The notes under the pieces are model-generated. The model did no database searches and was not told the origin of the DNA. It saw nothing but the letters and a program-made list of their open reading frames with translations. A stretch of DNA of 64,000 nucleotides. Origin: Tateyamaria sp. syn59. GTDB lineage: Bacteria > Pseudomonadota > Alphaproteobacteria > Rhodobacterales > Rhodobacteraceae. The position numbers were made by a program, and so were the translations under genes. The stretch is taken from assembly GCF_007995245.1 (NCBI RefSeq), contig NZ_VCBA01000015.1:1-64000 (forward strand), in the 5' to 3' direction. The first letter of the stretch is position 1, and every line of letters starts with the position of its first letter. This document shows positions 1 through 64,000 of the stretch, one piece after another.

Positions 1-782
1 CTGTAAATGATTTCGCCGATAACGACCGACCAAAACGGAGCCCCCAACCCGCTTTCAAAAGACAATATCCTCGCCCACCACCGCCATCTGCGCAACGAAC
101 TGGGCGCGAGGCCTGCAACCATCAAGTGGCGGCTCGCACTCTCAAGTCGCATTATGCTTGGCATGAGGATCGGACCAGCCCCCTGCCCTCGGCGAGCGCT
201 TGCACGGGTCGATGTGCTGAGTGAACTGCTACAGTCACGGCCCACTCCTGCCGTTCGCCAAGATTTCAGCACGCGGCAGTGCAGCCCACCAGAGCCGCCG
301 TTCGCCGAGATTGCAAATTGTCGGGATAGTTGAACTGATGGATCGCGGACACAACCGGCGTCCATTCTTGAGTTTCCTGAAGCAGCATATTTGCAATCGC
401 AGGACGACACTTTTCATGACGCTACGCACGTTCTCGAACTGGTCGTTCGGAAATGTGGATTTGGCCTCAATCAAAACGGCACTCATAGATTGGGTAGTGC
501 TGCGTAAGTCTCGCCAAAGATTGGCAACAGTCCTCGTTCGAACTGCTTTTGAATTGGAGACCAGCTATGCCTTTACCGAATTATGTCTGCCCCTGTCGCG
601 AAACATCTCGGCCAATCGCTGCATCAGAGTGACGACATTTGTTAACGAAAATCCCACGTTTGGACTTTCAGAGATCAAAGTATCTCACGTTGCGTGGGTT
701 TTTCGTGAAACAAGTTGAGTTCCAATGGCACGCGCTATGCAGGTAGCTGAACCTCTATCCATTGTGCAACTCGGAGCCGCAT
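1..782. other. No confident gene (left edge)
   Basis: I see no convincing gene here. Open frames exist on both strands but have no recognisable domain, no good ribosome-binding site and atypical composition. A CCCACG / CGTGGG inverted pair with a following run of T lies around 650-695, but the loop is long, so it is only a weak candidate terminator. The stretch probably holds decayed sequence plus the promoter of the RTX gene starting at 783. Confidence 0.5.
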
Positions 783-1862
783 ATGCCCACCTCAACCTCA
801 GCTCGCACGATCTTCCGCGTGGAAGATGTAACTGCTCAAACCCTCGGCGGTACGAACATCACCGCAGGGACTCAGTTGACCGCTGTGACACTGCTTGCCA
901 TCGATCCGCTCAACCCAGATCAAACTGGTCCCGTCCAGGAAACTGACGCAGGTGCTTTGGCCGGCGCGACGCTCCGCACGTTTTTGGGCGGCTTCGCCAG
1001 CACCTCCAGCCCTGCCGAGGAAGCGACGCTGTTCATCGACGGAGTGGAAGTTGCCCAGCAGGTGCCGGAACTGAGTGTGATCGAACCTCAGGGACCCAGC
1101 AGCCTAGATGTTCTAACAGACGGAGGCCAGCTGGAGAGACCGCTGTTTTTCGAGATCGACGGGGTGCTTTTCCTTGTCCCAGGTGATGCTGGAGCTGATG
1201 TGTCCGGCGTCACGGAAATTACAGCCACCGTCACACTTGCTGACCCAAGTTTCAACGAAGTGATCACCGTCGACGGCACGATCAGTAACGATCCCGTAGA
1301 CCCAGACCCAGTCGATCCAGATCCCGTGGATCCGAACCCGGTCGATCCTGCCCCTGCACCGGTGAATGCTGTCAACGGCACAGGTGGGAGTGATGTTCTG
1401 TCCGGCACGCGCGGTGCGGATGAGATCAACGGCGGTCGCGGCCGTGACGATCTGTTTGGTCGCGGTGGCGACGATGTTCTCAACGGCGGCGGTGGTCGCG
1501 ACGAGTTGCGCGGTGGAGGCGGTGATGACGAGTTGAACGGCGGCGGCGGTCGCGACGAACTGCGTGGTGGCGCGGGCGACGATGTGCTCGACGGTGGGCG
1601 GGGCAACGACCTGCTGATCGGTGGCCGCGGTGCTGATACTTTTGTGTTCGAGACGGGCGATGGCGATGACGTTGTCCGCGGATTTGGGAGCGACGACGTT
1701 GTCGACCTGAGCGCCATCGCATCGTTGAACAGCTTTGCGGATGTCGAAAACGCGCTCACCCAAACGCGTTCTGGCGCAGTGCTGGACCTCGACAACGGCG
1801 ACAGCGTTTTGTTCACCGGCGCGTCTGCAGATAGCTTCGTATCTGACGACTTCCTATTCTAG
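783..1862 (+). CDS. Orphan RTX calcium-binding protein
   Basis: A 359-residue acidic protein, probably secreted by a type I system. The start at 783 is chosen because GGAG lies at 773-776, six bases upstream; a frame-open codon at 762 lacks such a site. The N-terminal ~190 residues match no family I recognise. A linker with four tandem DPVDP-type units follows, then about nine glycine-rich nonapeptide RTX repeats (GGxGxDxLx type) that bind calcium and fold after export. The protein ends in a short hydrophobic/acidic tail (SDDFLF), like the C-terminal export signals of T1SS substrates and very similar to the tail of the RTX protein at 9732-12914. There is no Sec signal peptide. No transporter gene is adjacent; the nearest is at 6553-9668 on the other strand. 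RTX identity is sure; the N-terminal function is unknown. Confidence 0.85.
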   Translation: MPTSTSARTIFRVEDVTAQTLGGTNITAGTQLTAVTLLAIDPLNPDQTGPVQETDAGALAGATLRTFLGGFASTSSPAEEATLFIDGVEVAQQVPELSVIEPQGPSSLDVLTDGGQLERPLFFEIDGVLFLVPGDAGADVSGVTEITATVTLADPSFNEVITVDGTISNDPVDPDPVDPDPVDPNPVDPAPAPVNAVNGTGGSDVLSGTRGADEINGGRGRDDLFGRGGDDVLNGGGGRDELRGGGGDDELNGGGGRDELRGGAGDDVLDGGRGNDLLIGGRGADTFVFETGDGDDVVRGFGSDDVVDLSAIASLNSFADVENALTQTRSGAVLDLDNGDSVLFTGASADSFVSDDFLF

Positions 1863-1870
1863 ACGCGTGC

Positions 1871-1905
1871 GGTGATGCTGCTGAATGTATTCCGGTGGCA
1901 TCACC
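1871..1905 (+). terminator. Inverted repeat after the RTX gene
   Basis: GGTGATGC (1871-1878) and GCATCACC (1898-1905) form an 8-bp stem with a 19-base loop, nine bases after the RTX stop codon. No T-run follows, so it may be a 3' stabiliser rather than a true intrinsic terminator. Confidence 0.35.
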
Positions 1906-1929
1906 CGTTCCATATAGGCCGCCCAAGGC

Positions 1930-2316
1930 GTGGCAGCACTTTCGCCCGTCGATTGGTTGGCTTGGCGGACATTGGATCATTTTGAACCTGCCAAAGCTAT
2001 CGATAGCCTAGAAAGAAGGCTCAGGAAGCCAATCGATCAACAGGTCTTTGCTTTTGCGCGGGATGGCTCCCTGCCCGCCTATGTGATTCAAGGAGTTAAC
2101 TGGCAAAAACTAAATGGCCCACAAAGCCAAAAGCCTCGCAAGACTGTTGATGATCGGTTGAGCTTGCTGCGGTTTTCCTCTGGAATTTACCGCTTCAGCA
2201 TGTCCTTGACCGGGGAAGCCACCTTCATTCGCGACGTGATCTTAAGTCTCAAAGCGTTTACTGCGCCCAGCACAAGCGACTGGCTTTCCAAACGAAACAC
2301 AGCGTCCATCACCTAG
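1930..2316 (+). CDS. Hypothetical protein, doubtful
   Basis: An open frame of 128 codons from a GTG. I recognise no domain, and there is no convincing ribosome-binding site. The only support is that the stop codon is followed directly by a strong hairpin (2316-2346). It could equally be a decayed gene fragment. No function is proposed. Confidence 0.2.
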   Translation: MAALSPVDWLAWRTLDHFEPAKAIDSLERRLRKPIDQQVFAFARDGSLPAYVIQGVNWQKLNGPQSQKPRKTVDDRLSLLRFSSGIYRFSMSLTGEATFIRDVILSLKAFTAPSTSDWLSKRNTASIT

Positions 2317-2346
2317 CGCTCGCAGCGTTTTTCGCACTGCGAGCGC
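2316..2346. terminator. 10-bp hairpin
   Basis: GCGCTCGCAG (2316-2325) pairs perfectly with CTGCGAGCGC (2337-2346) around an 11-base loop containing TTTTT. It lies between a doubtful plus-strand frame and the minus-strand peroxiredoxin gene and could end transcription from either side. It lacks a clear flanking U-tract. Confidence 0.4.
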
Positions 2347-2552
2347 GTGCAGAAAAGATGCACAATGATTGTTTTGGGCTCCGTACTGCAGTTTGGGCAT
2401 CCGCAGCATCGACCTTAGTCAGGTGCCAAACGCCTTCGAAGGCAGCCCAATCCTGCCGTTTGCCACTGCTCCACGAGGATGCGCTCGCAACCCGCAACGG
2501 GAAAGTTCAGGACGGCAACACATACCCAAGTCGAGAAGTACCGATCCAACTG

Positions 2553-3089
2553 TCAAACGGCGCCGACATATTCGCCGCGGGCTGGATAGTTGTTGGCAAT
2601 CGCAAAATCCAGTGCGCTAACCAGTTCCGAAAAATGCGGTCGCACAAACGGCATCGTTTGCACTGATCCGTAATAGAGCGTTTGCTCAGGTGTCACCATG
2701 AACAGGCCCGGCTCGGAAAAAAGCGCGGGCTCCTCAATCCCGATTGAGGTCTTGCCACGGGACGTCGAGATGTAAAGCCCCCATTCGCGCGCTTTGGAGA
2801 GCGTCAGATTATAGGCAAAGCGCAGTCCGTCGTTTTCGATCTTGTCGGACATCGCACGGGTGCGCTCTTCTCCGTCACTGCTGACTGCGATTGTGTTGAC
2901 ACCGCGCTCCGCAAAGTCGGGGACCCGCTTTTTGAACTCCGCGAGGTAGGTTGCACAGATCGGGCAATGAAGGCCGCGATAGAAACAGATGACAGTACCC
3001 CGTTCGGCGGTTTCGGCGGCAAGGTCGAACGTTCCGTGATCAAGGGTTGGCAAGGTGAGACCTGGGGTCTTTTGGCGAGGCAGGAGCAT
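2553..3089 (-). CDS. Peroxiredoxin-like (AhpC/TSA) protein
   Basis: A 178-residue cytoplasmic thioredoxin-fold protein of the AhpC/TSA-redoxin class. It opens with a PGLTLPTLDHG-like strand. FYRGLHCPICATYLAEF, at about residues 36-52, carries a CxxC pair at the place of the peroxidatic cysteine, and the usual edge-strand residues (VNTIAVSSD) follow. Such proteins reduce peroxides or act as thiol oxidoreductases; the exact substrate cannot be read from sequence. AGGAAA sits six bases before the ATG. It lies downstream of the royal-jelly-like secreted protein on the same strand, with the LysR at 4347 divergent from that pair, so the three may form one regulated locus. A second redoxin of related type is at 14627-15202, also next to a LysR gene. 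Confidence 0.8.
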   Translation of the reverse strand: MLLPRQKTPGLTLPTLDHGTFDLAAETAERGTVICFYRGLHCPICATYLAEFKKRVPDFAERGVNTIAVSSDGEERTRAMSDKIENDGLRFAYNLTLSKAREWGLYISTSRGKTSIGIEEPALFSEPGLFMVTPEQTLYYGSVQTMPFVRPHFSELVSALDFAIANNYPARGEYVGAV

Positions 3090-3174
3090 GAGCTTTTCCT
3101 ATGTTTGAAGCATTTCGGTGAGTGCCGACGCACGTGACAACGCCGGCCCTCGGTAAGACGTCAGTCTTTCAACG

Positions 3175-4254
3175 TCACCGTCCGCTAACGGCTGTGCCGA
3201 GCGCCGGAAACCGAACGATGCGATAGGTGCCTTTTGACGCGTCCACACCGCCATTCAAAACCGGAGAACGGTGAAGTTCGTTGACCGTCGCATAGACAAA
3301 GCCATCAACGCCCATCGAGAACCCGTCCGGCCAAGGCAGGTCTTCGTCAGACTGAAAAAGAACCTCATAAGTGCCATCGGGTTTGGTCACCCCGATGGCA
3401 TTGTCGGTCATCGCGGTGATGTAGACGTTGCCCTCTGCATCCACGGTGGATCCATCTGAAATCACCTTGTCGCCGTAGCGTTCGACCTTGGCGGCAAGAG
3501 CATCGTCGCTGAGGCTCGCGTCCAGAAGATCGGTGGTCCGCACACGGTACATCGCACTTGCGGTCATTGGCGCAAAGTAAACCCATGTATTGGTCGGATC
3601 GATCGTGATCGGGTTGATCCCGATCTTTGCGGGGCTGCCACCCAGCGTGATTTCGCGTCCGTCGATGATCATTGGCGTGTCTTCCGGTACCGTGAAAGCA
3701 CTGCCTTCAAGAAGACGGCGCGCCTGCCCGGTATCCATATCGATAACGATGATGGCCGAGTTGGCGCCGTCGCCCGTGTCGGAGATATAGATCGCGCCGT
3801 GTTCGCGGTCGATTGCCAGGTCGTTCAAAAACGATGTCGAGCGGGCGACAGGTTGCCCGATGTAATAGATTGCATGAAGTTTTTCGGCCTTAGTGTCCCA
3901 GCCGACCACGCGCCCGGTCTGACCTTCGCCCTGCCCGTCGAGCATCCAGAGAATGCCCTCGCGATCGGCCCGTAGTCCCAGAACCCCGCGAAGGCCATCA
4001 CCGTCGCCTTGCGGCGCGCGGGCCCAGGCTTCCGTGGGATAGGGCTTCGTGCTGCCATCGGCCATCACCTCTACCACGCGCAACTCGGGGCCGTAAAACT
4101 CGTGCACAGACATGAACATGCGACCGTCAGGACCGATGGCAAGATTTCCAGGCGGGGTGTCTTTGGGGAACTCCAGGAAGGTCTCCAGACCTTGGGCTGA
4201 GGCTGGTCCGGCTAGAACGGCGATGATGCTGACGGCGGCAAACAGGCGTTTCAT
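3175..4254 (-). CDS. Secreted SMP-30 / major-royal-jelly-like beta-propeller protein
   Basis: A 359-residue protein with a clear Sec signal peptide (MKRLFAAVSIIAVLAGPASA, cleavage after ASA), so it is periplasmic or exported. The mature part reads as repeated propeller blades with motifs such as LAIGPDGRMFMS, LNDLAIDREHGAIYISDT and VDAEGNVYITAMTDNAIG, as in bacterial members of the royal-jelly/yellow and SMP-30/gluconolactonase superfamily. The substrate is unknown; some relatives are lactonases, but I cannot confirm catalytic metal ligands. A strong GGAGG lies before the ATG. It is divergent from the LysR gene at 4347 with about 90 bp between them, which suggests LysR control. The peroxiredoxin gene follows 85 bp downstream. 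Confidence 0.8.
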   Translation of the reverse strand: MKRLFAAVSIIAVLAGPASAQGLETFLEFPKDTPPGNLAIGPDGRMFMSVHEFYGPELRVVEVMADGSTKPYPTEAWARAPQGDGDGLRGVLGLRADREGILWMLDGQGEGQTGRVVGWDTKAEKLHAIYYIGQPVARSTSFLNDLAIDREHGAIYISDTGDGANSAIIVIDMDTGQARRLLEGSAFTVPEDTPMIIDGREITLGGSPAKIGINPITIDPTNTWVYFAPMTASAMYRVRTTDLLDASLSDDALAAKVERYGDKVISDGSTVDAEGNVYITAMTDNAIGVTKPDGTYEVLFQSDEDLPWPDGFSMGVDGFVYATVNELHRSPVLNGGVDASKGTYRIVRFPALGTAVSGR

Positions 4255-4346
4255 GATATCTCCTCCAAACTATCGACGCCTAGTAGGCCGATTGAAGAAA
4301 TGAAATGAATAGGCCAAAATAGGAAACCAGCATTCGAAAAAATCAA

Positions 4347-5243
4347 ATGTACTCCATTGACGATCTCAAGACCTTCGTTGCGATAGCCCGGGCTCAAGGT
4401 GTGACCGCCGGAGCGAGGCGCATGAGCATCTCGCCAGCCACCGCGAGCCATCGTTTGAGCAAGTTGGAAGCGGCGTTGAAGCTGACACTCTTTCACCGCA
4501 ACAGCCGCATGTTGATGCTGACAGACGAGGGGCAAATTTTCCTCGAACGGACAGAAGTGATCCTCGCGGATTTGGCCCAGGCCGAACGCGACGCCGGCAG
4601 TGGAACGGCCAGGTTCAGCGGCGTGATCCGCTCCACGATGTCACCGTGGATTCTGTCCCGGTTCATTCTGCCCCGCCTTCCAGCGTTTCAGCGCGCGCAT
4701 CCTGAACTGCGCATGGAGTTTTTGGCCGTCGACCGTTTCGTTTCACTTTCCGCAGAAGGGCAAGACTGCGCCATTCGGGTCGGAGAGCTTTCGGACAGCG
4801 CTCTTTTGGCCCGTAAGCTGACAGATAACGATCGCATCATCTGTGCCGCGCCCAGTTTTCTGTCTCAACACGGATCGCCAGACACCTGGCAGGAGGCACT
4901 TGATTTTCCTTGGGTCTGCCTTCCCTGGCAGACCAGGATGTCCTTCGTAGATCCCAAGGGGAAGCGTCAGGACGCAACTGTGCGGTCCAACGTGCTCGTG
5001 TCGAACTCCGATACGTTGACCGATGCCGTCTGCCAGGGCGTCGGCATGGCCATCAAGTCGCGTTTGGCGGTGATGGACGAACTCGAGCGACACGAACTTG
5101 TCGAAGTCTTGCCCGGCTCCCTTTGGAAGCCGAGCGCACCCATCTGGTTTGTCTATCCCCCCGAGGCGAAATCTGCTTCGAAAACCGACGTCTTTGGCCA
5201 GTTCATCTCGACTTGCTTTGGATCGCGTGAAGTCACGGTCTGA
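4347..5243 (+). CDS. LysR-family transcriptional regulator
   Basis: A 298-residue LysR-type regulator. The N-terminal winged helix-turn-helix (about residues 4-62) contains the typical IDDLKTFVAIARAQG, GARRMSISPATASHRLSKLE and LTLFHRNSRMLMLTDEG segments. A two-lobed periplasmic-binding-like effector domain follows (about 88-290). The effector is not identifiable. It is divergent from the secreted propeller gene (3175-4254), and the intergenic 92 bp contains a near-duplicated AATAGG..AAA element around 4309-4330, a possible binding site. By family habit it probably regulates that gene and itself. No strong Shine-Dalgarno is seen before the ATG. Confidence 0.9.
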   Translation: MYSIDDLKTFVAIARAQGVTAGARRMSISPATASHRLSKLEAALKLTLFHRNSRMLMLTDEGQIFLERTEVILADLAQAERDAGSGTARFSGVIRSTMSPWILSRFILPRLPAFQRAHPELRMEFLAVDRFVSLSAEGQDCAIRVGELSDSALLARKLTDNDRIICAAPSFLSQHGSPDTWQEALDFPWVCLPWQTRMSFVDPKGKRQDATVRSNVLVSNSDTLTDAVCQGVGMAIKSRLAVMDELERHELVEVLPGSLWKPSAPIWFVYPPEAKSASKTDVFGQFISTCFGSREVTV

Positions 5244-5619
5244 AGTAGTGAGATCCGCCTCGAACTTGAGTGCGGGCGCGAGCTTCCAGCTTCCTCGAAT
5301 TCAAACAATGCGGAAGGAACCGGATCTATGCACCTGCTACTGGCCCAGCAGTGTATCGCTGTTTGGCGGCGGACGTCACAGGCTTTCGCTTCGCAAAGGT
5401 TGTTTTTGCCACTTGCAGAATGGACAGCCGTCCACAACGAGATCAAGCGAACGTGTATTGGACCTTCGAGCTGCCGACGGCATTGTACGTTCTTGGCGTA
5501 AAACAAGACTTCGGCTCGGACGTTGTCACCGAAGCCTACTCTAGTCGCGCCTGTGGAGGGTTCTTTTCATTGCAAAAAAGGCCCCTTAAAGAAAAACCAC
5601 ACAGGCATTGTGGATAGTA
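5244..5619. other. Intergenic, no gene seen
   Basis: About 375 bases between two plus-strand LysR genes. Short frames exist but none has a domain or ribosome-binding site. It presumably carries the promoter of the LysR gene at 5620; I could not pick out a convincing -35/-10 pair. Confidence 0.5.
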
Positions 5620-6540
5620 ATGAATTTACGAGATTTAGAGTACGTCGCCGCAGTGGCGAAATGTGGAAGCTTCAGCGCCGCAGCGGAACACTGCAATGTC
5701 TCACAGCCCGCCCTTTCAAACCAAATCAAAAAACTTGAAAACGAGCTGGGCACCGATCTGTTCCTGCGTCTGACCGGCGAGGTAAGACCGACGGCGGGCG
5801 GTCAACGCATTGTAAGAATTGCCGAAGAGATGCTTCTCAGCGCTCAACGGATCAGAGACACGGCAACCGAATTTCGAGACCCTGAAGCGGTGCCATTCAA
5901 AATTGGCCTGACCCCAACTTTGGCCCCGTATCTGACGGACTACTTCTCAAACCTCTTTGGCGTCCTCTTTCCAAGCATGAGGGTCACCATGATCGAAGAT
6001 CTTCCGCAGAACATGTTGAAGAAGGTCGAGGATCACAGCCTGGACGTGGCTTTGGTGGCGAAACTCAATCACAATCCAACGCTCGAATTCACGTCGATCT
6101 GGGAAGAACCTTTGTATTTGGCGGTGAACAAGGGCCACCCGCTTGCGCCCCTGCCAGCCATCAAACCTGAGGACGTGCCCGAACATGACTTCATTCGTCT
6201 TCCACATTCGTTCGGATACGAACTTGAAGAGCGGTTACCAGCACCTGACCAGGCATCACGCGGGGCAAAGAAATTCGACTTATCTGCGCTGCGTTTTGAA
6301 ACCATCTGTCGGCACATCTGCCATTCGGACGACTGTACTATTGTCTCGGCCCTCGCAGCCGAACAGTTCCGTCAGGACAATTGGCCGTTGTCCTTCATCC
6401 CATTCGAAGGCCCCGGCAACCTTCGCAATCTAGGTGCAGCATCCCGATTGAACTGTCCCAGAAAACCCCTGCTTGCCAAGATCGGGGCCTATATTCAGCA
6501 AAATCCACCCAAAGGCGTCACGCCAACATTTGTGGCGTGA
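5620..6540 (+). CDS. OxyR-like LysR-family regulator
   Basis: A 306-residue LysR-type regulator. I start it at the ATG giving MNLRDLEYVAAVAKCGSFSA, because this is exactly where OxyR-type proteins begin; an in-frame TTG lies four codons earlier. The helix-turn-helix (SQPALSNQIKKLENELGTDL) strongly resembles the OxyR subgroup. The effector domain has three closely spaced cysteines (Cys230, Cys234, Cys239) near its second half. This is not the spacing or position of the classical OxyR Cys199/Cys208 pair, so peroxide sensing by the known mechanism is not established. It is convergent with the T1SS membrane-fusion gene, whose stop lies 12 bp away. The target is unknown. Confidence 0.88.
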   Translation: MNLRDLEYVAAVAKCGSFSAAAEHCNVSQPALSNQIKKLENELGTDLFLRLTGEVRPTAGGQRIVRIAEEMLLSAQRIRDTATEFRDPEAVPFKIGLTPTLAPYLTDYFSNLFGVLFPSMRVTMIEDLPQNMLKKVEDHSLDVALVAKLNHNPTLEFTSIWEEPLYLAVNKGHPLAPLPAIKPEDVPEHDFIRLPHSFGYELEERLPAPDQASRGAKKFDLSALRFETICRHICHSDDCTIVSALAAEQFRQDNWPLSFIPFEGPGNLRNLGAASRLNCPRKPLLAKIGAYIQQNPPKGVTPTFVA

Positions 6541-6552
6541 CGCTGCGTTCTC

Positions 6553-7923
6553 CTACTCGATAAATGTGCGGGCCAACCGGTCACTCAGAGGCTGGGTCAG
6601 GTAGCTGAGGGCCGTGCGTTCGCCGGTGTTCACGAACAGATCAGCGGGCATGCCCGGCACCAGTTCCAGTGCAGCCACCTCTCGGGATTGGACGTCATCC
6701 AGTTTGACACGCGCGGTGTAGTAGTAGTCTCCGGTGCGCTCGTCTTCGAGGCTATCGGCAGAGATGTCGATGATACGGCCCTCGGCCTCGGGCACGTCGC
6801 CCTGATCAAAAGCAGACAGACGCACGCGGGTGGACTGACCGACATAGAGCTTTTCGATGTCGGCAGTATTCACTCGGGCCTCGACCACCAGCGGTTGGTC
6901 AATCGGCACGATGTCCAGAATGGGTGCCCCCGGACGGACAACGCCGCCTGCAGTGAACACCGTCATCTCGACCACGCGGCCACTGACGGGCGCCGTGATC
7001 GCCACCCGCTTTAGCCGTTCCGAGGCCCCGATGAACTGCGGCTCGAGCGTGGCAAGTGAGGCGTCGATCTGCGCCAGTTCGGTCGAAGCAGCCTCATCCC
7101 GCAAGGTGCGTGCGCCGATGCTGGCCAGATGCAACTCGCTGATCTGGTTACGAGCCTGAGCCTCCTGCGTCAGCAGGGCCGCGTCCACGCCGATCAAGCG
7201 CTCGACTTCGACCCGGCGCGCATTCACCCGCGCCGCCGCCACAAGCCCTTTGTCCAGCAGGGTTTGCAGGTTGCCCAGCTCCTGGCGTGTGATGTCCAAC
7301 TGACGGGTGTTGGACGCGCGTTGCGATTGCAGGCCGCTTACTTGGTCTTCGAGATTGGCGATGCGTTGCGCTGTCAGTGCATCTTCGGCATCGCGCGACC
7401 GGCGTTCCGCATCGAACAGCAGCTTTTGGGTGGCATACGCGTTGGCCCAAGTTGCGGGGTCCAATTCCACACGCATCATCTGCGCAACAGCCCCCTGATC
7501 AAAGCGATCAGCGTCCTGCAATTGGGCCATCAGCCGCGCGCGGCGCAGCGACAGGTCGCTGAGCTGGCTTTCAATGACGTCCAGATCGACGCCAAGATCG
7601 GTGCTGTCCAGTTCTAAGAGGGTCTGACCCACTTCGACCAGGTCGCCGTTGCTGACAAGAATGCTACTGACAATGCCGCCATCCAGATGCTCGACCGTCT
7701 TGCGGTTGCCTTCGACCACAAAACTCGCCTGGGCCACAACGGCACCATCCAGTTTCGACGCGGTTGCCCAATAAGCCGCACCGCCAAGGAAACCGGTGAC
7801 GGCCAAAAGCCCAAAGATCACAAAGCTGGTGATACCTGCGCCTGCGGCTTTGGGTTGAACGCGATTGTAGTCTTCAAGGCGCAGAACGCCGGTCGTGCGA
7901 GCGGGGGTGAGTGCGTTTGTCAT
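6553..7923 (-). CDS. Type I secretion membrane-fusion (HlyD-family) protein
   Basis: A 456-residue periplasmic adaptor. It has a short cytoplasmic N-terminus, one membrane segment (about residues 32-52, TSFVIFGLLAVTGFLGGAAYW), a lipoyl-like half motif, a long coiled-coil hairpin rich in Leu/Gln/Arg (about 110-280), a second lipoyl half (RVAITAPVSGRVVEM) and the C-terminal beta domain with the HlyD signature (VVEARVNTADIEKLYVG). It links the inner-membrane ABC exporter to an outer-membrane TolC-type channel, which is not in this window. Its ATG overlaps the stop of the ABC gene by four bases (ATGA), so the two are translationally coupled. It is the last gene of the operon substrate-ATPase-adaptor. 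Confidence 0.93.
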   Translation of the reverse strand: MTNALTPARTTGVLRLEDYNRVQPKAAGAGITSFVIFGLLAVTGFLGGAAYWATASKLDGAVVAQASFVVEGNRKTVEHLDGGIVSSILVSNGDLVEVGQTLLELDSTDLGVDLDVIESQLSDLSLRRARLMAQLQDADRFDQGAVAQMMRVELDPATWANAYATQKLLFDAERRSRDAEDALTAQRIANLEDQVSGLQSQRASNTRQLDITRQELGNLQTLLDKGLVAAARVNARRVEVERLIGVDAALLTQEAQARNQISELHLASIGARTLRDEAASTELAQIDASLATLEPQFIGASERLKRVAITAPVSGRVVEMTVFTAGGVVRPGAPILDIVPIDQPLVVEARVNTADIEKLYVGQSTRVRLSAFDQGDVPEAEGRIIDISADSLEDERTGDYYYTARVKLDDVQSREVAALELVPGMPADLFVNTGERTALSYLTQPLSDRLARTFIE

Positions 7924-9668
7924 TGTGCTGCTCCTTTCACAGCGGGTTCTTGTGAGCGACGGGCGGCAAGTTGTGCGGCAGCCGTCTGGGCCACGGGTGT
8001 CCCCTGCTGACGCGGACGCAGCATGTCTTCCTTGTCGCCGAAGCCCGTTTGCGTGCCTTTGTTAAGGGTCAGAACCTTGTTGACTGCTTCCAAAGTGCTG
8101 GGGCGATGCGTCATCACAAAGGTGATGGCCCCCCGCGCACTGGCGCCGCGAATGGCGTTGCGCAGCGCCGCTTCGCCCTGCCCGTCCAGGTCAGAGTTCG
8201 GCTCATCCAGCACCAGAATAAACGGATCATCATAGAGCGCGCGCGCCAGTGCGATCCGTTGGCGTTGACCGCCGGACAAATGGAACCCGTTGCCGATCTC
8301 GGTCGCATAGCCGTCGGGCAAGCTGCTGATCAGACCGTGCACATCGGCAGCGACGGCAGCGGCGAGCACCTTGCTGTCATCGATCGACGTCGAAAACCGT
8401 GCGATGTTCTCGCGGATGGTCCCATCGAACAGATGCACATCTTGGGGCAGATACCCCACCAACTGCCCCAACTCTTCGGGATCCCATTTGGCCATGGGCG
8501 TCCCGTCTAGGCGAATGGCCCCACGCTGCGGTGTCCAGATCCCCGCCAGCATCTTGGCCAGCGTCGACTTGCCGGACCCACTGTGGCCGATCACGGCCAA
8601 AACGTCGCCAGCAGACAGGGAAAACTCAATCCCGCCGATGGTGGCGTTTTGCGCGAGAGGCGGGCCTGCCTGCTGAATGGTCGCGTTCAGCGAAATTTGC
8701 GGACGCGGCAGCGCCAACCGCTTGGGCGGTTCGGGGTAGGCCTCAGAGAGGGCGCGCAGGGTCTTGTACGACCCACGGGCGGCCAAGAAGGTGCGCCACT
8801 GACCGATCAGCTGGTCGATGGGTGCAAGCGCACGGGCCAGCACGATGGTCGCCGCAATCATCACACCGGCGGTGGCTTGACCACTGACGGCCAGAGCCGC
8901 ACCCAACCCCAGCATGCCCGATTGCAGCGTCATGCGGGTCGTCTTGGACATCACCGAAAAGCTGGCCAACCTGTCAGACACGCGCGATTTCAGGTGATGC
9001 GCATTGTGTTGCAGAGCTGTCCAACGCCGGGCGAGATCACCAGTCATACCCATCGCGTGGACAAGCTCTGCGTTCTGCTCACTGGAGGTGAACAAACTGT
9101 CGGACCTGGCGCGCGCTTGGGCCGCGCCTTGCATCACATCGGCGGAGCGCGCGTTGTTGATCAGGGCCATAAGGGTCAAAAACAGCGCACCAGCCAGACC
9201 CAGCGCCCCAAGATAGGGGTGCAGGACATAAAGCACCCCAAGATAAAGCGGGATCCACGGCGCATCGAAAAACGCAACCAGCGTAGGCCCCGAAATGAAA
9301 TCGCGCATCCCATTCACATCGGCGGCGGGGGTATCGCCGGTGGCCTTGCCTTGGACCCGGCGGCGGATCGAGGCCTGCAGGATCGGCGCGCCAATCTCCA
9401 GCTCAAACCGCGCGCCAAGGCGGCTGAGGATCCGCATGCGGATCAGATCGAGAAGGCCGGTAACCAGGAAAACGCCACCCAGCAGGATGCTGAGGGCAAT
9501 CAGGGTGTCCATATTCTGGCTGGTCAGCACGCGATCGTAGACTTGCAGCATGTAGAGGGGGCCGGCCAACATCAGCAGGTTCAGGATCATGCTGAAGAAG
9601 CCGATGGCGACAAAACCGCTGCGCAGCTTGCCCCATGCGGATTTGACGGTGGATTTTTTCTGAAACAT
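7920..9668 (-). CDS. Type I secretion ABC transporter (PrtD-like)
   Basis: A 582-residue half-transporter with an N-terminal membrane domain (about residues 20-310, five to six segments) and a C-terminal nucleotide-binding domain. The latter has Walker A ([12 protein letters not shown]), the signature (LSGGQRQRIALARAL) and Walker B with the DEPNSDLD ending common in protease/RTX exporters. There is no N-terminal C39-like domain, which places it with PrtD/AprD rather than HlyB. It energises one-step export of RTX proteins. It lies 63 bp downstream of the large RTX/CHRD gene on the same strand, and that gap holds a hairpin (9694-9719). The natural substrate is therefore very likely the 1060-residue protein. 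Confidence 0.94.
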   Translation of the reverse strand: MFQKKSTVKSAWGKLRSGFVAIGFFSMILNLLMLAGPLYMLQVYDRVLTSQNMDTLIALSILLGGVFLVTGLLDLIRMRILSRLGARFELEIGAPILQASIRRRVQGKATGDTPAADVNGMRDFISGPTLVAFFDAPWIPLYLGVLYVLHPYLGALGLAGALFLTLMALINNARSADVMQGAAQARARSDSLFTSSEQNAELVHAMGMTGDLARRWTALQHNAHHLKSRVSDRLASFSVMSKTTRMTLQSGMLGLGAALAVSGQATAGVMIAATIVLARALAPIDQLIGQWRTFLAARGSYKTLRALSEAYPEPPKRLALPRPQISLNATIQQAGPPLAQNATIGGIEFSLSAGDVLAVIGHSGSGKSTLAKMLAGIWTPQRGAIRLDGTPMAKWDPEELGQLVGYLPQDVHLFDGTIRENIARFSTSIDDSKVLAAAVAADVHGLISSLPDGYATEIGNGFHLSGGQRQRIALARALYDDPFILVLDEPNSDLDGQGEAALRNAIRGASARGAITFVMTHRPSTLEAVNKVLTLNKGTQTGFGDKEDMLRPRQQGTPVAQTAAAQLAARRSQEPAVKGAAQ

Positions 9669-9693
9669 TTGGGTGATCTCTTTTCAGCGTGAA

Positions 9694-9719
9694 GAGGTGG
9701 CGACATGTGCCGCCACCTC
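9694..9719 (-). promoter_or_regulatory. Intercistronic hairpin between substrate and transporter
   Basis: GAGGTGGCG (9694-9702) and CGCCACCTC (9711-9719) form a perfect 9-bp stem with an 8-base loop, right after the RTX gene stop on the minus strand. No U-run follows, so it is more likely a 3' stabiliser or partial attenuator that keeps substrate mRNA more abundant than transporter mRNA. Confidence 0.55.
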
Positions 9720-9731
9720 GGTCTGTTTCAA

Positions 9732-12700
9732 TCAGGCGATGAAGTCGTCGTCGCTGAAGTCGCGGCTGTTGACCCCTTCGAGGCGCACGGAAGCGTCCGA
9801 GGAGAAGGTCAGCAGGGCGTCGTCGCCGTCTTGCGACACAACAAGGCTCTCAGCGAAGTCCGGGCCGAAGTCGGAGAAATCCAACCGGTCCACACCCACT
9901 TCAAAGTCGCCCACCGTGTCATTGCCGAAGAGCCCTTCGAAGGCGAACGTGTCAGAGCCTTCGCCACCGAAGAGGAGGTCATCCCCCTGACCACCATTCA
10001 GCAGGTCGTCACCGTCTTCACCCGACAGGGTGTTGTCAGCATTGGACCCGATGATGATGTCGCCATCGTTCGACCCGATCACGTTCTCGATCGAGCTGAG
10101 GACGTCCGTCTCGACCACTTCGTCGATGACATCCAGACCGGACACACCCGTGGGCGCATCTGCGTCAATGGTCGCACCAGCATCCACCAGCGTGTCCTGC
10201 GCAATGGGGCCGTTGATCCCGGCAGGTGCGTTGTGCAGGTGGATGGCCGACACGACACCCGGAACCGGGGTCTGCAAGTCCGCTTCGTTCAGGCCCGTCA
10301 CGGTCAGCTCCGAGGAGTAGACGACTTGACCGGTGGCTTCATCGACCGAGATGGTCAGTGTCGCCGTGCCTGTCGCCTCGCTGTCGGATGTCGGGCCAGG
10401 TTCCTGGCTGGCGTCGAGTGTTGCCACCAGTTCGATGACACGCCCGTGCCCGTCACCCTCATCGCTGACAACTTCGAACTGGCCGCGGATTTCGCCGCCG
10501 GGGAAGTCCGAGGTGTGGATGTTGTAGTAGAGGTTCCCGGCAATGGCTTCCGACACAAATCCGGCAGCGTCGTTGATGTTCTGGGTGGGCTGCAAGGATG
10601 CCCCGACCACAACATTCTCGACGGACACCGTGAACCCGGTTTCGCGGGTCGCCGTGCCATTGCCGTTGGCGCCCAGGTTGACAGTGACCGCAACATCCTG
10701 GTCCGAGAAGTCGGCGGTGTCGATGCCTTCACCACCTTCGATGAAGTCGTTGCCCAGACCACCGACAATCACGTTGTCGCCTTGACCGGCAATCAGAACG
10801 TCATCGCCTGCGCCGCCGTCGACGACACCGTTGATCTGACCAAGGTCCACAACGATGTCGTCTCCAGCACCAAGTAACACGTTACCATTTACCACACCTT
10901 CATCGTCATTGACGAATGTCACGTCGCCTGCATCGCGGGCATCAATGGCGTTGACCGTGCCCGTGATTTCACCGTCGTTCAGGATCGCGCCGAGCAGGTT
11001 CAGACCACCGTCGATGCGGATACCCGCAGCGGCGTCGCTGTCTTCGGACCCGGCAATGACGCCTTCGTTCTGCACCAGACCGGCAAAACTCGCGTCTTCC
11101 TGATTGCTAAACAGGCGCAGGCCATCGCCGACAGTGTTGCCTTCCACCGCATCCCCGCGGCCTTGGAACAGACCGTCGTTGAAAATGGCAGCCGATACGA
11201 CATCACCATCCACGTCGCCGGTTTGCAGCGACACGGCAGAGCCATTGTTGCCCAGCCCCGCGTCAACGGTGCCCGTGTTGGTAAAGGTGTAATTGTCAGC
11301 GGTCCCGTCGGCATAAACCGTGCCGTTCCGCTGATCGCCAGTGCCAAGGATCGCGCCGGAGTTCACAACGTCCAGTCCTTCGCCGTCGATGTTCAGCGCG
11401 CGGCTTCCGGAAGAGACCACGCCGCCTTCTCCGTTCACAAACGAGCCACCGGTATGATCGCCCGTGCCGAAGTAGACACCGTTCTGCACACCAGAGATCG
11501 TTCCGGAGTTGGTCAACTCACCCTTAAAGTCGATCCCGTTCACGACACGAACACCGGCAACAGTGCCGTTGGCGCCTTCGGACGTGATGGTGCCGGAGTT
11601 GGTGATGATGGCATCGGTTACACCCACATTGCCAACATTGCCGATCCGGACACCGTCGCCTGCCAGCGGTGTGCCCGCAGCTGCATTTCCGCGGCCCTGG
11701 ATCGTCCCGGCGTTGTCGAGGGTGAAGCTGTTCGCCCCATCGGCGGCACCGCCAATCTCGGCACCAAAGCCAGAGCCCTGGTTGCCTTCCCCAGCATCGA
11801 TTGTGCCGCTTGCGAGGTTGCGCACGCTGAAATCATCCGCCGTGCCATCGGCATAGACAGTGCCGTTGCGCTGGTCGCCGGTGCCGAGGATGTCGCCCGC
11901 GTTGGTCAGATTAACGCCCGTGCCATCGATGTTAAAGGCACGGCTGTCCGACTGGATCGTCCCGAAGTTCAGAACATCAAGGTCATGTTCGGCCTCGCCG
12001 ATATACAGACCATTGCGCACCCCTTCGATCACACCGGTGGACGTGTTGAGAATACGACCTTCGGCAGCGGCACCATCAGCGATACGGATACCTGCAGCGG
12101 TCCCAACATTGCTCTCGGAAGAGATAAGCCCCGAGTTCACAATGTCCGTGTCCGACACAGTGCCCTCTGCGCCATTGTTGATGCGAATGCCGTCGCCCGC
12201 ACCGCCGGTGTTTGCAGCAGCTTGGCCGCGCCCTTGAATAGTGGCACCAAAACCGTTGAATACAGTGTTCGACACCACGTCGCCCGCTTCGTCGCCGACC
12301 TGGAACGAAATGCCTGCGCCGTCGTTGCCGTCGCCTGCGTCAATCGTCCCGCCTGTGAAGTTCAAGATGCTGACATCTTCCGCTGTCGCGTTGGTGTAGA
12401 TGGTGCCGTTGCGCTGGTTGTCAGTGCCGACAATGTCGCCAAAGTTACGAACGCTGATGCCTTCGCCTTCGATCTCGACCGCGCGGCTGTCTGACGAAAT
12501 CACACCGCCACGGAAGTTATCCAGCGTGCCCGAGCTGTTTGGCCCGCTAAACTCAACACCATTCAGCTCGCCCGCGATGCTGCCAAAGTTGCGAATGTCG
12601 GCGCTGGAGCCGTCGGTCACTTCGATGCCCGTGGCGTCTGCGCCATTGGCCTCAATGCTGCCTGTGCGGAAGTTAAAGACCGACACGTCCTCGGCCTCGA

Positions 12701-12914
12701 CCGAGACTGCGGAAGGCGCGCCGTTCGTTTCGACCTCGCCAAAGTTCAGAAACCGGGAAAGGTCGTTGTTCAGAACGAAGGCAGGCGTGTTATCGACAAT
12801 GGTGCTTTGGAAAAAGCCGTTGGTCAGTGTCTGTCCGTCGCGGACAGTTTCCTGAGCCAGGGACGAGGTCGTCAGCAATCTGGCGCGCAGGCTTGCAAGT
12901 AGTTCGGAAAGCAT
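9732..12914 (-). CDS. Large RTX protein with beta-helical repeats and CHRD halves
   Basis: A 1060-residue acidic protein without a Sec signal, first gene of the T1SS operon and its probable substrate. Residues ~90-670 are Gly/Asn/Ile-rich beta-helix-like sequence. They contain three diverged repeats of ~180 residues, marked by QRNGT at 167, 348 and 528 and by SRAxxIxGxG at ~143, 324 and 504. Residues ~680-730 carry RTX-like nonapeptides. Residues ~787-815 (GNLYYNIHTSDFPGGEIRG) match the C-terminal half of a CHRD domain, while ~826-920 (ATLDASQEPG, HLHNAPAGINGP) match its N-terminal half, so the order is reversed. RTX repeats (~945-990) and a DDDFIA tail end it. It is likely a cell-surface or matrix adhesin-like protein. 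The GGAG before the ATG is inside a hairpin. Confidence 0.88.
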   Translation of the reverse strand: MLSELLASLRARLLTTSSLAQETVRDGQTLTNGFFQSTIVDNTPAFVLNNDLSRFLNFGEVETNGAPSAVSVEAEDVSVFNFRTGSIEANGADATGIEVTDGSSADIRNFGSIAGELNGVEFSGPNSSGTLDNFRGGVISSDSRAVEIEGEGISVRNFGDIVGTDNQRNGTIYTNATAEDVSILNFTGGTIDAGDGNDGAGISFQVGDEAGDVVSNTVFNGFGATIQGRGQAAANTGGAGDGIRINNGAEGTVSDTDIVNSGLISSESNVGTAAGIRIADGAAAEGRILNTSTGVIEGVRNGLYIGEAEHDLDVLNFGTIQSDSRAFNIDGTGVNLTNAGDILGTGDQRNGTVYADGTADDFSVRNLASGTIDAGEGNQGSGFGAEIGGAADGANSFTLDNAGTIQGRGNAAAGTPLAGDGVRIGNVGNVGVTDAIITNSGTITSEGANGTVAGVRVVNGIDFKGELTNSGTISGVQNGVYFGTGDHTGGSFVNGEGGVVSSGSRALNIDGEGLDVVNSGAILGTGDQRNGTVYADGTADNYTFTNTGTVDAGLGNNGSAVSLQTGDVDGDVVSAAIFNDGLFQGRGDAVEGNTVGDGLRLFSNQEDASFAGLVQNEGVIAGSEDSDAAAGIRIDGGLNLLGAILNDGEITGTVNAIDARDAGDVTFVNDDEGVVNGNVLLGAGDDIVVDLGQINGVVDGGAGDDVLIAGQGDNVIVGGLGNDFIEGGEGIDTADFSDQDVAVTVNLGANGNGTATRETGFTVSVENVVVGASLQPTQNINDAAGFVSEAIAGNLYYNIHTSDFPGGEIRGQFEVVSDEGDGHGRVIELVATLDASQEPGPTSDSEATGTATLTISVDEATGQVVYSSELTVTGLNEADLQTPVPGVVSAIHLHNAPAGINGPIAQDTLVDAGATIDADAPTGVSGLDVIDEVVETDVLSSIENVIGSNDGDIIIGSNADNTLSGEDGDDLLNGGQGDDLLFGGEGSDTFAFEGLFGNDTVGDFEVGVDRLDFSDFGPDFAESLVVSQDGDDALLTFSSDASVRLEGVNSRDFSDDDFIA

Positions 12915-12918
12915 GGGT

Positions 12919-12952
12919 GATCTCCGCTTGAGATTTGGTTACTGCGGAGATC
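12919..12952 (-). promoter_or_regulatory. Hairpin covering the RTX gene ribosome-binding site
   Basis: On the minus-strand mRNA, GATCTCCGC (12952-12944) pairs perfectly with GCGGAGATC (12927-12919), a 9-bp stem with a 16-base loop. The second arm contains the GGAG Shine-Dalgarno of the RTX gene, whose ATG begins at 12914. The stem would hide the ribosome-binding site until opened, which suggests translational control. Confidence 0.55.
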
Positions 12953-13327
12953 AGACCGAGACTGTGGCCTCTCCGCTGTGCAACCAAGTGCGGATGCGGG
13001 GGAGGTATTGGAAATTCTTGGTCCGAATAGCCAGTATATGCTTGGGAAATAGTCACGAACCCTGTGAGGGACACGGAAACTTTTCCTTTTCATAACAAGG
13101 ATGTAAAAGGGGTTTTGTACATGCCAGAGTTATTCTCTGACGCCTTTTCACGAAACTGTTCGCGAAGTTTACCGGAAGAGCCAGAGTCGGCGCAAATTTC
13201 AGGTGGTGGCAGCCCGCCGCCTCAACAGTGTATCAAACGTCAAAGCAGGAACGGCTAAACCAGCCTGCCCACAACTGCTGTTGCTGGCCCCCGGCAAAGC
13301 GCTGATGCGGCCCGTCGAAGCCACCAT

Positions 13328-13650
13328 TCGCTATGTATCGACACCAAGCTCCGCGGCTGTGACCTGATGAAGATGAAGGTGGTTGATGTGATGGTTTGAG
13401 GTCAGATCAAAGAACAAGCATTCGTTCTGCAGAGAAAAATGGATGAACCTGTTAAATCTGAGACGTCGAAAGGGACACGTTCCTTGGTTGAGAAATGGAT
13501 CGAAGACAAACGGATGGTTGGCGACGTGCACCTATGGCCTAGTCGCCTTCATGAAAGACTGCACATATAGTCCCGCCAGTAGGTTTTAATCCACACGATC
13601 AGTGCACTACACACGGTTGGGACCTTTATCAAAAGATCTCGCGTTTTTCA
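13328..13650 (+). pseudogene. Decayed tyrosine recombinase / integrase fragment
   Basis: Reading in the frame of ATC at 13337, the translation IDTKLRGCDLMKMKVVDV, then KGTRSLVEKWIEDKRM and HLWPSRLHERLHI, closely resembles a widespread short tyrosine site-specific integrase family (typical pattern: IDSKLRGCDLVKLKVxDV ... LFPSRxxxxxHLSTRQYARIV). The frame is broken by stops at 13397 and 13568 and again shortly after. A later out-of-frame LYQK segment near 13630 may correspond to the IYKKTGNLR region. The N-terminal part is missing and the catalytic C-terminus is lost. It is a remnant of mobile DNA next to the T1SS operon. Confidence 0.6.
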
Positions 13651-13659
13651 TCTAGTCGC

Positions 13660-14523
13660 TCAGACCGTCTGTTTCAGCGTGTGCAAGAATGCTTGGATTT
13701 TACGGGAGCGATGGAGGTCAACGTGCGTGACCAACCAAAGCGGCATTTGCCAGTCTGCAGGGCTTGGAAACACGGTTTGTAGCCCGTATCGCGCAGAGGA
13801 TGGCAATTCGGCCACGAGGCCAATCCCTAACGCGTTGGACACCGCTTTTTCCACAACGCTGAGGTCTCTCGAAGACAAAACAACTTGGCTCCTAGGTATG
13901 TGTTCATCAAACCAGACCGAAAATGGCATGGTCCTGCTGGGCGTGTCCCACCGAACAAATCTGTGCGTACTCACGTCCTCTGGAAGGCTGGGGTGGCCGT
14001 GCACCTCTAAGTACTCTGGGTGTGCATAGAGCCCGAACCTGAGGTCTGTAAACGGCAGAACGACGTTATCCGGTTCTGATGGTTTGGGCCCGCTTCTCAA
14101 AGCCATGTGCGCCGCGCCATACTCGAGTTTTAGCACCTCGGCGCTGGCGACGTACTGCACATGCAGGTTTGGATTTTCAGACCCAAATTGCGCCAGCGTA
14201 GGCATGAGAAGCTCGGCGACATGTTCATGCGACGTCACGATGAAGTCGCCGGACAGGTCGCTAGACGTATTGCGCGTTCGGGCGGCCAGTTGGTTGAATT
14301 GATCCTGTGTTGCGCGCGCGACGTTGAGCAAGTCTTGACCGACCTCTGTTGGCTCATACCCGCGACTGTGACGGTGGAACACTTTGGTGCCAAGCTCTTG
14401 TTCCAAAACATCAATGTGACGCACCACCGTCGCACGATGAAGCCCAAGGACCTCTGCGGCGGCGCTGATTGTTTTGAGTTCCGCCACTTGGAAGGCCGTG
14501 CGTATCTCTGCCCAGTTCTGCAT
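13660..14523 (-). CDS. LysR-family transcriptional regulator
   Basis: A 287-residue LysR-type regulator. The start at 14523 (MQNWAEIRTAFQVAELKTIS) is chosen because LysR proteins begin at this helix; the frame extends 47 codons further without homology and runs into the divergent promoter. The helix-turn-helix is LKTISAAAEVLGLHRATVVRHIDVLEQELG, followed by FHRHSRGYEPTEVG. The effector domain (about 88-287) is of the class with short C-terminal lobes. It is divergent from the redoxin gene at 14627. The 100-bp shared region contains a perfect TGTACAAAA / TTTTGTACA inverted repeat (14532-14578), a good operator candidate. By family habit it probably controls the redoxin-SnoaL pair. Confidence 0.9.
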   Translation of the reverse strand: MQNWAEIRTAFQVAELKTISAAAEVLGLHRATVVRHIDVLEQELGTKVFHRHSRGYEPTEVGQDLLNVARATQDQFNQLAARTRNTSSDLSGDFIVTSHEHVAELLMPTLAQFGSENPNLHVQYVASAEVLKLEYGAAHMALRSGPKPSEPDNVVLPFTDLRFGLYAHPEYLEVHGHPSLPEDVSTHRFVRWDTPSRTMPFSVWFDEHIPRSQVVLSSRDLSVVEKAVSNALGIGLVAELPSSARYGLQTVFPSPADWQMPLWLVTHVDLHRSRKIQAFLHTLKQTV

Positions 14524-14531
14524 GTGCCATA

Positions 14532-14578
14532 TGTACAAAATTTCGACATATAGTGAATACCACGTGTTCTTTTGTACA
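14532..14578. promoter_or_regulatory. Candidate LysR operator (inverted repeat)
   Basis: TGTACAAAA (14532-14540) and TTTTGTACA (14570-14578) form a perfect 9-bp inverted repeat with a 29-bp spacer, centred between the divergent LysR (start 14523) and redoxin (start 14627) genes. The size and position fit paired LysR recognition and activation sites. A TTTTGTACAT copy also occurs at 13113-13122. Confidence 0.5.
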
Positions 14579-14626
14579 TCAATTCTCGGACCTATACTGC
14601 TGCCGTCACACTTTGGAGTACGGCAC

Positions 14627-15202
14627 ATGAACACGAATATCAGCGAATGGTTCGAAGCAGACATCGCATCGCGCCCTTACACGGCCCTGATCTTTTATCG
14701 CGGCAAATGGTGCCCGTTTTGCGAAGGTCAGATACGCGAACTGAACGGCCGCTTCCTGAAAGATCTGCGCGCACTGGGAGGAGAGCTCTATGCCGTGACC
14801 TCTCAATCGCAGGAAGGTGTTGATCAGGCGGCTCAGGATTGGGCTTTGGATTACAAGATTGTGTCGGACGTTCAAAACACGCTGGCACAGCGCTTTGACA
14901 TCGCCGTCTCGCCCAAGGAGATGCCCGGAGAATACCCAAATGGCATGGTCCAACCCGGCGTTGTGATCTTGGATCGAACAGGCGCGGTGCTGGTGCAGTG
15001 GGCCATTGATCCGCAAGAGATCAACGGATTTGGGGCGCTTGGACGTCCGACACCCGAGGTTATCTGGGCGGCCTTCACAGCGGCGCGCAATGGCAGCGAT
15101 GCGGTGACATTTGATGGCCCGACTGTTGATCCCGCATTTCTGCAGGCGAAGTACCCTGCAGCCTATGAAGCGTTTGACGCTTGGATGAAGGCCAACGCGT
15201 GA
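14627..15202 (+). CDS. Redoxin / AhpC-TSA family protein
   Basis: A 191-residue thioredoxin-fold protein. The ATG at 14627 has GGAG at 14615-14618, eight bases upstream; the frame extends further upstream into the operator region, so earlier starts are unlikely. The active-site segment is YRGKWCPFCEGQIRELN (CxxC, near residues 25-41). SQSQEGVDQAAQDWALDYKIVSD and VVILDRTGAVLVQWAID follow, typical of the atypical redoxin group that detoxifies peroxides or reduces disulfides in the cytoplasm. It is divergent from its likely LysR regulator and followed 47 bp later by a SnoaL-fold gene on the same strand, so the two may be co-transcribed. The true electron donor is unknown. Confidence 0.85.
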   Translation: MNTNISEWFEADIASRPYTALIFYRGKWCPFCEGQIRELNGRFLKDLRALGGELYAVTSQSQEGVDQAAQDWALDYKIVSDVQNTLAQRFDIAVSPKEMPGEYPNGMVQPGVVILDRTGAVLVQWAIDPQEINGFGALGRPTPEVIWAAFTAARNGSDAVTFDGPTVDPAFLQAKYPAAYEAFDAWMKANA

Positions 15203-15249
15203 GGTTGGTACGCCGTGTAGAACAACGCATTCCTGATTGAGACAAAACC

Positions 15250-15645
15250 ATGACACAACGCAAGATAGCTGAGCATCCCCACCAGATTGCGGCGTGCGTC
15301 GCCGAATTCGTGAAAGACGGAGATATGGAGGGTGTTCTTTCCATGTTTCACCCGGATTGCCGCGTCGCGATGGACCCTGACGGCGCACCAATGGAAGGGC
15401 ACGATGGCGTGCGCGAGATCTTCCAAGATTTTGTGGCAAGCCGGCTTATTCTAAAGCCCTCCGTCACCGGAGAGATGATCAATGGGGATACAGCTATTCT
15501 TCAGGGAGAATGGACCATTGAGGATCATGACGGCAACATCGTGGGTGGTGGTGTATCCACCGAGGTTACCAAACGGATGGACCATGGGGGCTGGGCGTAC
15601 TTCATCGATTGCCCGATCCGCGTGCCAAGACCAGTGCGGTCATAG
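15250..15645 (+). CDS. SnoaL-like / NTF2-fold protein
   Basis: A 131-residue protein with the pattern of the NTF2/SnoaL superfamily. An N-terminal helix pair (IAACVAEFVKDGDMEGVLSMFHPDCRVAMDPD) is followed by strands with GEMINGDTAILQGEWTIEDHDGN. Such small alpha+beta barrels act as isomerases, hydratases or ligand-binding proteins; nothing in the sequence fixes the reaction. It sits 47 bp after the redoxin gene and is probably in the same transcript under LysR control. Only a weak purine stretch precedes the ATG. The C-terminus (IRVPRPVRS) is short but plausible. Confidence 0.75.
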   Translation: MTQRKIAEHPHQIAACVAEFVKDGDMEGVLSMFHPDCRVAMDPDGAPMEGHDGVREIFQDFVASRLILKPSVTGEMINGDTAILQGEWTIEDHDGNIVGGGVSTEVTKRMDHGGWAYFIDCPIRVPRPVRS

Positions 15646-15903
15646 CTGAAAGACACTCCTCTAAGATCGAAGTCGCCAATGCCCGCCGGACCAGACCTGC
15701 CGTTAAGGATCGCAGTCCCTTGGCATATGAGCCTTCACGACACCGCCACAACTAAATCTCCAAGCTCGAAGCTGTTGAAAACGAATCGTCGTAGCGGAGA
15801 GATTTGAACCTGCAAAAGCGTCTTGCGCCGATCAGTGCGTCGATCACGCGGCGGGGAACAACCAGGTCCGCCAATGCAGCTCTCAATTTGCCATTGCAGG
15901 TGT

Positions 15904-16341
15904 TCAGGGGCTTCTGCGCGATGTGCAGGTTGAGCAAGTCATGCGGGAGGCTAATAAGGCAGCCAAGTCGTCCGCTTTTCCGGGTCTCGCCTCGATCGCG
16001 ATGTAAGTGGCGGCTGTTGCGGTGTAGAGATCAACAGGTGCCTTGGCCGACAGCGCGTTAGAGTTGTTGATGTTGGCGACAACACCTCCGTCCCAGCCTC
16101 CTGCGACCAGCGCATCAGCGTTTTCGTTCAGCGCCGCTGCGACAGCGCCCGAAAAGTGTGCGTTGCGTGCCTCGTCATCAACAAAGATGTCAAAGATGGC
16201 CGGTGTGTCGCCGTCTTGCAGCGCGAACCAAAGCTTTGTTCCCGGTTCGGTTTCTTTCACGACGGGTGCAGCGCCTGCGAGAAACTCAACAAAGCTCTCG
16301 GTTTGGCCTTTGGCAGCTGGCATAAGGGTAATCGTCTTCAT
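15904..16341 (-). CDS. Antibiotic-biosynthesis-monooxygenase (ABM) fold protein, apparently truncated
   Basis: Residues ~1-100 fit the ABM / quinol-monooxygenase ferredoxin-like fold (MKTITLMPAAKGQTESFVEF, EPGTKLWFALQ, AIFDIFVDDEARNAHFSG). A second ABM strand begins at about residue 112 (TYIAIEARPGKADDLAALLAS), but the frame then runs into a Cys/Ser/Arg-rich tail and stops at 145. Homologues of this kind carry two full ABM domains, so a frameshift or deletion in the second domain is likely. A continuation with ABM-like character (EHLQW) appears in another frame just downstream. No good ribosome-binding site is seen. It may be a decaying gene; the function of the intact parent is unknown. Confidence 0.55.
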   Translation of the reverse strand: MKTITLMPAAKGQTESFVEFLAGAAPVVKETEPGTKLWFALQDGDTPAIFDIFVDDEARNAHFSGAVAAALNENADALVAGGWDGGVVANINNSNALSAKAPVDLYTATAATYIAIEARPGKADDLAALLASRMTCSTCTSRRSP

Positions 16342-17243
16342 CTATGTGAATACGAAAACCAAAAGGCTGTCCATTTTCGAAGCGGTCGCATGTTTCCAGC
16401 CAGCTTTCCACCTTGGGGCCAAAACACCGACGCTGCATGCCCCATATCCTGCCGTGTCAATCGACCGAATCTGGAATTTACTGAAAGCCAATGAACCGTT
16501 CAAAAAATTCTTTGCTTTGATAGGGGCACGGGGAGACACGAACCTGTTGCGGGAAATGCTGGCGCCTGGCCCGGTGCGCGACAGCATCCAGTACTGGCTT
16601 GAAACCGCACGGGCGCTGCTGCGATTTCTCGACCTAGAGGTTGCCCGACGCCCTCTCTACCAATTTGTAGATTGCTGCACTTTCTGCTCATTTAGCAGAA
16701 ATATGCTTTGATGCCTGTTTGATTGATCGGAAAACGATCCAAATTGCGCCGCAGTCTTGGGCTTCCGGGAAAGACTAACGCGAATCCGGAAAAACAAGCG
16801 TTGGAGCATATGCAAAAGCAGTTCTCCAGATGCGATTGCAGTTTGGCTTAGGTCGCCGCCGGACAGCCTGCAGTGATCAGGCCTTATGTCTTCGGAAGAA
16901 TAGAGTCTGAGCCGATGTCCGATCAGACATACTCCGGCAGACCGCACAAACTGAACAAATCCATCTCCCGGCACATAAAGGCGTAATGCGCTGTCCGGCA
17001 TGTAGAATGTATCGGGCATTGCGGTTGATTTGCGCTTAGGATCGGCACCAACGATCTAGTTCACCCCAATGCAACGGTTGATTTTGTTTAACCTCCCACG
17101 GACAGGCTCATTGGACATCAACTCCCTTAACAATCCGAGAAAACGCGTTAAGGGCAACTTAGATAAGCGGTACTTAACTGTTTCGAGGTAGGACAGACTG
17201 GAACAGTCGGCATGCAAGAACAAGAAATTCACTAAACAACAGG
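16342..17243. other. Long intergenic stretch, no confident gene
   Basis: About 900 bases, richer in A/T than its neighbours. Frames on both strands (the longest at 16657-17019 minus) show no domain, no ribosome-binding site and biased composition. It is probably decayed sequence in the same accessory region as the truncated ABM gene. No repeats, tRNA or terminator stood out. Confidence 0.45.
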
Positions 17244-18302
17244 TCATCCTCCCAGAATTCGAATTCTTGCCAATTCCCTGCTGACAGCCTTCACGGTGGT
17301 GGATTTCAAGGGCCCGTAGCGGCATTCACCACCTATGCGTCGATCCTTGCAGAATGCGCGCGTTGCACGGATCAGCGGACCGTTCATATACGGGCTCTTG
17401 CGCCCGACACTATAGCCCAAATGTCTCAGTTCTTTCTGAAGTATCCGGACATATGCGTTCTTGTTCAGCTTGAACGTGACGACCATTGCTCCGGCAAACT
17501 GATCTGAAGGCAAGCCGCCAACCATCTCTTCAGAAACAGTCCAAAAGCGCGGGGCCTGTGTGAGGTGGGCAAGGCGAAGTTGTTCTTCGTTAAAGACTTT
17601 TGCCCGAATCCCCGGAACAGACAAAAGCCGCTGGCGCAGTTCAAGTGTTCCGGAAGGATTTTTATGCCGCCAGAAGTACTGCAAAAGCACCTCGGCAGCT
17701 TTGGGGTCATCGTTCGCTGCACGTTTAACCAGCTGTTCTATCAGCCAATCCGCGTCACCGCTTTGCCGCACCTCGCGCCGCAGCGCATCCAGCAGCAAAA
17801 GCTGAGCATGGCGTGCATCGGTCTTGGCAAGGCTGTTGAGGGTGTCCCATCCATCACGCCGCTGCGACTGCGCGCCGAGTTGCCCGGTTGCATGTGCCCA
17901 GGCAAGCGTTGCGGTGGCCCGATCTGACCCTGTGGCGGCAGCACGTTCGAAAGTTTCGCGCGCCTCAGCAAAAGCGCCGACCGACAGATGTGCTTTACCC
18001 AGCGAAACCAACGACTTATTGCGCCCCATCTCGACTGCCTGTTGGTAGAGCGCTATTGCCGCTTCGGCATCGGCATCTGTTCCGATGCCTTTCAAGTGGA
18101 AGTAGGCCAGCCGATCGGTTGCACGCGCATAGCCTGCGTCAGACAAGGCGCGCAGGTCCGCAAAAGCCTCCTTTGGGGCAGCACCAACGGACAGCATTAC
18201 AGCGGCGTAAAGCTCCTTGTGGGACGGCTCCGCGCCTGTGCCGGCCAAGGCTGCCGATCCGATCTGCGCGCAAACGAGCAGAAGTCCAAGTGTTTTTCGC
18301 AT
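17244..18302 (-). CDS. Secreted Sel1-repeat protein
   Basis: A 352-residue protein. The start at 18302 gives a Sec signal peptide (MRKTLGLLLVCAQIGSAALA) and has GGGAG just upstream; the frame opens 14 codons earlier without support. Residues ~35-150 contain helical-hairpin TPR/Sel1-like repeats (GYARATDRLAYFHLKGIG, KSLVSLGKAHLSVGAFAEA, ATATLAWAHATGQLGAQ). The C-terminal ~70 residues (VRILQKELRHLGYSVG, NGPLIRATRAFCKDRRIGG) resemble a peptidoglycan-binding-type helical module, though with an extra cysteine pair. It is probably periplasmic and concerned with protein assemblies or envelope interactions. It is divergent from the globin gene. The specific role is unknown. Confidence 0.75.
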   Translation of the reverse strand: MRKTLGLLLVCAQIGSAALAGTGAEPSHKELYAAVMLSVGAAPKEAFADLRALSDAGYARATDRLAYFHLKGIGTDADAEAAIALYQQAVEMGRNKSLVSLGKAHLSVGAFAEARETFERAAATGSDRATATLAWAHATGQLGAQSQRRDGWDTLNSLAKTDARHAQLLLLDALRREVRQSGDADWLIEQLVKRAANDDPKAAEVLLQYFWRHKNPSGTLELRQRLLSVPGIRAKVFNEEQLRLAHLTQAPRFWTVSEEMVGGLPSDQFAGAMVVTFKLNKNAYVRILQKELRHLGYSVGRKSPYMNGPLIRATRAFCKDRRIGGECRYGPLKSTTVKAVSRELARIRILGG

Positions 18303-18366
18303 GGTCAACTCCCTAACAAATCTGTCCCTACGACCTTCGCGCAAAACGGAGGTTTAGGGGCGCGCT

Positions 18367-18377
18367 CTTCGGTATAG
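18367..18377 (+). repeat. 11-bp direct repeat, copy 1
   Basis: CTTCGGTATAG at 18367-18377, repeated exactly at 18905-18915. The two copies bracket the globin gene. The second copy forms one arm of a hairpin. Function unknown; possibly a regulator site. Confidence 0.45.
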
Positions 18378-18494
18378 TTGCCCGCGAAAAAGATGTGTCA
18401 CCCCACCTCAGAAGGTGAGCGGCAGTACGATCCGGCGTTGACATGCAGGCAGAATAGGCCAACACCAACCAGGCTCGGCAACAAGGGTCTTCAA

Positions 18495-18899
18495 GTGGAC
18501 AAAGTGGACATCATTCGCAGCACCTGGGCTCAGGCAGCCGCCTCGCCAGAAGAAACCGCGCGCGTTTTCTATTCCACGCTTTTCCAGATTGCGCCGCAAA
18601 ACGAACCCCTGTTCCGCAATGATCTGGCTGCACAGGGCGAAAAACTGATGGAGACATTGGGCTTTGTCGTAGACCACCTTGATGACGAAGACACCTGGAT
18701 ACCGGCGGCCAAGGATCTGGCGATCCGCCATGTCGCCTATGGTGTTAAGGCCGAAGACTATGACAGCGTCGGCTCAGCGTTGATCCAGACCTTCGAGACG
18801 TTGATGGGCGATACGTTTTCCACACAGGCCAAGGCCACGTGGATTGAGGTCTATTCGGAACTCTCTAAGCAAATGATCGAGGCGGCTTATCCGCACTGA
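18495..18899 (+). CDS. Single-domain globin
   Basis: A 134-residue haem protein. The GTG at 18495 is chosen because it gives a globin of normal length starting VDKVDIIRSTWAQA, with AAGGG seven bases upstream; the frame extends 39 codons further without homology. The helix pattern fits the flavohaemoglobin-type globin fold, with LF and AAQGEKLMETLGFVV covering the E helix and LAIRHVAYGVKAEDY carrying the proximal His79. There is no reductase domain. Such globins bind O2 or NO and act in NO detoxification or gas sensing. It lies 98 bp upstream of the FIST sensor gene and the kinase/regulator pair on the same strand, which suggests a shared gas-related role. A UUCG hairpin follows its stop. Confidence 0.85.
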   Translation: MDKVDIIRSTWAQAAASPEETARVFYSTLFQIAPQNEPLFRNDLAAQGEKLMETLGFVVDHLDDEDTWIPAAKDLAIRHVAYGVKAEDYDSVGSALIQTFETLMGDTFSTQAKATWIEVYSELSKQMIEAAYPH

Positions 18900-18915
18900 C
18901 TATACTTCGGTATAG
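18900..18915 (+). terminator. UUCG tetraloop hairpin after the globin gene
   Basis: CTATAC (18900-18905), loop TTCG, GTATAG (18910-18915). The stem starts at the last base of the stop codon's neighbourhood. The UUCG loop is very stable, but no U-run follows, so it may only slow or stabilise the transcript before the FIST gene. It contains copy 2 of the CTTCGGTATAG repeat. Confidence 0.4.
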
Positions 18916-18996
18916 CCTCCTTATGCCGATGCTACCCCTCTTTGTGCACCTGCCGTGGTATGACGCGCGGGAGTGAGCCTATTTGAGGAAGAGAGC

Positions 18997-20178
18997 GTGC
19001 ACATCGAGACAATCGAGTGGTCAGACGGCAGCGCGGCAGCGCGATTGAAGGAACGAAATGCGGAACATGGGTCAAAGCCCGATCTGGTGGCGCTGCACTA
19101 TGCTTGTGACATCAACCCCGCTGACATCTCGGCGCTGGCGTCCGAAATGGCAACGGGCTTGCACGCAGCGACCTCCTGCAAAGGCAGCGTCACAGAAGGT
19201 TCCCACGCCCCTGCCCCCGCGACTGCCTTTTGCATCTGGGATGCGATGGGTGACTACGGCACAGCCCTTGCCTCCTTTGACAGCCAATCCCCTTTTGACG
19301 CAGGCGCGCAGGCGGCCAGCGCTGCCCTTGAGGCAGCAGACAGGGTCGGCGAGATGCCGGATCTGGTTCTTGTGTCGGCAACACCAGGCTACGAGGAGAC
19401 CGTGCTGCAAGGGATCATGTCCATCGTTGGCCAGGACGTGCCGATTTTTGGTGGCACAGCGGCCGACAACACTGTTTCGGGCGAGTGGCGTGTTTCAGAT
19501 GGGGCTGCCTTCCACGCGCAAGGCGTTGTGGTCAGCGTGTTGTTCCCCTCAACCAAGCTGCATTTTGCCTATCACAACGGCTATGAGCCCAGCGCCAATC
19601 AGGGGCAGGTCACCCGGTCCGAAGGGCGCAAGCTGATCGAGATTGACGGCAAACCCGCAGCAGAGGTCTATCACACCTGGACAGGCAAGAGCGTGCTGCC
19701 CAACGCGCTGGGATCAGAGCACAACATTCTGGCCGAGGCGACAATGACACCGCTGGGTGTCGAGCTAGGCGTGCAGGACGGTGTTGGGAATTACCTGCTC
19801 TTGCACCCTGCCCAATTGCACGCAGATGGGTCTTTGGGTCTTTTTGCCGAAATCCCCGATGGGACGATCCTCACCCAGATGACCGGTGACGAACAGGCGT
19901 TGGCGGAACGCGCAGGTCGCGTTGCAGCACAAGCGGTAAACGTCGGATCAGTGGCTCCACAGGACGTCGCTGGGGCCTATATGATCTACTGTGGTGGCTG
20001 TCTGATGGCCGTCGAAGACCGGGTGTCAACCATCCTGGATGGGGTGCGAGCGGCCCTGCCCGGCGTTCCGTTTCAGTCGGCGTTTACCTTTGGCGAACAA
20101 GGTCAGGTACGCGGCGTAGGCAACAAGCATGGCAATCTGATGATATCATGCGTAGTGTTCACGAAACTGCCCAACTGA
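18997..20178 (+). CDS. FIST-domain sensor protein (NosP-like arrangement)
   Basis: A 393-residue cytoplasmic protein with FIST N (about residues 20-215, with GGTAADNTVSGEWRVSDG and AYHNGYEP) and FIST C (about 230-375, with HNILAEATMTPLG and MIYCGGCLMAVEDR). FIST domains are proposed to bind small ligands; in NosP proteins a FIST protein binds haem/NO and controls a co-cistronic hybrid kinase. Here a hybrid kinase gene follows 19 bp later, which is the same layout. The GTG at 18997 is chosen because AGGAAGAG lies just upstream; an in-frame GTG at 18973 has poor spacing. A C-terminal CGGC motif is noteworthy. The ligand cannot be read from sequence. Confidence 0.88.
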   Translation: MHIETIEWSDGSAAARLKERNAEHGSKPDLVALHYACDINPADISALASEMATGLHAATSCKGSVTEGSHAPAPATAFCIWDAMGDYGTALASFDSQSPFDAGAQAASAALEAADRVGEMPDLVLVSATPGYEETVLQGIMSIVGQDVPIFGGTAADNTVSGEWRVSDGAAFHAQGVVVSVLFPSTKLHFAYHNGYEPSANQGQVTRSEGRKLIEIDGKPAAEVYHTWTGKSVLPNALGSEHNILAEATMTPLGVELGVQDGVGNYLLLHPAQLHADGSLGLFAEIPDGTILTQMTGDEQALAERAGRVAAQAVNVGSVAPQDVAGAYMIYCGGCLMAVEDRVSTILDGVRAALPGVPFQSAFTFGEQGQVRGVGNKHGNLMISCVVFTKLPN

Positions 20179-20197
20179 CACACCAAACACCCGACAT

Positions 20198-22978
20198 ATG
20201 CCAGCCAGTGAGCGCCTTCGCGAGATACTGATTGAAGTGCAGACACTGCGCGAGCGCGAAGCGCAGGCTCTGAAGGAAACAACCTCCCTGCTTGACATGC
20301 TGGAGGCCGTGGCAACCGCTGCCGAGCCGCAAGACGCCATGCGCGCTTTTCTAGGGGAGATCGCCAACAGTCTGGATGCAGAAGTGGTCGCGATCCTCCG
20401 CATCGAGGAAGGCCGCCACACCCTCGTGGCAAGCTGGCCAGAAACAGCAAAGCTGGAGCCCTTCACACCGCCTGCTAACCTGGGGGTCAAGTTCAGGACG
20501 TTCGTTGATCTTGATGCTGTGCCGGCATGGTCTGACGTGCTTGGCGGCGGCTTTACCGCCACACGAAGCCTGCTTTCCGTCCCGGTCAGCCACCCCGATG
20601 GCAGGCCAGGCGCTGTTGCCTGTTTTCACACCGAAGCCAAACACTTTTCCAAAGAAGACGCTCAGCTTCTACGGCGGCTCAGCCGCTTTGCCTCGCAAAT
20701 CCTCAACGCGCTGCATCTGAGCGCGCAGAACGCCCTTCTGGCAGCGGTTATTGACGGATCATCCTCGGGCTTTGCCATTGCGGATGCCACCGATGACGAA
20801 ATGCCGCTGGTTTTTGTCAACAAGGCCTTTGAAGACATGACCGGTTACTCTGCGGCAGAAGTGCTGGGCAAGAACTGTCGCTTCCTGGCTCAGGATCCCT
20901 CCGACAGCCCTGAACGCAAGCGGTTGCGCCAAACGGTGAAGGACCGGGGCGCAGGCCATTTCCAATTGCGCAACCGAAAAAAGTCGGGCGAGCTTTTCTG
21001 GAATGACCTGACGCTGTTCCCGGTCCGCGATGACACCGCGCAGGCCACCCATCTGGTCGCGACCCAGACCGACGCCACAGATCGCGTCACGCTGGAGGAC
21101 GCCCAGCGCGCAGCACAAGCGCGGCTGTCTGCAACGCTTGCACATACCAACGATGCCTTTCTGCTGATCCTCGACGGCGACAGGGTTGGCTTCAGCAACC
21201 CGGCCCTGCGCCGCCTGTTTCCCGCCCCGGGGCGTGATTGGGCGGAAGGATCGCTATTTGCGGAAAATTGGGCCGCCTATCTTGATGCTATCCCTGCAGC
21301 GCAGCGGCCCAACGGCGAGGCCTTCCTCAAGCCCGATCTAATGCAGCTGACCCGGAACGAATCCGGCCAGCGCCTTCAACTGCCAGACGGCAAGCAGGTG
21401 CTTGTGCGCGCCGATCAGGCGGAAGACGGCAATCTGGTGCTGTCCGCCACCGATATCACCTCGCTGCGCAATACAGAACGGCTGTTGCGCCAGCGCGCGG
21501 TGGCAGTTGAAAACGCCTCAGACGGGATAGCGATTGCCGATGCGAGAGGGCGCGTGATCTATGCAAACCCCAGCCTTGCGCGGCTTCTTGGCGCGAAAGA
21601 CGAAGGGCATCTTGTCGGGCGGAAATGGCGTAGTTTCTACACTGACGTTCCGACAGACGTGCCGGACAGCGCCCGTGTCAGCGACGGCGGCGGCACCTTG
21701 ATGGCCCTGAAGACCACCTCTGAATCAAACCTTTACCATGAAATTTCCTCCACCCTTGCGGACAAGGTGGGCGAGGTCGTGGTCATTCGCAACGCCACGG
21801 CCCGTGTTCTAATGCTGGAGCGGCAGCAGGAACTCAACAAGCAGCTGGAACGCTCACGGCGGCGCGAGGCGATCTCTCAACTCGCTGCCGGATTGGCGCA
21901 TGATTTCAACAACCTGCTGTCTGCCATCAACGGCTCTGCGACGCTGATCGGGATGGAGGGTACCGCGACCCCCGCAATCCGCGATCACGCGAGCCGGATT
22001 GGCCGGGCGGGCAATCAGGCTGCGCGTCTGGTGAATACGCTGCTCGATCTTGGGGCTGCTGGTGAAAACGACAGTGTGTTTGATCTGCGCGCCGTTGTTG
22101 CTGAGGCTGAGGAGCTGATCCGCGCAAGCCTCGACACCGGTGTGACCCTTCGTGTAGAAGCGCCGCCCGAGGCCCTACTGATCCGTGGCCAAACGGGGGA
22201 CCTGAGCCAGGTGCTTGTCAACCTCTTCCTGAATGCAAACGATGCCTACGAGGGGGCTGAGGGCACAGTTGAGGTCTTGCTTAAACCCACGATGGGCCAT
22301 GACACCGACATGCGTGTCGGGGACTTGCGTGCCGGACGCGCCTATGCCCGCCTGAGCGTGCGGGACCAAGGATGCGGCATGATGGCGGAGACGCAAGAGC
22401 GCGTGTTCGAGCCTTACTTTTCCACCAAAGGCAGCGCAGGCACAGGGGTCGGCCTGCCCATGGTCGCAACCATCGTGGAACGCGCAGGCGGGGCCATTGA
22501 TCTCAGTTCCACCGTCGCGGAAGGCACCACATTCACAATCTACTGGCCGCTGGATGAGCGCGAGGAAACCTGTGCGCTCTCGCCCGAGGCCAACAGCGAC
22601 CTTTCTGGTCATACGATCCTGCTGCTAGATGATGAGCCGCAGGTGATGGAGGTTCTTGGGGCCTACCTCGAAGAACACGGGGCCGAGGCCGTTGCCATTT
22701 CACACCCGGAACTCGCGATTGAGACGCTGCTCGAAGACGGAGGGGCCTGGTCGGCCCTGATCACCGATTACGACATGCCGGAACTCACCGGGGGTGATGT
22801 TGTCCACCAGTTGCGCAATGCAGGCTGCACCGTGCCGATCTATGTTGCCACCGCATTGGCCCGGCGCTTGAAGGACCCCCGCATCAACGGCCAGACCGTG
22901 TCAGAGATATTTGCAAAACCTCTGAATTTGAGAGAACTTGTGCAACGACTGGCAGAGGATCTGCCGCAAAAAGATTGA
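20198..22978 (+). CDS. Hybrid histidine kinase: GAF, LOV-like PAS, PAS, PAS, HisKA, HATPase, receiver
   Basis: A 926-residue soluble hybrid sensor kinase. An N-terminal coiled coil (~5-30) is followed by a GAF-like domain (~33-175). A PAS domain (~182-297) has a LOV-type core (GKNCRFLAQD with Cys227, then LRNRKKSGELFWN). Two more PAS-like regions follow (~305-423 and ~430-535), then HisKA with phospho-acceptor His568 (GLAHDFNN), a HATPase (DQGCGM, GTGVGLPM) and a receiver with acceptor Asp857 (ITDYDMP). There are no membrane segments. In LOV photoreceptors the NCRFL cysteine forms an adduct with flavin; here the residue after L is Ala-Gln rather than Gln-Gly. It lies between FIST and response regulator genes, 19 bp and 7 bp away, so this is one signalling operon. 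Confidence 0.9.
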   Translation: MPASERLREILIEVQTLREREAQALKETTSLLDMLEAVATAAEPQDAMRAFLGEIANSLDAEVVAILRIEEGRHTLVASWPETAKLEPFTPPANLGVKFRTFVDLDAVPAWSDVLGGGFTATRSLLSVPVSHPDGRPGAVACFHTEAKHFSKEDAQLLRRLSRFASQILNALHLSAQNALLAAVIDGSSSGFAIADATDDEMPLVFVNKAFEDMTGYSAAEVLGKNCRFLAQDPSDSPERKRLRQTVKDRGAGHFQLRNRKKSGELFWNDLTLFPVRDDTAQATHLVATQTDATDRVTLEDAQRAAQARLSATLAHTNDAFLLILDGDRVGFSNPALRRLFPAPGRDWAEGSLFAENWAAYLDAIPAAQRPNGEAFLKPDLMQLTRNESGQRLQLPDGKQVLVRADQAEDGNLVLSATDITSLRNTERLLRQRAVAVENASDGIAIADARGRVIYANPSLARLLGAKDEGHLVGRKWRSFYTDVPTDVPDSARVSDGGGTLMALKTTSESNLYHEISSTLADKVGEVVVIRNATARVLMLERQQELNKQLERSRRREAISQLAAGLAHDFNNLLSAINGSATLIGMEGTATPAIRDHASRIGRAGNQAARLVNTLLDLGAAGENDSVFDLRAVVAEAEELIRASLDTGVTLRVEAPPEALLIRGQTGDLSQVLVNLFLNANDAYEGAEGTVEVLLKPTMGHDTDMRVGDLRAGRAYARLSVRDQGCGMMAETQERVFEPYFSTKGSAGTGVGLPMVATIVERAGGAIDLSSTVAEGTTFTIYWPLDEREETCALSPEANSDLSGHTILLLDDEPQVMEVLGAYLEEHGAEAVAISHPELAIETLLEDGGAWSALITDYDMPELTGGDVVHQLRNAGCTVPIYVATALARRLKDPRINGQTVSEIFAKPLNLRELVQRLAEDLPQKD

Positions 22979-22985
22979 ACGCCTC

Positions 22986-23600
22986 ATGCGCATACTTCTG
23001 GCCGACGACCACGATATGGTCCGGGACACACTAGCAGCCTTTTTGTCCCGCGAGGATGACATCGAAGTGGTGACCGCTGCGGACCTGCATGACGCGGTCG
23101 CCATCATCGACAAGGATCGCCCTTTTGATCTGGTGTTGCTGGATTACTCCATGCCCGGCATGGACGGCCTGAAAGGGTTGGAAACCGTGATAAATACCGG
23201 GGCCACGCGACCCGTTGCAATCATGTCGGGCACCGCCCCCAAAGCCGTGGCCCAAGAAGCGCTGGATGCTGGAGCCGTCGGCTTTTTGCCCAAGACCATG
23301 GCGGCAGCCTCCATGGTCAATGCGATCCGCTTCATGGCAGCGGGGGAAACCTTCGTTCCCGTGAAGTTCATGACTGCCGAGGATCCAGAAGAAACCAATC
23401 CGCTGGCAAAGGGTCTGAACCCACGAGAATTGGAAGTGTTGGGGGGCCTGTGCCGCGGCCTTGCCAACAAGGAAATCGCACGCGAGCTGGAGTTACAGGA
23501 GGTCACGATCAAGCTGCATGTCAAAACGCTGTGCCGCAAGCTTGAGGCCAAGAACCGCACGCACGCGGCCATGATTGCAAAAGAGGCCGGTCTGTTCTGA
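22986..23600 (+). CDS. NarL/FixJ-type response regulator (LuxR HTH)
   Basis: A 204-residue DNA-binding response regulator. The start at 22986 (MRILLADDHDMVRDTLAAFL) is the natural receiver start, seven bases after the kinase stop; an upstream frame extension overlaps the kinase. The receiver (~1-120) has acidic DDHD and the acceptor in LLDYSMPGMDG. The output is a LuxR-type helix-turn-helix (LNPRELEVLGGLCRGLANKE, then ELQEVTIKLHVKTLCRKLEAKNR). It is the probable output of the FIST/kinase pair. Its last codons overlap a strong hairpin that serves as terminator for the convergent RTX gene. Confidence 0.93.
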   Translation: MRILLADDHDMVRDTLAAFLSREDDIEVVTAADLHDAVAIIDKDRPFDLVLLDYSMPGMDGLKGLETVINTGATRPVAIMSGTAPKAVAQEALDAGAVGFLPKTMAAASMVNAIRFMAAGETFVPVKFMTAEDPEETNPLAKGLNPRELEVLGGLCRGLANKEIARELELQEVTIKLHVKTLCRKLEAKNRTHAAMIAKEAGLF

Positions 23601-23608
23601 CCGGCCTC
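23579..23608 (-). terminator. Intrinsic terminator of the RTX gene, overlapping the regulator's end
   Basis: GAGGCCGGTC (23583-23592) and GACCGGCCTC (23599-23608) form a 10-bp stem with a 6-base loop. On the minus strand the stem is followed by TTTT (23582-23579), so it ends the RTX transcript. It may also stop plus-strand transcription. Confidence 0.75.
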
Positions 23609-23618
23609 CCTGCTTGTT

Positions 23619-26075
23619 TCAGAACAGGATCGCGTCGCTCACATCCTGCAGGAAGGCGTTGCCAAGGTTCTGGTGATCGTCGAGTTCCAGCGTCAGACCC
23701 TCAAGCGTGACCTGAAGGGTGTTTGCGTCGCTCCAGATCAGATGCTGTGTGACCCAGTCCTCTTCGCTTTGCCCCCCTGACAGCAGGTCCAGCGCTCGAA
23801 AATCGAGCCAGTCCCCGTCAAAGTCGGTGATCCGGTCGGTGCTGTTGTCCAGATCGCCCGCGCGGAAGATGAAGACATCCGCGCCTTCGCCGCCTGCCAT
23901 CGTGTCGTTGCCTTCACCGCCATAGATGCGATCCCGGCCGGCCCCGCCGTCGATCAGGTCATCGCCCCGGTGCGCGTTGATGTAGTCGCGCCCGTCGCCG
24001 CCGTTCACAACATCATCGCCAGACCCGGACCGGATGCGGTCATCCCCCGCATCACCGGACACCACGTCGTTGCCGGTGCCAGCATTGATATCGTCGTTGC
24101 CGGTGCCACCTCTGATCTGATCGTCCCCCGATCCACCTTCAAGCGTATCGGTGCCTGTGCCGCCATCAAGCGTGTCATCACCTGATCCGCCGTTTAGCAG
24201 GTCATCGCCCGCGCCGCCCATGAGATGGTCAGATTGCGCACCGCCAGACAGTGCATCGTCACCTTCCCCAGCGGCCAGAACATCGTCACCAGATCCACCC
24301 GAAAGCGTATCATCCCCGATGCCGCCGCTAAGCGTGTCGTGCCCGGCAGAGCCGTCCAACAGGTCGTTGCCTTCACCACCAGACAGAATGTCGTCATCCT
24401 CTGGCAGCAGGTTGCCGAATTGATCATAGCGCAGGCCGTTTTCGTCATAGGTGGATATTACCCCACCGCCTTGATCAGGCCCGGCACCGCCATAGAGCGT
24501 GTCATCCTGCGCACCGCCATCCAAATTATCTCCGCGCGAGCTGCCGATCAACAGGTCCTCGCCAATACCGCCCTGAATGGTGTCCTGGCCCGCGTTCCCG
24601 TCGATCACGTCGTCATAGGAATTTGCCGCGTCCTCGGTCAGCACCAGATCAGGCGAGTCGATCAGCACAACGGCACCCGCATCAACGGAAGTAAACGGAT
24701 CAATCGCGCGCGGGTCAAAGGCACCGTCGTTCGAATAGGACCGAGGCGCATCTGCAACCAGCACCAAAACGATCTCGCCCGTGTCGGCGTTGATATCGAC
24801 GCGATAGATGCCGCCAGACGACGGCGTGCTGTCATCCATATCATGATCACCACTGTTGCCGCCCACATAAAGCGTGCCATCCCGGTCCACCACGGCGGCC
24901 CCAAAGGTCACACGCGGCGCGCCTTCGTGGAATTCGCCATCAATGATGGTGCCGGAGATATCCATGGTCGAGAATTGAGGCTCCCCTCCTTCGGAAACGC
25001 CAGAGACGTCCACGGTGAAGAGCTGCGCTATGCCGCCTTCCTGCGCCGGGCTGACAACACCGCGAAAGACCTGCGCCTCTGCGTCAAACGCCAGATCCCA
25101 GACCCGGTCTGTCACCAGATCATGCTCGAAACGGTAGACAGTTGTCACCGGGTTGCCGTCTGCATCAAACTGGTCCACGTCGATCACGGACACTCGGTCC
25201 ATCGACGAATGGAACGACCACAGGTTGCCCTGATCGTCAAAATCCCCGGTCCAGGCACGATAGGGGCTTTCGCCGAGACGGTAAGAATTGCCTTCAGCGT
25301 CCAGCATCACGATGTCGGTCTGCGCCACCGCGTTGCCAAGGCTGTCGACGCCATTGCGCACTGCCACGCCATAAAACAGGTCGTCTTCCTGATTGAATCC
25401 AAGGCTGTTCACAACCACGCTCGCATCCGCCCCAAGCTGGGAATAGCTTTCGCTGGCCGGATCAAAAGCAAACATCGTGCCGTTAATGATCTGGTAGATG
25501 TAAGGCTGGCCTGCAACAACCGCGCGCACCTCCAGCTCTTCCCCGCCGATGGTCACGCCCCGGTCGTAAGACAGGATAGGGCCATCGTCGTGGATAGTCG
25601 GGCCGGCATCGTTTTCGGATTCCGAGGCCCGGAACGTCAAAACACCTTCACCTCCCGTCCCTGCGAAGCTGACTTGATGGGCCTGAAAATCACCAGAGTT
25701 GGTGTCGAAGCTGTCGATCACCTCGCCGTTCCAGAGAACCTCGACAAGACCGGAAAGTGTGCCGCCTGAAACGTTTGATGCAACGTCAAAAGACAGCGTG
25801 TACGTGCTGCCTTCGAGGGTCTGAACCGATTGGCTCATTTCCTGCGCGGCACCGTTTTGGTGCACCTGCCAGGCACCATCTTGCCCGTATTGTGCAAAGG
25901 TCAGCGCGTCCGAGACGTCGGTGATCAGGTTTTCGCCGGGGGTGTCTCCGACAAGGATGTCGTTGCCAGCGCCGCCGGAAATTGTGTCGTCGCCTGCAAG
26001 GCCGGTGATGAGGTCAGATTGGCTCGATCCAGTCAAATTGTCATGCTGATCGGTGCCCAGAAGTGTCTGTGACAT
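23619..26075 (-). CDS. RTX exoprotein linked to the alginate-like locus
   Basis: An 818-residue acidic protein without a Sec signal. It begins with a short RTX-like block (~8-45, DNLTGSSQSD, GDDTISGGAGNDILVGD). A lectin/jelly-roll-like segment (~55-150) and a propeller-like segment (~165-480, with QPYIYQIINGTMFAFDP, DDQGNLWSFHS and GTLYVGGNSGDHDMDD) follow, then a long RTX repeat array (~500-740) and a C-terminal export region ending SDAILF. There is no parallel-beta-helix epimerase module, so it is not an AlgE-type mannuronan epimerase by sequence. AAGGAA precedes the ATG. It follows algD by 53 bp on the same strand and is probably co-transcribed with it. This suggests a matrix or capsule-associated protein. 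Secretion is probably type I. Confidence 0.85.
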   Translation of the reverse strand: MSQTLLGTDQHDNLTGSSQSDLITGLAGDDTISGGAGNDILVGDTPGENLITDVSDALTFAQYGQDGAWQVHQNGAAQEMSQSVQTLEGSTYTLSFDVASNVSGGTLSGLVEVLWNGEVIDSFDTNSGDFQAHQVSFAGTGGEGVLTFRASESENDAGPTIHDDGPILSYDRGVTIGGEELEVRAVVAGQPYIYQIINGTMFAFDPASESYSQLGADASVVVNSLGFNQEDDLFYGVAVRNGVDSLGNAVAQTDIVMLDAEGNSYRLGESPYRAWTGDFDDQGNLWSFHSSMDRVSVIDVDQFDADGNPVTTVYRFEHDLVTDRVWDLAFDAEAQVFRGVVSPAQEGGIAQLFTVDVSGVSEGGEPQFSTMDISGTIIDGEFHEGAPRVTFGAAVVDRDGTLYVGGNSGDHDMDDSTPSSGGIYRVDINADTGEIVLVLVADAPRSYSNDGAFDPRAIDPFTSVDAGAVVLIDSPDLVLTEDAANSYDDVIDGNAGQDTIQGGIGEDLLIGSSRGDNLDGGAQDDTLYGGAGPDQGGGVISTYDENGLRYDQFGNLLPEDDDILSGGEGNDLLDGSAGHDTLSGGIGDDTLSGGSGDDVLAAGEGDDALSGGAQSDHLMGGAGDDLLNGGSGDDTLDGGTGTDTLEGGSGDDQIRGGTGNDDINAGTGNDVVSGDAGDDRIRSGSGDDVVNGGDGRDYINAHRGDDLIDGGAGRDRIYGGEGNDTMAGGEGADVFIFRAGDLDNSTDRITDFDGDWLDFRALDLLSGGQSEEDWVTQHLIWSDANTLQVTLEGLTLELDDHQNLGNAFLQDVSDAILF

Positions 26076-26128
26076 GGGGTGTTCCTTTGATTTGAACGTT
26101 TGGGTTTGAGGGGAAGGCGGGGCTGCTG

Positions 26129-27523
26129 TTACCAGCCGATCCCGTCGTAGGTGCCCTTGGCAGGGCGTTCCGGCGTCAGCCGAACAAGATCGATCACGGG
26201 GCAGTCCGCGCTCAGGGCGGCCTCCACGTAGTCATCGTTGCGTTGGGTCACGATCAGGGCGTCGACGGCGCCGGTCACATCCGCGAGGTCATCGCGCAAC
26301 ATGCCAGGCAAGTGCTCTGCCATGTCCTGCAGCCCCTGGCTGCCGTTCTGAACATAGGCCAACTGGCCCTCCAACGGTGTTTCCGGCGAAATGGCAGGGT
26401 CATGGATGACCACATCGACACCTTCGGCGCGCAGATCCGCGATGACCTCCAGTATCGGGCTTTCGCGCAAATCGTCGGTGCCGGGTTTGAACGCCAGCCC
26501 CAGCACGCCAACCTTTTTTGCACCCGTCTTGCGCACCATTTCGGTCGCTTCCGCGATGTGGCAGTCGTTTGACGTGCCAAGATGCTGAATGAGCGGCAGA
26601 TCAACGCCGAGGTTTTCGGCAATATGGGCCACCGCACGGACTTCCTTGGGCAGACAAGACCCGCCATAGGCAAAGCCGGGCTTGAGATAATAGGGCGACA
26701 GGTTCAGCTTGGTGTCCTGGACAAAGACGTCCATGACCTCGTGACTGTCGACACCCAGCGGCTTGCACAGACGCCCCACTTCGTTGGCAAAGGTCACCTT
26801 GGTCGCATGCCAGACGTTGTCGATGTATTTCACCATCTCGGCAGTTTCGATCGACGTGATGACCGGGGCCGCGTCCACCGGTGCGTAGATCCGCGCGAGT
26901 ATGTTCGCAGAGCGATCACAGGTCGCACCAATCACGGTTTTAGGCGGCTCGTGGAAGTCGGCCACGGCCACACCTTCTCGCAGAAACTCGGGGTTGAATG
27001 CGATGCCGAAGTCATCGCCCAGCACCTTGCCCGACATCTTTTCGATGATCGGGGCCATCACCTTCATCGTGGCCCCCGGCGGGATCGAACAGCGCATGAC
27101 CACCGTGTGAAAGCCATCTTTCTGCGCGATGCCCACACCAATCGAGCGCGCGGCGGATTCGATGTAGCGGTAGTCGCACCCGCCGTCCGCTGCTGTGGGC
27201 GTGCCAACGCTGACAAAGGTCACATCAGTATCGCGCACTGCATAGGCCAGATCATCCGTTGTGGTAATCAGGCCGTTTTCCACGCCCTCCGACAACAGCT
27301 CGCCCAGACGATCTTCGTGGATGGGTGAACGGCCAGCGCCAACATCTGCGATCTTGGTCTGGTCTAAGTCCACACCGACGACACGGTGGCCAAGGCTCGA
27401 CAGGCAGGCGGTCGACACAGCGCCGACGTAGCCAAGGCCAACGATGCTGATAGCCGGTTTCTCTTCGATGACGCGCAGGGCGACTGGGGTTGCGGGTGCA
27501 GTAGCAAAAGGTGTCAGATCCAT
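26129..27523 (-). CDS. algD: GDP-mannose 6-dehydrogenase (AlgD-like)
   Basis: A 464-residue member of the UDP-glucose/GDP-mannose dehydrogenase family. It has an N-terminal Rossmann domain (ISIVGLGYVGAVSTACLSSLGH), a central domain with EFLREGVAVADF and KYIDNVWHATKVTFANEVG, the catalytic cysteine in GFAYGGSCLPKEVRA, and a C-terminal NAD/UDP-binding domain (VGVLGLAFKPGTDDLRESP). GFAYGGSCLPKEVRA resembles the Pseudomonas AlgD motif, and the adjacent manC, alg8 and alg44 homologues support GDP-mannose as substrate. It oxidises GDP-mannose to GDP-mannuronate, the committed alginate precursor. A terminator separates it from manC, so it has its own promoter in 27524-27690; the RTX gene follows 53 bp downstream. 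UDP-glucose dehydrogenase is the less likely alternative. Confidence 0.88.
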   Translation of the reverse strand: MDLTPFATAPATPVALRVIEEKPAISIVGLGYVGAVSTACLSSLGHRVVGVDLDQTKIADVGAGRSPIHEDRLGELLSEGVENGLITTTDDLAYAVRDTDVTFVSVGTPTAADGGCDYRYIESAARSIGVGIAQKDGFHTVVMRCSIPPGATMKVMAPIIEKMSGKVLGDDFGIAFNPEFLREGVAVADFHEPPKTVIGATCDRSANILARIYAPVDAAPVITSIETAEMVKYIDNVWHATKVTFANEVGRLCKPLGVDSHEVMDVFVQDTKLNLSPYYLKPGFAYGGSCLPKEVRAVAHIAENLGVDLPLIQHLGTSNDCHIAEATEMVRKTGAKKVGVLGLAFKPGTDDLRESPILEVIADLRAEGVDVVIHDPAISPETPLEGQLAYVQNGSQGLQDMAEHLPGMLRDDLADVTGAVDALIVTQRNDDYVEAALSADCPVIDLVRLTPERPAKGTYDGIGW

Positions 27524-27689
27524 CTCAGTTCTAGCTCCATCCAGGGTTTTTCACTTTCTGCACCCCTTCTAAAATATTGTTTTTGCTTTATGTTTTGGGG
27601 GAATGGATAGGAAGGGCGGCAAAGGGCTTGCCGGACTATCCTTTCGCATGGTGCCCGCTCACCCATCGAGAACGCGCAGCATGGCGCAC

Positions 27690-27725
27690 AAAAAAGACCC
27701 CCCGGTGGTGGTGAACCGGGGGGCC
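27690..27725 (-). terminator. Strong intrinsic terminator after manC
   Basis: CCCCCCGG (27698-27705) pairs with CCGGGGGG (27716-27723) around a 10-base loop. On the minus strand it is followed by TC and six Ts (27691-27696), a textbook Rho-independent terminator 65 bp after the manC stop. It shows that algD-RTX forms a separate transcription unit. Confidence 0.85.
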
Positions 27726-27787
27726 TCTGACGGCCAGATGAGAGAGTTGAGTGGAGCCGCCTGGCCGATATCTTGAAGGGGTGTGCG

Positions 27788-29203
27788 TCAGGCCGCAGAG
27801 GCCTCCGCGCGGGCGTAGATGTCTTCGTAGCGCACGATGTCATCTTCGCCGAGGTAGCAACCCGATTGCACTTCGATCAGCGTGAGCGACAGCTTGCCCG
27901 GATTGGACAGTCGGTGCACCGCGCCCAGCGGAATGTAGGTGCTTTCGTTCTCGGTCTTCAGCATGTCCTCGCCGTCCACATGCACGATGGCCGAGCCTTC
28001 TACGACCGTCCAATGCTCTGACCGGTGATGGTGGGATTGCAGGCTCAGCTGTGCACCAGGCTTGACCACGATCCGCTTGACCTGAAAGCGCGGGCCGAGG
28101 GCCAGGGTTTCGTAGTGGCCCCAGGGACGATGGCACCTTGAGAACTCGGTCGCCTGTTTGGCGTCCTGCGCTTTCAGGGTGCCCAAGACTTCCTTCACGC
28201 GCTGGCTGTCGTCAGTTTTGGCCACGAGGATCGCATCGCCCGTGACAATCGCGGTAATCCCGTCCAGACCCAGCCCTACAAGGGCGGTGTCCCCATCCGA
28301 GCGCAGCAGCGTATCGGTGCAATCCATGGCGGTCGCGTTGCCTTGGGTGACATTGCCGCCTGCGTCCTGATCGCCTTCACGCCAGACCGCATCCCAAGAC
28401 CCCATGTCGGACCATCCGCAATCCATGGGCACCACCGCCAGATCGTGATGTTTTTCCATGATCGCATAGTCGACCGAGATATCTTCGACCCGGCCCCAGG
28501 GCTCTTCCGCCAGGCGGATGAAGTCGAGGTCGCGTTCCGCGTTGGCGAGTGCGCCATGGCACGGCAGCATCATCTGCGGGGCGTAGCGGTCAAAGGCGTT
28601 GATCAGCGTGTCAACGCGGGCCATGAACATGCCGCCGTTCCACAGATACTTGCCGGTTGCGATCATCTCTGCGGCGCGCTCTGCGTCGGGCTTTTCGACG
28701 AATGACAACAGCGGCTGTGCGTCAGCACCGGCGTCGATGGCTTGCGCCAGTTCAAGGTAGCCAAAACCTGTCTCGGGCCGTGTCGGGCGGCTGCCGAAGG
28801 TGACGATGCGGCCCTTGGTTGCGGCCTTTTCGCCTGCGTCCAACGCAGCCTTGAAGCCCGCGTCATCGGCAACAGTGTGGTCAGACGGGCAGATCAGAAG
28901 AACCCGCTCAGGCGTGTCCGCGTGCATCAGCGCAGCCGTCAGGATCGGTGCGGCCGTATTGCGGCCCTGAGGTTCGATGACAATCTGTTGCAGCGCGCGA
29001 CCTGCTGCCTGCTCGGCGGCGATAAAGCGATAGTCATTGCCGGTGATGACCACAGGGGCCTCAAGGTGTGACAGCCGGTCCAGCGTGGCCTGATAGAGGC
29101 TCTGATCACCGGTCAGATCGGTAAATTGCTTGGGGTATGCCTTGCGGCTGACAGGCCAAAGACGGGTGCCGGTGCCACCGGCCAGGATGATAGGAGTGAT
29201 CAT
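27788..29203 (-). CDS. manC: Mannose-1-phosphate guanylyltransferase / mannose-6-phosphate isomerase
   Basis: A 471-residue bifunctional enzyme of the AlgA/ManC type. The N-terminal nucleotidyltransferase (about 1-340) has the pyrophosphorylase motif GGTGTRLWPVSRKAYPKQF, and FVEKPDAERA follows. The C-terminal type II PMI cupin (~355-465) has PWGHYETL, HHHRSEHWTVVEG and the metal-binding region up to YIPLGAVHRLSNPG. It converts fructose-6-P to mannose-6-P and mannose-1-P to GDP-mannose. The ATG at 29203 has GGAG upstream; the TTG seven codons earlier is less likely. It is separated from the alg8-like gene by 291 bp containing a hairpin, and followed by a strong terminator. It supplies GDP-mannose to AlgD. 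Confidence 0.92.
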   Translation of the reverse strand: MITPIILAGGTGTRLWPVSRKAYPKQFTDLTGDQSLYQATLDRLSHLEAPVVITGNDYRFIAAEQAAGRALQQIVIEPQGRNTAAPILTAALMHADTPERVLLICPSDHTVADDAGFKAALDAGEKAATKGRIVTFGSRPTRPETGFGYLELAQAIDAGADAQPLLSFVEKPDAERAAEMIATGKYLWNGGMFMARVDTLINAFDRYAPQMMLPCHGALANAERDLDFIRLAEEPWGRVEDISVDYAIMEKHHDLAVVPMDCGWSDMGSWDAVWREGDQDAGGNVTQGNATAMDCTDTLLRSDGDTALVGLGLDGITAIVTGDAILVAKTDDSQRVKEVLGTLKAQDAKQATEFSRCHRPWGHYETLALGPRFQVKRIVVKPGAQLSLQSHHHRSEHWTVVEGSAIVHVDGEDMLKTENESTYIPLGAVHRLSNPGKLSLTLIEVQSGCYLGEDDIVRYEDIYARAEASAA

Positions 29204-29417
29204 TGTGCAAGCTCCACTTTGCAAGAATTGTTTTCGATGAGGCAGGTGTAACCTGCTGATTCACCGAAATCTTCTGAGCGGAGGGATGGTTTCCGGCGCT
29301 TTGGGTGAGCAGGAGGTCTCGAAAGTATAGGGGGCATTCACCTTGCAAATGAGCGTGCCGCGTTCGAACCGAAGGGTGGGCGAGAAACGCCAATCCCGTG
29401 GGGGCGGTTCGGTCGCT

Positions 29418-29436
29418 GCCCGTGCACAGCACGGGC
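29418..29436 (-). promoter_or_regulatory. Hairpin between alg8-like gene and manC
   Basis: GCCCGTGC (29418-29425) and GCACGGGC (29429-29436) form an 8-bp stem with a 3-base loop in the gap between alg8-like and manC. No U-run follows. It may be a stabiliser or attenuator within the operon. The rest of the ~290-bp gap shows no gene. Confidence 0.45.
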
Positions 29437-29494
29437 ATGATGCGTTTTCATTGACGAACGACAATAGCCGGAAGATGGTGGTAAATTCTGCCTG

Positions 29495-31069
29495 TCAAAA
29501 CGGCAGCGCCATCACCCCGGAGTAAAGCGCCAGCCCGTAGACAAACCCGGTCACCGTCGTCACCAGCTGAAATTTGGCCATCCAGCCTTGCAGCCGCTGG
29601 CCGTCCCCGGCGGACTGATTGCCCCGGTTTGACCACTTCTGCTTGGACAGATGGAAGATCATGAAGATCTTCACAGAGGCGTTGATCACCTGATTGAGGT
29701 ATAAGATCACCGGCCAGCTCAAATCGATCCGCAACGAATAGCGGAACAGAAACAGGCACAGCAGGACCCGGCTGAAAAGCACCCAGACCAGGCAATTCCA
29801 GATGTAGATGGGCTCGGCCAGTGATACCAACACCGCCATCACCGGACTGACCATCATTGTCCACATCGCCAGACGCTGATCGACAAGGCACCACCATATG
29901 AAGGGGTTCACCTTGCGCGGTCCTAGTGCAATGGCGCGCTGGCCGTTGCGCAGCATGTTGCCGGACCAGCGGCGGAAGTTCTGGACCATGCGGCCCAGGC
30001 CGTTCTCCTTAATCACCTCGATGGTGTAGACGGTCGCGTCGGGCACATAGCACATCTTCGCGTCGCGGGTCAGCATGTGGTACCAGGTCGATTTGTCATC
30101 GCCCGACAAAAACCGGAAACGGCCCCACAGCCAGTGGTCCAGATGGTCCGCCTCAATCGTACGAATGAACTTCTCAGACAACATGTGTTCGGCTCGGAAC
30201 ACCGACATGCGGCCTGTGAGGGTCAGCACCTTGCCCGCCAGCGCGTGGCTTTGCATCGCCAAACGACGCTGCGCAAAGCGCATGTCGAGCCAGGACGCGA
30301 TCCACTGGGGGCCGTAGCAGATCACCTCTTCATCCGTGGTTAGCGCCTGCAACTCAGGGTCCGCGCCAAACATGCTCAGCGTCTTTTCCAGCACGTCCTC
30401 GCCATAAAGCGCGTCCCCGTCCATGAAGATCACCAGATCGTCGGGGTGCACGCCATTGCGGTTGATCGCGCGCAGGATCATGCCAATGGCCATCCGCTTG
30501 CCCGGCTGGTTCTGGCGCAGGAACACCAGTTTCGCGAGCTCATCAGGGATATCGGCGGCGTGCGTGCGCACGAACTCGGTGATGATCTGTTCGTCGTAGT
30601 ACGTCCCTGTCCCGATATAAAGCGTCGTCGGGATCCGCTCGCGCCGGATCTGGCCGAGGATGGAGCCGATGACCCGCTTGGTGATCGCCGGTTCTTCGTA
30701 GTAGGTGGTCATCTGGATGTGCAGGCGACGGGGGCGCCAGCCGTCGGCCCAAAGCGCAGAGGCCCGGGCGCGAGTGCCGGGCCAGACGCGGCGGGCATAG
30801 ATTTCGGCGCGCACCGCATGGGTGAACCACCAGCCAAAGCGCCAGATGCCCAGCGTGCCAAGCATTAGCGTCACGTGCATTGTTGTCGGGACAAAGTAGC
30901 GGTTCGGCATATGTGTGAGCAGCCAGACCAGCAGAGTGAAGAGTGCCGCAAAGCCAAAGATCTGCCGCCATGACCACCGCGCGCGGCCCTGCCCCTTGAG
31001 CTCCACAAGAGTTTGCAGGCGACCCGTCAGGTCCTTGTCGAACTCATAATCGCTTTCAGGCGCAGACAT
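29495..31069 (-). CDS. alg8: Alg8-like processive glycosyltransferase
   Basis: A 524-residue inner-membrane GT2 synthase. Two N-terminal membrane segments (~33-85) are followed by a cytoplasmic catalytic domain (~110-390) with the substrate-binding DGD (FMDGDALYGED), the TTDEEV segment, the catalytic region DHLDHWLWGRFRFLSGDDK and the Q(x)xRW motif (QNFRRWSGNMLRN). Several C-terminal membrane helices (~400-500) complete it. The overall layout and motifs match Alg8, the polymannuronate synthase using GDP-mannuronate. The gene starts 15 bp after the alg44-like gene and precedes manC and algD, as expected for one pathway. Hyaluronan- or cellulose-type synthases are possible by fold but less likely by context. 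Confidence 0.85.
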   Translation of the reverse strand: MSAPESDYEFDKDLTGRLQTLVELKGQGRARWSWRQIFGFAALFTLLVWLLTHMPNRYFVPTTMHVTLMLGTLGIWRFGWWFTHAVRAEIYARRVWPGTRARASALWADGWRPRRLHIQMTTYYEEPAITKRVIGSILGQIRRERIPTTLYIGTGTYYDEQIITEFVRTHAADIPDELAKLVFLRQNQPGKRMAIGMILRAINRNGVHPDDLVIFMDGDALYGEDVLEKTLSMFGADPELQALTTDEEVICYGPQWIASWLDMRFAQRRLAMQSHALAGKVLTLTGRMSVFRAEHMLSEKFIRTIEADHLDHWLWGRFRFLSGDDKSTWYHMLTRDAKMCYVPDATVYTIEVIKENGLGRMVQNFRRWSGNMLRNGQRAIALGPRKVNPFIWWCLVDQRLAMWTMMVSPVMAVLVSLAEPIYIWNCLVWVLFSRVLLCLFLFRYSLRIDLSWPVILYLNQVINASVKIFMIFHLSKQKWSNRGNQSAGDGQRLQGWMAKFQLVTTVTGFVYGLALYSGVMALPF

Positions 31070-31084
31070 CAGTTCACCTCCGCC

Positions 31085-32470
31085 CTAGTGAATCCACTCC
31101 GGGACCCAGGCGCGCCGGATGCGCAGGTCCACGGGACTGAGCGGGGTCAGCTGGGTCTGTGGCGGGGTGGCAACGGTAACAATCAGGCCGAAACCCCGCT
31201 TGGCAGCACTTTCGTCGACCCCCGCCACAACGGTCAGAACCTCACCTTCAAACTGCTGAGGGCCTTCCGGCGTTGGCACCGTCATCTGCGCCGTCATGCC
31301 GGGGGCCAGGCGGGTCAGGTGCGCCTCATCCACCCAGGTGCGGATGGTGCGGGGCGCATTTTCCTCGACCACCGCAAGGGGCGTGCCGCGGGCCACATGC
31401 ATGTCTTGCAAGGCCGTCACATCCCGAACGGTGCCTGCGACCTGCGCCTTGATGTCCAAGAGCCGTGCATCAGCCTTGGCGATACCGACTGCCCGCTTGG
31501 CGCGACGCACGTCCTCTTTGCGGGCATTGCGCGTGGCAACCAGATCTGCGCGGATGTCATGGTAGTCGCCCGACCGCAGGCTGCGCCCGTCTTCGAGCGC
31601 ACGCACGGCGGCCCTTATTGCGTCAACGTCGGCCTGCGGGCCTGGTATATGCCGCTCCCCCTGACGCGCCAGCGCAGCTTCAAGCTGAGCCTCCAGCGTC
31701 TCCAGAACCTGCGGATAGGTCGCCTCATGCTTGCGCAACAGGGCGCGGGCCTCTGTCAAGGCGTGTTCCTTATCGTTGAGCGCGCGGCGGGCATCATCCA
31801 GACGCCCCTCGCGGCGTGGATCGGACATGCGGATCAGCGTGTCACCCCGTGCAACACTGTCACCCACTTGCACCATGATCTTGTCGATATAGGCGGGTGC
31901 CGTCGACACATGGGTGACTTCGGGGGCAATCACCCGGGCCTGCACCGTCGGAATGGTCATGACCCGCAAGATCACGCTTTGACCCAGCAGGCCAAAGATC
32001 AAAACGGCCGCCGCGAGATAGGTCAGAAGCGCCTTGACCAACCTGAATGCGCGAGACGGAACATGTGCGGTGGCAGCGGCTTCCTCCTCTTCCGTTTCGC
32101 CCATCGGCACCAGATCAACCGGAGTATCAAGTGCGGTAATCATGTCTTGCGTGCTGGCCATGCGACCGGACAGCAGGTTCGAATGAAACAGCGCCAACAC
32201 CTCACGCTGCCGAACGGTCAGATCTTCGAAGGCATAGAAGTCTCCACTGGCATCTGCTGAAAGCTTCACCGGAAAGCCCAGATCAATTCCCTGGAAGGGG
32301 ATGCTCAGGGTTCCGCGCGTTGGGAAAACGTCCATACCCTCTGGCTTGCAAACGCCGCTCACGCACCATGCGTCAATCACCACATCCGGCTGATCAGCGA
32401 CCCGCAGTTTCAGCGGGGCCCGCGCAAAGAAGGTCAACTCCTTGTGCGGTGGTTCATGTACGATCTCCAT
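31085..32470 (-). CDS. alg44: Alg44-like PilZ / HlyD-fold copolymerase
   Basis: A 461-residue protein with Alg44 architecture: an N-terminal PilZ-like domain (~8-110), one membrane segment (~145-166) and a periplasmic HlyD-like adaptor region with a coiled coil (~205-330) and lipoyl-type strands (IDKIMVQVGDSVARGDTL, VDEAHLTRLAPGMTAQMTVP). Alg44 binds c-di-GMP and activates Alg8. Here the usual RxxxR and [D/N]xSxxG motifs of PilZ are not evident (KELTFFARAPLKLRV and DAWCVSGVC at those places), so c-di-GMP binding is uncertain. The ATG at 32470 has AAGGG seven bases upstream, but the frame is open up to 32656 and an ATG at 32509 is possible. It is divergent from the algC-like gene. Confidence 0.78.
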   Translation of the reverse strand: MEIVHEPPHKELTFFARAPLKLRVADQPDVVIDAWCVSGVCKPEGMDVFPTRGTLSIPFQGIDLGFPVKLSADASGDFYAFEDLTVRQREVLALFHSNLLSGRMASTQDMITALDTPVDLVPMGETEEEEAAATAHVPSRAFRLVKALLTYLAAAVLIFGLLGQSVILRVMTIPTVQARVIAPEVTHVSTAPAYIDKIMVQVGDSVARGDTLIRMSDPRREGRLDDARRALNDKEHALTEARALLRKHEATYPQVLETLEAQLEAALARQGERHIPGPQADVDAIRAAVRALEDGRSLRSGDYHDIRADLVATRNARKEDVRRAKRAVGIAKADARLLDIKAQVAGTVRDVTALQDMHVARGTPLAVVEENAPRTIRTWVDEAHLTRLAPGMTAQMTVPTPEGPQQFEGEVLTVVAGVDESAAKRGFGLIVTVATPPQTQLTPLSPVDLRIRRAWVPEWIH

Positions 32471-32706
32471 TCTCGTGCCCTTTGTCGGCTCCAACTCGAG
32501 GCCCTGCATAAAGGGCGCGGGTGCCGGCACGACAGGTCCCAACAGGGTAAGTTCAGGCGTAAAGGGACAGCGCCCTATCCTTTGGTAGAGTCCCCCTATC
32601 CCACCTGCACCCGTTGCGAGTTCATTCGCATAAGACGCAATGATTTCATTTATCAAACGGGCCTGGGCGTTCTAGGAGCGGTTCAAGCGCTTTTGTGGAG
32701 TATGCG

Positions 32707-34089
32707 ATGATGACCCGTCTTTCCTGTTTCAAATCCTACGACATCCGGGGCCGGGTGAACGAAGACCTAACCGAACAGCTGGCTCGCGATTTGGGCGAGG
32801 CTGTGGCGCAGGTGATGGCCGCCAAAACGGTTGTCATTGGCCAAGACGCGCGGGCGGACTCGCCGCGCTTTGCGGCGGCGTTGGCTCAAGGGCTCAACCG
32901 CGCGGGCGTGGACGTGCTGGACCTGGGGCTCTGCGGGACCGAAGAGGTTTACTTCGGCACCGACCACTATGACGCCGGTGCAGGCATCATGGTCACGGCC
33001 TCACACAACCCGATTGATTACAACGGGTTTAAGCTTGTGGGGCGCGGCGCGACCCCCCTGCCCGATAAGACCTTCCGCAAGATCGAGGCCGCAACCGCCA
33101 CCGCGGATTTTCAAAAAGCCGCCCGACCCGGCAGCCTGAAGCAGGCGAATTGCCGCGAGGCATATGTCGCACGGGTCCTGTCTTTCGTGGACCCGTCTGA
33201 TCTTGACGGCTTCCGGGTGCTGGCCAACGCAGGCAATGGTGCTGCGGGCCCGACCTTTGACGCCGTCGTGGAGGGGCTCTCGGCGGCGGGGGCGAAGCTC
33301 GATATCGTGCACCTGCACCACACACCGAACGCGACCTTTCCCAATGGCATCCCCAACCCCCTGCTGCCCGAAAATCAGCCGGTCACCGCAAATGCCGTGC
33401 TGCAGAACAAAGCCGATGCGGGCCTGGCCTGGGACGGCGACTTCGACCGCTGCTTCTTTTTCGACGAAAAGGGAGCCTTCATCCCCGGCGAATACATCGT
33501 CGGCGCGCTGGCGGATGCCGTTCTGGCCCGCAGCCCCTTCGAAAGCATCGTCCACGACCCGCGTGTGTTGTGGAACACGCAGCGTATTGTGGCGCAGGCA
33601 GGCGGCACGGCAGTCGCCTCAAAAACCGGGCACGCGCTGATCAAGGCCAAGATGCGCGAAACGGGTGCGGTCTACGGCGGAGAGATGTCCGCGCACCACT
33701 ATTTTCGCGACTTCATGTATTGCGACAGCGGCATGATCCCCTGGGTGCTGCTGCTGGCGCGGCTTGCGCAGACCGACCAATCGCTCAGCGCGCTGGTGGC
33801 CGACATGCGGGACCTGCATCCGTCGTCCGGAGAAATCAACTTCCGCGTCACAGACGCCAAAGCCGCCACGGCGGAGGTGGAGCGGTTGTTCACGAGCGCA
33901 GAAACGCAGATCGACCGTCTCGACGGGCTGAGCCTGACAAATGACAGCTGGCGCCTCAACCTCCGCGCCTCCAACACCGAACCCCTGCTGCGACTGAACA
34001 TCGAAACCCGCCAGGATGGCGCGTTGCTGGAAGACAGGGTCAAGGCGGTAACAAAATGTTTGGAGCAGTTCCTGGCTGACACGGCTTAA
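32707..34089 (+). CDS. Phosphomannomutase / phosphoglucomutase (AlgC-like)
   Basis: A 460-residue alpha-D-phosphohexomutase. It starts MMTRLSCFKSYDIRGRVNEDL; GGAG at 32697-32700 supports the ATG at 32707. The catalytic phosphoserine loop is VTASHNPIDYNGFKLVG, the metal loop is DGDFDRCFFFDE, sugar binding is GGEMSAHHYF, and the phosphate-binding C-terminus is LRASNTEPLLRLNIE. It interconverts mannose-6-P and mannose-1-P, the step between the two ManC activities. It is divergent from alg44-like, sharing a short regulatory region, so it completes the GDP-mannuronate pathway of this locus. The close relative ManB is an alternative name. Confidence 0.92.
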   Translation: MMTRLSCFKSYDIRGRVNEDLTEQLARDLGEAVAQVMAAKTVVIGQDARADSPRFAAALAQGLNRAGVDVLDLGLCGTEEVYFGTDHYDAGAGIMVTASHNPIDYNGFKLVGRGATPLPDKTFRKIEAATATADFQKAARPGSLKQANCREAYVARVLSFVDPSDLDGFRVLANAGNGAAGPTFDAVVEGLSAAGAKLDIVHLHHTPNATFPNGIPNPLLPENQPVTANAVLQNKADAGLAWDGDFDRCFFFDEKGAFIPGEYIVGALADAVLARSPFESIVHDPRVLWNTQRIVAQAGGTAVASKTGHALIKAKMRETGAVYGGEMSAHHYFRDFMYCDSGMIPWVLLLARLAQTDQSLSALVADMRDLHPSSGEINFRVTDAKAATAEVERLFTSAETQIDRLDGLSLTNDSWRLNLRASNTEPLLRLNIETRQDGALLEDRVKAVTKCLEQFLADTA

Positions 34090-34277
34090 GGTGCCAACTG
34101 ACAAAAGACACCCGTTTGTAACAGGTCTTCTCATCAAGTTACCCTCGCCGGGAGCACGTTTTGGAGACGAAAGTCTGACCCGCCAACCCACACTCATAAA
34201 AAGCAAAGCTGTGCTTCGGCAAAGGAAAAGTTCTGTCGCAAAAGGAAGAACTATGTGTCGCCTTACAATTTGAGAAG

Positions 34278-34354
34278 TGGCGGACCGAGGAGGATTCGAA
34301 CCCCCGACCCCCTGATTCGTAGTCAGGTACTCTATCCAGCTGAGCTATCGGTCC
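34278..34354 (-). tRNA. tRNA-Arg (anticodon ACG)
   Basis: The minus-strand sequence folds as a cloverleaf: GGACCGA acceptor arm, GCTCAGCTGGATAGAGT D arm, anticodon stem CCTGA / TCAGG around CTACGAA (anticodon ACG), a TTCGAATC T loop, then TCGGTCC, the discriminator G and an encoded CCA. Length is 77 bases. ACG is expected to be edited to inosine and read CGU/CGC/CGA. An overlapping false protein frame is typical of this tRNA. Confidence 0.96.
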
Positions 34355-34423
34355 ACTGGCGGGCGGTTTAGTCCTCGCGCCACAGGTTTGCAAGGGGATT
34401 TCCGAGCAAATGGGCAGAGAGGC

Positions 34424-35806
34424 TCAGATATCTTCGCCCTTTGGCAAGCGGATGGAAAATACAGTCCCCTTTGGCCCGGTCCGGTCCAGCTCCAACGCGC
34501 CGCCGTGCCCCCGGATAAGTTCTTGCGCAATCGCAAGGCCCAGGCCCGTACCGCCCTTGGCCACACCACCCTGAAACGGCTGAAACAGGTGCTCTTGCGC
34601 CTTGGGTGGCAGGCCCGGTCCCGTGTCGGCGATCTCGATCCACCAATTGTCAGCATCTTCATAGGCCGATACGTTGATCTCCCCCGACTTGCCCGTCGCA
34701 ATGATGGCCTGGCGCGCATTGCGCACAAGGTTCGAGACGACGCGGAACAATTGCTCGGGATCCGCGCGCAGGGAAAACAGCGGTGGAATGTTCTCGCTCA
34801 GCGAAAGATCATGATCGCCCACTGCCAGCCGTTCGCTGTCCAGCACATCGGCCACGATATCATCAAGGTTGAAGATCATCAGCGTCGGGCTCGGCTCTTC
34901 GGCCTTGCCGAAGGCGAGCGTGCTTTCACACAGGTGGACCGCGCGGGTTATGGAATTGACCAGCTTTGGTGCCATCCGCCGCACCAGCGGATCCTCCGAT
35001 GCCTCAATCCGGTCCGTGAAGAGCTGGGCCGAGGTGAGAATGTTGCGCAGATCGTGACTGATCTTCGACACCGCGCCACCCAGTTGCGCCAGCCGGTCCT
35101 TCTGGCGCAGCGCTGAAATCAACTCGGTCTGCAGGCTGCGCAACGCCTCCTCCGCCTCGCGCAATTCGGTCACCCCAGCGTTGGGGGTGATGATCCGACG
35201 CGCATCCTCAGGGGCTGCGGCATAGCGCTGCATATGGCCGACCACGCCGCGAATTGGTTTCACAAGAATGGCGCGCACAGCGATGAACAGCAGTCCCGCG
35301 GTGACAATCGAGATGACCGCCGACAGAACCAGAATACGAATGCCGTAATCGATCATTGCAACCCGCAGCGGCTCGGTCTCCATCGTGATCTCGATCAGCA
35401 GACCCGCCTCCCGCGTCGGCGCACCGATCACGCGGATCACTTCATTCTCCGGCTCCACGATCCGCATCAGCGCATCCCGGATCAGGACCGGCGCCGTCCC
35501 GTCGCGCAGATCAAAGGTGGCGTCGATGGGCTGCGGCATGGGCGAGGCAAGCATAAGCTGGCGCACCTCATCCCGGCGCAGCACGACATTGAACACGCCC
35601 GCATTCTCCAGAAGCTCTTCTTCAAGCGCGCTGTCGATCATGTCGTCTGCGAGCAGCGCCAGCGATGCAATCTGTGCGCGCTCGAGCCTATTCTGCAGAT
35701 ACTCCTCCCGAAACCGCGCGATAGACGGGACAAAAATCAACACTTCCGCCAACATCACGAAGATCGTGGTTAGGATCAGGAACCGGCCGGAGAGTGAATT
35801 CATCAT
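34424..35806 (-). CDS. Membrane sensor histidine kinase
   Basis: A 460-residue kinase with two membrane segments (about residues 8-28 and 157-180) flanking a ~130-residue periplasmic sensor region, a short HAMP-like linker, and a C-terminal kinase. The acceptor motif is AVSKISHDLRNILTSAQL. The ATPase has VSNLVRNARQAI, ADTGPGLPP and GGTGLGLAIAQELI. No response regulator gene is adjacent, so it is orphan here. It lies 12 bp after the flavoprotein gene and probably ends the operon TVP38-flavoprotein-kinase. The stimulus is unknown; a link with the reductase and membrane protein is only an inference from position. Confidence 0.9.
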   Translation of the reverse strand: MMNSLSGRFLILTTIFVMLAEVLIFVPSIARFREEYLQNRLERAQIASLALLADDMIDSALEEELLENAGVFNVVLRRDEVRQLMLASPMPQPIDATFDLRDGTAPVLIRDALMRIVEPENEVIRVIGAPTREAGLLIEITMETEPLRVAMIDYGIRILVLSAVISIVTAGLLFIAVRAILVKPIRGVVGHMQRYAAAPEDARRIITPNAGVTELREAEEALRSLQTELISALRQKDRLAQLGGAVSKISHDLRNILTSAQLFTDRIEASEDPLVRRMAPKLVNSITRAVHLCESTLAFGKAEEPSPTLMIFNLDDIVADVLDSERLAVGDHDLSLSENIPPLFSLRADPEQLFRVVSNLVRNARQAIIATGKSGEINVSAYEDADNWWIEIADTGPGLPPKAQEHLFQPFQGGVAKGGTGLGLAIAQELIRGHGGALELDRTGPKGTVFSIRLPKGEDI

Positions 35807-35818
35807 CGTGCTATGTGG

Positions 35819-37237
35819 TCAGGGAATAAGGCGCTGCACAAGTCCCACGACGCGCTTCACCGTCGGGTTATCAAAAAGCCGCGGACTGAAATAGGCGCCC
35901 GCAGCCCGCTTGTTGACCTCACCGATGGTTGGGTAAGGCGACACCATCGCCGCGACCTGGCTCATCTTCATGTTGTTGGCGATGACCAGCGACCAGAGAT
36001 TGATCAACTCGCCCGCCTGATGGCCGGCGATGGACACGCCCACGGGCCGCCCTTTGACCACCATCACCTTGATCAGCCCGTCCGTCTTGCGCTCTGCGAT
36101 GGCGCGGTCGTTGTGGTTGTAGTGAAAGCGCACAACCTCCAGCTTGTCGCCGTGCTGCTCTTTGGCTTGCGCTTCGGTCAGGCCCACCTGCGCCAGTTCG
36201 GGGTCAGTGTACGTCGCCCACGGGATATGCGCGGTCTTCGTCTTTGCTGGCAGGGCAAACAGAAGCGACCGGATGATAACCCCAGCATGATACCCCGCGA
36301 CATGGGTGAATTGCAGGCCACCGGCCACATCACCCACGGCATAGACACGGCGGTTCGTCGTACGCAGGCTGTCGTCGACCTTGACGCCCGTCTTCGTCGT
36401 CTCGATGCCAGCAGCACTAAGGTTCAGCTTGTCGGTGTTCGACTTGCGGCCCACAGCCACCAAAAGATGCGAGCCGTCAAAACGACGTCCATCTTTTGTA
36501 TGAACCGTGACCGAACCATCTGCACCTTCGATTTTCTCGGCCAAGGCGCCTTCGACAATCTCGATCCCCTCGCGGCGCAGGTTGGTCAGCACCACCTCGG
36601 CCATCTCGGAGTCATCCTTGCCCAGCGCCTTGTCGCCTTCGATTACTGTCACCTTTGAGCCAAGCCGCCGATGCGCTTGCGCCATCTCCATGCCGATGGG
36701 GCCACCGCCAATGATGAGCAGGTGATCCGGGCGCTCACGTAGCTCCCACAGCGTCTCGTTCGTCAGGTACGGTACAGTATCAATGCCGTCGATAGGCGGC
36801 ACAAACGGGCTCGACCCCGTCGCAATCACCACGCGCCGGGCCTTGATGACGGTATCTCCCGCCTGCACCTCGGTGTCAGAGATGAAATGCCCAAACTCGC
36901 GAATGACCTGCACGCCCAAGGTCTCGAACCGCTCCTGGCTGTCCACGGGTTCTATTTGCGCAATCACCTGCGCCACGTGATCCTTAGCCGCCGCGTAGTC
37001 CACCTGCGGGGCGGCATTGGCCACGCCGTATTCAGCACTATGCGTCTGGCCATAGGCCGCCTTGCCGCTGGCAATCAGCGCTTTCGAAGGCACGCACCCA
37101 TAGTTCAGGCAGTCGCCGCCCATCTTGTGCCCTTCGAGCAGGACAACCTTGGCGCCCATCTGCACGGCACCGGCTGCAACGGACAGGCCACCTGACCCGG
37201 CACCGATGACCAGGATGTCGGTCTTGATACGTTTCAT
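35819..37237 (-). CDS. FAD-dependent disulfide oxidoreductase (mercuric-reductase/LpdA-like)
   Basis: A 472-residue class I pyridine-nucleotide-disulfide oxidoreductase. It has the N-terminal FAD motif (DILVIGAGSGGLSVAAGAVQ), the redox-active CxxxxC in GGDCLNYGCVPSKALI, the NAD(P)-binding site (LLIIGGGPIGMEMAQAHRRL), the second FAD motif (RVYAVGDVAGG) and the dimerisation domain (YTDPELAQVGL). It reduces a disulfide or metal substrate using NAD(P)H; no mercury-binding N-terminal domain or vicinal C-terminal cysteines are seen, so mercuric reductase proper is unlikely. It follows the TVP38 gene, a pairing common in many bacteria, and precedes the sensor kinase. Confidence 0.9.
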   Translation of the reverse strand: MKRIKTDILVIGAGSGGLSVAAGAVQMGAKVVLLEGHKMGGDCLNYGCVPSKALIASGKAAYGQTHSAEYGVANAAPQVDYAAAKDHVAQVIAQIEPVDSQERFETLGVQVIREFGHFISDTEVQAGDTVIKARRVVIATGSSPFVPPIDGIDTVPYLTNETLWELRERPDHLLIIGGGPIGMEMAQAHRRLGSKVTVIEGDKALGKDDSEMAEVVLTNLRREGIEIVEGALAEKIEGADGSVTVHTKDGRRFDGSHLLVAVGRKSNTDKLNLSAAGIETTKTGVKVDDSLRTTNRRVYAVGDVAGGLQFTHVAGYHAGVIIRSLLFALPAKTKTAHIPWATYTDPELAQVGLTEAQAKEQHGDKLEVVRFHYNHNDRAIAERKTDGLIKVMVVKGRPVGVSIAGHQAGELINLWSLVIANNMKMSQVAAMVSPYPTIGEVNKRAAGAYFSPRLFDNPTVKRVVGLVQRLIP

Positions 37238-37242
37238 TGGAA

Positions 37243-37974
37243 TTACAGACCTTTCTTGCCTGTCACTGCCTTGACCACCACCGGCAGCAGGGACAGCGCC
37301 GCCAGCCCGAGGATAGGCAGCAGAACATGCGGTTCAAAGATGATGCCGAGATTTGGCGTCTCGCCGCGGGCGAACACTTCGCCAAGCCCTGCGCCGACCG
37401 ACGTATATACAACAGAGCCCGGAATGATGCCGAGGAAGGTCGAGATGACGTAGCGGTGCAACGGAACCTGCATGAAAGCGGGCACAAGGTTGGCGACAAA
37501 GAAGGGCACGACCGGGACGAGCCGAATGACAAACAGCATGGACCACTGGTTTTCGTCGATGCCGTCTTTGATCTTCTTGATCGTGCCCTTGGACGCTTCC
37601 ATGCGCTGGCCCAACGTCTCGCCAAACCCATGTCGGGCGGCAAGGAAGATGATAGTCGCTCCAACGGTCGCGGCAGTGACGGTAAAAACCGATCCGAACA
37701 CGGTGCCGAACAAGAAGCCTCCGGTCAGCGTCGCGATACTGGCGCCCGGCAAGGAAAAACCAACGATCAGAACGTAGACGGCGACATAGACCAGCGCCGT
37801 CAGCACATAGTTCGCGTTGCGAAAGTCAATCAAAGCCTCGCGATTGTCCGCCAAAGTCTGAAAGCTCAGATAATCGCGCAGGGTAAAGGCGCCTACGGCG
37901 GCCACGATCAGGATGGCGATCAGCGGCAGGTTGCGCATCAGGCCGGATTTCCGGGGTTGGCTTGTATCAGTCAT
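37243..37974 (-). CDS. TVP38/TMEM64-family membrane protein
   Basis: A 243-residue protein with about six membrane segments and the SNARE-associated/DedA-like core (LPGASIATLTGGFLFG, GATIIFLAARHGFGETLGQ, RLVPVVPFFVANLVPA). The start at 37974 (MTDTSQPRKSG) has AAGGA six bases upstream. The family is implicated in membrane homeostasis and lipid scrambling or transport; no specific substrate is known. It is the first gene of the operon with the flavoprotein and sensor kinase. It is divergent from the rpmH operon across ~320 bp with no other gene. Confidence 0.88.
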   Translation of the reverse strand: MTDTSQPRKSGLMRNLPLIAILIVAAVGAFTLRDYLSFQTLADNREALIDFRNANYVLTALVYVAVYVLIVGFSLPGASIATLTGGFLFGTVFGSVFTVTAATVGATIIFLAARHGFGETLGQRMEASKGTIKKIKDGIDENQWSMLFVIRLVPVVPFFVANLVPAFMQVPLHRYVISTFLGIIPGSVVYTSVGAGLGEVFARGETPNLGIIFEPHVLLPILGLAALSLLPVVVKAVTGKKGL

Positions 37975-38292
37975 GCCGTATCCTTTGATCGCACCGCATG
38001 ACAGCGGCACATGTTGGGCGGGTTGTGACCTGAAAATGCGCCTGCCGCACGTCGCAAAACAGGGTGTTCACGGCGCGTTGAACGGTTACCCCCCGTTCCG
38101 TGAGGTTTTTTCGATCCAATACGCCCCATTGAAACATACCAACCGGCCCAGGCGCCGATTTGTTGCAAGGATGCCGAATTTCCGTGTCCAAAGGGTTTAC
38201 TTGGATACCTCTCCGCTTTAGAGGACAGACTTCGAATACCGCCCTGTCCCGAATCCGCGGGTGCAAGGGCCAACAGATCCGGAGCCAATGCG
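37975..38292. other. Divergent promoter region (TVP38 / rpmH)
   Basis: About 318 bases without a gene between TVP38 (minus) and rpmH (plus). It presumably carries both promoters and the rpmH leader. A short CCTCT..AGAGG stem lies around 38208-38224. I see no convincing -35/-10 and no further features. Confidence 0.5.
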
Positions 38293-38427
38293 ATGAAACG
38301 CACCTATCAACCTTCGAACCTCGTGCGCAAACGCCGTCACGGTTTCCGTGCCCGCATGGCAACCAAGGCTGGCCGCAAGATCCTCAACGCCCGCCGTGCC
38401 CGCGGCCGGAAGTCGCTGAGCGCGTGA
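38293..38427 (+). CDS. rpmH: Ribosomal protein L34
   Basis: A 44-residue basic protein, [18 protein letters not shown] and on to ARGRKSLSA, which is full-length L34 of the large subunit. GGAG at 38281-38284 lies eight bases upstream. It is followed by rnpA, yidD and the rest of the conserved block, as in most bacteria. Confidence 0.98.
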
Positions 38428-38449
38428 GCTTTCCCCGAAAGGGATGACA

Positions 38450-38845
38450 ATGACCCCGCCGGAGGCCGCTTTGCCCAGCTTCGACGCTGGCAAAGACATG
38501 CCGCCGGCGGGGCTTTTGCGTTTTGAGGTTCTGAAAAAACGCGCCGATTTCCTGCGCGCGTCCCGTGGGCGCCGCGTGGTGATGCCCGGCTTCATCCTTC
38601 AGGCACGCAGCCGCGATGACGATGGTCCCATCCGCGTCGGCTTTACCTGCTCCAAAAAGGTCGGCAACGCCGTCGCCCGCAACCACGCCAAACGCCGCCT
38701 GCGCGAAGTGGCCCGTCACGTCCTCACGCGCCACGGCAAACCCGCCACCGACTACGTCTTCGTGGGCCGCGCCGAGGTCACCGCCACCCGCTCCTTCGCG
38801 GAACTGATCGCAGACTGCACCGCCGCGCTGGCACGTCTCCCATGA
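38450..38845 (+). CDS. rnpA: Ribonuclease P protein component
   Basis: A 131-residue basic protein, subunit of RNase P that matures tRNA 5' ends. The core ([41 protein letters not shown]) carries the RNR-type RNA-binding motif. The N-terminal ~25 residues ([12 protein letters not shown]) are non-conserved and coincide with a terminator-like hairpin (38454-38524). The ATG at 38450 has AAAGGG six bases upstream; 38444 is an alternative, and ATG 38498 inside the hairpin is possible. It lies 22 bp after rpmH and overlaps yidD by four bases (ATGA). Confidence 0.95.
38454..38524 (+). promoter_or_regulatory. Terminator-like attenuator in the rnpA start
   Basis: CCCCGCCGG (38454-38462) pairs with CCGGCGGGG (38504-38512). 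Between them a second stem CTTTGC..CAGC (38469-38479) pairs with GCTG..GCAAAG (38486-38495) around TTCGAC. CTTTTGCGTTTT follows directly (38513-38524). This is a two-stem structure with a U-rich tail lying within the first codons of rnpA, likely to lower rnpA expression relative to rpmH. Confidence 0.55.
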
Positions 38846-39087
38846 CGCCAATCGCCTTCATCGTATCCCTGCCCGTCCGCGCGTACCGCCTCATCTTTTC
38901 CCCTTGGGTCGGTTTCAACTGCCGCTACCAGCCGACCTGCAGCGCCTATGCAATGGAGGCGCTGGAGAAACATGGCGCGATCAAAGGCACATGGCTCGCC
39001 GCCCGCCGCATCGCCCGCTGCCACCCCTGGGGCAGCAGCGGCTATGACCCGGTGCCGGGATGCAAATGCGAACGGGACGATCCCTAG
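38842..39087 (+). CDS. yidD: Membrane protein insertion efficiency factor YidD
   Basis: An 81-residue protein with the family core [30 protein letters not shown] followed by [29 protein letters not shown]. The conserved cysteines and HPWG are present. It assists YidC-dependent insertion of membrane proteins. Its ATG overlaps the rnpA stop (ATGA), so translation is coupled. Confidence 0.95.
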
Positions 39088-39111
39088 TGGATCACTCTGT
39101 GGACAAAGTGA

Positions 39112-39639
39112 TCACCGCTCTTTCTCAAATGTGATGATCACGTCCCCGATATCCACACCTGCGCGTTTCATGTAAGCGCGGTTCAGCAATCGGTCGTCAC
39201 TCAGCAACCACATCCAGTCGTCAAAGGTCACGCGCAGGGTCCCATCCGGCACCGGCAGATCAATGGTGTATTGCCAGTTGAACGTGTCGCCCTTCTCCTG
39301 CCCCGTAGCCACGCCAATCACCCCCGGCGCCGTCCCCTGCCAACTGTCAGGCCCGGTCTTGGTGAGGGTCCACACCCGCCGCTCGGTGCTCTGATCCTCG
39401 TAGACAAAATCCTCGACCAGCGTCAGCGTCTCGCCATCCCACGTACCCTCAATATCCACGGTAAAGCGACGGCGCACCGTGCCAAACAAGTCTTGAAACT
39501 GCCCATAGGCCGTCAACCGCCCGTCAAAAAACTCCTCTAGATTCAACTGACGATCCGACAGCACCTCATCATCCGGCGACGGCTTGCCGGTGCAAGCACC
39601 AAGGACAAACAGCCCCAAAACCAAGATCATCCACCGCAT
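39112..39639 (-). CDS. DUF3833-type lipoprotein
   Basis: A 175-residue lipoprotein. The start at 39639 ([18 protein letters not shown]) gives a signal peptide with the lipobox LGAC; AAAGGG lies before the ATG. The mature part ([67 protein letters not shown]) fits the DUF3833 family, of unknown function. It is probably attached to the outer or inner membrane. It is transcribed against the surrounding rpmH-argB block, so it is a separate unit. Confidence 0.85.
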
Positions 39640-39741
39640 CGTATGCCCTTTCGTGCTTTGCATAGGATACGGCGCACGCACTCTTTTGGTTCACGCCGCC
39701 CTTGGTGTAAGAAAGCGCGATCCCAGCCCTCAAGGTGGCCC

Positions 39742-40611
39742 ATGCTTGACGACAGTGACGACATCCACCCGCTCTTTGCCGGTGCGCCCACGACCACCGA
39801 ATTCAAGAAGCTGCGCAAGCGCATCGTCCGCTACACGCGCGAGGCGGTCGAGCAATACGGCATGATCGAACCGGGCGGCAAATGGCTCGTCTGCCTGTCG
39901 GGGGGAAAGGACAGCTACACCCTGCTCGCAGTGCTCCACGAACTGAAATGGCGCGGCCTTCTGCCGGTCGACATCCTGGCCTGCAACCTCGACCAGGGCC
40001 AACCCGGCTTTCCCGCGACAGTCCTGCCCGAATTCCTTGAACGCATGCAGGTCCCCCACCGGATCGAATACCAGGACACCTATTCCATCGTCGTCGACAA
40101 GGTCCCACAGGGGCGCACCTACTGCGCGCTGTGCTCGCGGCTTCGACGCGGCAACCTCTACCGCATCGCGCGCGAGGAAGGGTGCACTGCGGTCGTTCTG
40201 GGCCACCACCGCGACGACATACTCGAAACATTCTTCATGAACCTCTTCCACGGCGGAAGACTGGCCACGATGCCCCCGAAGCTCGTGAACGAGGAAGGAG
40301 ACCTGTTCGTCTACCGCCCCCTCGCCCATGTGGCCGAAGCCGATTGCGAAAAATTCGCCCGGTCCATGAACTACCCGATCATCCCCTGCGACCTTTGCGG
40401 CAGCCAGGACGGGCTGCAACGGCAACAAGTCAAACAGATCCTCGACGGATGGGAAGCCAACAGCCCCGGACGGCGGCAAGTGATGTTCCGCGCCCTTATG
40501 AATGCGCGGCCCTCGCACCTTCTCGACCCCAAACTGTTCGACTTTGCGGGCCTTGTCCGCGGTTCTGAACAATTTGAGGTAAAAAAAGAGAACATTCCCG
40601 ATTTGCGTTAA
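39742..40611 (+). CDS. ttcA: tRNA 2-thiocytidine synthetase TtcA
   Basis: A 289-residue PP-loop ATPase that thiolates cytidine 32 of certain tRNAs with an iron-sulfur cluster. The PP-loop is [11 protein letters not shown]; the cluster cysteines lie in [11 protein letters not shown], and a further CDLCGSQ follows. Other motifs are [19 protein letters not shown] and [11 protein letters not shown]. The ATG at 39742 has AAGG upstream; the frame extends 33 codons earlier over the divergent lipoprotein start. Anticodon and codon-reading effects are its expected role. Confidence 0.95.
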
Positions 40612-40687
40612 GCGCTGACTCACTTTGACGCCCTACCCCTTGCATGGCCCGGTGATGCGTCAGGGCACGTCGGAAGAGGGGTCAAAA

Positions 40688-42235
40688 ATGCAGTTCGGTG
40701 CGCGAGAAAAACTCAAAAACCTGCGCCAAGGGGCAGTTGCGGTGCTGACAGGCCCACAAATGCTGGCCTTTTTACCAGCACTGATGCTCGCCGCCTATTG
40801 GCTGGGCGGAGAGGTAGCGCTGACCGCCGTGGCGATTGCCGTGCCCCTGGCCTGGCTGGGCTTCGGCGGGATCGACGACCTGATACGGCAACGTATGGCG
40901 CGCGAATTGCAGCCCGGGGTCGTCTCCCAGGATGCTTTCGGGGACAAGATTGACACAACCAGACAGGATGCACCCGCCGCCGACCGAAACAGCGCCATCT
41001 TTTCAATCGAACTGGATGAACATACCACACTCGCTGACCGGTTCGAACCAGCAGCCATAGACCGCATTCTCAAGGCGGTAGCGGATCGGCTGGTCGCAAC
41101 CATGCGCGACAATGATACTCTATGCCAAACGGGGGATTTTCGCTTTTCGCTCTGCCTCGGCCAAGTGCAACATCTCGATCTGGAAAGCTGCATCCAGCTG
41201 TCGGGCCGCTACCAGCAAGCGATCGAGGAACCGATCGCCATCGACGGGACGACGATCTACGTGTCCGTAAGCGTCGGGTTTTGCCTGTTGAACCGCGCGC
41301 CCGGCGATACGGGGCGCGATTGGCTCAACGGATCGCTCGCCGCTTTGACCGAAGCGCAACGGCGCGGTCCATCCTCTGTGCGCGCCTATTCCACCGAACT
41401 GCACTCACGGCTCAAAAATCGCGCGCACTTGCGCGACGAAGTCGCCGCCGCGCTCGAACGCGGGCACATTCAACCGTGGTTTCAGCCCCAGATTTCGACC
41501 GATACCGGCAAGGTCGCCGGGTTTGAGGCGCTGGCCCGCTGGATCCATCCCGACCGCGGCGCCATCTCTCCAGCCGAATTCCTGCCCGCAATTGAAGATG
41601 CGGGCCTCCTTGAACGGCTGGCCGAAATCATGATCTATCACAGCTTCACCGCGCTCAAGGCATGGGATTCCGCTGGTCTGCGCGTGCCGCATGTCGGTGT
41701 AAACTTCAGCGGCTCGGAGCTTAACAATCCCAAACTGGTCGACAAGGTGCGTTGGGAACTCGACCGCTTTGACCTGACACCCGACCGCCTTGCCGTAGAA
41801 GTCCTGGAAACGGTCGTGACCGACACGACCGACGACACGATCACACGCAACATCAACGCGCTGACAAAACTGGGCTGCCGGATCGACCTCGATGACTTCG
41901 GGACGGGTCATGCCTCGATCTCGTCCATCCGCCGGTTCGGTGTCGGCCGGATCAAGATCGACCGCTCTTTTGTCATGAAGGCGGACCGCGACCCGGAACA
42001 ACAGCGAATGATCAGCGCCGTGCTCACCATGGCAGAGCGGATGAATATCGAAACCCTTGCCGAAGGGGTTGAAACCGTGGGCGAACATGCGCTGCTGGCG
42101 CAACTGGGTTGTGACTACGTACAGGGCTTCGGCATCGCGCGGCCCATGCCGTTCGAAAAGACTCTCGATTGGGTGCGCGCGCACGAAGCAAAGCTCAAGG
42201 ACGCGCCCTCGCTTCCGGTACGACGCACAAACTGA
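40688..42235 (+). CDS. EAL-domain c-di-GMP phosphodiesterase with degenerate GGDEF
   Basis: A 515-residue signalling protein. One or two N-terminal membrane segments (about 17-60) are followed by a GGDEF-like domain (~110-245) whose signature reads TGDFRF, so it is very unlikely to make c-di-GMP. The EAL domain (~255-500) has FEALARW, NFSGSELNN, DLDDFGTGHASI, KIDRSFV, AEGVET and YVQGFGIARPMPFE, the residues needed for metal-dependent c-di-GMP hydrolysis. The ATG at 40688 has GAGGGG upstream. It stands 76 bp after ttcA. A link to the Alg44-like protein 8 kb away is possible only through the second messenger. Confidence 0.9.
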   Translation: MQFGAREKLKNLRQGAVAVLTGPQMLAFLPALMLAAYWLGGEVALTAVAIAVPLAWLGFGGIDDLIRQRMARELQPGVVSQDAFGDKIDTTRQDAPAADRNSAIFSIELDEHTTLADRFEPAAIDRILKAVADRLVATMRDNDTLCQTGDFRFSLCLGQVQHLDLESCIQLSGRYQQAIEEPIAIDGTTIYVSVSVGFCLLNRAPGDTGRDWLNGSLAALTEAQRRGPSSVRAYSTELHSRLKNRAHLRDEVAAALERGHIQPWFQPQISTDTGKVAGFEALARWIHPDRGAISPAEFLPAIEDAGLLERLAEIMIYHSFTALKAWDSAGLRVPHVGVNFSGSELNNPKLVDKVRWELDRFDLTPDRLAVEVLETVVTDTTDDTITRNINALTKLGCRIDLDDFGTGHASISSIRRFGVGRIKIDRSFVMKADRDPEQQRMISAVLTMAERMNIETLAEGVETVGEHALLAQLGCDYVQGFGIARPMPFEKTLDWVRAHEAKLKDAPSLPVRRTN

Positions 42236-42407
42236 CCCGCCTGACTTTGCCGATGTGCATGGCCGCGCAAATGCGCAGGCGACCTCTGTCCTGATCGTGA
42301 AGCCGCATTGGCCGGAGCGGCCCATGCAACACCCGAATCCGCTTGACCTTTGCCCCTGCACTCTGTTGAACCCGTGCAACGTTTCAGACAGCAGGTGGCA
42401 GTCCCCG

Positions 42408-44222
42408 ATGGACGATCAGAACAAGAACCTCATTCTTGCAACGGCGCTCAGTTTCCTTGTCATTCTGGTGTGGTTCGTGGTCTTTCCGCCGCCCGAACCC
42501 GACGTACCGCTCGACGCGCCAGCGCCCACAACAGCGCAAACCGAAGACGCCGGAGCCGTGCCGGCGGCCCCCCCTGCACCGGGTGCCGTGCAACCCTCCT
42601 CGGACGCAGCAACCGAAACCGCGGACGCCCCGCGCATCCAGATCGAGACGGACCGCGTTTTGGGCTCCATCTCGCTGCTCGGTGGTCGCATCGACGATCT
42701 GCAACTCAAGGACTACCGCATCAGCCAGGAGCCCGGCGCCGACATCGTGACAATGCTGGCGCCCGTCGGTTCCACCGATGCCTATTACGCGGTCTACGGC
42801 TGGGCACCTGGCGGGGGCCTCGACGCCGACGCCGTACCCGGTCCGAACACAGAATGGACTCTGTCCGCTGGCGACACGCTCGGCGTTGGCTCACCTGTGA
42901 CGCTGTCGTGGGACAACGGCGCCGGTCTGCTCTTTGAGCGAGAGATCAGCATTGACGAAAACTACATGTTCGGCATCACCCAGTCGGTGACCAACAACGG
43001 CAACGCTGCCGTCCGCGCCGCGCCTTACGGGATGCTGACCCGTCACGGCGAGCCGTCTGACCTCAGGAACTTCTTCATTCTGCATGAAGGCGCTGTGGCG
43101 ATGGCCGATGGCGAGTTGGCGGAAACAAACTGGGACGAAATTCCCGAAGCGTCCGTTGACCCCGCCTGGGGCCGCCCCGCCATCGTCACCGAAGGCGTGA
43201 CCGAGGGATGGGTTGGTTTCACCGACCACTATTGGCAGTCGATCCTGATTCCCACAGGCGTGCAAAGCTTTGACCAGGCGCTGACCTACGCACCGCGCAG
43301 CGACGTCTATCGCGCCATCACCCGTCTGCCCGCACAGGACGTGGCCGTCGGCGCGACCGTCGCGATCCAGACGCAGCTCTTTGCGGGCGCAAAGGAATGG
43401 GAAGCCATCCGAGAATACCAGGCCGCCGGGGTTGAAGGCTTCATCGACAGCATCGACTGGGGCTGGTTCTTCTTTCTGACCAAACCGATCTTCTGGCTGC
43501 TGCACGAATTGAACCTGCTGATCGGCAACATGGGCTGGGCCATCATCGGCCTCACGCTCATCATCAAGGCCGTGCTCGTCCCGCTCGCCTACAAATCCTA
43601 CGTCTCCATGGCAAAGATGAAGGAACTGCAGCCGCAGATGGAGGAGCTGAAAGAGCGCGCAGGCGACGACAAGCAGAAGCTCCAGCAAGGCATGATGGAG
43701 CTTTACAAGAAGGAAAAGGTGAACCCCGCGGCGGGCTGCCTGCCCATCCTTCTGCAGATCCCGATCTTCTTCTCGCTCTACAAGGTGATCTTCGTCACGA
43801 TCGAGCTGCGGCACGCGCCCTTCTTCGGTCCCTTCCAGGACCTCAGCGCGCCCGACCCCACCTCGATCATCAACCTCTTCGGCCTCCTGCCGAACGAGGC
43901 ACCCGATCCGACCAGCATCATGGCGCTTATATTCATCGGCATCCTGCCGATCCTCCTGGGCATCTCCATGTGGCTGCAACAAAAGCTGAACCCGGCGCCC
44001 ACCGACCCCACGCAACAGATGATCTTTGCCTGGATGCCCTGGGTCTTCATGTTCATGCTGGGCGGTTTTGCCAGCGGCCTCGTCGTCTACTGGATCGCCA
44101 ACAACGTGATCACGTTCACCCAGCAATACCTGATCATGCGCAGCCAGGGCTACAAACCCGACCTTATGGGCAACATCACCAGCGGCTTCAAAAAGAAGCA
44201 GGCCGAGGACGCCAAGAAGTGA
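42408..44222 (+). CDS. yidC: Membrane protein insertase YidC
   Basis: A 604-residue Oxa1-family insertase. An N-terminal membrane segment (ILATALSFLVILVWFVVFP) is followed by a Pro/Ala-rich linker, the large periplasmic domain (~75-355), then five membrane segments with the hydrophilic groove (WAIIGLTLIIKAVLVPLAYK, MAKMKELQPQMEELKE, AAGCLPILLQIPIFFSLYKV, PWVFMFMLGGFASGLVVYW). The ATG at 42408 gives MDDQNKN, the usual start, with AGGTGG upstream; the frame extends 117 codons further but that region is non-coding. It works with YidD and Sec in inserting membrane proteins. The MOSC gene overlaps its stop. Confidence 0.97.
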   Translation: MDDQNKNLILATALSFLVILVWFVVFPPPEPDVPLDAPAPTTAQTEDAGAVPAAPPAPGAVQPSSDAATETADAPRIQIETDRVLGSISLLGGRIDDLQLKDYRISQEPGADIVTMLAPVGSTDAYYAVYGWAPGGGLDADAVPGPNTEWTLSAGDTLGVGSPVTLSWDNGAGLLFEREISIDENYMFGITQSVTNNGNAAVRAAPYGMLTRHGEPSDLRNFFILHEGAVAMADGELAETNWDEIPEASVDPAWGRPAIVTEGVTEGWVGFTDHYWQSILIPTGVQSFDQALTYAPRSDVYRAITRLPAQDVAVGATVAIQTQLFAGAKEWEAIREYQAAGVEGFIDSIDWGWFFFLTKPIFWLLHELNLLIGNMGWAIIGLTLIIKAVLVPLAYKSYVSMAKMKELQPQMEELKERAGDDKQKLQQGMMELYKKEKVNPAAGCLPILLQIPIFFSLYKVIFVTIELRHAPFFGPFQDLSAPDPTSIINLFGLLPNEAPDPTSIMALIFIGILPILLGISMWLQQKLNPAPTDPTQQMIFAWMPWVFMFMLGGFASGLVVYWIANNVITFTQQYLIMRSQGYKPDLMGNITSGFKKKQAEDAKK

Positions 44223-44950
44223 CGGCCACCCTCGCCCATATCTGGCGGCACCCGATCAAGGGGATCGGGTCCGAAGCCTGTGAGCGCGCTGACCTGACCC
44301 CGGATCAGGCCGTTGTGGGTGATCGGGCATGGGCGCTCCTCAACGCGGAGGCCGAAGATACAGACGCCTGGCAACCGCGGCGCAACTTCCTGCAAGTGGC
44401 CTCCGGTCCGGCCCTCGCGGCTGTCGGCGCAGTGTCCACGGCGGACGGCGTGCTGCTCACGCACCCCGACCGCGACGCACTGGACTTCAAACCCGAAACC
44501 GACCCAACAGCCCTCGGCACATGGGTCGGCGACCTCTGGCCCGCGGGCCGCCCCGGCCCCGCCCGACTGGTCAAATCCCCAACCCAAGGCATGACGGATG
44601 TCGAGTTTGCCTCCGTCTCCATCGGCAACCTGTCGTCGCTCCGCGCGCTCAGCCAAAAGGCAGGCATGCACATCGACATGCGCCGCTTCCGCATCAACCT
44701 CTGGCTCGACGGCCTCGCCCCGTGGGAAGAGATTGACCTGCTCAGCCGCGACATCACCCTCGGCGGCGCGACGCTCTCGCCGGTCGAACCCATCGAACGC
44801 TGCCGCGCACCGGATGCAAACCCGCAAAACGGCCAGCGCGACATCGGTATGCTCCGCACGCTCGAAGACGGCTGGGACACGCGCAATTTCGGCGTCTACT
44901 TCAAGGTCAAGTCGGGTGGCACCGTCGCCGTCGGCGATACAGTGCAATGA
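44219..44950 (+). CDS. MOSC-domain protein
   Basis: A 243-residue protein. The GTG at 44219 overlaps the YidC stop (GTGA); the frame continues upstream over yidC, so an earlier start is unlikely. It has the MOSC N-terminal beta-barrel region (IWRHPIKGIGSEACERADLTPDQAVVGDRAWAL) and a C-terminal MOSC core (RRFRINLWLDGLAPWEEIDL, PIERCRAPDAN with the conserved cysteine). MOSC proteins bind or transfer sulfur-type ligands from a molybdenum-cofactor-like site. The specific substrate is unknown. engB follows with a four-base overlap. Confidence 0.85.
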   Translation: MTATLAHIWRHPIKGIGSEACERADLTPDQAVVGDRAWALLNAEAEDTDAWQPRRNFLQVASGPALAAVGAVSTADGVLLTHPDRDALDFKPETDPTALGTWVGDLWPAGRPGPARLVKSPTQGMTDVEFASVSIGNLSSLRALSQKAGMHIDMRRFRINLWLDGLAPWEEIDLLSRDITLGGATLSPVEPIERCRAPDANPQNGQRDIGMLRTLEDGWDTRNFGVYFKVKSGGTVAVGDTVQ

Positions 44951-45597
44951 TGCTGCCCTTCCCTATTGCCGAAGCGCCTGATCCGCAAACCGCCGAACAG
45001 GGCCGTCTCCTCTTCGCGGGCGAGACCGAGTTCGTCAAAGGGGTCGTTGCCATGTCTGGCCTGCCCCCCGCCGACCGGATGGAGGTCTGCTTTGCCGGGC
45101 GCTCCAACGTCGGCAAATCCTCCCTTATCAACGCGCTCACCGGGCGCAAAGGGCTCGCCCGCGCCTCCAACACCCCAGGCCGCACGCAGGAGATTAACTA
45201 CTTCACCGCAGGCGACGATCACTACCTCGTCGACCTTCCCGGCTACGGCTACGCAAATGCCCCCCTGCCAGTAGTCGAAAAATGGCAGCGCCTGCTGAAA
45301 CAGTACTTGTCCGGCCGCCAAACCCTGCGCCGCGCCTTTGTCCTGATCGACGCCCGCCACGGGATCAAAAAGGTGGATGAGGATATCCTCAAGCTCCTCG
45401 ACACCTCCGCCGTCACCTTCCAATGCGTGCTGACCAAGGCGGACAAGGTCAAGGCCAAGGACCGCGAAGCGATACTAACACAGGTCCGACAAGCGCTCTC
45501 CAAACACCCCGCCGCCTTTCCCGAAATTGTGCTGACCAGCAGTGAAAAGGGCGACGGCATCGAAACCCTCCGCGCCATCATCGCCACGCTCGAATAG
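44947..45597 (+). CDS. engB: Ribosome-biogenesis GTPase EngB (YsxC/YihA)
   Basis: A 216-residue small GTPase. G1 is [17 protein letters not shown]2/G3 are [11 protein letters not shown] and [12 protein letters not shown]4 is [10 protein letters not shown] and G5 is [10 protein letters not shown]. The N-terminal extension ([19 protein letters not shown]) is typical. It assists late assembly of the 50S subunit. The ATG overlaps the MOSC stop (ATGA). It is followed by a 120-bp gap with an intergenic repeat before argB. Confidence 0.95.
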
Positions 45598-45599
45598 CG

Positions 45600-45718
45600 G
45601 ACCTACCGCGCCACGCGGTCCCCTCCCCATGGGGGAGGGTCAGGGAGGGGGCAGGACATGTCTTGCGCGCCAGCGCGCAATTCCGGATAAGCGGCGAAAC
45701 CGCCAAGGCCGCAACAAG
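45600..45718. repeat. GC-rich palindromic intergenic element
   Basis: The gap between engB and argB holds CCCTCCCCATGGGGGAGGG-type inverted sequence (about 45624-45642) followed by GGGAGGGGGC, and another palindrome near CGCGCCAGCGCGC. It looks like a short dispersed palindromic element, but copy number in the genome cannot be judged here. It could also act as an RNA stabiliser. Confidence 0.4.
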
Positions 45719-46582
45719 ATGAAGACCCAAAACATGAACCGCGATTGGATCGGCACTGCCCGCACGCTCAGCCAGGCCCTGCCCTACATGCAGCGCTACA
45801 CCGGCGCGACCGTCGTCATAAAACTGGGCGGCCACGCCATGGGCTCGGATGAGGCGATGGAGAGCTTTGCGAGTGACGTCGTCCTGATGCGGCAGGTGGG
45901 TGTGAACCCGGTCATCGTCCACGGCGGCGGCCCGATGATCAACGACATGCTCAAACGGCTCGACATCCAATCAGACTTCGTGAACGGCAAGCGGGTCACC
46001 GACGCCGCCACCATGGAAGTCGTCGAAATGGTGCTGTCCGGCGTCGTCAACAAACGGATCGTTCAAGCCATCAACCGCGCCGGGGGCAAGGCGGTGGGCC
46101 TCTCGGGCAAGGACGCCAATCTGATCACCTGCGACCAGACGGACGCCGCCCTCGGCCTCGTCGGCACACCGGCGCAGATGGACCCAACGATCCTGTCGAC
46201 GCTCTTCGAACGCGCCATGATCCCGGTCATCGCCCCCTTGGGCGCAGGCAAGAACGGCGAAACCTTCAACATCAACGGCGACACCGCCGCCGGTGCGATA
46301 GCGGGCGCGCTCAAGGCCGACCGCCTCCTCCTGCTCACCGATGTCTCCGGCGTCAAAAACGCCGAAGGTGAAGTCGTCACAGAACTCACCGCCGACCAGA
46401 TCCGCGACCTGACCGCCAACGGCACCATCGCAGGCGGCATGATCCCCAAGACAGAAACGGCCCTAGACGCCATCGCGAGCGGCGTGCGTGCGGTTGTCAT
46501 CCTCGACGGACGGGCGCCAAATGCCTGTCTTCTCGAACTTTTCACCGACCACGGCGCAGGTTCCATCATCCGGCCCCGCTGA
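45719..46582 (+). CDS. argB: Acetylglutamate kinase
   Basis: A 287-residue amino-acid kinase that phosphorylates N-acetylglutamate in arginine synthesis. Motifs include [72 protein letters not shown] and [17 protein letters not shown]. The start at 45719 gives [19 protein letters not shown]; the second ATG (45734) is possible. The N-terminal helix is the one used by arginine-inhibited hexameric forms. It stands alone, with a 57-bp gap to the next gene. Confidence 0.96.
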
Positions 46583-46639
46583 CACAAACGTGTCCGCGCG
46601 CCGCATTGCGTGACAGGTGCGACGCGGTAGATATGGGGC

Positions 46640-47434
46640 ATGGAAAACGAAACCCTGATCCGTTTTGGCGTCTTTCTCGGCCTTTTCGCGCTCTTTGCGT
46701 TGGTCGAAACGCTTCTGCCGCGCCGCCAACGGACCCAGACGCGCAAACAGCGCTGGGTGACGAATTGGGGCATCACCATCGCCAACACATTGACGGTCCG
46801 GGCCATGGCCTTCCTGCTCCCGGTCCTCGCCGTGGGTGCGGCAATTGATGCCAGCAATCAGGGCTGGGGCCTTTTCAACGCGCTCACCCTGCCCGTCTGG
46901 ATCGAGATCATCGCCGCGATCCTGATCCTGGATTTCATCATCTGGGCGCAGCACCTGATCACGCACAAGGTCCCGCTGCTCTGGCGCCTGCACCGCGTTC
47001 ATCATGCCGACGTGGACATGGACGTGACCACCGCCATCCGCTTTCACCCGATTGAGATTGGCCTGTCGATGCTGATCAAGATCGGCGCCGTCTACCTGCT
47101 GGGCCCCGCCGCCCTCGCCGTGATCCTGTTCGAGATCATTCTGAACGGCACCGCCATGTTCAACCACGCCAACATCCGCCTGCCCCTCTGGCTCGACGCC
47201 ATCGTGCGGCGCGTGATGGTCACACCCGACATGCACCGCGTGCACCACTCGGTCCACCGGCACGAGCATGACAGCAACTACGGCTTTTCCCTGTCGATCT
47301 GGGACCGCATGTTCGGCACCTATATCGCGCAGCCCGAGGCCGGGCATGACGACATGCAGGTGGGTCTCGAATGGCAAGACGACCGCCCGGCCAAACTCGG
47401 CTGGTCCCTCGCCCTCCCCTTCGCCCGGAAATGA
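46640..47434 (+). CDS. Sterol desaturase / fatty-acid hydroxylase family protein
   Basis: A 264-residue membrane protein with about four membrane helices and the eight-histidine di-iron motif: HLITH, HRVHHADVDMD and HRVHHSVHRHEHDSNYG. It likely hydroxylates or desaturates a lipid; sterols themselves are not expected in this organism. Its stop overlaps the start of the Fe-S protein gene (ATGA), and that gene overlaps sixA the same way, so the three are coupled. The substrate is unknown. Confidence 0.88.
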   Translation: MENETLIRFGVFLGLFALFALVETLLPRRQRTQTRKQRWVTNWGITIANTLTVRAMAFLLPVLAVGAAIDASNQGWGLFNALTLPVWIEIIAAILILDFIIWAQHLITHKVPLLWRLHRVHHADVDMDVTTAIRFHPIEIGLSMLIKIGAVYLLGPAALAVILFEIILNGTAMFNHANIRLPLWLDAIVRRVMVTPDMHRVHHSVHRHEHDSNYGFSLSIWDRMFGTYIAQPEAGHDDMQVGLEWQDDRPAKLGWSLALPFARK

Positions 47435-48045
47435 CACTTCAGGCTGTGGCAGCCGCGGTGAAGCCCCATGGCCTCATGGTTATGGGCCACAGCGGCCATC
47501 GCATCCTCATCGGCACCGACGCGGGCTGGTGGCACGTCTTCAAGCAAAGCCCCGAATACCTGAACAAGGTACAGGACCCCGTCGACACATGGTCCAAACG
47601 CATCATGGGTGGCATCGCTACAGAGTTGGGCGCCAAAGCCCACTACCCCTCCGATGGCCCACCCTACGCCCCCTTCATCGCATGGGCGCTGGAAACCGGC
47701 CGTTTCTGGCAAAGCCCGACCGGCATGATGATCCACGAAAAAGCCGGTTTAATGATTTCTTTACGTTGTGCGCTTGAATTCATTGAGGAATTTCAATCTG
47801 TCCCCGCGGGGACAAATCCATGCGACACTTGCAACACCAAACCCTGCATCTCCGCCTGTCCCGTAGACGCCCTGTCAGACGCCCACTTCTACGACGTCCC
47901 AGCCTGTAAGGCGTATCTCGATACGCCATCCGGCACGAACTGCATGACAAGCGGCTGCCTCGCCCGCCGCGCCTGCCCGGTCAGCCAGTCTTTCGCCCGA
48001 CCCGAGGCGCAATCGGCATTCCACATGCGGGCCTTCGTCGGATGA
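47431..48045 (+). CDS. 4Fe-4S ferredoxin-type protein
   Basis: A 204-residue protein. The ATG overlaps the hydroxylase stop (ATGA at 47431). The N-terminal half (VMGHSGHRILIGTDAGWWHVF) is unassigned. The C-terminal half has PCDTCNTKPCISACPVDAL (CxxCxxxxCxxxCP), a 4Fe-4S motif, plus SGTNCMTSGCLARRACPVS, which adds further cysteines for a second cluster. This resembles the cluster region of QueG-like epoxyqueuosine reductases, but the cobalamin-binding domain is not seen. It could supply electrons to the neighbouring di-iron hydroxylase; this is inferred from position only. Confidence 0.8.
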   Translation: MTLQAVAAAVKPHGLMVMGHSGHRILIGTDAGWWHVFKQSPEYLNKVQDPVDTWSKRIMGGIATELGAKAHYPSDGPPYAPFIAWALETGRFWQSPTGMMIHEKAGLMISLRCALEFIEEFQSVPAGTNPCDTCNTKPCISACPVDALSDAHFYDVPACKAYLDTPSGTNCMTSGCLARRACPVSQSFARPEAQSAFHMRAFVG

Positions 48046-48536
48046 CCCGCACACTCATCCTGATGCGCCACGCGAAGTCCAGTTGGGACCATCCCGACCT
48101 CACTGACCACGACCGGCCCCTCAATGACAGGGGCACCGCATCGGCCAAGGCCATGGGACAATGGCTGCGGGACAACGGACACCTGCCGGACGCTGCCATC
48201 AGTTCCAGCAGCGAGCGAACAGGGCAGACCTTTCTGGGTCTTGGCCTAAACATCCCCATCACCTTCACGCGCGCGCTCTACCACGCCGGACCGGAGGTGA
48301 TGATGGAGGTCCTGCAAGGGCAAAGCGCGGAAACGGTTCTGATGCTCGGGCACAATCCGGGGATTGCAGACTTTGCCGACCGCCTTGTCGCCCAACCGCC
48401 AACGCATCCCCGATTTGCGGACTACCCGACCTGCGCGACGACGGTGATCCGCTTTGATGCAGGCGCCTGGTACGACATCGGCTGGCGCGAGGGCCAGCCG
48501 ATTGATTTCGCGATACCGCGAGAGGTGATGGGGTAA
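48042..48536 (+). CDS. sixA: SixA-type histidine phosphatase
   Basis: A 164-residue protein of the histidine phosphatase superfamily. The catalytic RHG variant is LMRHAKSSWDHPDL, followed by DHDRPLNDRGTASAKAMG, SSSERTGQT and the second catalytic histidine in VLMLGHNPGIADF. SixA-like enzymes remove phosphate from histidine phosphotransfer proteins; other small-molecule substrates are possible. The ATG overlaps the Fe-S gene stop (ATGA). It is convergent with aapP, with a palindrome between them. Confidence 0.88.
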   Translation: MTRTLILMRHAKSSWDHPDLTDHDRPLNDRGTASAKAMGQWLRDNGHLPDAAISSSSERTGQTFLGLGLNIPITFTRALYHAGPEVMMEVLQGQSAETVLMLGHNPGIADFADRLVAQPPTHPRFADYPTCATTVIRFDAGAWYDIGWREGQPIDFAIPREVMG

Positions 48537-48557
48537 GGCGGATCCTGATCCGCCTTA
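48534..48557. terminator. Bidirectional hairpin between sixA and aapP
   Basis: TAAGGCGGAT (48534-48543) and ATCCGCCTTA (48548-48557) form a perfect 10-bp stem with a CCTG loop, at the convergence of the two genes and including the sixA stop. No T-run flanks it, so termination may be weak or Rho-aided. Confidence 0.55.
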
Positions 48558-48561
48558 CGAG

Positions 48562-49362
48562 TCAGTGCCCCAGGATCTGGCTGAGGAACAGCTGCGTACG
48601 GGGGCTTTTCGGATTGTTGAAGAACTCTTCGGGCTCATTCTGTTCCACGATCTGGCCCTCATCCATAAAGATCACGCGGTTCGCCACCTGACGGGCAAAG
48701 CCCATCTCGTGCGTCACGCAAAGCATGGTCATGCCTTCCTCGGCGAGCTCAACCATGGTGTCGAGCACCTCCTTGATCATCTCGGGGTCAAGCGCGGAGG
48801 TCGGTTCGTCAAACAGCATGATCCGCGGACGCATACAAAGCGACCGGGCAATGGCCACACGCTGCTGCTGACCGCCCGAGAGCTGGCCGGGATACTTATC
48901 GGCCTGATCGGGGATCTTCACCTTTTCCAGGAAGTGCATCGCGATCTCTTCAGCTTCTTTCTTGGGCGTCTTACGCACCCAGATTGGGGCCAGCGTGCAG
49001 TTCTCGAGGATCGACAGGTGCGGGAACAGGTTAAAGTGCTGGAAGCACATGCCAACCTCGGACCGGATCTTGTCGATGTTCTTGAGGTCCGACGACAGCA
49101 CCGTACCATCCACAGTGATCGTGCCCTGCTGGTGCTCTTCCAGCGCGTTGATGCAGCGGATCAACGTGGACTTGCCTGAGCCGGAAGGCCCCGCAATCAC
49201 GATACGCTCGCCGCGATAGACGGTCAGGTCGATGTCGCGCAGCACGTGGAAGGTGCCGTACCACTTGTTCATCTTGTCAATGGAGACGGCGACTTCGTCC
49301 GACACTTTGGCCGCAACATGCGGCAGGTCGCTTTCGGGCAGGGTTGTTGTTGTATCAGTCAT
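48562..49362 (-). CDS. aapP: Polar amino-acid ABC transporter ATPase (AapP/BztD)
   Basis: A 266-residue cytoplasmic ATPase. Walker A is [18 protein letters not shown], the Q-loop is [16 protein letters not shown], the signature is [15 protein letters not shown] and Walker B is [14 protein letters not shown]. The start at 49362 (MTDTTTT) has GGAG upstream; the frame opens 34 codons earlier over aapM's end without homology. It powers uptake of glutamate, glutamine, aspartate and related amino acids with AapQ and AapM. It is the last gene of the operon. Confidence 0.95.
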
Positions 49363-49375
49363 TTTTACCCACTCC

Positions 49376-50674
49376 TTAACGGTGGTCAGTCGCAAGCTGG
49401 CGTTCCAGCCATTGCGAGTATTGCGAGATGCCGTAGCAGACGACGAAGAACAGGAGCGAGGCAAAGCCCAGCAGCTCCCAGTAGACGCCGTTCCACTCCT
49501 GCGCGGACAGGATCGGTCCGCGGATCATGCCGACGAGGTCGAACATCGAGATGACCGACACCAGCGTCGTGTCCTTGAACAGGCCCACGGCCACGTTCAC
49601 GATCCCGGGAATCGAGATCTTGAGCGCTTGCGGCAGGATGATCAGACGCATGGCCTGCGGATAGTCGAGGCCCAGGCTGTCCGCCGCCTCATACTGCCCG
49701 CGCGGCAGGGCAGCGAGGCCACCCCGGATCACCTCGGCGATATAGGCGGCCGAGAACATGGTGATCATGATCACCACGCGCAGGAACAGGTCCACATTGC
49801 TGTCCGGCGGGAAGAAATAGGCCAGCATCACCGACGCCACGAAGAGCAAAGTGATGAGGGGCACGCCCCGCACGAACTCGATGAAGACCACGCAGATCCA
49901 CTTGATGATCGGCATGTCCGACTGACGGCCCAGCGCCAGCACGATGCCCAAGGGGATGGACAGCGAAACGCAGGTCACCCCCAGCATCATGTTCAGCATA
50001 AAGCCACCAAGGTCACGGCTGGGCACGTAAGGCAGCAGCGCGTTCGCATTCGCGTTATCCGGAATGAGCCAGCCCCCAATCGTCCAGACGAGGATCGCGG
50101 AGATCACGGCGCCAAAGAAACCCGCACCAAAGCTGGAGGTGCTGAGCTTTTGGAACACGAAGTAGCCCGCCACGAAACCGGCAAGCCCCAGGATCGGTGT
50201 CAAAATCGTGCCGCCCCAGATCAGCCAAAAGGCCACGAAGGGATAGAGCGCCGTGATGATCAGCAGCTTGCGGGGCAGCGTGTAGATCAGCACCGGCAGG
50301 GCCGCCACCAGCAGCAAGACGAGGGCAAGGTTCGGGCGCCAGTATTCTGCCGCCGGGTACTTGAAGCCATAAAGCAGCTGGTTGACCCGCTCGGTCAGAA
50401 CCGAGAAACAGCCGCCGCGCACGCCGTCGAGGACTTCTCGGCACTCTGCGAGGCTGCTTGTCGTCCAGACACCGTTGAATATCCACGGCAGGGACGCGGC
50501 CAGAATGGCGTAGATCGCATAGAGCGACAGAAGTGTCAGCACCGTGCCCCAGACGCCGTTAAAGAGGTTGCTGCGCAGCCAGCCGACCAGTCCGACCTCG
50601 GATGCAGGTGGTGGCGATGGAGGCAATTGCGTGTCGCGCACGAAGGCGACGGTTTGTGCGTGTGTGTCGCTCAT
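49376..50674 (-). CDS. aapM: Amino-acid ABC transporter permease (AapM/BztC)
   Basis: A 432-residue inner-membrane permease. It has a long N-terminal membrane part with about five segments (~30-210) and a C-terminal core with the EAA-type loop ([24 protein letters not shown]) in the polar amino-acid permease (HisM) family. The extended N-terminus is typical of the Aap/Bzt class. It starts one base after the aapQ stop and pairs with AapQ as the two halves of the channel. Confidence 0.94.
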
Positions 50675-50675
50675 C

Positions 50676-51908
50676 TCACCGCTCCTTCAGCTTAACGGAG
50701 TTGTTGTACACGTTCATCACCGCCGAAATCGCGAGCGAGATCGTGAGGTAGAACAGCATCAACAAGAGGACGCATTCGATGGCGCGCCCCGTCTGGTTCA
50801 GCGTGATGCCCCCCAGCGTGCCGGTGATGTCCATGTAGCCCACGGCGATCGCGAGCGACGAGTTCTTGGTGATGTTCAGATATTGCGAAATCAGCGGCGG
50901 GATGATGACCCGCAAGGCTTGCGGCAAGATCACAAGGTTCATGATCCGACCAGGCCGCAGTCCAAGCGAGGCTGCGGCCTCGCTCTGCCCCTTGTTGATC
51001 GCCTGAATACCTGCACGCACGTTTTCGGCGATGAAAGCGCCGGTGTAGATCGCGAGCGCGAACCAGAGGGCAATCAGCGATCCGCGAATGGTCAGGCCAC
51101 CGCCGAAGTTGAACCCACGCAGTGCGGGAATGTCCCAGCTGAGGCCCATGATCGTCAGCAAGACGATCAGCGGCACGAACCAGATGGCCAGCGTGATATA
51201 CCAGGTTGTCGGGCGCTCACCCGTCAGTTCCTGTTTGGCATTGGCCCATGCGCCCAGTGCCTTGGCCCCGAAGAAGGAGCCGACCAGCCCCAGGACGATC
51301 AGCAGCCACCCCATGGCTGCAGAGCCGAAGAGCGGATTGCCGAGGATGGGCGCAGGTACATAGACGCCGCGATTGGTGAAGGCGAAAAGACCCAGTAACA
51401 TGGTGGCGTCAGGCTCATCCCCGCGGAAGGCGCGGGGTGCGGGCATGACGGCCGTCATGATGGTGAAGATGATGATGATCCAGATCAGGACCGGCACGTT
51501 GCGGAACGCCTCGACATAGGCCGACATCAGCTTGGAGACGAGCCAGTTGTTGGACAGGCGCAGCACCCCGGCGATCACGCCCAGCACCGTTGCCGTCACA
51601 CAGGCCAGAAAGGCCACAAGCAGCGTGTTCAGCACGCCGACAACCGTAGCCCGCCAATGGGTCATCTGGCTGTCGTATTCGATCAGGCGCTGGTTGATGT
51701 CGTAGCCCGCAGGCTCACCCAGGAATGCCCAGCTTAGGAACAGGCCCTGGTCGCGCAGGTTCGCGAACATGTTGCTCATCAGGTACGCGATGGCCATCAC
51801 AAGTGCCAAAAGCGCAATGAATTGGAATGTATAAGATCTGTAACGCGTGTCGTTCAAAAGCATCGACAGGCGGAACGACTCCTGAGGAGGGTCGGTCATC
51901 GTGGTCAT
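50676..51908 (-). CDS. aapQ: Amino-acid ABC transporter permease (AapQ/BztB)
   Basis: A 410-residue permease with about eight membrane segments (first at ~25-50, FIALLALVMAIAYLMSNMF) and the EAA-type loop (AGIQAINKGQSEAAASLGLRPGRIM). It forms the heterodimeric channel with AapM. A second ATG three codons downstream is possible. It is separated from aapJ by ~170 bp carrying a perfect 14-bp hairpin. Confidence 0.94.
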   Translation of the reverse strand: MTTMTDPPQESFRLSMLLNDTRYRSYTFQFIALLALVMAIAYLMSNMFANLRDQGLFLSWAFLGEPAGYDINQRLIEYDSQMTHWRATVVGVLNTLLVAFLACVTATVLGVIAGVLRLSNNWLVSKLMSAYVEAFRNVPVLIWIIIIFTIMTAVMPAPRAFRGDEPDATMLLGLFAFTNRGVYVPAPILGNPLFGSAAMGWLLIVLGLVGSFFGAKALGAWANAKQELTGERPTTWYITLAIWFVPLIVLLTIMGLSWDIPALRGFNFGGGLTIRGSLIALWFALAIYTGAFIAENVRAGIQAINKGQSEAAASLGLRPGRIMNLVILPQALRVIIPPLISQYLNITKNSSLAIAVGYMDITGTLGGITLNQTGRAIECVLLLMLFYLTISLAISAVMNVYNNSVKLKER

Positions 51909-52036
51909 GGAGAGGGTCCCCGTGGTTCCGACCCTTGGTTTTTGTCGCGCCGTGGCGCCGGGCCGGGTTTTCAGAAGTTGGCTGTTCTGAAGGCAGTCCT
52001 GCCGCTGTTTTCAGCGATCTTGTGCCCCAGAAGCAT

Positions 52037-52065
52037 GAGGGGCGCAGGATGATCCTGCGCCCCTC
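52037..52065 (-). promoter_or_regulatory. Hairpin between aapJ and aapQ
   Basis: GAGGGGCGCAGGAT (52037-52050) pairs with ATCCTGCGCCCCTC (52052-52065), 14-bp arms around one base. It lies 12 bases after the aapJ stop on the minus strand. No U-run follows. It probably stabilises the aapJ message or partially attenuates, so that binding protein exceeds permease. Confidence 0.65.
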
Positions 52066-52076
52066 GGCTTGGTATC

Positions 52077-53093
52077 TTAGCGGAAGGGCGGGCTGTAGAG
52101 CAGGCCGCCTTCGGTCCACTGAGCGTTCAGGCCACGGGCCAGACCGATCGGAGTGGATTCGCCGATGTTCTTCTCGAAGATCTCGCCGTAGTTGCCGCCA
52201 GCGGTGATCGCTTTGGCAGCCCAGTCAGCGTCGAGGCCCAGCATCTCACCCAGCGTGCCCTCGGTGCCGAGGATACGGTTAATCTCCGGGTTGTTGGTGC
52301 CAGCCGACATCTCGGAGATGTTTGCCGAGGTGATGCCCAGCTCTTCTGCCGAGATCAGCGCGTTGAGGGTCCAGCGAACCACATCGCCCCACTCGTTGTC
52401 GCCGTGACGGACCAGCGGGCCCAGCGGCTCTTTCGAGATGATTTCGGGCAGCAGGACGTGATCGTTCGGTGCCTCGAATGCGGCACGTGTGGCGGCCAGA
52501 CCGGAGGCGTCCGTGGTGTAGACGTCGCAGGCACCGGCAAGGTACTGCTGCTGCGCTTCGGCGTTGGTTTCGATCGGAACGGGCTCGTAGCTGATGCCGT
52601 TGACGCGGAAGAAGTCCGCAAGGTTCAGCTCGGTCGTGGTGCCGGTCTGGATGCAGACGGTTGCGCCGTCCAGTTCCTTGGCCGACGAGACGCCCAGATC
52701 CTTGGGCACCATGAAGCCTTGGCCGTCATAGTAGTTCACGCCGACGAAGGTGAACTTCAGGTCCACGTCGCGCGAGAAGGTCCATGTGGTGTTACGGGCC
52801 AGCATGTCGATCTCACCCGAGGCCAGCGCGGTAAAGCGCGTTTTGCCTGTTGTGGGGACGAACTCGACCGCTGTTGCGTCGCCCAGAACGGCAGCAGCGA
52901 CAGCGCGGCAGACAGCCACGTCAAAGCCCTGCCATTCGCCGTTGGCGTCAGGTGTCGCAAAGCCCACGAGCCCGGTAGCAACGCCGCAGTTCAGCGTGCC
53001 GCGTGCTTTCACGTCATCGAGCGTGCCAGCGGCCGCAGCGCCGGCGGCAAGGCCAGCGGCGGTCAGCGCGCCAAAGATTACGGTTTTTTTCAT
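52077..53093 (-). CDS. aapJ: Amino-acid-binding protein (AapJ/BztA)
   Basis: A 338-residue periplasmic binding protein. The start at 53093 gives a signal peptide (MKKTVIFGALTAAGLAAGAAAA) with GGAAGAGG upstream; the frame opens 20 codons earlier without support. The mature part begins GTLDDVKARGTLNCGVATG and continues with the two-lobe fold (WQGFDVAVCRAVAAAVLGD, ARNTTWTFSRDVDLKFTFVG, GATVCIQTGTTTELNLADFF). It captures Glu/Gln/Asp/Asn-type amino acids for AapQMP. It is the first gene of the operon. A possible sigma-70 promoter lies at 53205-53236. Confidence 0.95.
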   Translation of the reverse strand: MKKTVIFGALTAAGLAAGAAAAGTLDDVKARGTLNCGVATGLVGFATPDANGEWQGFDVAVCRAVAAAVLGDATAVEFVPTTGKTRFTALASGEIDMLARNTTWTFSRDVDLKFTFVGVNYYDGQGFMVPKDLGVSSAKELDGATVCIQTGTTTELNLADFFRVNGISYEPVPIETNAEAQQQYLAGACDVYTTDASGLAATRAAFEAPNDHVLLPEIISKEPLGPLVRHGDNEWGDVVRWTLNALISAEELGITSANISEMSAGTNNPEINRILGTEGTLGEMLGLDADWAAKAITAGGNYGEIFEKNIGESTPIGLARGLNAQWTEGGLLYSPPFR

Positions 53094-53204
53094 TTTTACC
53101 TCTTCCTGATTTTCCGTCGCGTTTGGACGGTTCGATCGGCATGGCCTGAGCATTCACACCTCGCCGAAGACGATCCGGTAGGGGTTATCCCCAGCCGATG
53201 GCCC

Positions 53205-53236
53205 ATAGTGTGCGGGGATTCATCGCGAAACGTCAA
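53205..53236 (-). promoter_or_regulatory. Candidate promoter of aapJ
   Basis: On the minus strand TTGACG (53236-53231) is followed after 18 bases by CACACT (53212-53207), with an overlapping CACTAT (53210-53205). This fits a sigma-70 -35/-10 pair, about 110 bases before the aapJ ATG. The -10 is imperfect. Confidence 0.4.
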
Positions 53237-53299
53237 GGGCGGCATCATCAAAAACGATGCATATTTGTGCGCTTTTCGCGGTACAGACTTGACGTTGGG

Positions 53300-54013
53300 T
53301 CAGGTCAATTTCGACGCATCAAAAAAGGCTTTTGCGTGCAAAAATGACCCTTCTTTGATCTTGGCGACCTCCTGAGCCTCCTCGTCCTCGCCCCATTGCT
53401 CTTCCTGCCAGGTTTCATCCAGCCGAGACACTGCCCAAATTGTGAGCGGCGGGTGCAGGTCTTGGGCGGCGGCGAAACCGAGGATCAGCGATCCAGACAG
53501 GCTGACAAGGTCGTGGAAGGCGGCCAGTTCGAAATGCGACATCGCATGGACCGGTGCCGCGAGGGCTGCAAGCGCGTCCGCGTCCTGTGATTCGTGCATC
53601 AGACCCGTGCGCGGCATCAGGCGTGCGCCAAACGTCGCGTCGGCCCAATCAAGGTACGGATTCCATTGCGCTGCCTGACGATCCACAAGCGCCTGCGGGG
53701 CGTCCGCCCGGTAGCACAGCAGATCCGCATCGCCATAGGCGGCCAGCATGTCCGCTACTTCGGCGTGCTGCACCGCGACCTTGTCGATGGCTGCGTTTGC
53801 ACTGCGGGTGAAGGGCATCGACAGTGGGTTGACCACCTCGTCCTGGGCGTCCCATTCGGCCGCAATCGCTTCGGCCATGCGTACCGTCGGAAGGGTCAGC
53901 GCCGCCTTGGCCGGTGTCTTGACCGCACGGCCATCCAGCTCGACAGTCCAACCACCCTGGACCTGCTCGGGCGCGGCTGCTTTCCAGAACCGTTTCTGCT
54001 TCCACTCACTCAT
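53300..54013 (-). CDS. ATP12-family F1-ATPase assembly chaperone
   Basis: A 237-residue protein with motifs of the ATP12 family (KRFWKAAAPEQVQGGWTVELDGRAVKTPAK, AIAAEWDAQ, NPLSMPFTR, DADLLCYRA, HFELAAFHDLVSLSGSLILG). The family chaperones the alpha subunit during F1 assembly. The start at 54013 (MSEWKQKRFW) follows the HAD stop by one base; the frame continues upstream over the HAD gene. It is the last gene of the run that starts with rarA or crcB. Confidence 0.92.
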   Translation of the reverse strand: MSEWKQKRFWKAAAPEQVQGGWTVELDGRAVKTPAKAALTLPTVRMAEAIAAEWDAQDEVVNPLSMPFTRSANAAIDKVAVQHAEVADMLAAYGDADLLCYRADAPQALVDRQAAQWNPYLDWADATFGARLMPRTGLMHESQDADALAALAAPVHAMSHFELAAFHDLVSLSGSLILGFAAAQDLHPPLTIWAVSRLDETWQEEQWGEDEEAQEVAKIKEGSFLHAKAFFDASKLT

Positions 54014-54014
54014 G

Positions 54015-54668
54015 TCATTCCACCCATAGTGCGCCCAGAGCGTCATCAAGGTCATCAAAACTATTCAAGACCGTCCGCGCACCGTTCAGTCGCGACGGCG
54101 GGTGATAGCCCCAGCTTACGCCGATAAATGGCATGCGCGCCGCCTCTGCCATGTCGGCATCAAAGCTGGTGTCGCCGATCATCACGGCATCCGCGGCGTA
54201 CACCCCAGCCTCGTCCATAGCGGCGTGCAACATGGACGGGTGCGGCTTTGACGGATGGAAGTCAGCCACCTGCCGGGTGACAAAGGCACCGCCCAGCCCA
54301 TGCGCGTCGATCAGACCATCGAGCCCGCGCTTAGACTTGCCCGTCGCGATGCCCAAGAGGATGTCGTCGCGCCCGTTCAACCGGTCCAGCGCCGCACGCG
54401 CACCGGGATAGAGAGGCGAGGACGCCGCCCCCTTGGTCATGCGCAGATCGGCATAGCTGTCCTTGTAGACCGCAACCATCCTGTCGTGATCGGCCTCCGG
54501 CGCAAGGGTCCGCATGGCCACAGGCAAAGACAGGCCAACAATGCTCAGAATATCCTGCCGCGTCGGTGCGGGCATCTCCACCGCGCCAAAGGCCGCTGCC
54601 ATGCTGGCGACAATGTCAGCCTGACTGTCGACCAGCGTGCCATCCACGTCGAAAACGACCAGCCTCAT
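54015..54668 (-). CDS. HAD-superfamily phosphatase (phosphoglycolate-phosphatase-like)
   Basis: A 217-residue HAD hydrolase. Motif I is FDVDGTLVDSQADI, motif II is in LLGIATGKSKRG, and motifs III/IV are HPSKPHPSM and MIGDTSFDADMAEAARM. A helical cap lies at about 20-90. It resembles Gph/PgmB-type enzymes; the substrate is not readable. It starts one base before the rluC-type stop, so the two are coupled, and is followed by the ATP12 gene. Confidence 0.9.
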   Translation of the reverse strand: MRLVVFDVDGTLVDSQADIVASMAAAFGAVEMPAPTRQDILSIVGLSLPVAMRTLAPEADHDRMVAVYKDSYADLRMTKGAASSPLYPGARAALDRLNGRDDILLGIATGKSKRGLDGLIDAHGLGGAFVTRQVADFHPSKPHPSMLHAAMDEAGVYAADAVMIGDTSFDADMAEAARMPFIGVSWGYHPPSRLNGARTVLNSFDDLDDALGALWVE

Positions 54669-55706
54669 TCAAAGCGCCTCAAACGGGTCGTCCGCGGCGA
54701 GGTCTTCGGTCCAGCCGAACGTGTCCCAGCTTTGCTTCATATGGTCGGGCAGTTCTGCTGTCACGGTGATGACCTTGCGCGTCTCTGGCTGTTCGAACCG
54801 CATCATGCGCGCGTGCAGGTGCAGCTTTTGCGAGATGATGCCACCGACCTTAGCGCCCCAGCCGTCGCCGAGATTTTCCTGGCTCGATCCGCCATATTTG
54901 CCATCGCCCACGATTGGGTGCCCGATCTCGGCCATGTGGGCGCGCAGCTGGTGGGTGCGGCCCGTGATCGGCTCCATCGCGACCCATGCGGCGCGCGAGG
55001 CGACACGGTAGAGCGTTGCATACATCGTATGCGCCCGTTTTGCGCCCGGTGTTCCATCAATATCGCGCGGATGTAAGGCGATCATCTTTTCGCCCTCGCC
55101 CCCACGGCCCCGTCCGGGGGCCTTGACCAGACCGTATTTGATCTCGCCCAGATACGGCGTCGGCACACCCGCGACGAGCGCCCAGTAGATCTTGCGCGTG
55201 TCGTGGTGGCGCATGGCGGCTGTCAGCGACTTGGCCGCGAGGCGCGTGCGTGCCAGCAGCAGGACGCCCGAGGTGTCCTTGTCCAGCCGATGCACCAGGC
55301 GCGGCTTTTCGTCGGCCTCAAAGGTCAGCGCCTCGGCCAGCCCGTCGACATGCTTGGTTTGGCCGGAGCCGCCTTGGGTAGGCAGGCCCGACGGCTTGTT
55401 GATCGCGATGACCTGATCGTCCTTGTAGATCACGCAGTCGCGGATCATCTTGGCGTCTTTGTCGGAAATGCGGGCTTTCTGGATCATGGGCGCGGGTCGG
55501 TCAGGCAGCGGCGGGATACGCACCTGCTGGCCTTCCTCGACACGAGTCGAGGATTTGACGCGGCCCCCATCGACCCGGCATTCACCCTTGCGGCACATCT
55601 TTTCGATCATGCCCTGGCTGACCTGCGGAAAGCGGCGCTTCATCCAGCGGTCGAGGCGCTGATCGCCTTCGCCTGGTTCGACGGTCACGGTCTGAACACC
55701 ACTCAT
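54669..55706 (-). CDS. rluC: RluC-type 23S rRNA pseudouridine synthase
   Basis: A 345-residue enzyme with an N-terminal S4 RNA-binding domain (GDQRLDRWMKRRFPQVSQGM, GECRVDGGRVKSSTRV) and the catalytic domain with Asp in LVHRLDKDTSGVLLLAR, plus PITGRTHQLRAHMAEIGHPI. It isomerises uridines in 23S rRNA; RluC versus RluD is not fully separable by sequence. The ATG overlaps the crcB stop (ATGA). Confidence 0.9.
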   Translation of the reverse strand: MSGVQTVTVEPGEGDQRLDRWMKRRFPQVSQGMIEKMCRKGECRVDGGRVKSSTRVEEGQQVRIPPLPDRPAPMIQKARISDKDAKMIRDCVIYKDDQVIAINKPSGLPTQGGSGQTKHVDGLAEALTFEADEKPRLVHRLDKDTSGVLLLARTRLAAKSLTAAMRHHDTRKIYWALVAGVPTPYLGEIKYGLVKAPGRGRGGEGEKMIALHPRDIDGTPGAKRAHTMYATLYRVASRAAWVAMEPITGRTHQLRAHMAEIGHPIVGDGKYGGSSQENLGDGWGAKVGGIISQKLHLHARMMRFEQPETRKVITVTAELPDHMKQSWDTFGWTEDLAADDPFEAL

Positions 55707-56083
55707 GCGAGGAGCCCACGTGCGATGAGCAGCCCCACCGCGAGAGCGCCGACAGACAGGCCGACGGAGAGCGCAATGTAGAGCGCGGCAGAGGCCGTTT
55801 CCCCTCGCTCGATCAGCGTCATGGTCTCAAGGCTAAAAGCGCTGAACGTGGTGAACCCGCCCAACACACCGGTCATCACGAAAGGCGACAGATACGTCAG
55901 CCCCTTCTGCGCTGCGGCCACAACAAAGACGCCCATCAGGAACGAGCCCACGACATTGACCGTGATGACCGCCAGCGGAAAGTCGGACGGCCCCAACGCG
56001 CGCAGCATCGCCACGCCCGTCAGCCAGCGCAGCGACGCGCCGATCGCCCCGCCAAGGGCCACGAGAGAGAGGGTTGAAAACAT
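55703..56083 (-). CDS. crcB: Fluoride channel CrcB (Fluc)
   Basis: A 126-residue membrane protein with four segments and the motifs GGAIGASLRWLTG, TVNVVGSFLMGVF and GVLGGFTTFSAFSLE, matching dual-topology fluoride exporters. The start at 56083 (MFSTLSLVALGG) is the natural one. Only ~40 bp separate it from the rarA stop, so a fluoride riboswitch cannot fit there. It overlaps the rluC-type gene by four bases. Confidence 0.95.
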   Translation of the reverse strand: MFSTLSLVALGGAIGASLRWLTGVAMLRALGPSDFPLAVITVNVVGSFLMGVFVVAAAQKGLTYLSPFVMTGVLGGFTTFSAFSLETMTLIERGETASAALYIALSVGLSVGALAVGLLIARGLLA

Positions 56084-56124
56084 GGCCGGTCTGTCGTCGC
56101 TCAGCCGCAAAGAGTCAAGCCGCG

Positions 56125-57432
56125 CTAGCTGTTCCGCTTGGCCCGCAGCTTGGCAAAATAGTCGACCCGCTTGCGCAGCTCGCGCTCGAAACCGCGCTCG
56201 ACCGGTTGGTAGAGGTCGGGCCGCTCCATCCCGTCGGGAAAGTAGTTGGCCCCTGAAAACCCATCCTCGGCATCGTGGTCATAGGCATAGTCCTTGCCAT
56301 ATCCCTGATCCTTCATCAGCGATGTGGGCGCGTTCAGGATGTGCTTGGGCGGCAGGTGCGATCCGGTCTGTTTGGCGGCCCTGCGCGCGCCCTTGTAAGC
56401 CACATAAGTCGCGTTCGATTTCGGCGCGAGGGCAAGGTAGACAAGCGCCTGCGCCAGAGCGAGTTCGCCCTCGGGCGAGCCCAGCCGTTCATATGTTTCC
56501 CACGCCTGCAAGCACACCGCCTGCGCCTGCGGGTCGGCGAGGCCGATGTCCTCAACCGACATGCGCGTGATGCGGCGGGCAAGAAAGCGAGGGTCTTCTC
56601 CGCCCTCCAGCATCCGCGCAAACCAGTAGAGCGACGCATCGGGATCAGACCCCCGCACCGATTTGTGCAGAGCCGAGATCAGGTTGTAATGCGCATCGCC
56701 TGATTTGTCGTATTGTGCGGCCCGGCGCATCAGGCGGGTGGCCAGCGCATCCTTGTCCAGCTTGCCCTCAACCGTCCAGGCGGTGACCTGTTCGATCAGG
56801 TTCAGCAGCGCACGCCCGTCGCCGTCCGCCATTTCCAGCAGTGCCTCGCGGGCGGGGCCATCCAGCGGCAGGGCCTTGTCCAACTCCTGTTCGGCCCGTT
56901 GGGCCAGCAATTCGAGGTCCTTTAGGTCAAGCCGTTCCAGCACCAGCACTTGCGCGCGGCTGAGCACAGCGGCGTTCAACTCGAAGCTCGGGTTCTCGGT
57001 CGTGGCCCCCACCAGCAGGATCGTCCCGTCCTCCATATGCGGTAGGAACCCGTCCTGCTGCGCCTTGTTGAAGCGGTGGATCTCGTCAACGAACAGGAGC
57101 GTGCCCTGCCCGTTCTGCCGCCGGATCTTAGCCGCCTCGAACACTTTCTTGAGGTCCGGGACACCTGTGAATATCGCCGAGATCTGGACGAAATGCAGGT
57201 CTGTCTCATGCGCAAGCAGCCGGGCGATGGTCGTTTTGCCCACGCCGGGCGGGCCCCAGAAGATCAGCGAGGACAACGCGCCGGAGGACAGCATGACGGT
57301 CAGCGGTGCCTCCGGGCCCAGCACCTGCGCCTGCCCAATGACCTCCGACAGCTTTTTCGGGCGCAACCGGTCTGCAAGGGGGCGCGGCCCGGTATCGGGC
57401 GCGGGCGGCGCTGATCCGAAAAGGTCGGTCAC
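56125..57432 (-). CDS. rarA: Replication-associated recombination protein RarA (MgsA)
   Basis: A 435-residue AAA+ ATPase. Walker A is WGPPGVGKTTIARLLA, Walker B is LLFVDEIHRFNKAQQDGFLPHME, with sensor 1 ATTENPSFELN. The C-terminal clamp-loader-like and MgsA tetramerisation domain follow (VRGSDPDASLYWFARML, GARRAAKQTG, LPPKHILNAPTSLM). It acts at stalled replication forks. The GTG at 57432 follows the protease stop by one base; upstream codons overlap the protease gene. Confidence 0.94.
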   Translation of the reverse strand: MTDLFGSAPPAPDTGPRPLADRLRPKKLSEVIGQAQVLGPEAPLTVMLSSGALSSLIFWGPPGVGKTTIARLLAHETDLHFVQISAIFTGVPDLKKVFEAAKIRRQNGQGTLLFVDEIHRFNKAQQDGFLPHMEDGTILLVGATTENPSFELNAAVLSRAQVLVLERLDLKDLELLAQRAEQELDKALPLDGPAREALLEMADGDGRALLNLIEQVTAWTVEGKLDKDALATRLMRRAAQYDKSGDAHYNLISALHKSVRGSDPDASLYWFARMLEGGEDPRFLARRITRMSVEDIGLADPQAQAVCLQAWETYERLGSPEGELALAQALVYLALAPKSNATYVAYKGARRAAKQTGSHLPPKHILNAPTSLMKDQGYGKDYAYDHDAEDGFSGANYFPDGMERPDLYQPVERGFERELRKRVDYFAKLRAKRNS

Positions 57433-57433
57433 G

Positions 57434-58810
57434 TCAGAACCGCAACACGATACGGCTGTTGCCGCGGATGGCGCGCACGGTTGTACCGCGCCGGGCCTCG
57501 GAAAGGATCGCCGCCGCCTGCGCGGGCGTATCCACATCCTGTCGGTCGATGCGCTGCAAGACATCGCCGCGCCGCAGGCCCACGCGGCGGCCAATTGGCC
57601 CTTCGTCCAAAACGACGACCCCTTCGGCGGCAATAGGCAGGTTCAACTCCGCGAGCAACGCGGGGTTGATGCGTGCAAGGGTCAGGCCGGGCAGACTGCT
57701 GTCTTCGGGCAGCACGGTCTCGTCCCGAGGCGGATCGTCGGGCGGTGGGATCAGGGCGACGGTCAGGTCCTCCTCTTCACCGCCCCTCAGCCGGGTCATG
57801 GTGGCACTGTCCTGATCGCTGGCAACGCTCATGCGGAATAGCATCTCACCCGGGCTGCCCACCGGCGCGCCATCGACGGAGAGAACCACGTCGCCCACTT
57901 CGAAACCAGCATCCGCCAGAGGGCTCGCAGGATGCAGTCCAGCCAGCATGATGCCACCGGGACGGTCACGGCCAAGCGTTTCCGCCAGATCCGCATCCAC
58001 CGCCTGCCCGGTCGCCCCGGCCCAGGGCCGGACAAACCGGTCGTTCCCATCGCGCGCCTGTTTGACAAACGCCGCGACCAGATCAGCGGGGATGGCAAAG
58101 CCGATCCCGTTCGAGCCACCCGAGCGGCTCAGGATACGGGTATTGATGCCCAGCAGATCGCCCCGCATGTCCACCAGCGCTCCACCCGAGTTGCCCGGAT
58201 TGATTGGCGCGTCGGTTTGGATGAAGTATCCGGCCCCGCGTCCGTTCGACCCACCCGACCGGGCAAGGCCCGAGACGATGCCGGACGACACGGTCTGCCC
58301 GACGCCAAAGGGGTTGCCGATGGCGAGTGTCAGTTCGCCGACCTCGACCGTCTCACTGTCGCGCAGGGCTAGGAAAGGCAGATCGCTGACGTCATCGATT
58401 TTGAGGATCGCCAGATCACTCTCCTGATCACCCAGCAGCACCCGCGCGTCATATTCCCGGCCATCATTCAGCACGATCCGGATGTCGGTCGCCTGCCCCA
58501 CCACATGGTAGTTGGACACGACAATCCCGTCGTCACTCAGGATCACACCGGAGCCGAGCGAGTTCTGCACACGCGGTTGCGGCTGACCAAAGCCTTCAAA
58601 CAGACGCTCAAAGAACGGATCGTCCATGAATGGCGTCCGCGCGCGGGCCTGCGTGACGAAGCGGACATAGATGTTCACGACCGCTGGCGCCGTTTCTCGC
58701 ACCAACGGCGCAAAGCTGAGGGTAATCTCGGACTGGCTTTGCGGCACGCGAGTCTCAGCATTGGCCACCAGGGGAAGACAGCAGAGAAGGAGGGGGATCA
58801 GAAACTTCAT
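57434..58810 (-). CDS. Deg/HtrA-type periplasmic serine protease
   Basis: A 458-residue protease with signal peptide (MKFLIPLLLCCLPLVANA; start 58810). The trypsin-like domain (~35-260) has the triad His in VVSNYHVVGQ, Asp in ESDLAILKIDD and Ser in NPGNSGGALVDMRGD. Two PDZ domains follow (~265-355 and ~370-450). The short Q-linker of DegP is absent, so it is closer to DegQ/DegS-like forms. It degrades or refolds misfolded envelope proteins. rarA follows with one base between; upstream lies the ribosomal-operon terminator. Confidence 0.93.
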   Translation of the reverse strand: MKFLIPLLLCCLPLVANAETRVPQSQSEITLSFAPLVRETAPAVVNIYVRFVTQARARTPFMDDPFFERLFEGFGQPQPRVQNSLGSGVILSDDGIVVSNYHVVGQATDIRIVLNDGREYDARVLLGDQESDLAILKIDDVSDLPFLALRDSETVEVGELTLAIGNPFGVGQTVSSGIVSGLARSGGSNGRGAGYFIQTDAPINPGNSGGALVDMRGDLLGINTRILSRSGGSNGIGFAIPADLVAAFVKQARDGNDRFVRPWAGATGQAVDADLAETLGRDRPGGIMLAGLHPASPLADAGFEVGDVVLSVDGAPVGSPGEMLFRMSVASDQDSATMTRLRGGEEEDLTVALIPPPDDPPRDETVLPEDSSLPGLTLARINPALLAELNLPIAAEGVVVLDEGPIGRRVGLRRGDVLQRIDRQDVDTPAQAAAILSEARRGTTVRAIRGNSRIVLRF

Positions 58811-58869
58811 TGTTCCAAAAATATGCAAATCCAGCGCGGCCAATACAAGCGCAGCGGCACATCAAAACA

Positions 58870-58899
58870 AAAAGCCCCCGCCGCGGGGCGAGGGCTTTT
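58870..58899 (-). terminator. Terminator of the ribosomal-protein operon
   Basis: AAAAGCCC (58870-58877) and GGGCTTTT (58892-58899) with a CG-rich inner stem make a strong hairpin. On the minus strand the stem ends in CTTTTTGTTTT, a good U-tract, just after rplQ. Confidence 0.8.
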
Positions 58900-58920
58900 C
58901 ATCAGGCATCACATCCTGGC

Positions 58921-59340
58921 TTATTCTTCGGCCGCATCCTCGGCAGCAACGCGGGCCTTGTCGGCGGCACCCTTCGCGTCGCGATCGCGGTCCACGAATT
59001 CGATGATGGCCATCGGCGCCATGTCACCATAGCGGAAGCCGGCCTTCAGAACGCGGACGTAACCGCCCTGGCGGTCCTTGTAGCGCGGGCCCAGAACGTC
59101 GAACAGCTTTGCGACATACTGGTCTTCTTTCAGCTTGGCCGCGGCCTGACGGCGGGCGTGCAGGTCGCCGCGCTTGGCCAGCGTGATCATCTTTTCGATG
59201 ATCGGGCGCAGTTCTTTTGCCTTGGGCAGAGTTGTCTTGATTTGCTCATGTTCGATGAGCGAGCCAGCCATGTTGGCGAACAGAGCCTTGCGGTGCTCAT
59301 GTGTCCGATTCAGGCGGCGGTAACCACGTGCGTGACGCAT
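58921..59340 (-). CDS. rplQ: Ribosomal protein L17
   Basis: A 139-residue large-subunit protein beginning [20 protein letters not shown], with [22 protein letters not shown] and an acidic/Ala-rich C-terminus ([15 protein letters not shown]) typical of the alphaproteobacterial form. It is the last gene of the operon, 126 bp after rpoA, and followed by the terminator at 58870-58899. Confidence 0.98.
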
Positions 59341-59441
59341 TTTCTTTTCTCCTTTTTGCCCTCTACGGGCTGTTTTGCTTTGTCTGGCCCGCGATGCGTG
59401 TCACGGACTCTCCTTGGGGCATCCTTGCCCAGGGGCGGTAG

Positions 59442-59460
59442 GGCGGGGTTTCACCCCGCC
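59442..59460 (-). promoter_or_regulatory. Hairpin between rpoA and rplQ
   Basis: GGCGGGG (59442-59448) and CCCCGCC (59454-59460) form a 7-bp stem with a TTTCA loop right after the rpoA stop. It lacks a U-run and probably acts as a stabiliser or processing signal. Confidence 0.45.
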
Positions 59461-59466
59461 GCACCA

Positions 59467-60483
59467 TTAAAAGTTGTCTTCGAACTTCTTGGCCAGATCT
59501 TCGATGTTGTCCGGCGGCCAGTCCTCGACATCCATGCCAAGGTGCAGACCCATGCCCGACAGCACTTCCTTGATCTCGTTCAGCGACTTGCGGCCGAAGT
59601 TCGGCGTGCGCAGCATCTCTGCCTCGGTCTTCTGGATCAGATCGCCGATGTAGACGATGTTGTCGTTCTTCAAGCAGTTTGCAGACCGGACCGACAGTTC
59701 CAGCTCGTCCACTTTCTTCAAGAGAAGCGGGTTGAACTCGAGACCGTCGTCGTCGTCCTGACGCGAGGCGCTTTCCGGCTCGTCGAAGTTGACGAAGATG
59801 CCCAGCTGGTCCTGCAGGATGCGCGCGGCAAAGGCCACGGCATCGTCAGGGCTGATGGAGCCATCGGTTTCGACCTTCATGGTCAGCTTGTCATAGTCCA
59901 GCACCTGGCCCTCACGGGTGGGCTGCACGTCATAGCTGACCTTCTTGACGGGCGAGTAGATGGCGTCGATCGGGATCAGGCCGATGGGCGCGTCTTCCGG
60001 CTTGTTCTTGTCAGCCGACACGTAGCCCTTACCGGTATTCACGGTCAGTTCCATGTAGACATCGGCACCGTCGTCGAGGTGGCAGATAACCAGATCGCGG
60101 TTCAGGATCTCGATCCCGGCGCTTTCGGAAATGTCACCCGCGGTCACAACGCCCGGACCCTTGGCAGAGATCGAAAGGCGCTTGGGGCCTTCGACTTCCA
60201 TGCGCAGGCTGACCTGCTTGAGGTTCAGGATGATGTCGGTGACGTCTTCACGGACACCGGCCACGGATGAAAACTCGTGCAGCACATTGTCGATCTGCAC
60301 GGATGTGATGGCCGCGCCTTGCAGCGACGACATCAGCACGCGACGCAGCGCGTTGCCCATGGTCAGGCCAAAGCCGCGCTCCAGCGGTTCGGCAACAACA
60401 GTGGCCTGTCGCGCGGGTTCGTTGCCCGGCTTGACGTCAAGCTGCTGCGGCTTGATCAGTTCGGCCCAGTTCTTGTGGATCAT
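59467..60483 (-). CDS. rpoA: RNA polymerase alpha subunit
   Basis: A 338-residue subunit. The start at 60483 ([20 protein letters not shown]) is the usual one; the frame has four extra codons upstream. The N-terminal dimerisation domain ([25 protein letters not shown]) and the C-terminal domain ([36 protein letters not shown]) that contacts UP elements and activators are both complete. Confidence 0.98.
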
Positions 60484-60596
60484 GCGTCCCTCCATTCCTG
60501 TCTGCGTGCCATGTCCAAACGCGCAAACTCCCGAGGTTTCAAAAAGCGGTTTGGGGCCGTGCGAACCGCAGGCCCCAAAGAGTGTTCAGTTGTCGC

Positions 60597-60989
60597 TTAG
60601 ACGCGGCGGCGCTTGGGCGGACGGCAGCCATTGTGGGCAATCGGCGTCACGTCGCGGATCGACGTGATGTTGAACCCAACGGCGGCCAGGGCGCGCAGTG
60701 CGCTTTCACGGCCCGAACCGGGGCCCTGCACTTCGACTTCCAGCGTCTTCACACCGTGTTCCTGCGCCTTGCGGCCCGCGTCTTCGGCAGCCATCTGGGC
60801 GGCGTAGGGCGTGGATTTCCGCGAGCCCTTGAAGCCCATGGTGCCAGCCGACGACCACGAAATGGCGTTGCCCTGCACGTCCGAGATCAGGATCTTGGTG
60901 TTGTTGAACGAGGAATTCACGTGGGCAACGCCCGCCGCGATATTCTTGGAGACCTTGCGCTTACCGCCGCGCCGTGTGTCACGTGCCAT
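60597..60989 (-). CDS. rpsK: Ribosomal protein S11
   Basis: A 130-residue small-subunit protein ([74 protein letters not shown]). Complete. It lies 12 bp after rpsM. Confidence 0.98.
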
Positions 60990-61001
60990 GGATGCGCCTC
61001 C

Positions 61002-61370
61002 TTATTTCTTCTTGCCGGCAATGGCCTTTGCGGGGCCTTTGCGGGTACGAGCGTTGGTGCTTGTGCGCTGACCGCGGACAGGCAGGTTGCGACGGTGGCG
61101 CAGGCCACGGTAGCAGCCCAGGTCCATCAGGCGCTTGATGTTCATCTGCGTGTCGCGACGCAGGTCACCCTCGACGGTGTAGTTCTCGTCGATGTGCTCG
61201 CGGATTTTCAGAACTTCTGCATCGCTCAGTTCGTTCACGCGGCGTGTCAGGTCGATGCCGACAGCTTCGCAGATTTTCTGAGCGGAGGTGTTGCCGATAC
61301 CCGTGATGTAGGTCAGGGCGATCGGAACACGCTTGGCGGTGGGGATGTTGACCCCTGCAATACGTGCCAC
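61002..61370 (-). CDS. rpsM: Ribosomal protein S13
   Basis: A 122-residue protein ([62 protein letters not shown]). Complete. It is preceded by a 182-bp gap after adk without a gene. Confidence 0.98.
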
Positions 61371-61552
61371 GTAAGGCTTCCTTTCGTTGCGAGCCCGTCA
61401 TTCCAGGCCCTTTTTTCACAACATAAGGCCCAAGGATTTTGCCCCCGGGCCTGCCGCTGATCAGGTGATCCGACCGGACGCGTTTCGGTCTTTGATTCTC
61501 GTTAGAGATGGCGTGAGATAGGCGTTGATTAAGGGTGCGTCAACCCCTCGAC

Positions 61553-62131
61553 TTAGCTGTCAAGGACTTTGGCAATCGCCGCCTTCACATCCGCGATTTC
61601 ACCCAGCCCATCAACCTTCGTCAGCTGACCCTTGGCATAGTAGTACCCAATCAGCGGAGAAGTCTTCTTGTAGTACTCCATCAGGCGCACTTTCATCGAC
61701 TCGGCGTTGTCATCCGCCCGCACGGACTGGCCTGCGGCAGCGGCCTCGGCAGCGCGGCCCACGATGCGGTCCACCAGCACCTCGTCATTGACCTCAAGTT
61801 CGATCACGGCGTCCAGGCTTTCGCCCTTCTCGGCCAGCAGATCCGCCAGCGCATCGGCCTGCGCCAAAGTGCGGGGGAAGCCGTCAAAGATGAAACCGTT
61901 CGCCTTGACCGTCTCAAGCTGTTCGCGGATCAGGCCGATGACGATTTCGTCCGTTACAAGCCCGCCACGATCCATGACGTCGGCCACGATCTGGCCCATC
62001 TCCGTGCCGCTCTCCTTGGCTGCGCGCAGCATATCACCGGTGCTCAGTTGCACCATGCCACGCTCTTCAACAAGAAAACGCGCCTGCGTTCCCTTGCCCG
62101 CGCCCGGCGGGCCCAAGAGAATAATGTTCAT
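61553..62131 (-). CDS. adk: Adenylate kinase, short form
   Basis: A 192-residue enzyme interconverting AMP+ATP and ADP. The P-loop is [19 protein letters not shown], followed by [23 protein letters not shown] and [24 protein letters not shown]. The long zinc-finger LID insertion is absent, so it is the short type usual in many alphaproteobacteria. It lies between secY and rpsM, the common place. Confidence 0.97.
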
Positions 62132-62155
62132 CAGCTGTCCCCTCCCTTGGTCGCC

Positions 62156-63520
62156 TTATCGGCGCACAGGGCTCCGTTTGCGGCGGGTCTTGTTGCCCTT
62201 TCCGCGCAGTTGCGATTTCTCAATCAGACCTTCGTACTGGTGCGCCAGCAGATGGCTTTGAACCTGTTGGATCGTGTCCATGGTCACCGACACCACGATC
62301 AGCACGGATGTGCCCCCGAAGTAGAACGGAATGGCGAACTCACCGCGCAGGATTTCCGGCAGCAGACAGACCAGCGCCAGATAGGCAGAGCCCAAAACCA
62401 GCACGCGGTTGACGACATATTCCAGGTATTCCGAGGTTCGCTTGCCCGGACGAATGCCTGGGACAAAGCCGTTCTGGTTCTTCAGGTTCTCGGCCACGTC
62501 ATCCGGTTTGAAGCTGACGTTGAACGTGTAGAAGTAGGCAAAGAACACGATCATCGCGGCAAAGAACAGCAGGTAGAGCGGCTGGCCAGGACCGAAGTTG
62601 GCAAGCAGCCACGACATGACCGGATTGGTCGAGCCGCCCGAGAAGGTCGAGATGGTCACGGGCAGCAGCAGCAGCGACGAGGCAAAGATCGCGGGGATCA
62701 CACCTGCGGGGTTCACCTTGACCGGCAGGTCGGACTTGCCGCCGTCATAGACTTTCATGCCGACCTGACGGCGCGGATATTGGATGTGGATCTTGCGCAG
62801 TGCGCGTTCCATGAACACGACGAAGGTGATGGTGACGATCACCATCACGATCACACCGACGATGATCGCGGGGCTGAGCGCGCCAGAGCGGCCCGAGGCA
62901 AAGAATTGTGCCAGTGCCGCAGGCACCTCGGCAATGATGCCGACAAAGATGATCAGCGAGATACCGTTACCGATGCCGCGTGCGGTGATCTGTTCACCCA
63001 GCCACATCAGGAACATGGTGCCGCCAACCAGTGTGATGAGGCATGAAATGCGGAAGAACATGCCCGGATCAGTCACCAGATCACCGGATTCCAGCGACAC
63101 GGCCAGACCGTAAGCCTGCAAGGTCGCCAACGCCACGGTGCCGTAGCGGGTGTATTGGTTGATCTTCTTGCGCCCCTGCTCGCCCTCTTTCTTGAGCTGT
63201 TCAAGCTTGGGCACCATCGAGGTCAGAAGCTGCACGATGATCGAGGCCGAGATATAGGGCATGATGCCCAGGGCAAAGATGCCCATCCGGCCCAGCGCGC
63301 CACCCGTGAACATGGATACCATGCCACCGATCCCCTGACCGGCGCTTTCCATGAACTCCCGCAGGGCCGCGCCATCAATGCCGGGCACCGGGATGAAGGT
63401 ACCAAGGCGGTAGACGATCAGCAGACCGAGGGTAAACAGGATGCGGTTGCGCAGGTCGGTGGCCTTGCCCAGAGCGCTCCAGCTCGTGTTGGCGGCCATA
63501 TTCTCGACGGCAGATACCAT
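62156..63520 (-). CDS. secY: Preprotein translocase subunit SecY
   Basis: A 454-residue channel subunit with ten membrane segments (RNRILFTLGLLIVYRLGTFIP, IMPYISASIIVQLLTSMVPK, GNGISLIIFVGIIAEVP, LLFFAAMIVFFAYFYTFNV). It begins MVSAVENMAANTSW; an internal ATG seven codons on is possible. It forms the SecYEG pore together with YidC-type helpers. It is flanked by rplO and adk. Confidence 0.98.
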   Translation of the reverse strand: MVSAVENMAANTSWSALGKATDLRNRILFTLGLLIVYRLGTFIPVPGIDGAALREFMESAGQGIGGMVSMFTGGALGRMGIFALGIMPYISASIIVQLLTSMVPKLEQLKKEGEQGRKKINQYTRYGTVALATLQAYGLAVSLESGDLVTDPGMFFRISCLITLVGGTMFLMWLGEQITARGIGNGISLIIFVGIIAEVPAALAQFFASGRSGALSPAIIVGVIVMVIVTITFVVFMERALRKIHIQYPRRQVGMKVYDGGKSDLPVKVNPAGVIPAIFASSLLLLPVTISTFSGGSTNPVMSWLLANFGPGQPLYLLFFAAMIVFFAYFYTFNVSFKPDDVAENLKNQNGFVPGIRPGKRTSEYLEYVVNRVLVLGSAYLALVCLLPEILRGEFAIPFYFGGTSVLIVVSVTMDTIQQVQSHLLAHQYEGLIEKSQLRGKGNKTRRKRSPVRR

Positions 63521-63637
63521 GCGGGCGTGTTCCTTTATGGCGAAACGCCGCCCTGCACGGTTTCCCGGCGGGCGGCGTAGGAAAGACTAGAGACTATGTA
63601 AGCCGCTGGCGCGCGGCTCACAAGGCGTCAAACTGGC

Positions 63638-64000
63638 TTACTCGGCGGCCGCCGCGGTGGTCGTCAGCGACCCGCCCGCTTTTTCAACGGCTTCGACAGC
63701 CGATTTGGAGGCGCCAGTCACCGAAAGTTCAACTTTCGTGGTGATCTCACCCTTAGCCAGAACGCGGATACCGTCCAGCTTGCGGCGCACGAGACCGGAG
63801 GCAATCAGCGCGTCCTCGTCGATAGCAGCCTTGGCGTCCAGCTTGCCCGCATCGATGAACTTCTGGATCAGGCCCAGGTTCACAACGGCAAATGCCTTGC
63901 GGTTCGGCTTGTTAAAGCCGCGCTTGGGCAGACGTTGATAGAGCGGCATCTGGCCGCCTTCGTAGCCATTGATGGCCACACCCGAACGGGATTTCTGACC
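63638..64000 (-). CDS. rplO: Ribosomal protein L15, C-terminal part
   Basis: The gene is cut by the window's right edge. The visible 120 residues begin [18 protein letters not shown] and continue [19 protein letters not shown], matching L15 from its glycine-rich loop to the C-terminus ([17 protein letters not shown]). An internal ATG does not mark the real start. It precedes secY by ~117 bp. Confidence 0.97.

Follow-up and report, generated by a model that had tools for sequence, protein, structure and literature searches.

Comparison with known systems

Control of kinases by NosP proteins in response to NO is described in parts of two reports (PMC12570481, PMC8846402). As in the NosP-NahK/NosK systems of Pseudomonas, Legionella and Burkholderia, the island analysed here encodes a FIST protein together with a kinase and a regulator, and its output would likewise be related to biofilm. 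It differs in that the FIST protein scores far below the curated NosP cut-off, the kinase contains a LOV domain, a globin gene is a neighbour, and a DNA-binding protein of the NarL type takes the place of a c-di-GMP enzyme as regulator.

In other bacteria, adhesion and exopolysaccharide are under the control of LOV proteins (PMC9980756), and the systems of Caulobacter (LovK/LovR) and Rhizobium leguminosarum (cited in PMC9980756) share with the island a connection from LOV signalling to a surface polysaccharide; the island adds FIST, a globin and a palindrome common to the polysaccharide operon. As for the Bjgb-type haemoglobins of nitrate assimilation, the island globin consists of a single domain with the haem-pocket residues kept, but it is tied to a signalling operon, and in the tree it falls largely apart from the globins of nitrate-assimilation (nas) operons. 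A sister type of the island, introduced below, resembles H-NOX-kinase systems in that the gene for a haem NO sensor adjoins that of a hybrid kinase, and differs from them in that FIST, the palindrome and a regulator of the island's subfamily are present as well. Searches of an open literature collection found no paper combining FIST domain, globin and LOV domain, none combining FIST domain, globin and histidine kinase, and none combining LOV, histidine kinase, Rhodobacteraceae and FIST.

The window, i.e., the whole stretch of DNA analysed, comprises 64,000 nucleotides from Tateyamaria sp. syn59. Our preferred reading, which we consider reasonably probable, is that the genes and sites in Table 1 belong to a single regulatory unit for an alginate-like exopolysaccharide, whose FIST, LOV kinase and regulator operon would use the palindrome to act both on itself and on the polysaccharide promoters, and whose sensors are exchangeable. 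This output was overlooked when the DNA was first read: the regulator and the palindrome are common to the adjacent polysaccharide operon.

Table 1. Features of the island and of the adjoining polysaccharide genes (positions in the window)
Feature	Position	Strand	Evidence
Single-domain globin, 134 aa	18495..18899	+	PF00042 55.2 bits
Palindrome CTATACTTCGGTATAG, proposed operator of the FIST-kinase-regulator operon	18900..18915		PWM 24.6; conserved before FIST
FIST_N-FIST_C protein, 393 aa from GTG 18997	18997..20178	+	PF08495/PF10442, 78.1 and 73.8 bits
GAF-LOV-PAS-PAS-HisKA-HATPase-REC hybrid histidine kinase; LOV Cys227, His568, REC Asp857	20198..22978	+	Pfam (LOV as PAS_9)
NarL/LuxR-type response regulator, Asp53	22986..23600	+	REC 85.8 bits, GerE 58.9 bits
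RTX nonapeptide-repeat protein, convergent with regulator	23619..26075	-	PF00353 9 stretches, DUF6923
UDP-glucose/GDP-mannose dehydrogenase (AlgD-like)	26129..27523	-	PF03721/PF00984/PF03720; TIGR03026 384.3 bits
Weak palindrome CTATCCTTTCGCATGG, 113 bp before AlgD-like gene	27636..27651		PWM 13.9; 3-mismatch match only
Mannose-1-P guanylyltransferase/mannose-6-P isomerase (ManC)	27788..29224	-	TIGR01479 564.3 bits, cut-off 373
Family-2 glycosyltransferase (GT2), proposed polymerase	29495..31069	-	PF13641 109.6 bits
HlyD-like protein, Alg44-like in position; start ATG 32509 inferred	31085..32509	-	PF13437
Palindrome CTATCCTTTGGTAGAG, 66 bp before inferred HlyD-like start	32575..32590		PWM 18.7; ≤2 mismatches
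Phosphomannomutase	32695..34089	+	PF02878/79/80

Gene organisation and distribution

Pfam matches of the four ORFs agree with the sequence-only reading, by which the genes for globin, FIST protein, hybrid kinase and regulator are consecutive on one strand, and the gaps that it gave are exact, 19 bp from the FIST stop to the kinase start and 7 bp from the kinase stop to the regulator start. About 97 bp, containing the conserved palindrome, separate globin and FIST when the latter starts at GTG 18997; this codon, located behind GAGGAAGAG, is a more likely start than the earliest in-frame one at 18973.

With the FIST protein as query (E≤1e-10), the subfamily was found in 23 of the 394 genomes searched from the family to which the window belongs, and in 13 of 248 in another search. 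By kinase, 17 of the 23 are of the LOV-position type (type A, in which G253 is counted despite its divergent kinase), and five are of a sister type (type B) with a kinase of about 1280–1360 residues and several GAF/PAS domains (domains checked in loci L027 and L106); the last, G017, has a GGDEF-EAL protein in place of the kinase. At locus L028 (7991-11171), FIST is followed by a GGDEF-EAL protein and the kinase is absent from that place. Relatives of the island include a MAG locus (L030), 72% identical, and Pseudaestuariivita atlantica, which has the four genes, RTX and the dehydrogenase, as well as a GT2 at 92%, and whose genus is placed in Paracoccaceae (Rhodobacteraceae in GTDB); L031 was left out as a duplicate of L017. 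In G240, a genome of the same genus, FIST, globin and GT2 were all without a match under the thresholds applied, so the gene set is patchy. A wide distribution was rejected, since in a sample of 385 genomes of the class FIST matched only one more at E≤1e-20. A plasmid origin was rejected as well: of 72,556 plasmid records, a single one matched FIST, a 4.9-Mb Aeromonas record, at 33.5%.

The four-gene order exceeds what chance would give. The same order and strand, with direct adjacency, recur in 11 of the 17 type-A genomes, a count that includes the window and G376, whose contig stops inside the kinase gene. A lack of co-conservation of the globin, named with the first reading as a refutation, does not hold, the globin being near the operon in 14 of the 17. 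In three of these (G185, G213 and G004) it is separated by genes on the opposite strand, polysaccharide genes among them. It is on another contig in G296, and no globin was found near the FIST operon of G230 and G253; neither was one seen in the stretch examined around FIST in the six FIST genomes outside type A. When globin, FIST, kinase and regulator, the four genes compared, are taken in pairs over 12 loci (the window and 11 loci with all four genes), their distances correlate, most strongly for kinase and regulator (Mantel r 0.89); the value for globin and kinase is 0.78. On contig C360 of G296 (L109, 2-1147), which is distinct from the contig of its FIST-kinase-regulator set, a globin gene is directly followed by one for a regulator that shares 74% identity with that of the window.

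The FIST protein

Membership of the FIST protein in the NosP type is not supported. Against the NosP equivalog model it reaches 38.9 bits, with a cut-off of 450, while four relatives reach 27.0–53.4 bits and one has no match; by the curated cut-off, the window FIST is not a NosP. Its gene does lie, as those of NosP proteins do, together with that of a histidine kinase, across the 19-bp gap. That FIST acts as a NosP-like haem sensor of NO controlling the kinase, with the globin, or H-NOX in the sister type, as co-sensor, is a possibility that in our view falls somewhat short of probable. NosP proteins use haem-bearing FIST domains to control co-encoded kinases, as stated in parts of PMC12570481 and PMC8846402, and an H-NOX gene is positioned between FIST and the long kinase in three of the five type-B loci (L027, L104 and L105, no globin nearby), exactly those with a palindrome before FIST. 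The low scores in the NosP model argue against this possibility, as does the fact that 21 of the 23 FIST genomes have H-NOX in a place that is not next to FIST.

The AF2 model of the FIST protein (mean pLDDT 84.5) has its best PDB matches in the FIST protein FBXO22 (E 3.5e-9, TM about 0.5, rmsd 6–8 Å), followed by amide hydrolases of the Toblerone fold; a PDB profile search with the FIST alignment returned nothing credible. Cys69, Cys340, Cys343, His64 and His386 are invariant in the 16 type-A FISTs aligned, and are candidate ligand or redox residues. The three cysteines are present in 25 of 25 subfamily FISTs of one alignment, where the NosP-like row is without Cys69 and Cys343, and Cys340 (numbered C332 there) is invariant in all 20 rows of another that includes Clostridia. 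This conservation would suit a FIST protein in which Cys340, with Cys69 and Cys343, detects a reactive carbonyl or a redox signal, and not NO. The modelled resemblance to human FBXO22 points the same way, as FIST Cys326 of that protein reportedly forms a hemithioacetal with aldehydes (part of PMC13316043). Furthermore, a clostridial homologue of the window FIST (L034, 7740-11696) adjoins genes for aldehyde and iron alcohol dehydrogenases, and a NosP-like FIST is found near a PQQ dehydrogenase. At the island itself, however, no aldehyde, alcohol or PQQ dehydrogenase is seen, and we regard carbonyl or redox sensing by FIST as improbable.

The NosP-like protein just mentioned is the second FIST of the window's own genome (L029, C14:30000-48000, 5654-11736). 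It scores 364.8 bits with the NosP model, which is also below the cut-off, and is accompanied by a NahK/ErcS-like kinase and an ErdR-like regulator, both below their cut-offs.

The kinase and its LOV domain

A LOV-type domain had been proposed for the kinase, and the domain is likely a real LOV domain, judged by the motif GKNCRFL, which conforms to GxNCRFL and contains the adduct cysteine Cys227, and by its best solved relatives, which are LOV photoreceptors and LOV-FixL chimeras. The cysteine of the NCR motif is present in 16 of the 18 kinases aligned. Variant domains, i.e., two without the cysteine (that of L102 among them), one without the Gln (L108) and one without an Asn (L024), count against the preferred reading of the region, and so does the absence of an Hpt domain from the window kinase, which concerns the phosphotransfer route.

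If the LOV domain were to sense a redox or flavin state and not light, the two Cys-less kinases would be accounted for, and a Cys-less LOV-like domain has been implicated in both light and redox responses (part of PMC8846402). The retention of the NCR motif in nearly all of the kinases speaks against this alternative, which we judge to be quite unlikely.

The globin

The globin domain is without a reductase, as expected for a single-domain haemoglobin. All 16 island globins aligned retain the residues that we take to be Tyr B10, Phe CD1, Gln E7 and His F8. Twenty further globin loci (41–47% identity), 15 from genomes without FIST and five from genomes with it, were drawn from the stronger matches among 99 globin-bearing genomes, and 17 of them lie in apparent nitrate-assimilation operons; the neighbouring genes are presumably those of nitrate assimilation, their names having been taken from the starts of the sequences without a domain search.

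The globin could stand outside the sensor, as a housekeeping NO-detoxifying globin beside a FIST-LOV kinase-regulator operon that controls the polysaccharide. The apparent nitrate-assimilation loci, which resemble that of the NO-detoxifying Bjgb (PMC4724949), would favour this. It is the only PF00042 match in the genome, and the palindrome is located between globin and FIST. Upstream of globins (17 regions), the palindrome is strong only in L022 (20.8) and in the orphan L111 (17.7), and weak in L023 (9.4), while the region before the window globin has none above the 95% background level. Because few globins have a palindrome of their own, the globin may be an independent neighbour, and it would usually be outside the palindrome-controlled operon.

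Several observations oppose this explanation, which we consider unlikely. The 17 nas-type globins form a clade of their own (support 96/98), with the island globins largely across from it, although none of 200 bootstrap trees unites the island globins on one side of a branch. Two orphans (G173 and G045) fall among the latter, the island globin of L100 is drawn with a long-branch row, and the starred branches force at least two label changes on the globin tree. The island globins thus appear mostly distinct from the nas globins, and a single clade is not supported. G372 and G243 hold both kinds of globin, and this, together with the tree, contradicts an ordinary nas globin at the island. The globin also stays near the operon even with polysaccharide genes in between, and a palindrome belonging to the globin itself is present for the separated one of G213 and for the orphan of G045. 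The first proposal, that the four genes make up one system, is supported in part, with respect to gene order and co-conservation, but in most cases the globin stands as a unit by itself.

The palindrome

The sequence CTATAC-N4-GTATAG, or a close variant, is found upstream of FIST in 16 of 17 type-A loci, namely the window, 15 relatives including the MAG, and L102 of G253 as the sole miss; the region in G296 is incomplete. L102 lacks the LOV cysteine as well as the palindrome, and its genome gave no regulator match at E≤1e-35. A terminator-like stem-loop with a TTCG loop was rejected as an explanation of the window site, since the arms are conserved while the centre varies, and the palindrome also precedes other genes.

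A PWM was derived from 15 FIST sites picked by eye in the upstream regions, the window among them (the site of L021 was found later). In leave-one-out scoring these sites reach 16.0–26.8, compared with best scores in random 310-bp windows of -2.9 on average and 8.4 at the 99% point. Sites scoring at least 9 number 41 in 365 kb of island loci (14 being training sites), 39 in 345 kb of polysaccharide loci and eight in 340 kb of globin control loci, where one precedes the orphan globin of G045. At a score of at least 11, in 14 polysaccharide loci without FIST, the palindrome is located upstream of HlyD in 6/14, ManC in 2/9, AlgD in 6/12 and the regulator in 7/11, and upstream of GT2 in 0/14 and RTX in 0/11. 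Combined, 21 of 46 upstream regions of HlyD, ManC, AlgD and regulator contain it, against 6 of 101 for other ORFs, and 300 symmetric column-permuted PWMs gave a mean of 0.66 and a maximum of 5 in place of the 21. These 14 loci were taken from 18; the four most divergent (L157–L160), which were left out, have no site scoring at least 9 and no regulator.

With up to two mismatches, the genome contains only four sites: a 14-kb stretch of the window has two, and another precedes the gene for a second regulator from the subfamily. At three mismatches, a reversed-pattern control gave 32+44 matches and the pattern itself 15+18, which counts against the preferred reading; only strong sites are therefore considered, and the site at 27636 is weak.

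Palindromes were also noted in other surroundings. In contig C4 of the same genome (L190, 5012-8851), a PAS-HisKA-HATPase-REC-Hpt kinase and the second regulator (50% identity) are encoded divergently, with a palindrome in the promoter region. A palindrome scoring 21.5 precedes a gene set for a REC-SpoIIE phosphatase, STAS and HATPase_c_2 in L023 (12568-15151), and a strong one (23.2) precedes a gene with weak, sub-threshold Wzz/GNVR matches in L026 (2687-4293).

The regulator and the polysaccharide genes

The alginate-like genes in the window encode a ManC above its cut-off, a phosphomannomutase, a UDP-glucose or GDP-mannose dehydrogenase (AlgD-like), a GT2 and a HlyD-like protein, in which a PilZ domain was sought and gave no match. 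No acetylation gene (AlgF, AlgI or AlgX) is present among the 10 proteins scanned in 23619-40623; elsewhere in the genome there is one ALGX match, and the relative L143 has AlgF, MBOAT and ALGX. In Phaeobacter, mutants of an algA homologue show reduced biofilm, as cited in part of PMC6224355.

A GT2 of at least 55% identity is present in 12 of the 23 FIST genomes and in 18 of 371 others (Fisher p 2.9e-9, kinship ignored). In eight of the 12 it shares a contig with FIST, at a distance of about 13 kb at most; in four it is on another contig. The other 11 FIST genomes are without a close GT2, which counts against the preferred reading; among these, annotated in part, FIST is accompanied by polysaccharide genes of other kinds in G185, G213 and G004, and by an RTX gene in G243. 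In 10 type-A loci, window counted, the RTX gene directly adjoins that of the regulator in convergent orientation.

The regulator, with REC and GerE domains and the phospho-accepting Asp, is of the NarL/LuxR type. Regulators 51–75% identical to it occur at 11 of the 18 GT2 loci without FIST, in nine convergent beside RTX, in L149 on the same side without an RTX match, and in L147 beyond the HlyD-like gene. The kinases near the regulator in L143, L144 and L147, the three checked, are hybrid kinases with Hpt. The sensory part appears exchangeable, in that these FIST-less genomes combine the same polysaccharide genes with the regulator type and the palindrome of the island. An exchange of front ends is also suggested by the regulator tree, on which FIST-linked and FIST-less regulators need four label changes each; that the starred branches force only one counts against the preferred reading. 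On the other hand, the regulator subfamily is common, with 50 of 120 genomes at E≤1e-50, and this counts against the preferred reading; the figure is the unbiased one, the other regulator search having used genomes chosen for FIST, GT2 or globin.

According to the preferred reading, FIST protein, LOV hybrid kinase and NarL-type regulator would form one operon, and blue light, through LOV, and a FIST ligand would set the balance of kinase and phosphatase activities. The adjacent globin would most likely remove or report NO (or O2) and so tune the kinase input. The phosphorylated regulator is predicted to bind CTATAC-N4-GTATAG and to control its own operon together with the promoters of the adjacent dehydrogenase and HlyD-GT2 polysaccharide genes, and the RTX protein may be the matrix partner of the polysaccharide. 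Globin, FIST and LOV kinase look like an exchangeable front end on a fixed chassis of regulator, operator and polysaccharide genes, which suggests that sensor modules are swapped on the latter. An unstudied multi-sensor kinase thereby gains a concrete candidate output in the palindrome and the polysaccharide operon. If the reading is true, blue light, and possibly NO, would be tied to the formation of the surface coat in a family with many marine members.

A more specific proposal, tentative and rather doubtful, is that of a light- and NO-gated polysaccharide switch, with one regulator type and operator fixed to the alginate-like operon. Three sensor sets would be interchangeable (globin, FIST and LOV kinase; H-NOX, FIST and long kinase; Hpt-bearing hybrid kinase), and a free globin or H-NOX would be the gas-sensing partner of the FIST-controlled kinase.

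In L155, two copies of one ORF (7102-7914 and 18438-19250), which we take to be transposase-like, flank the polysaccharide operon, and one of them occupies the place of the regulator in relatives.
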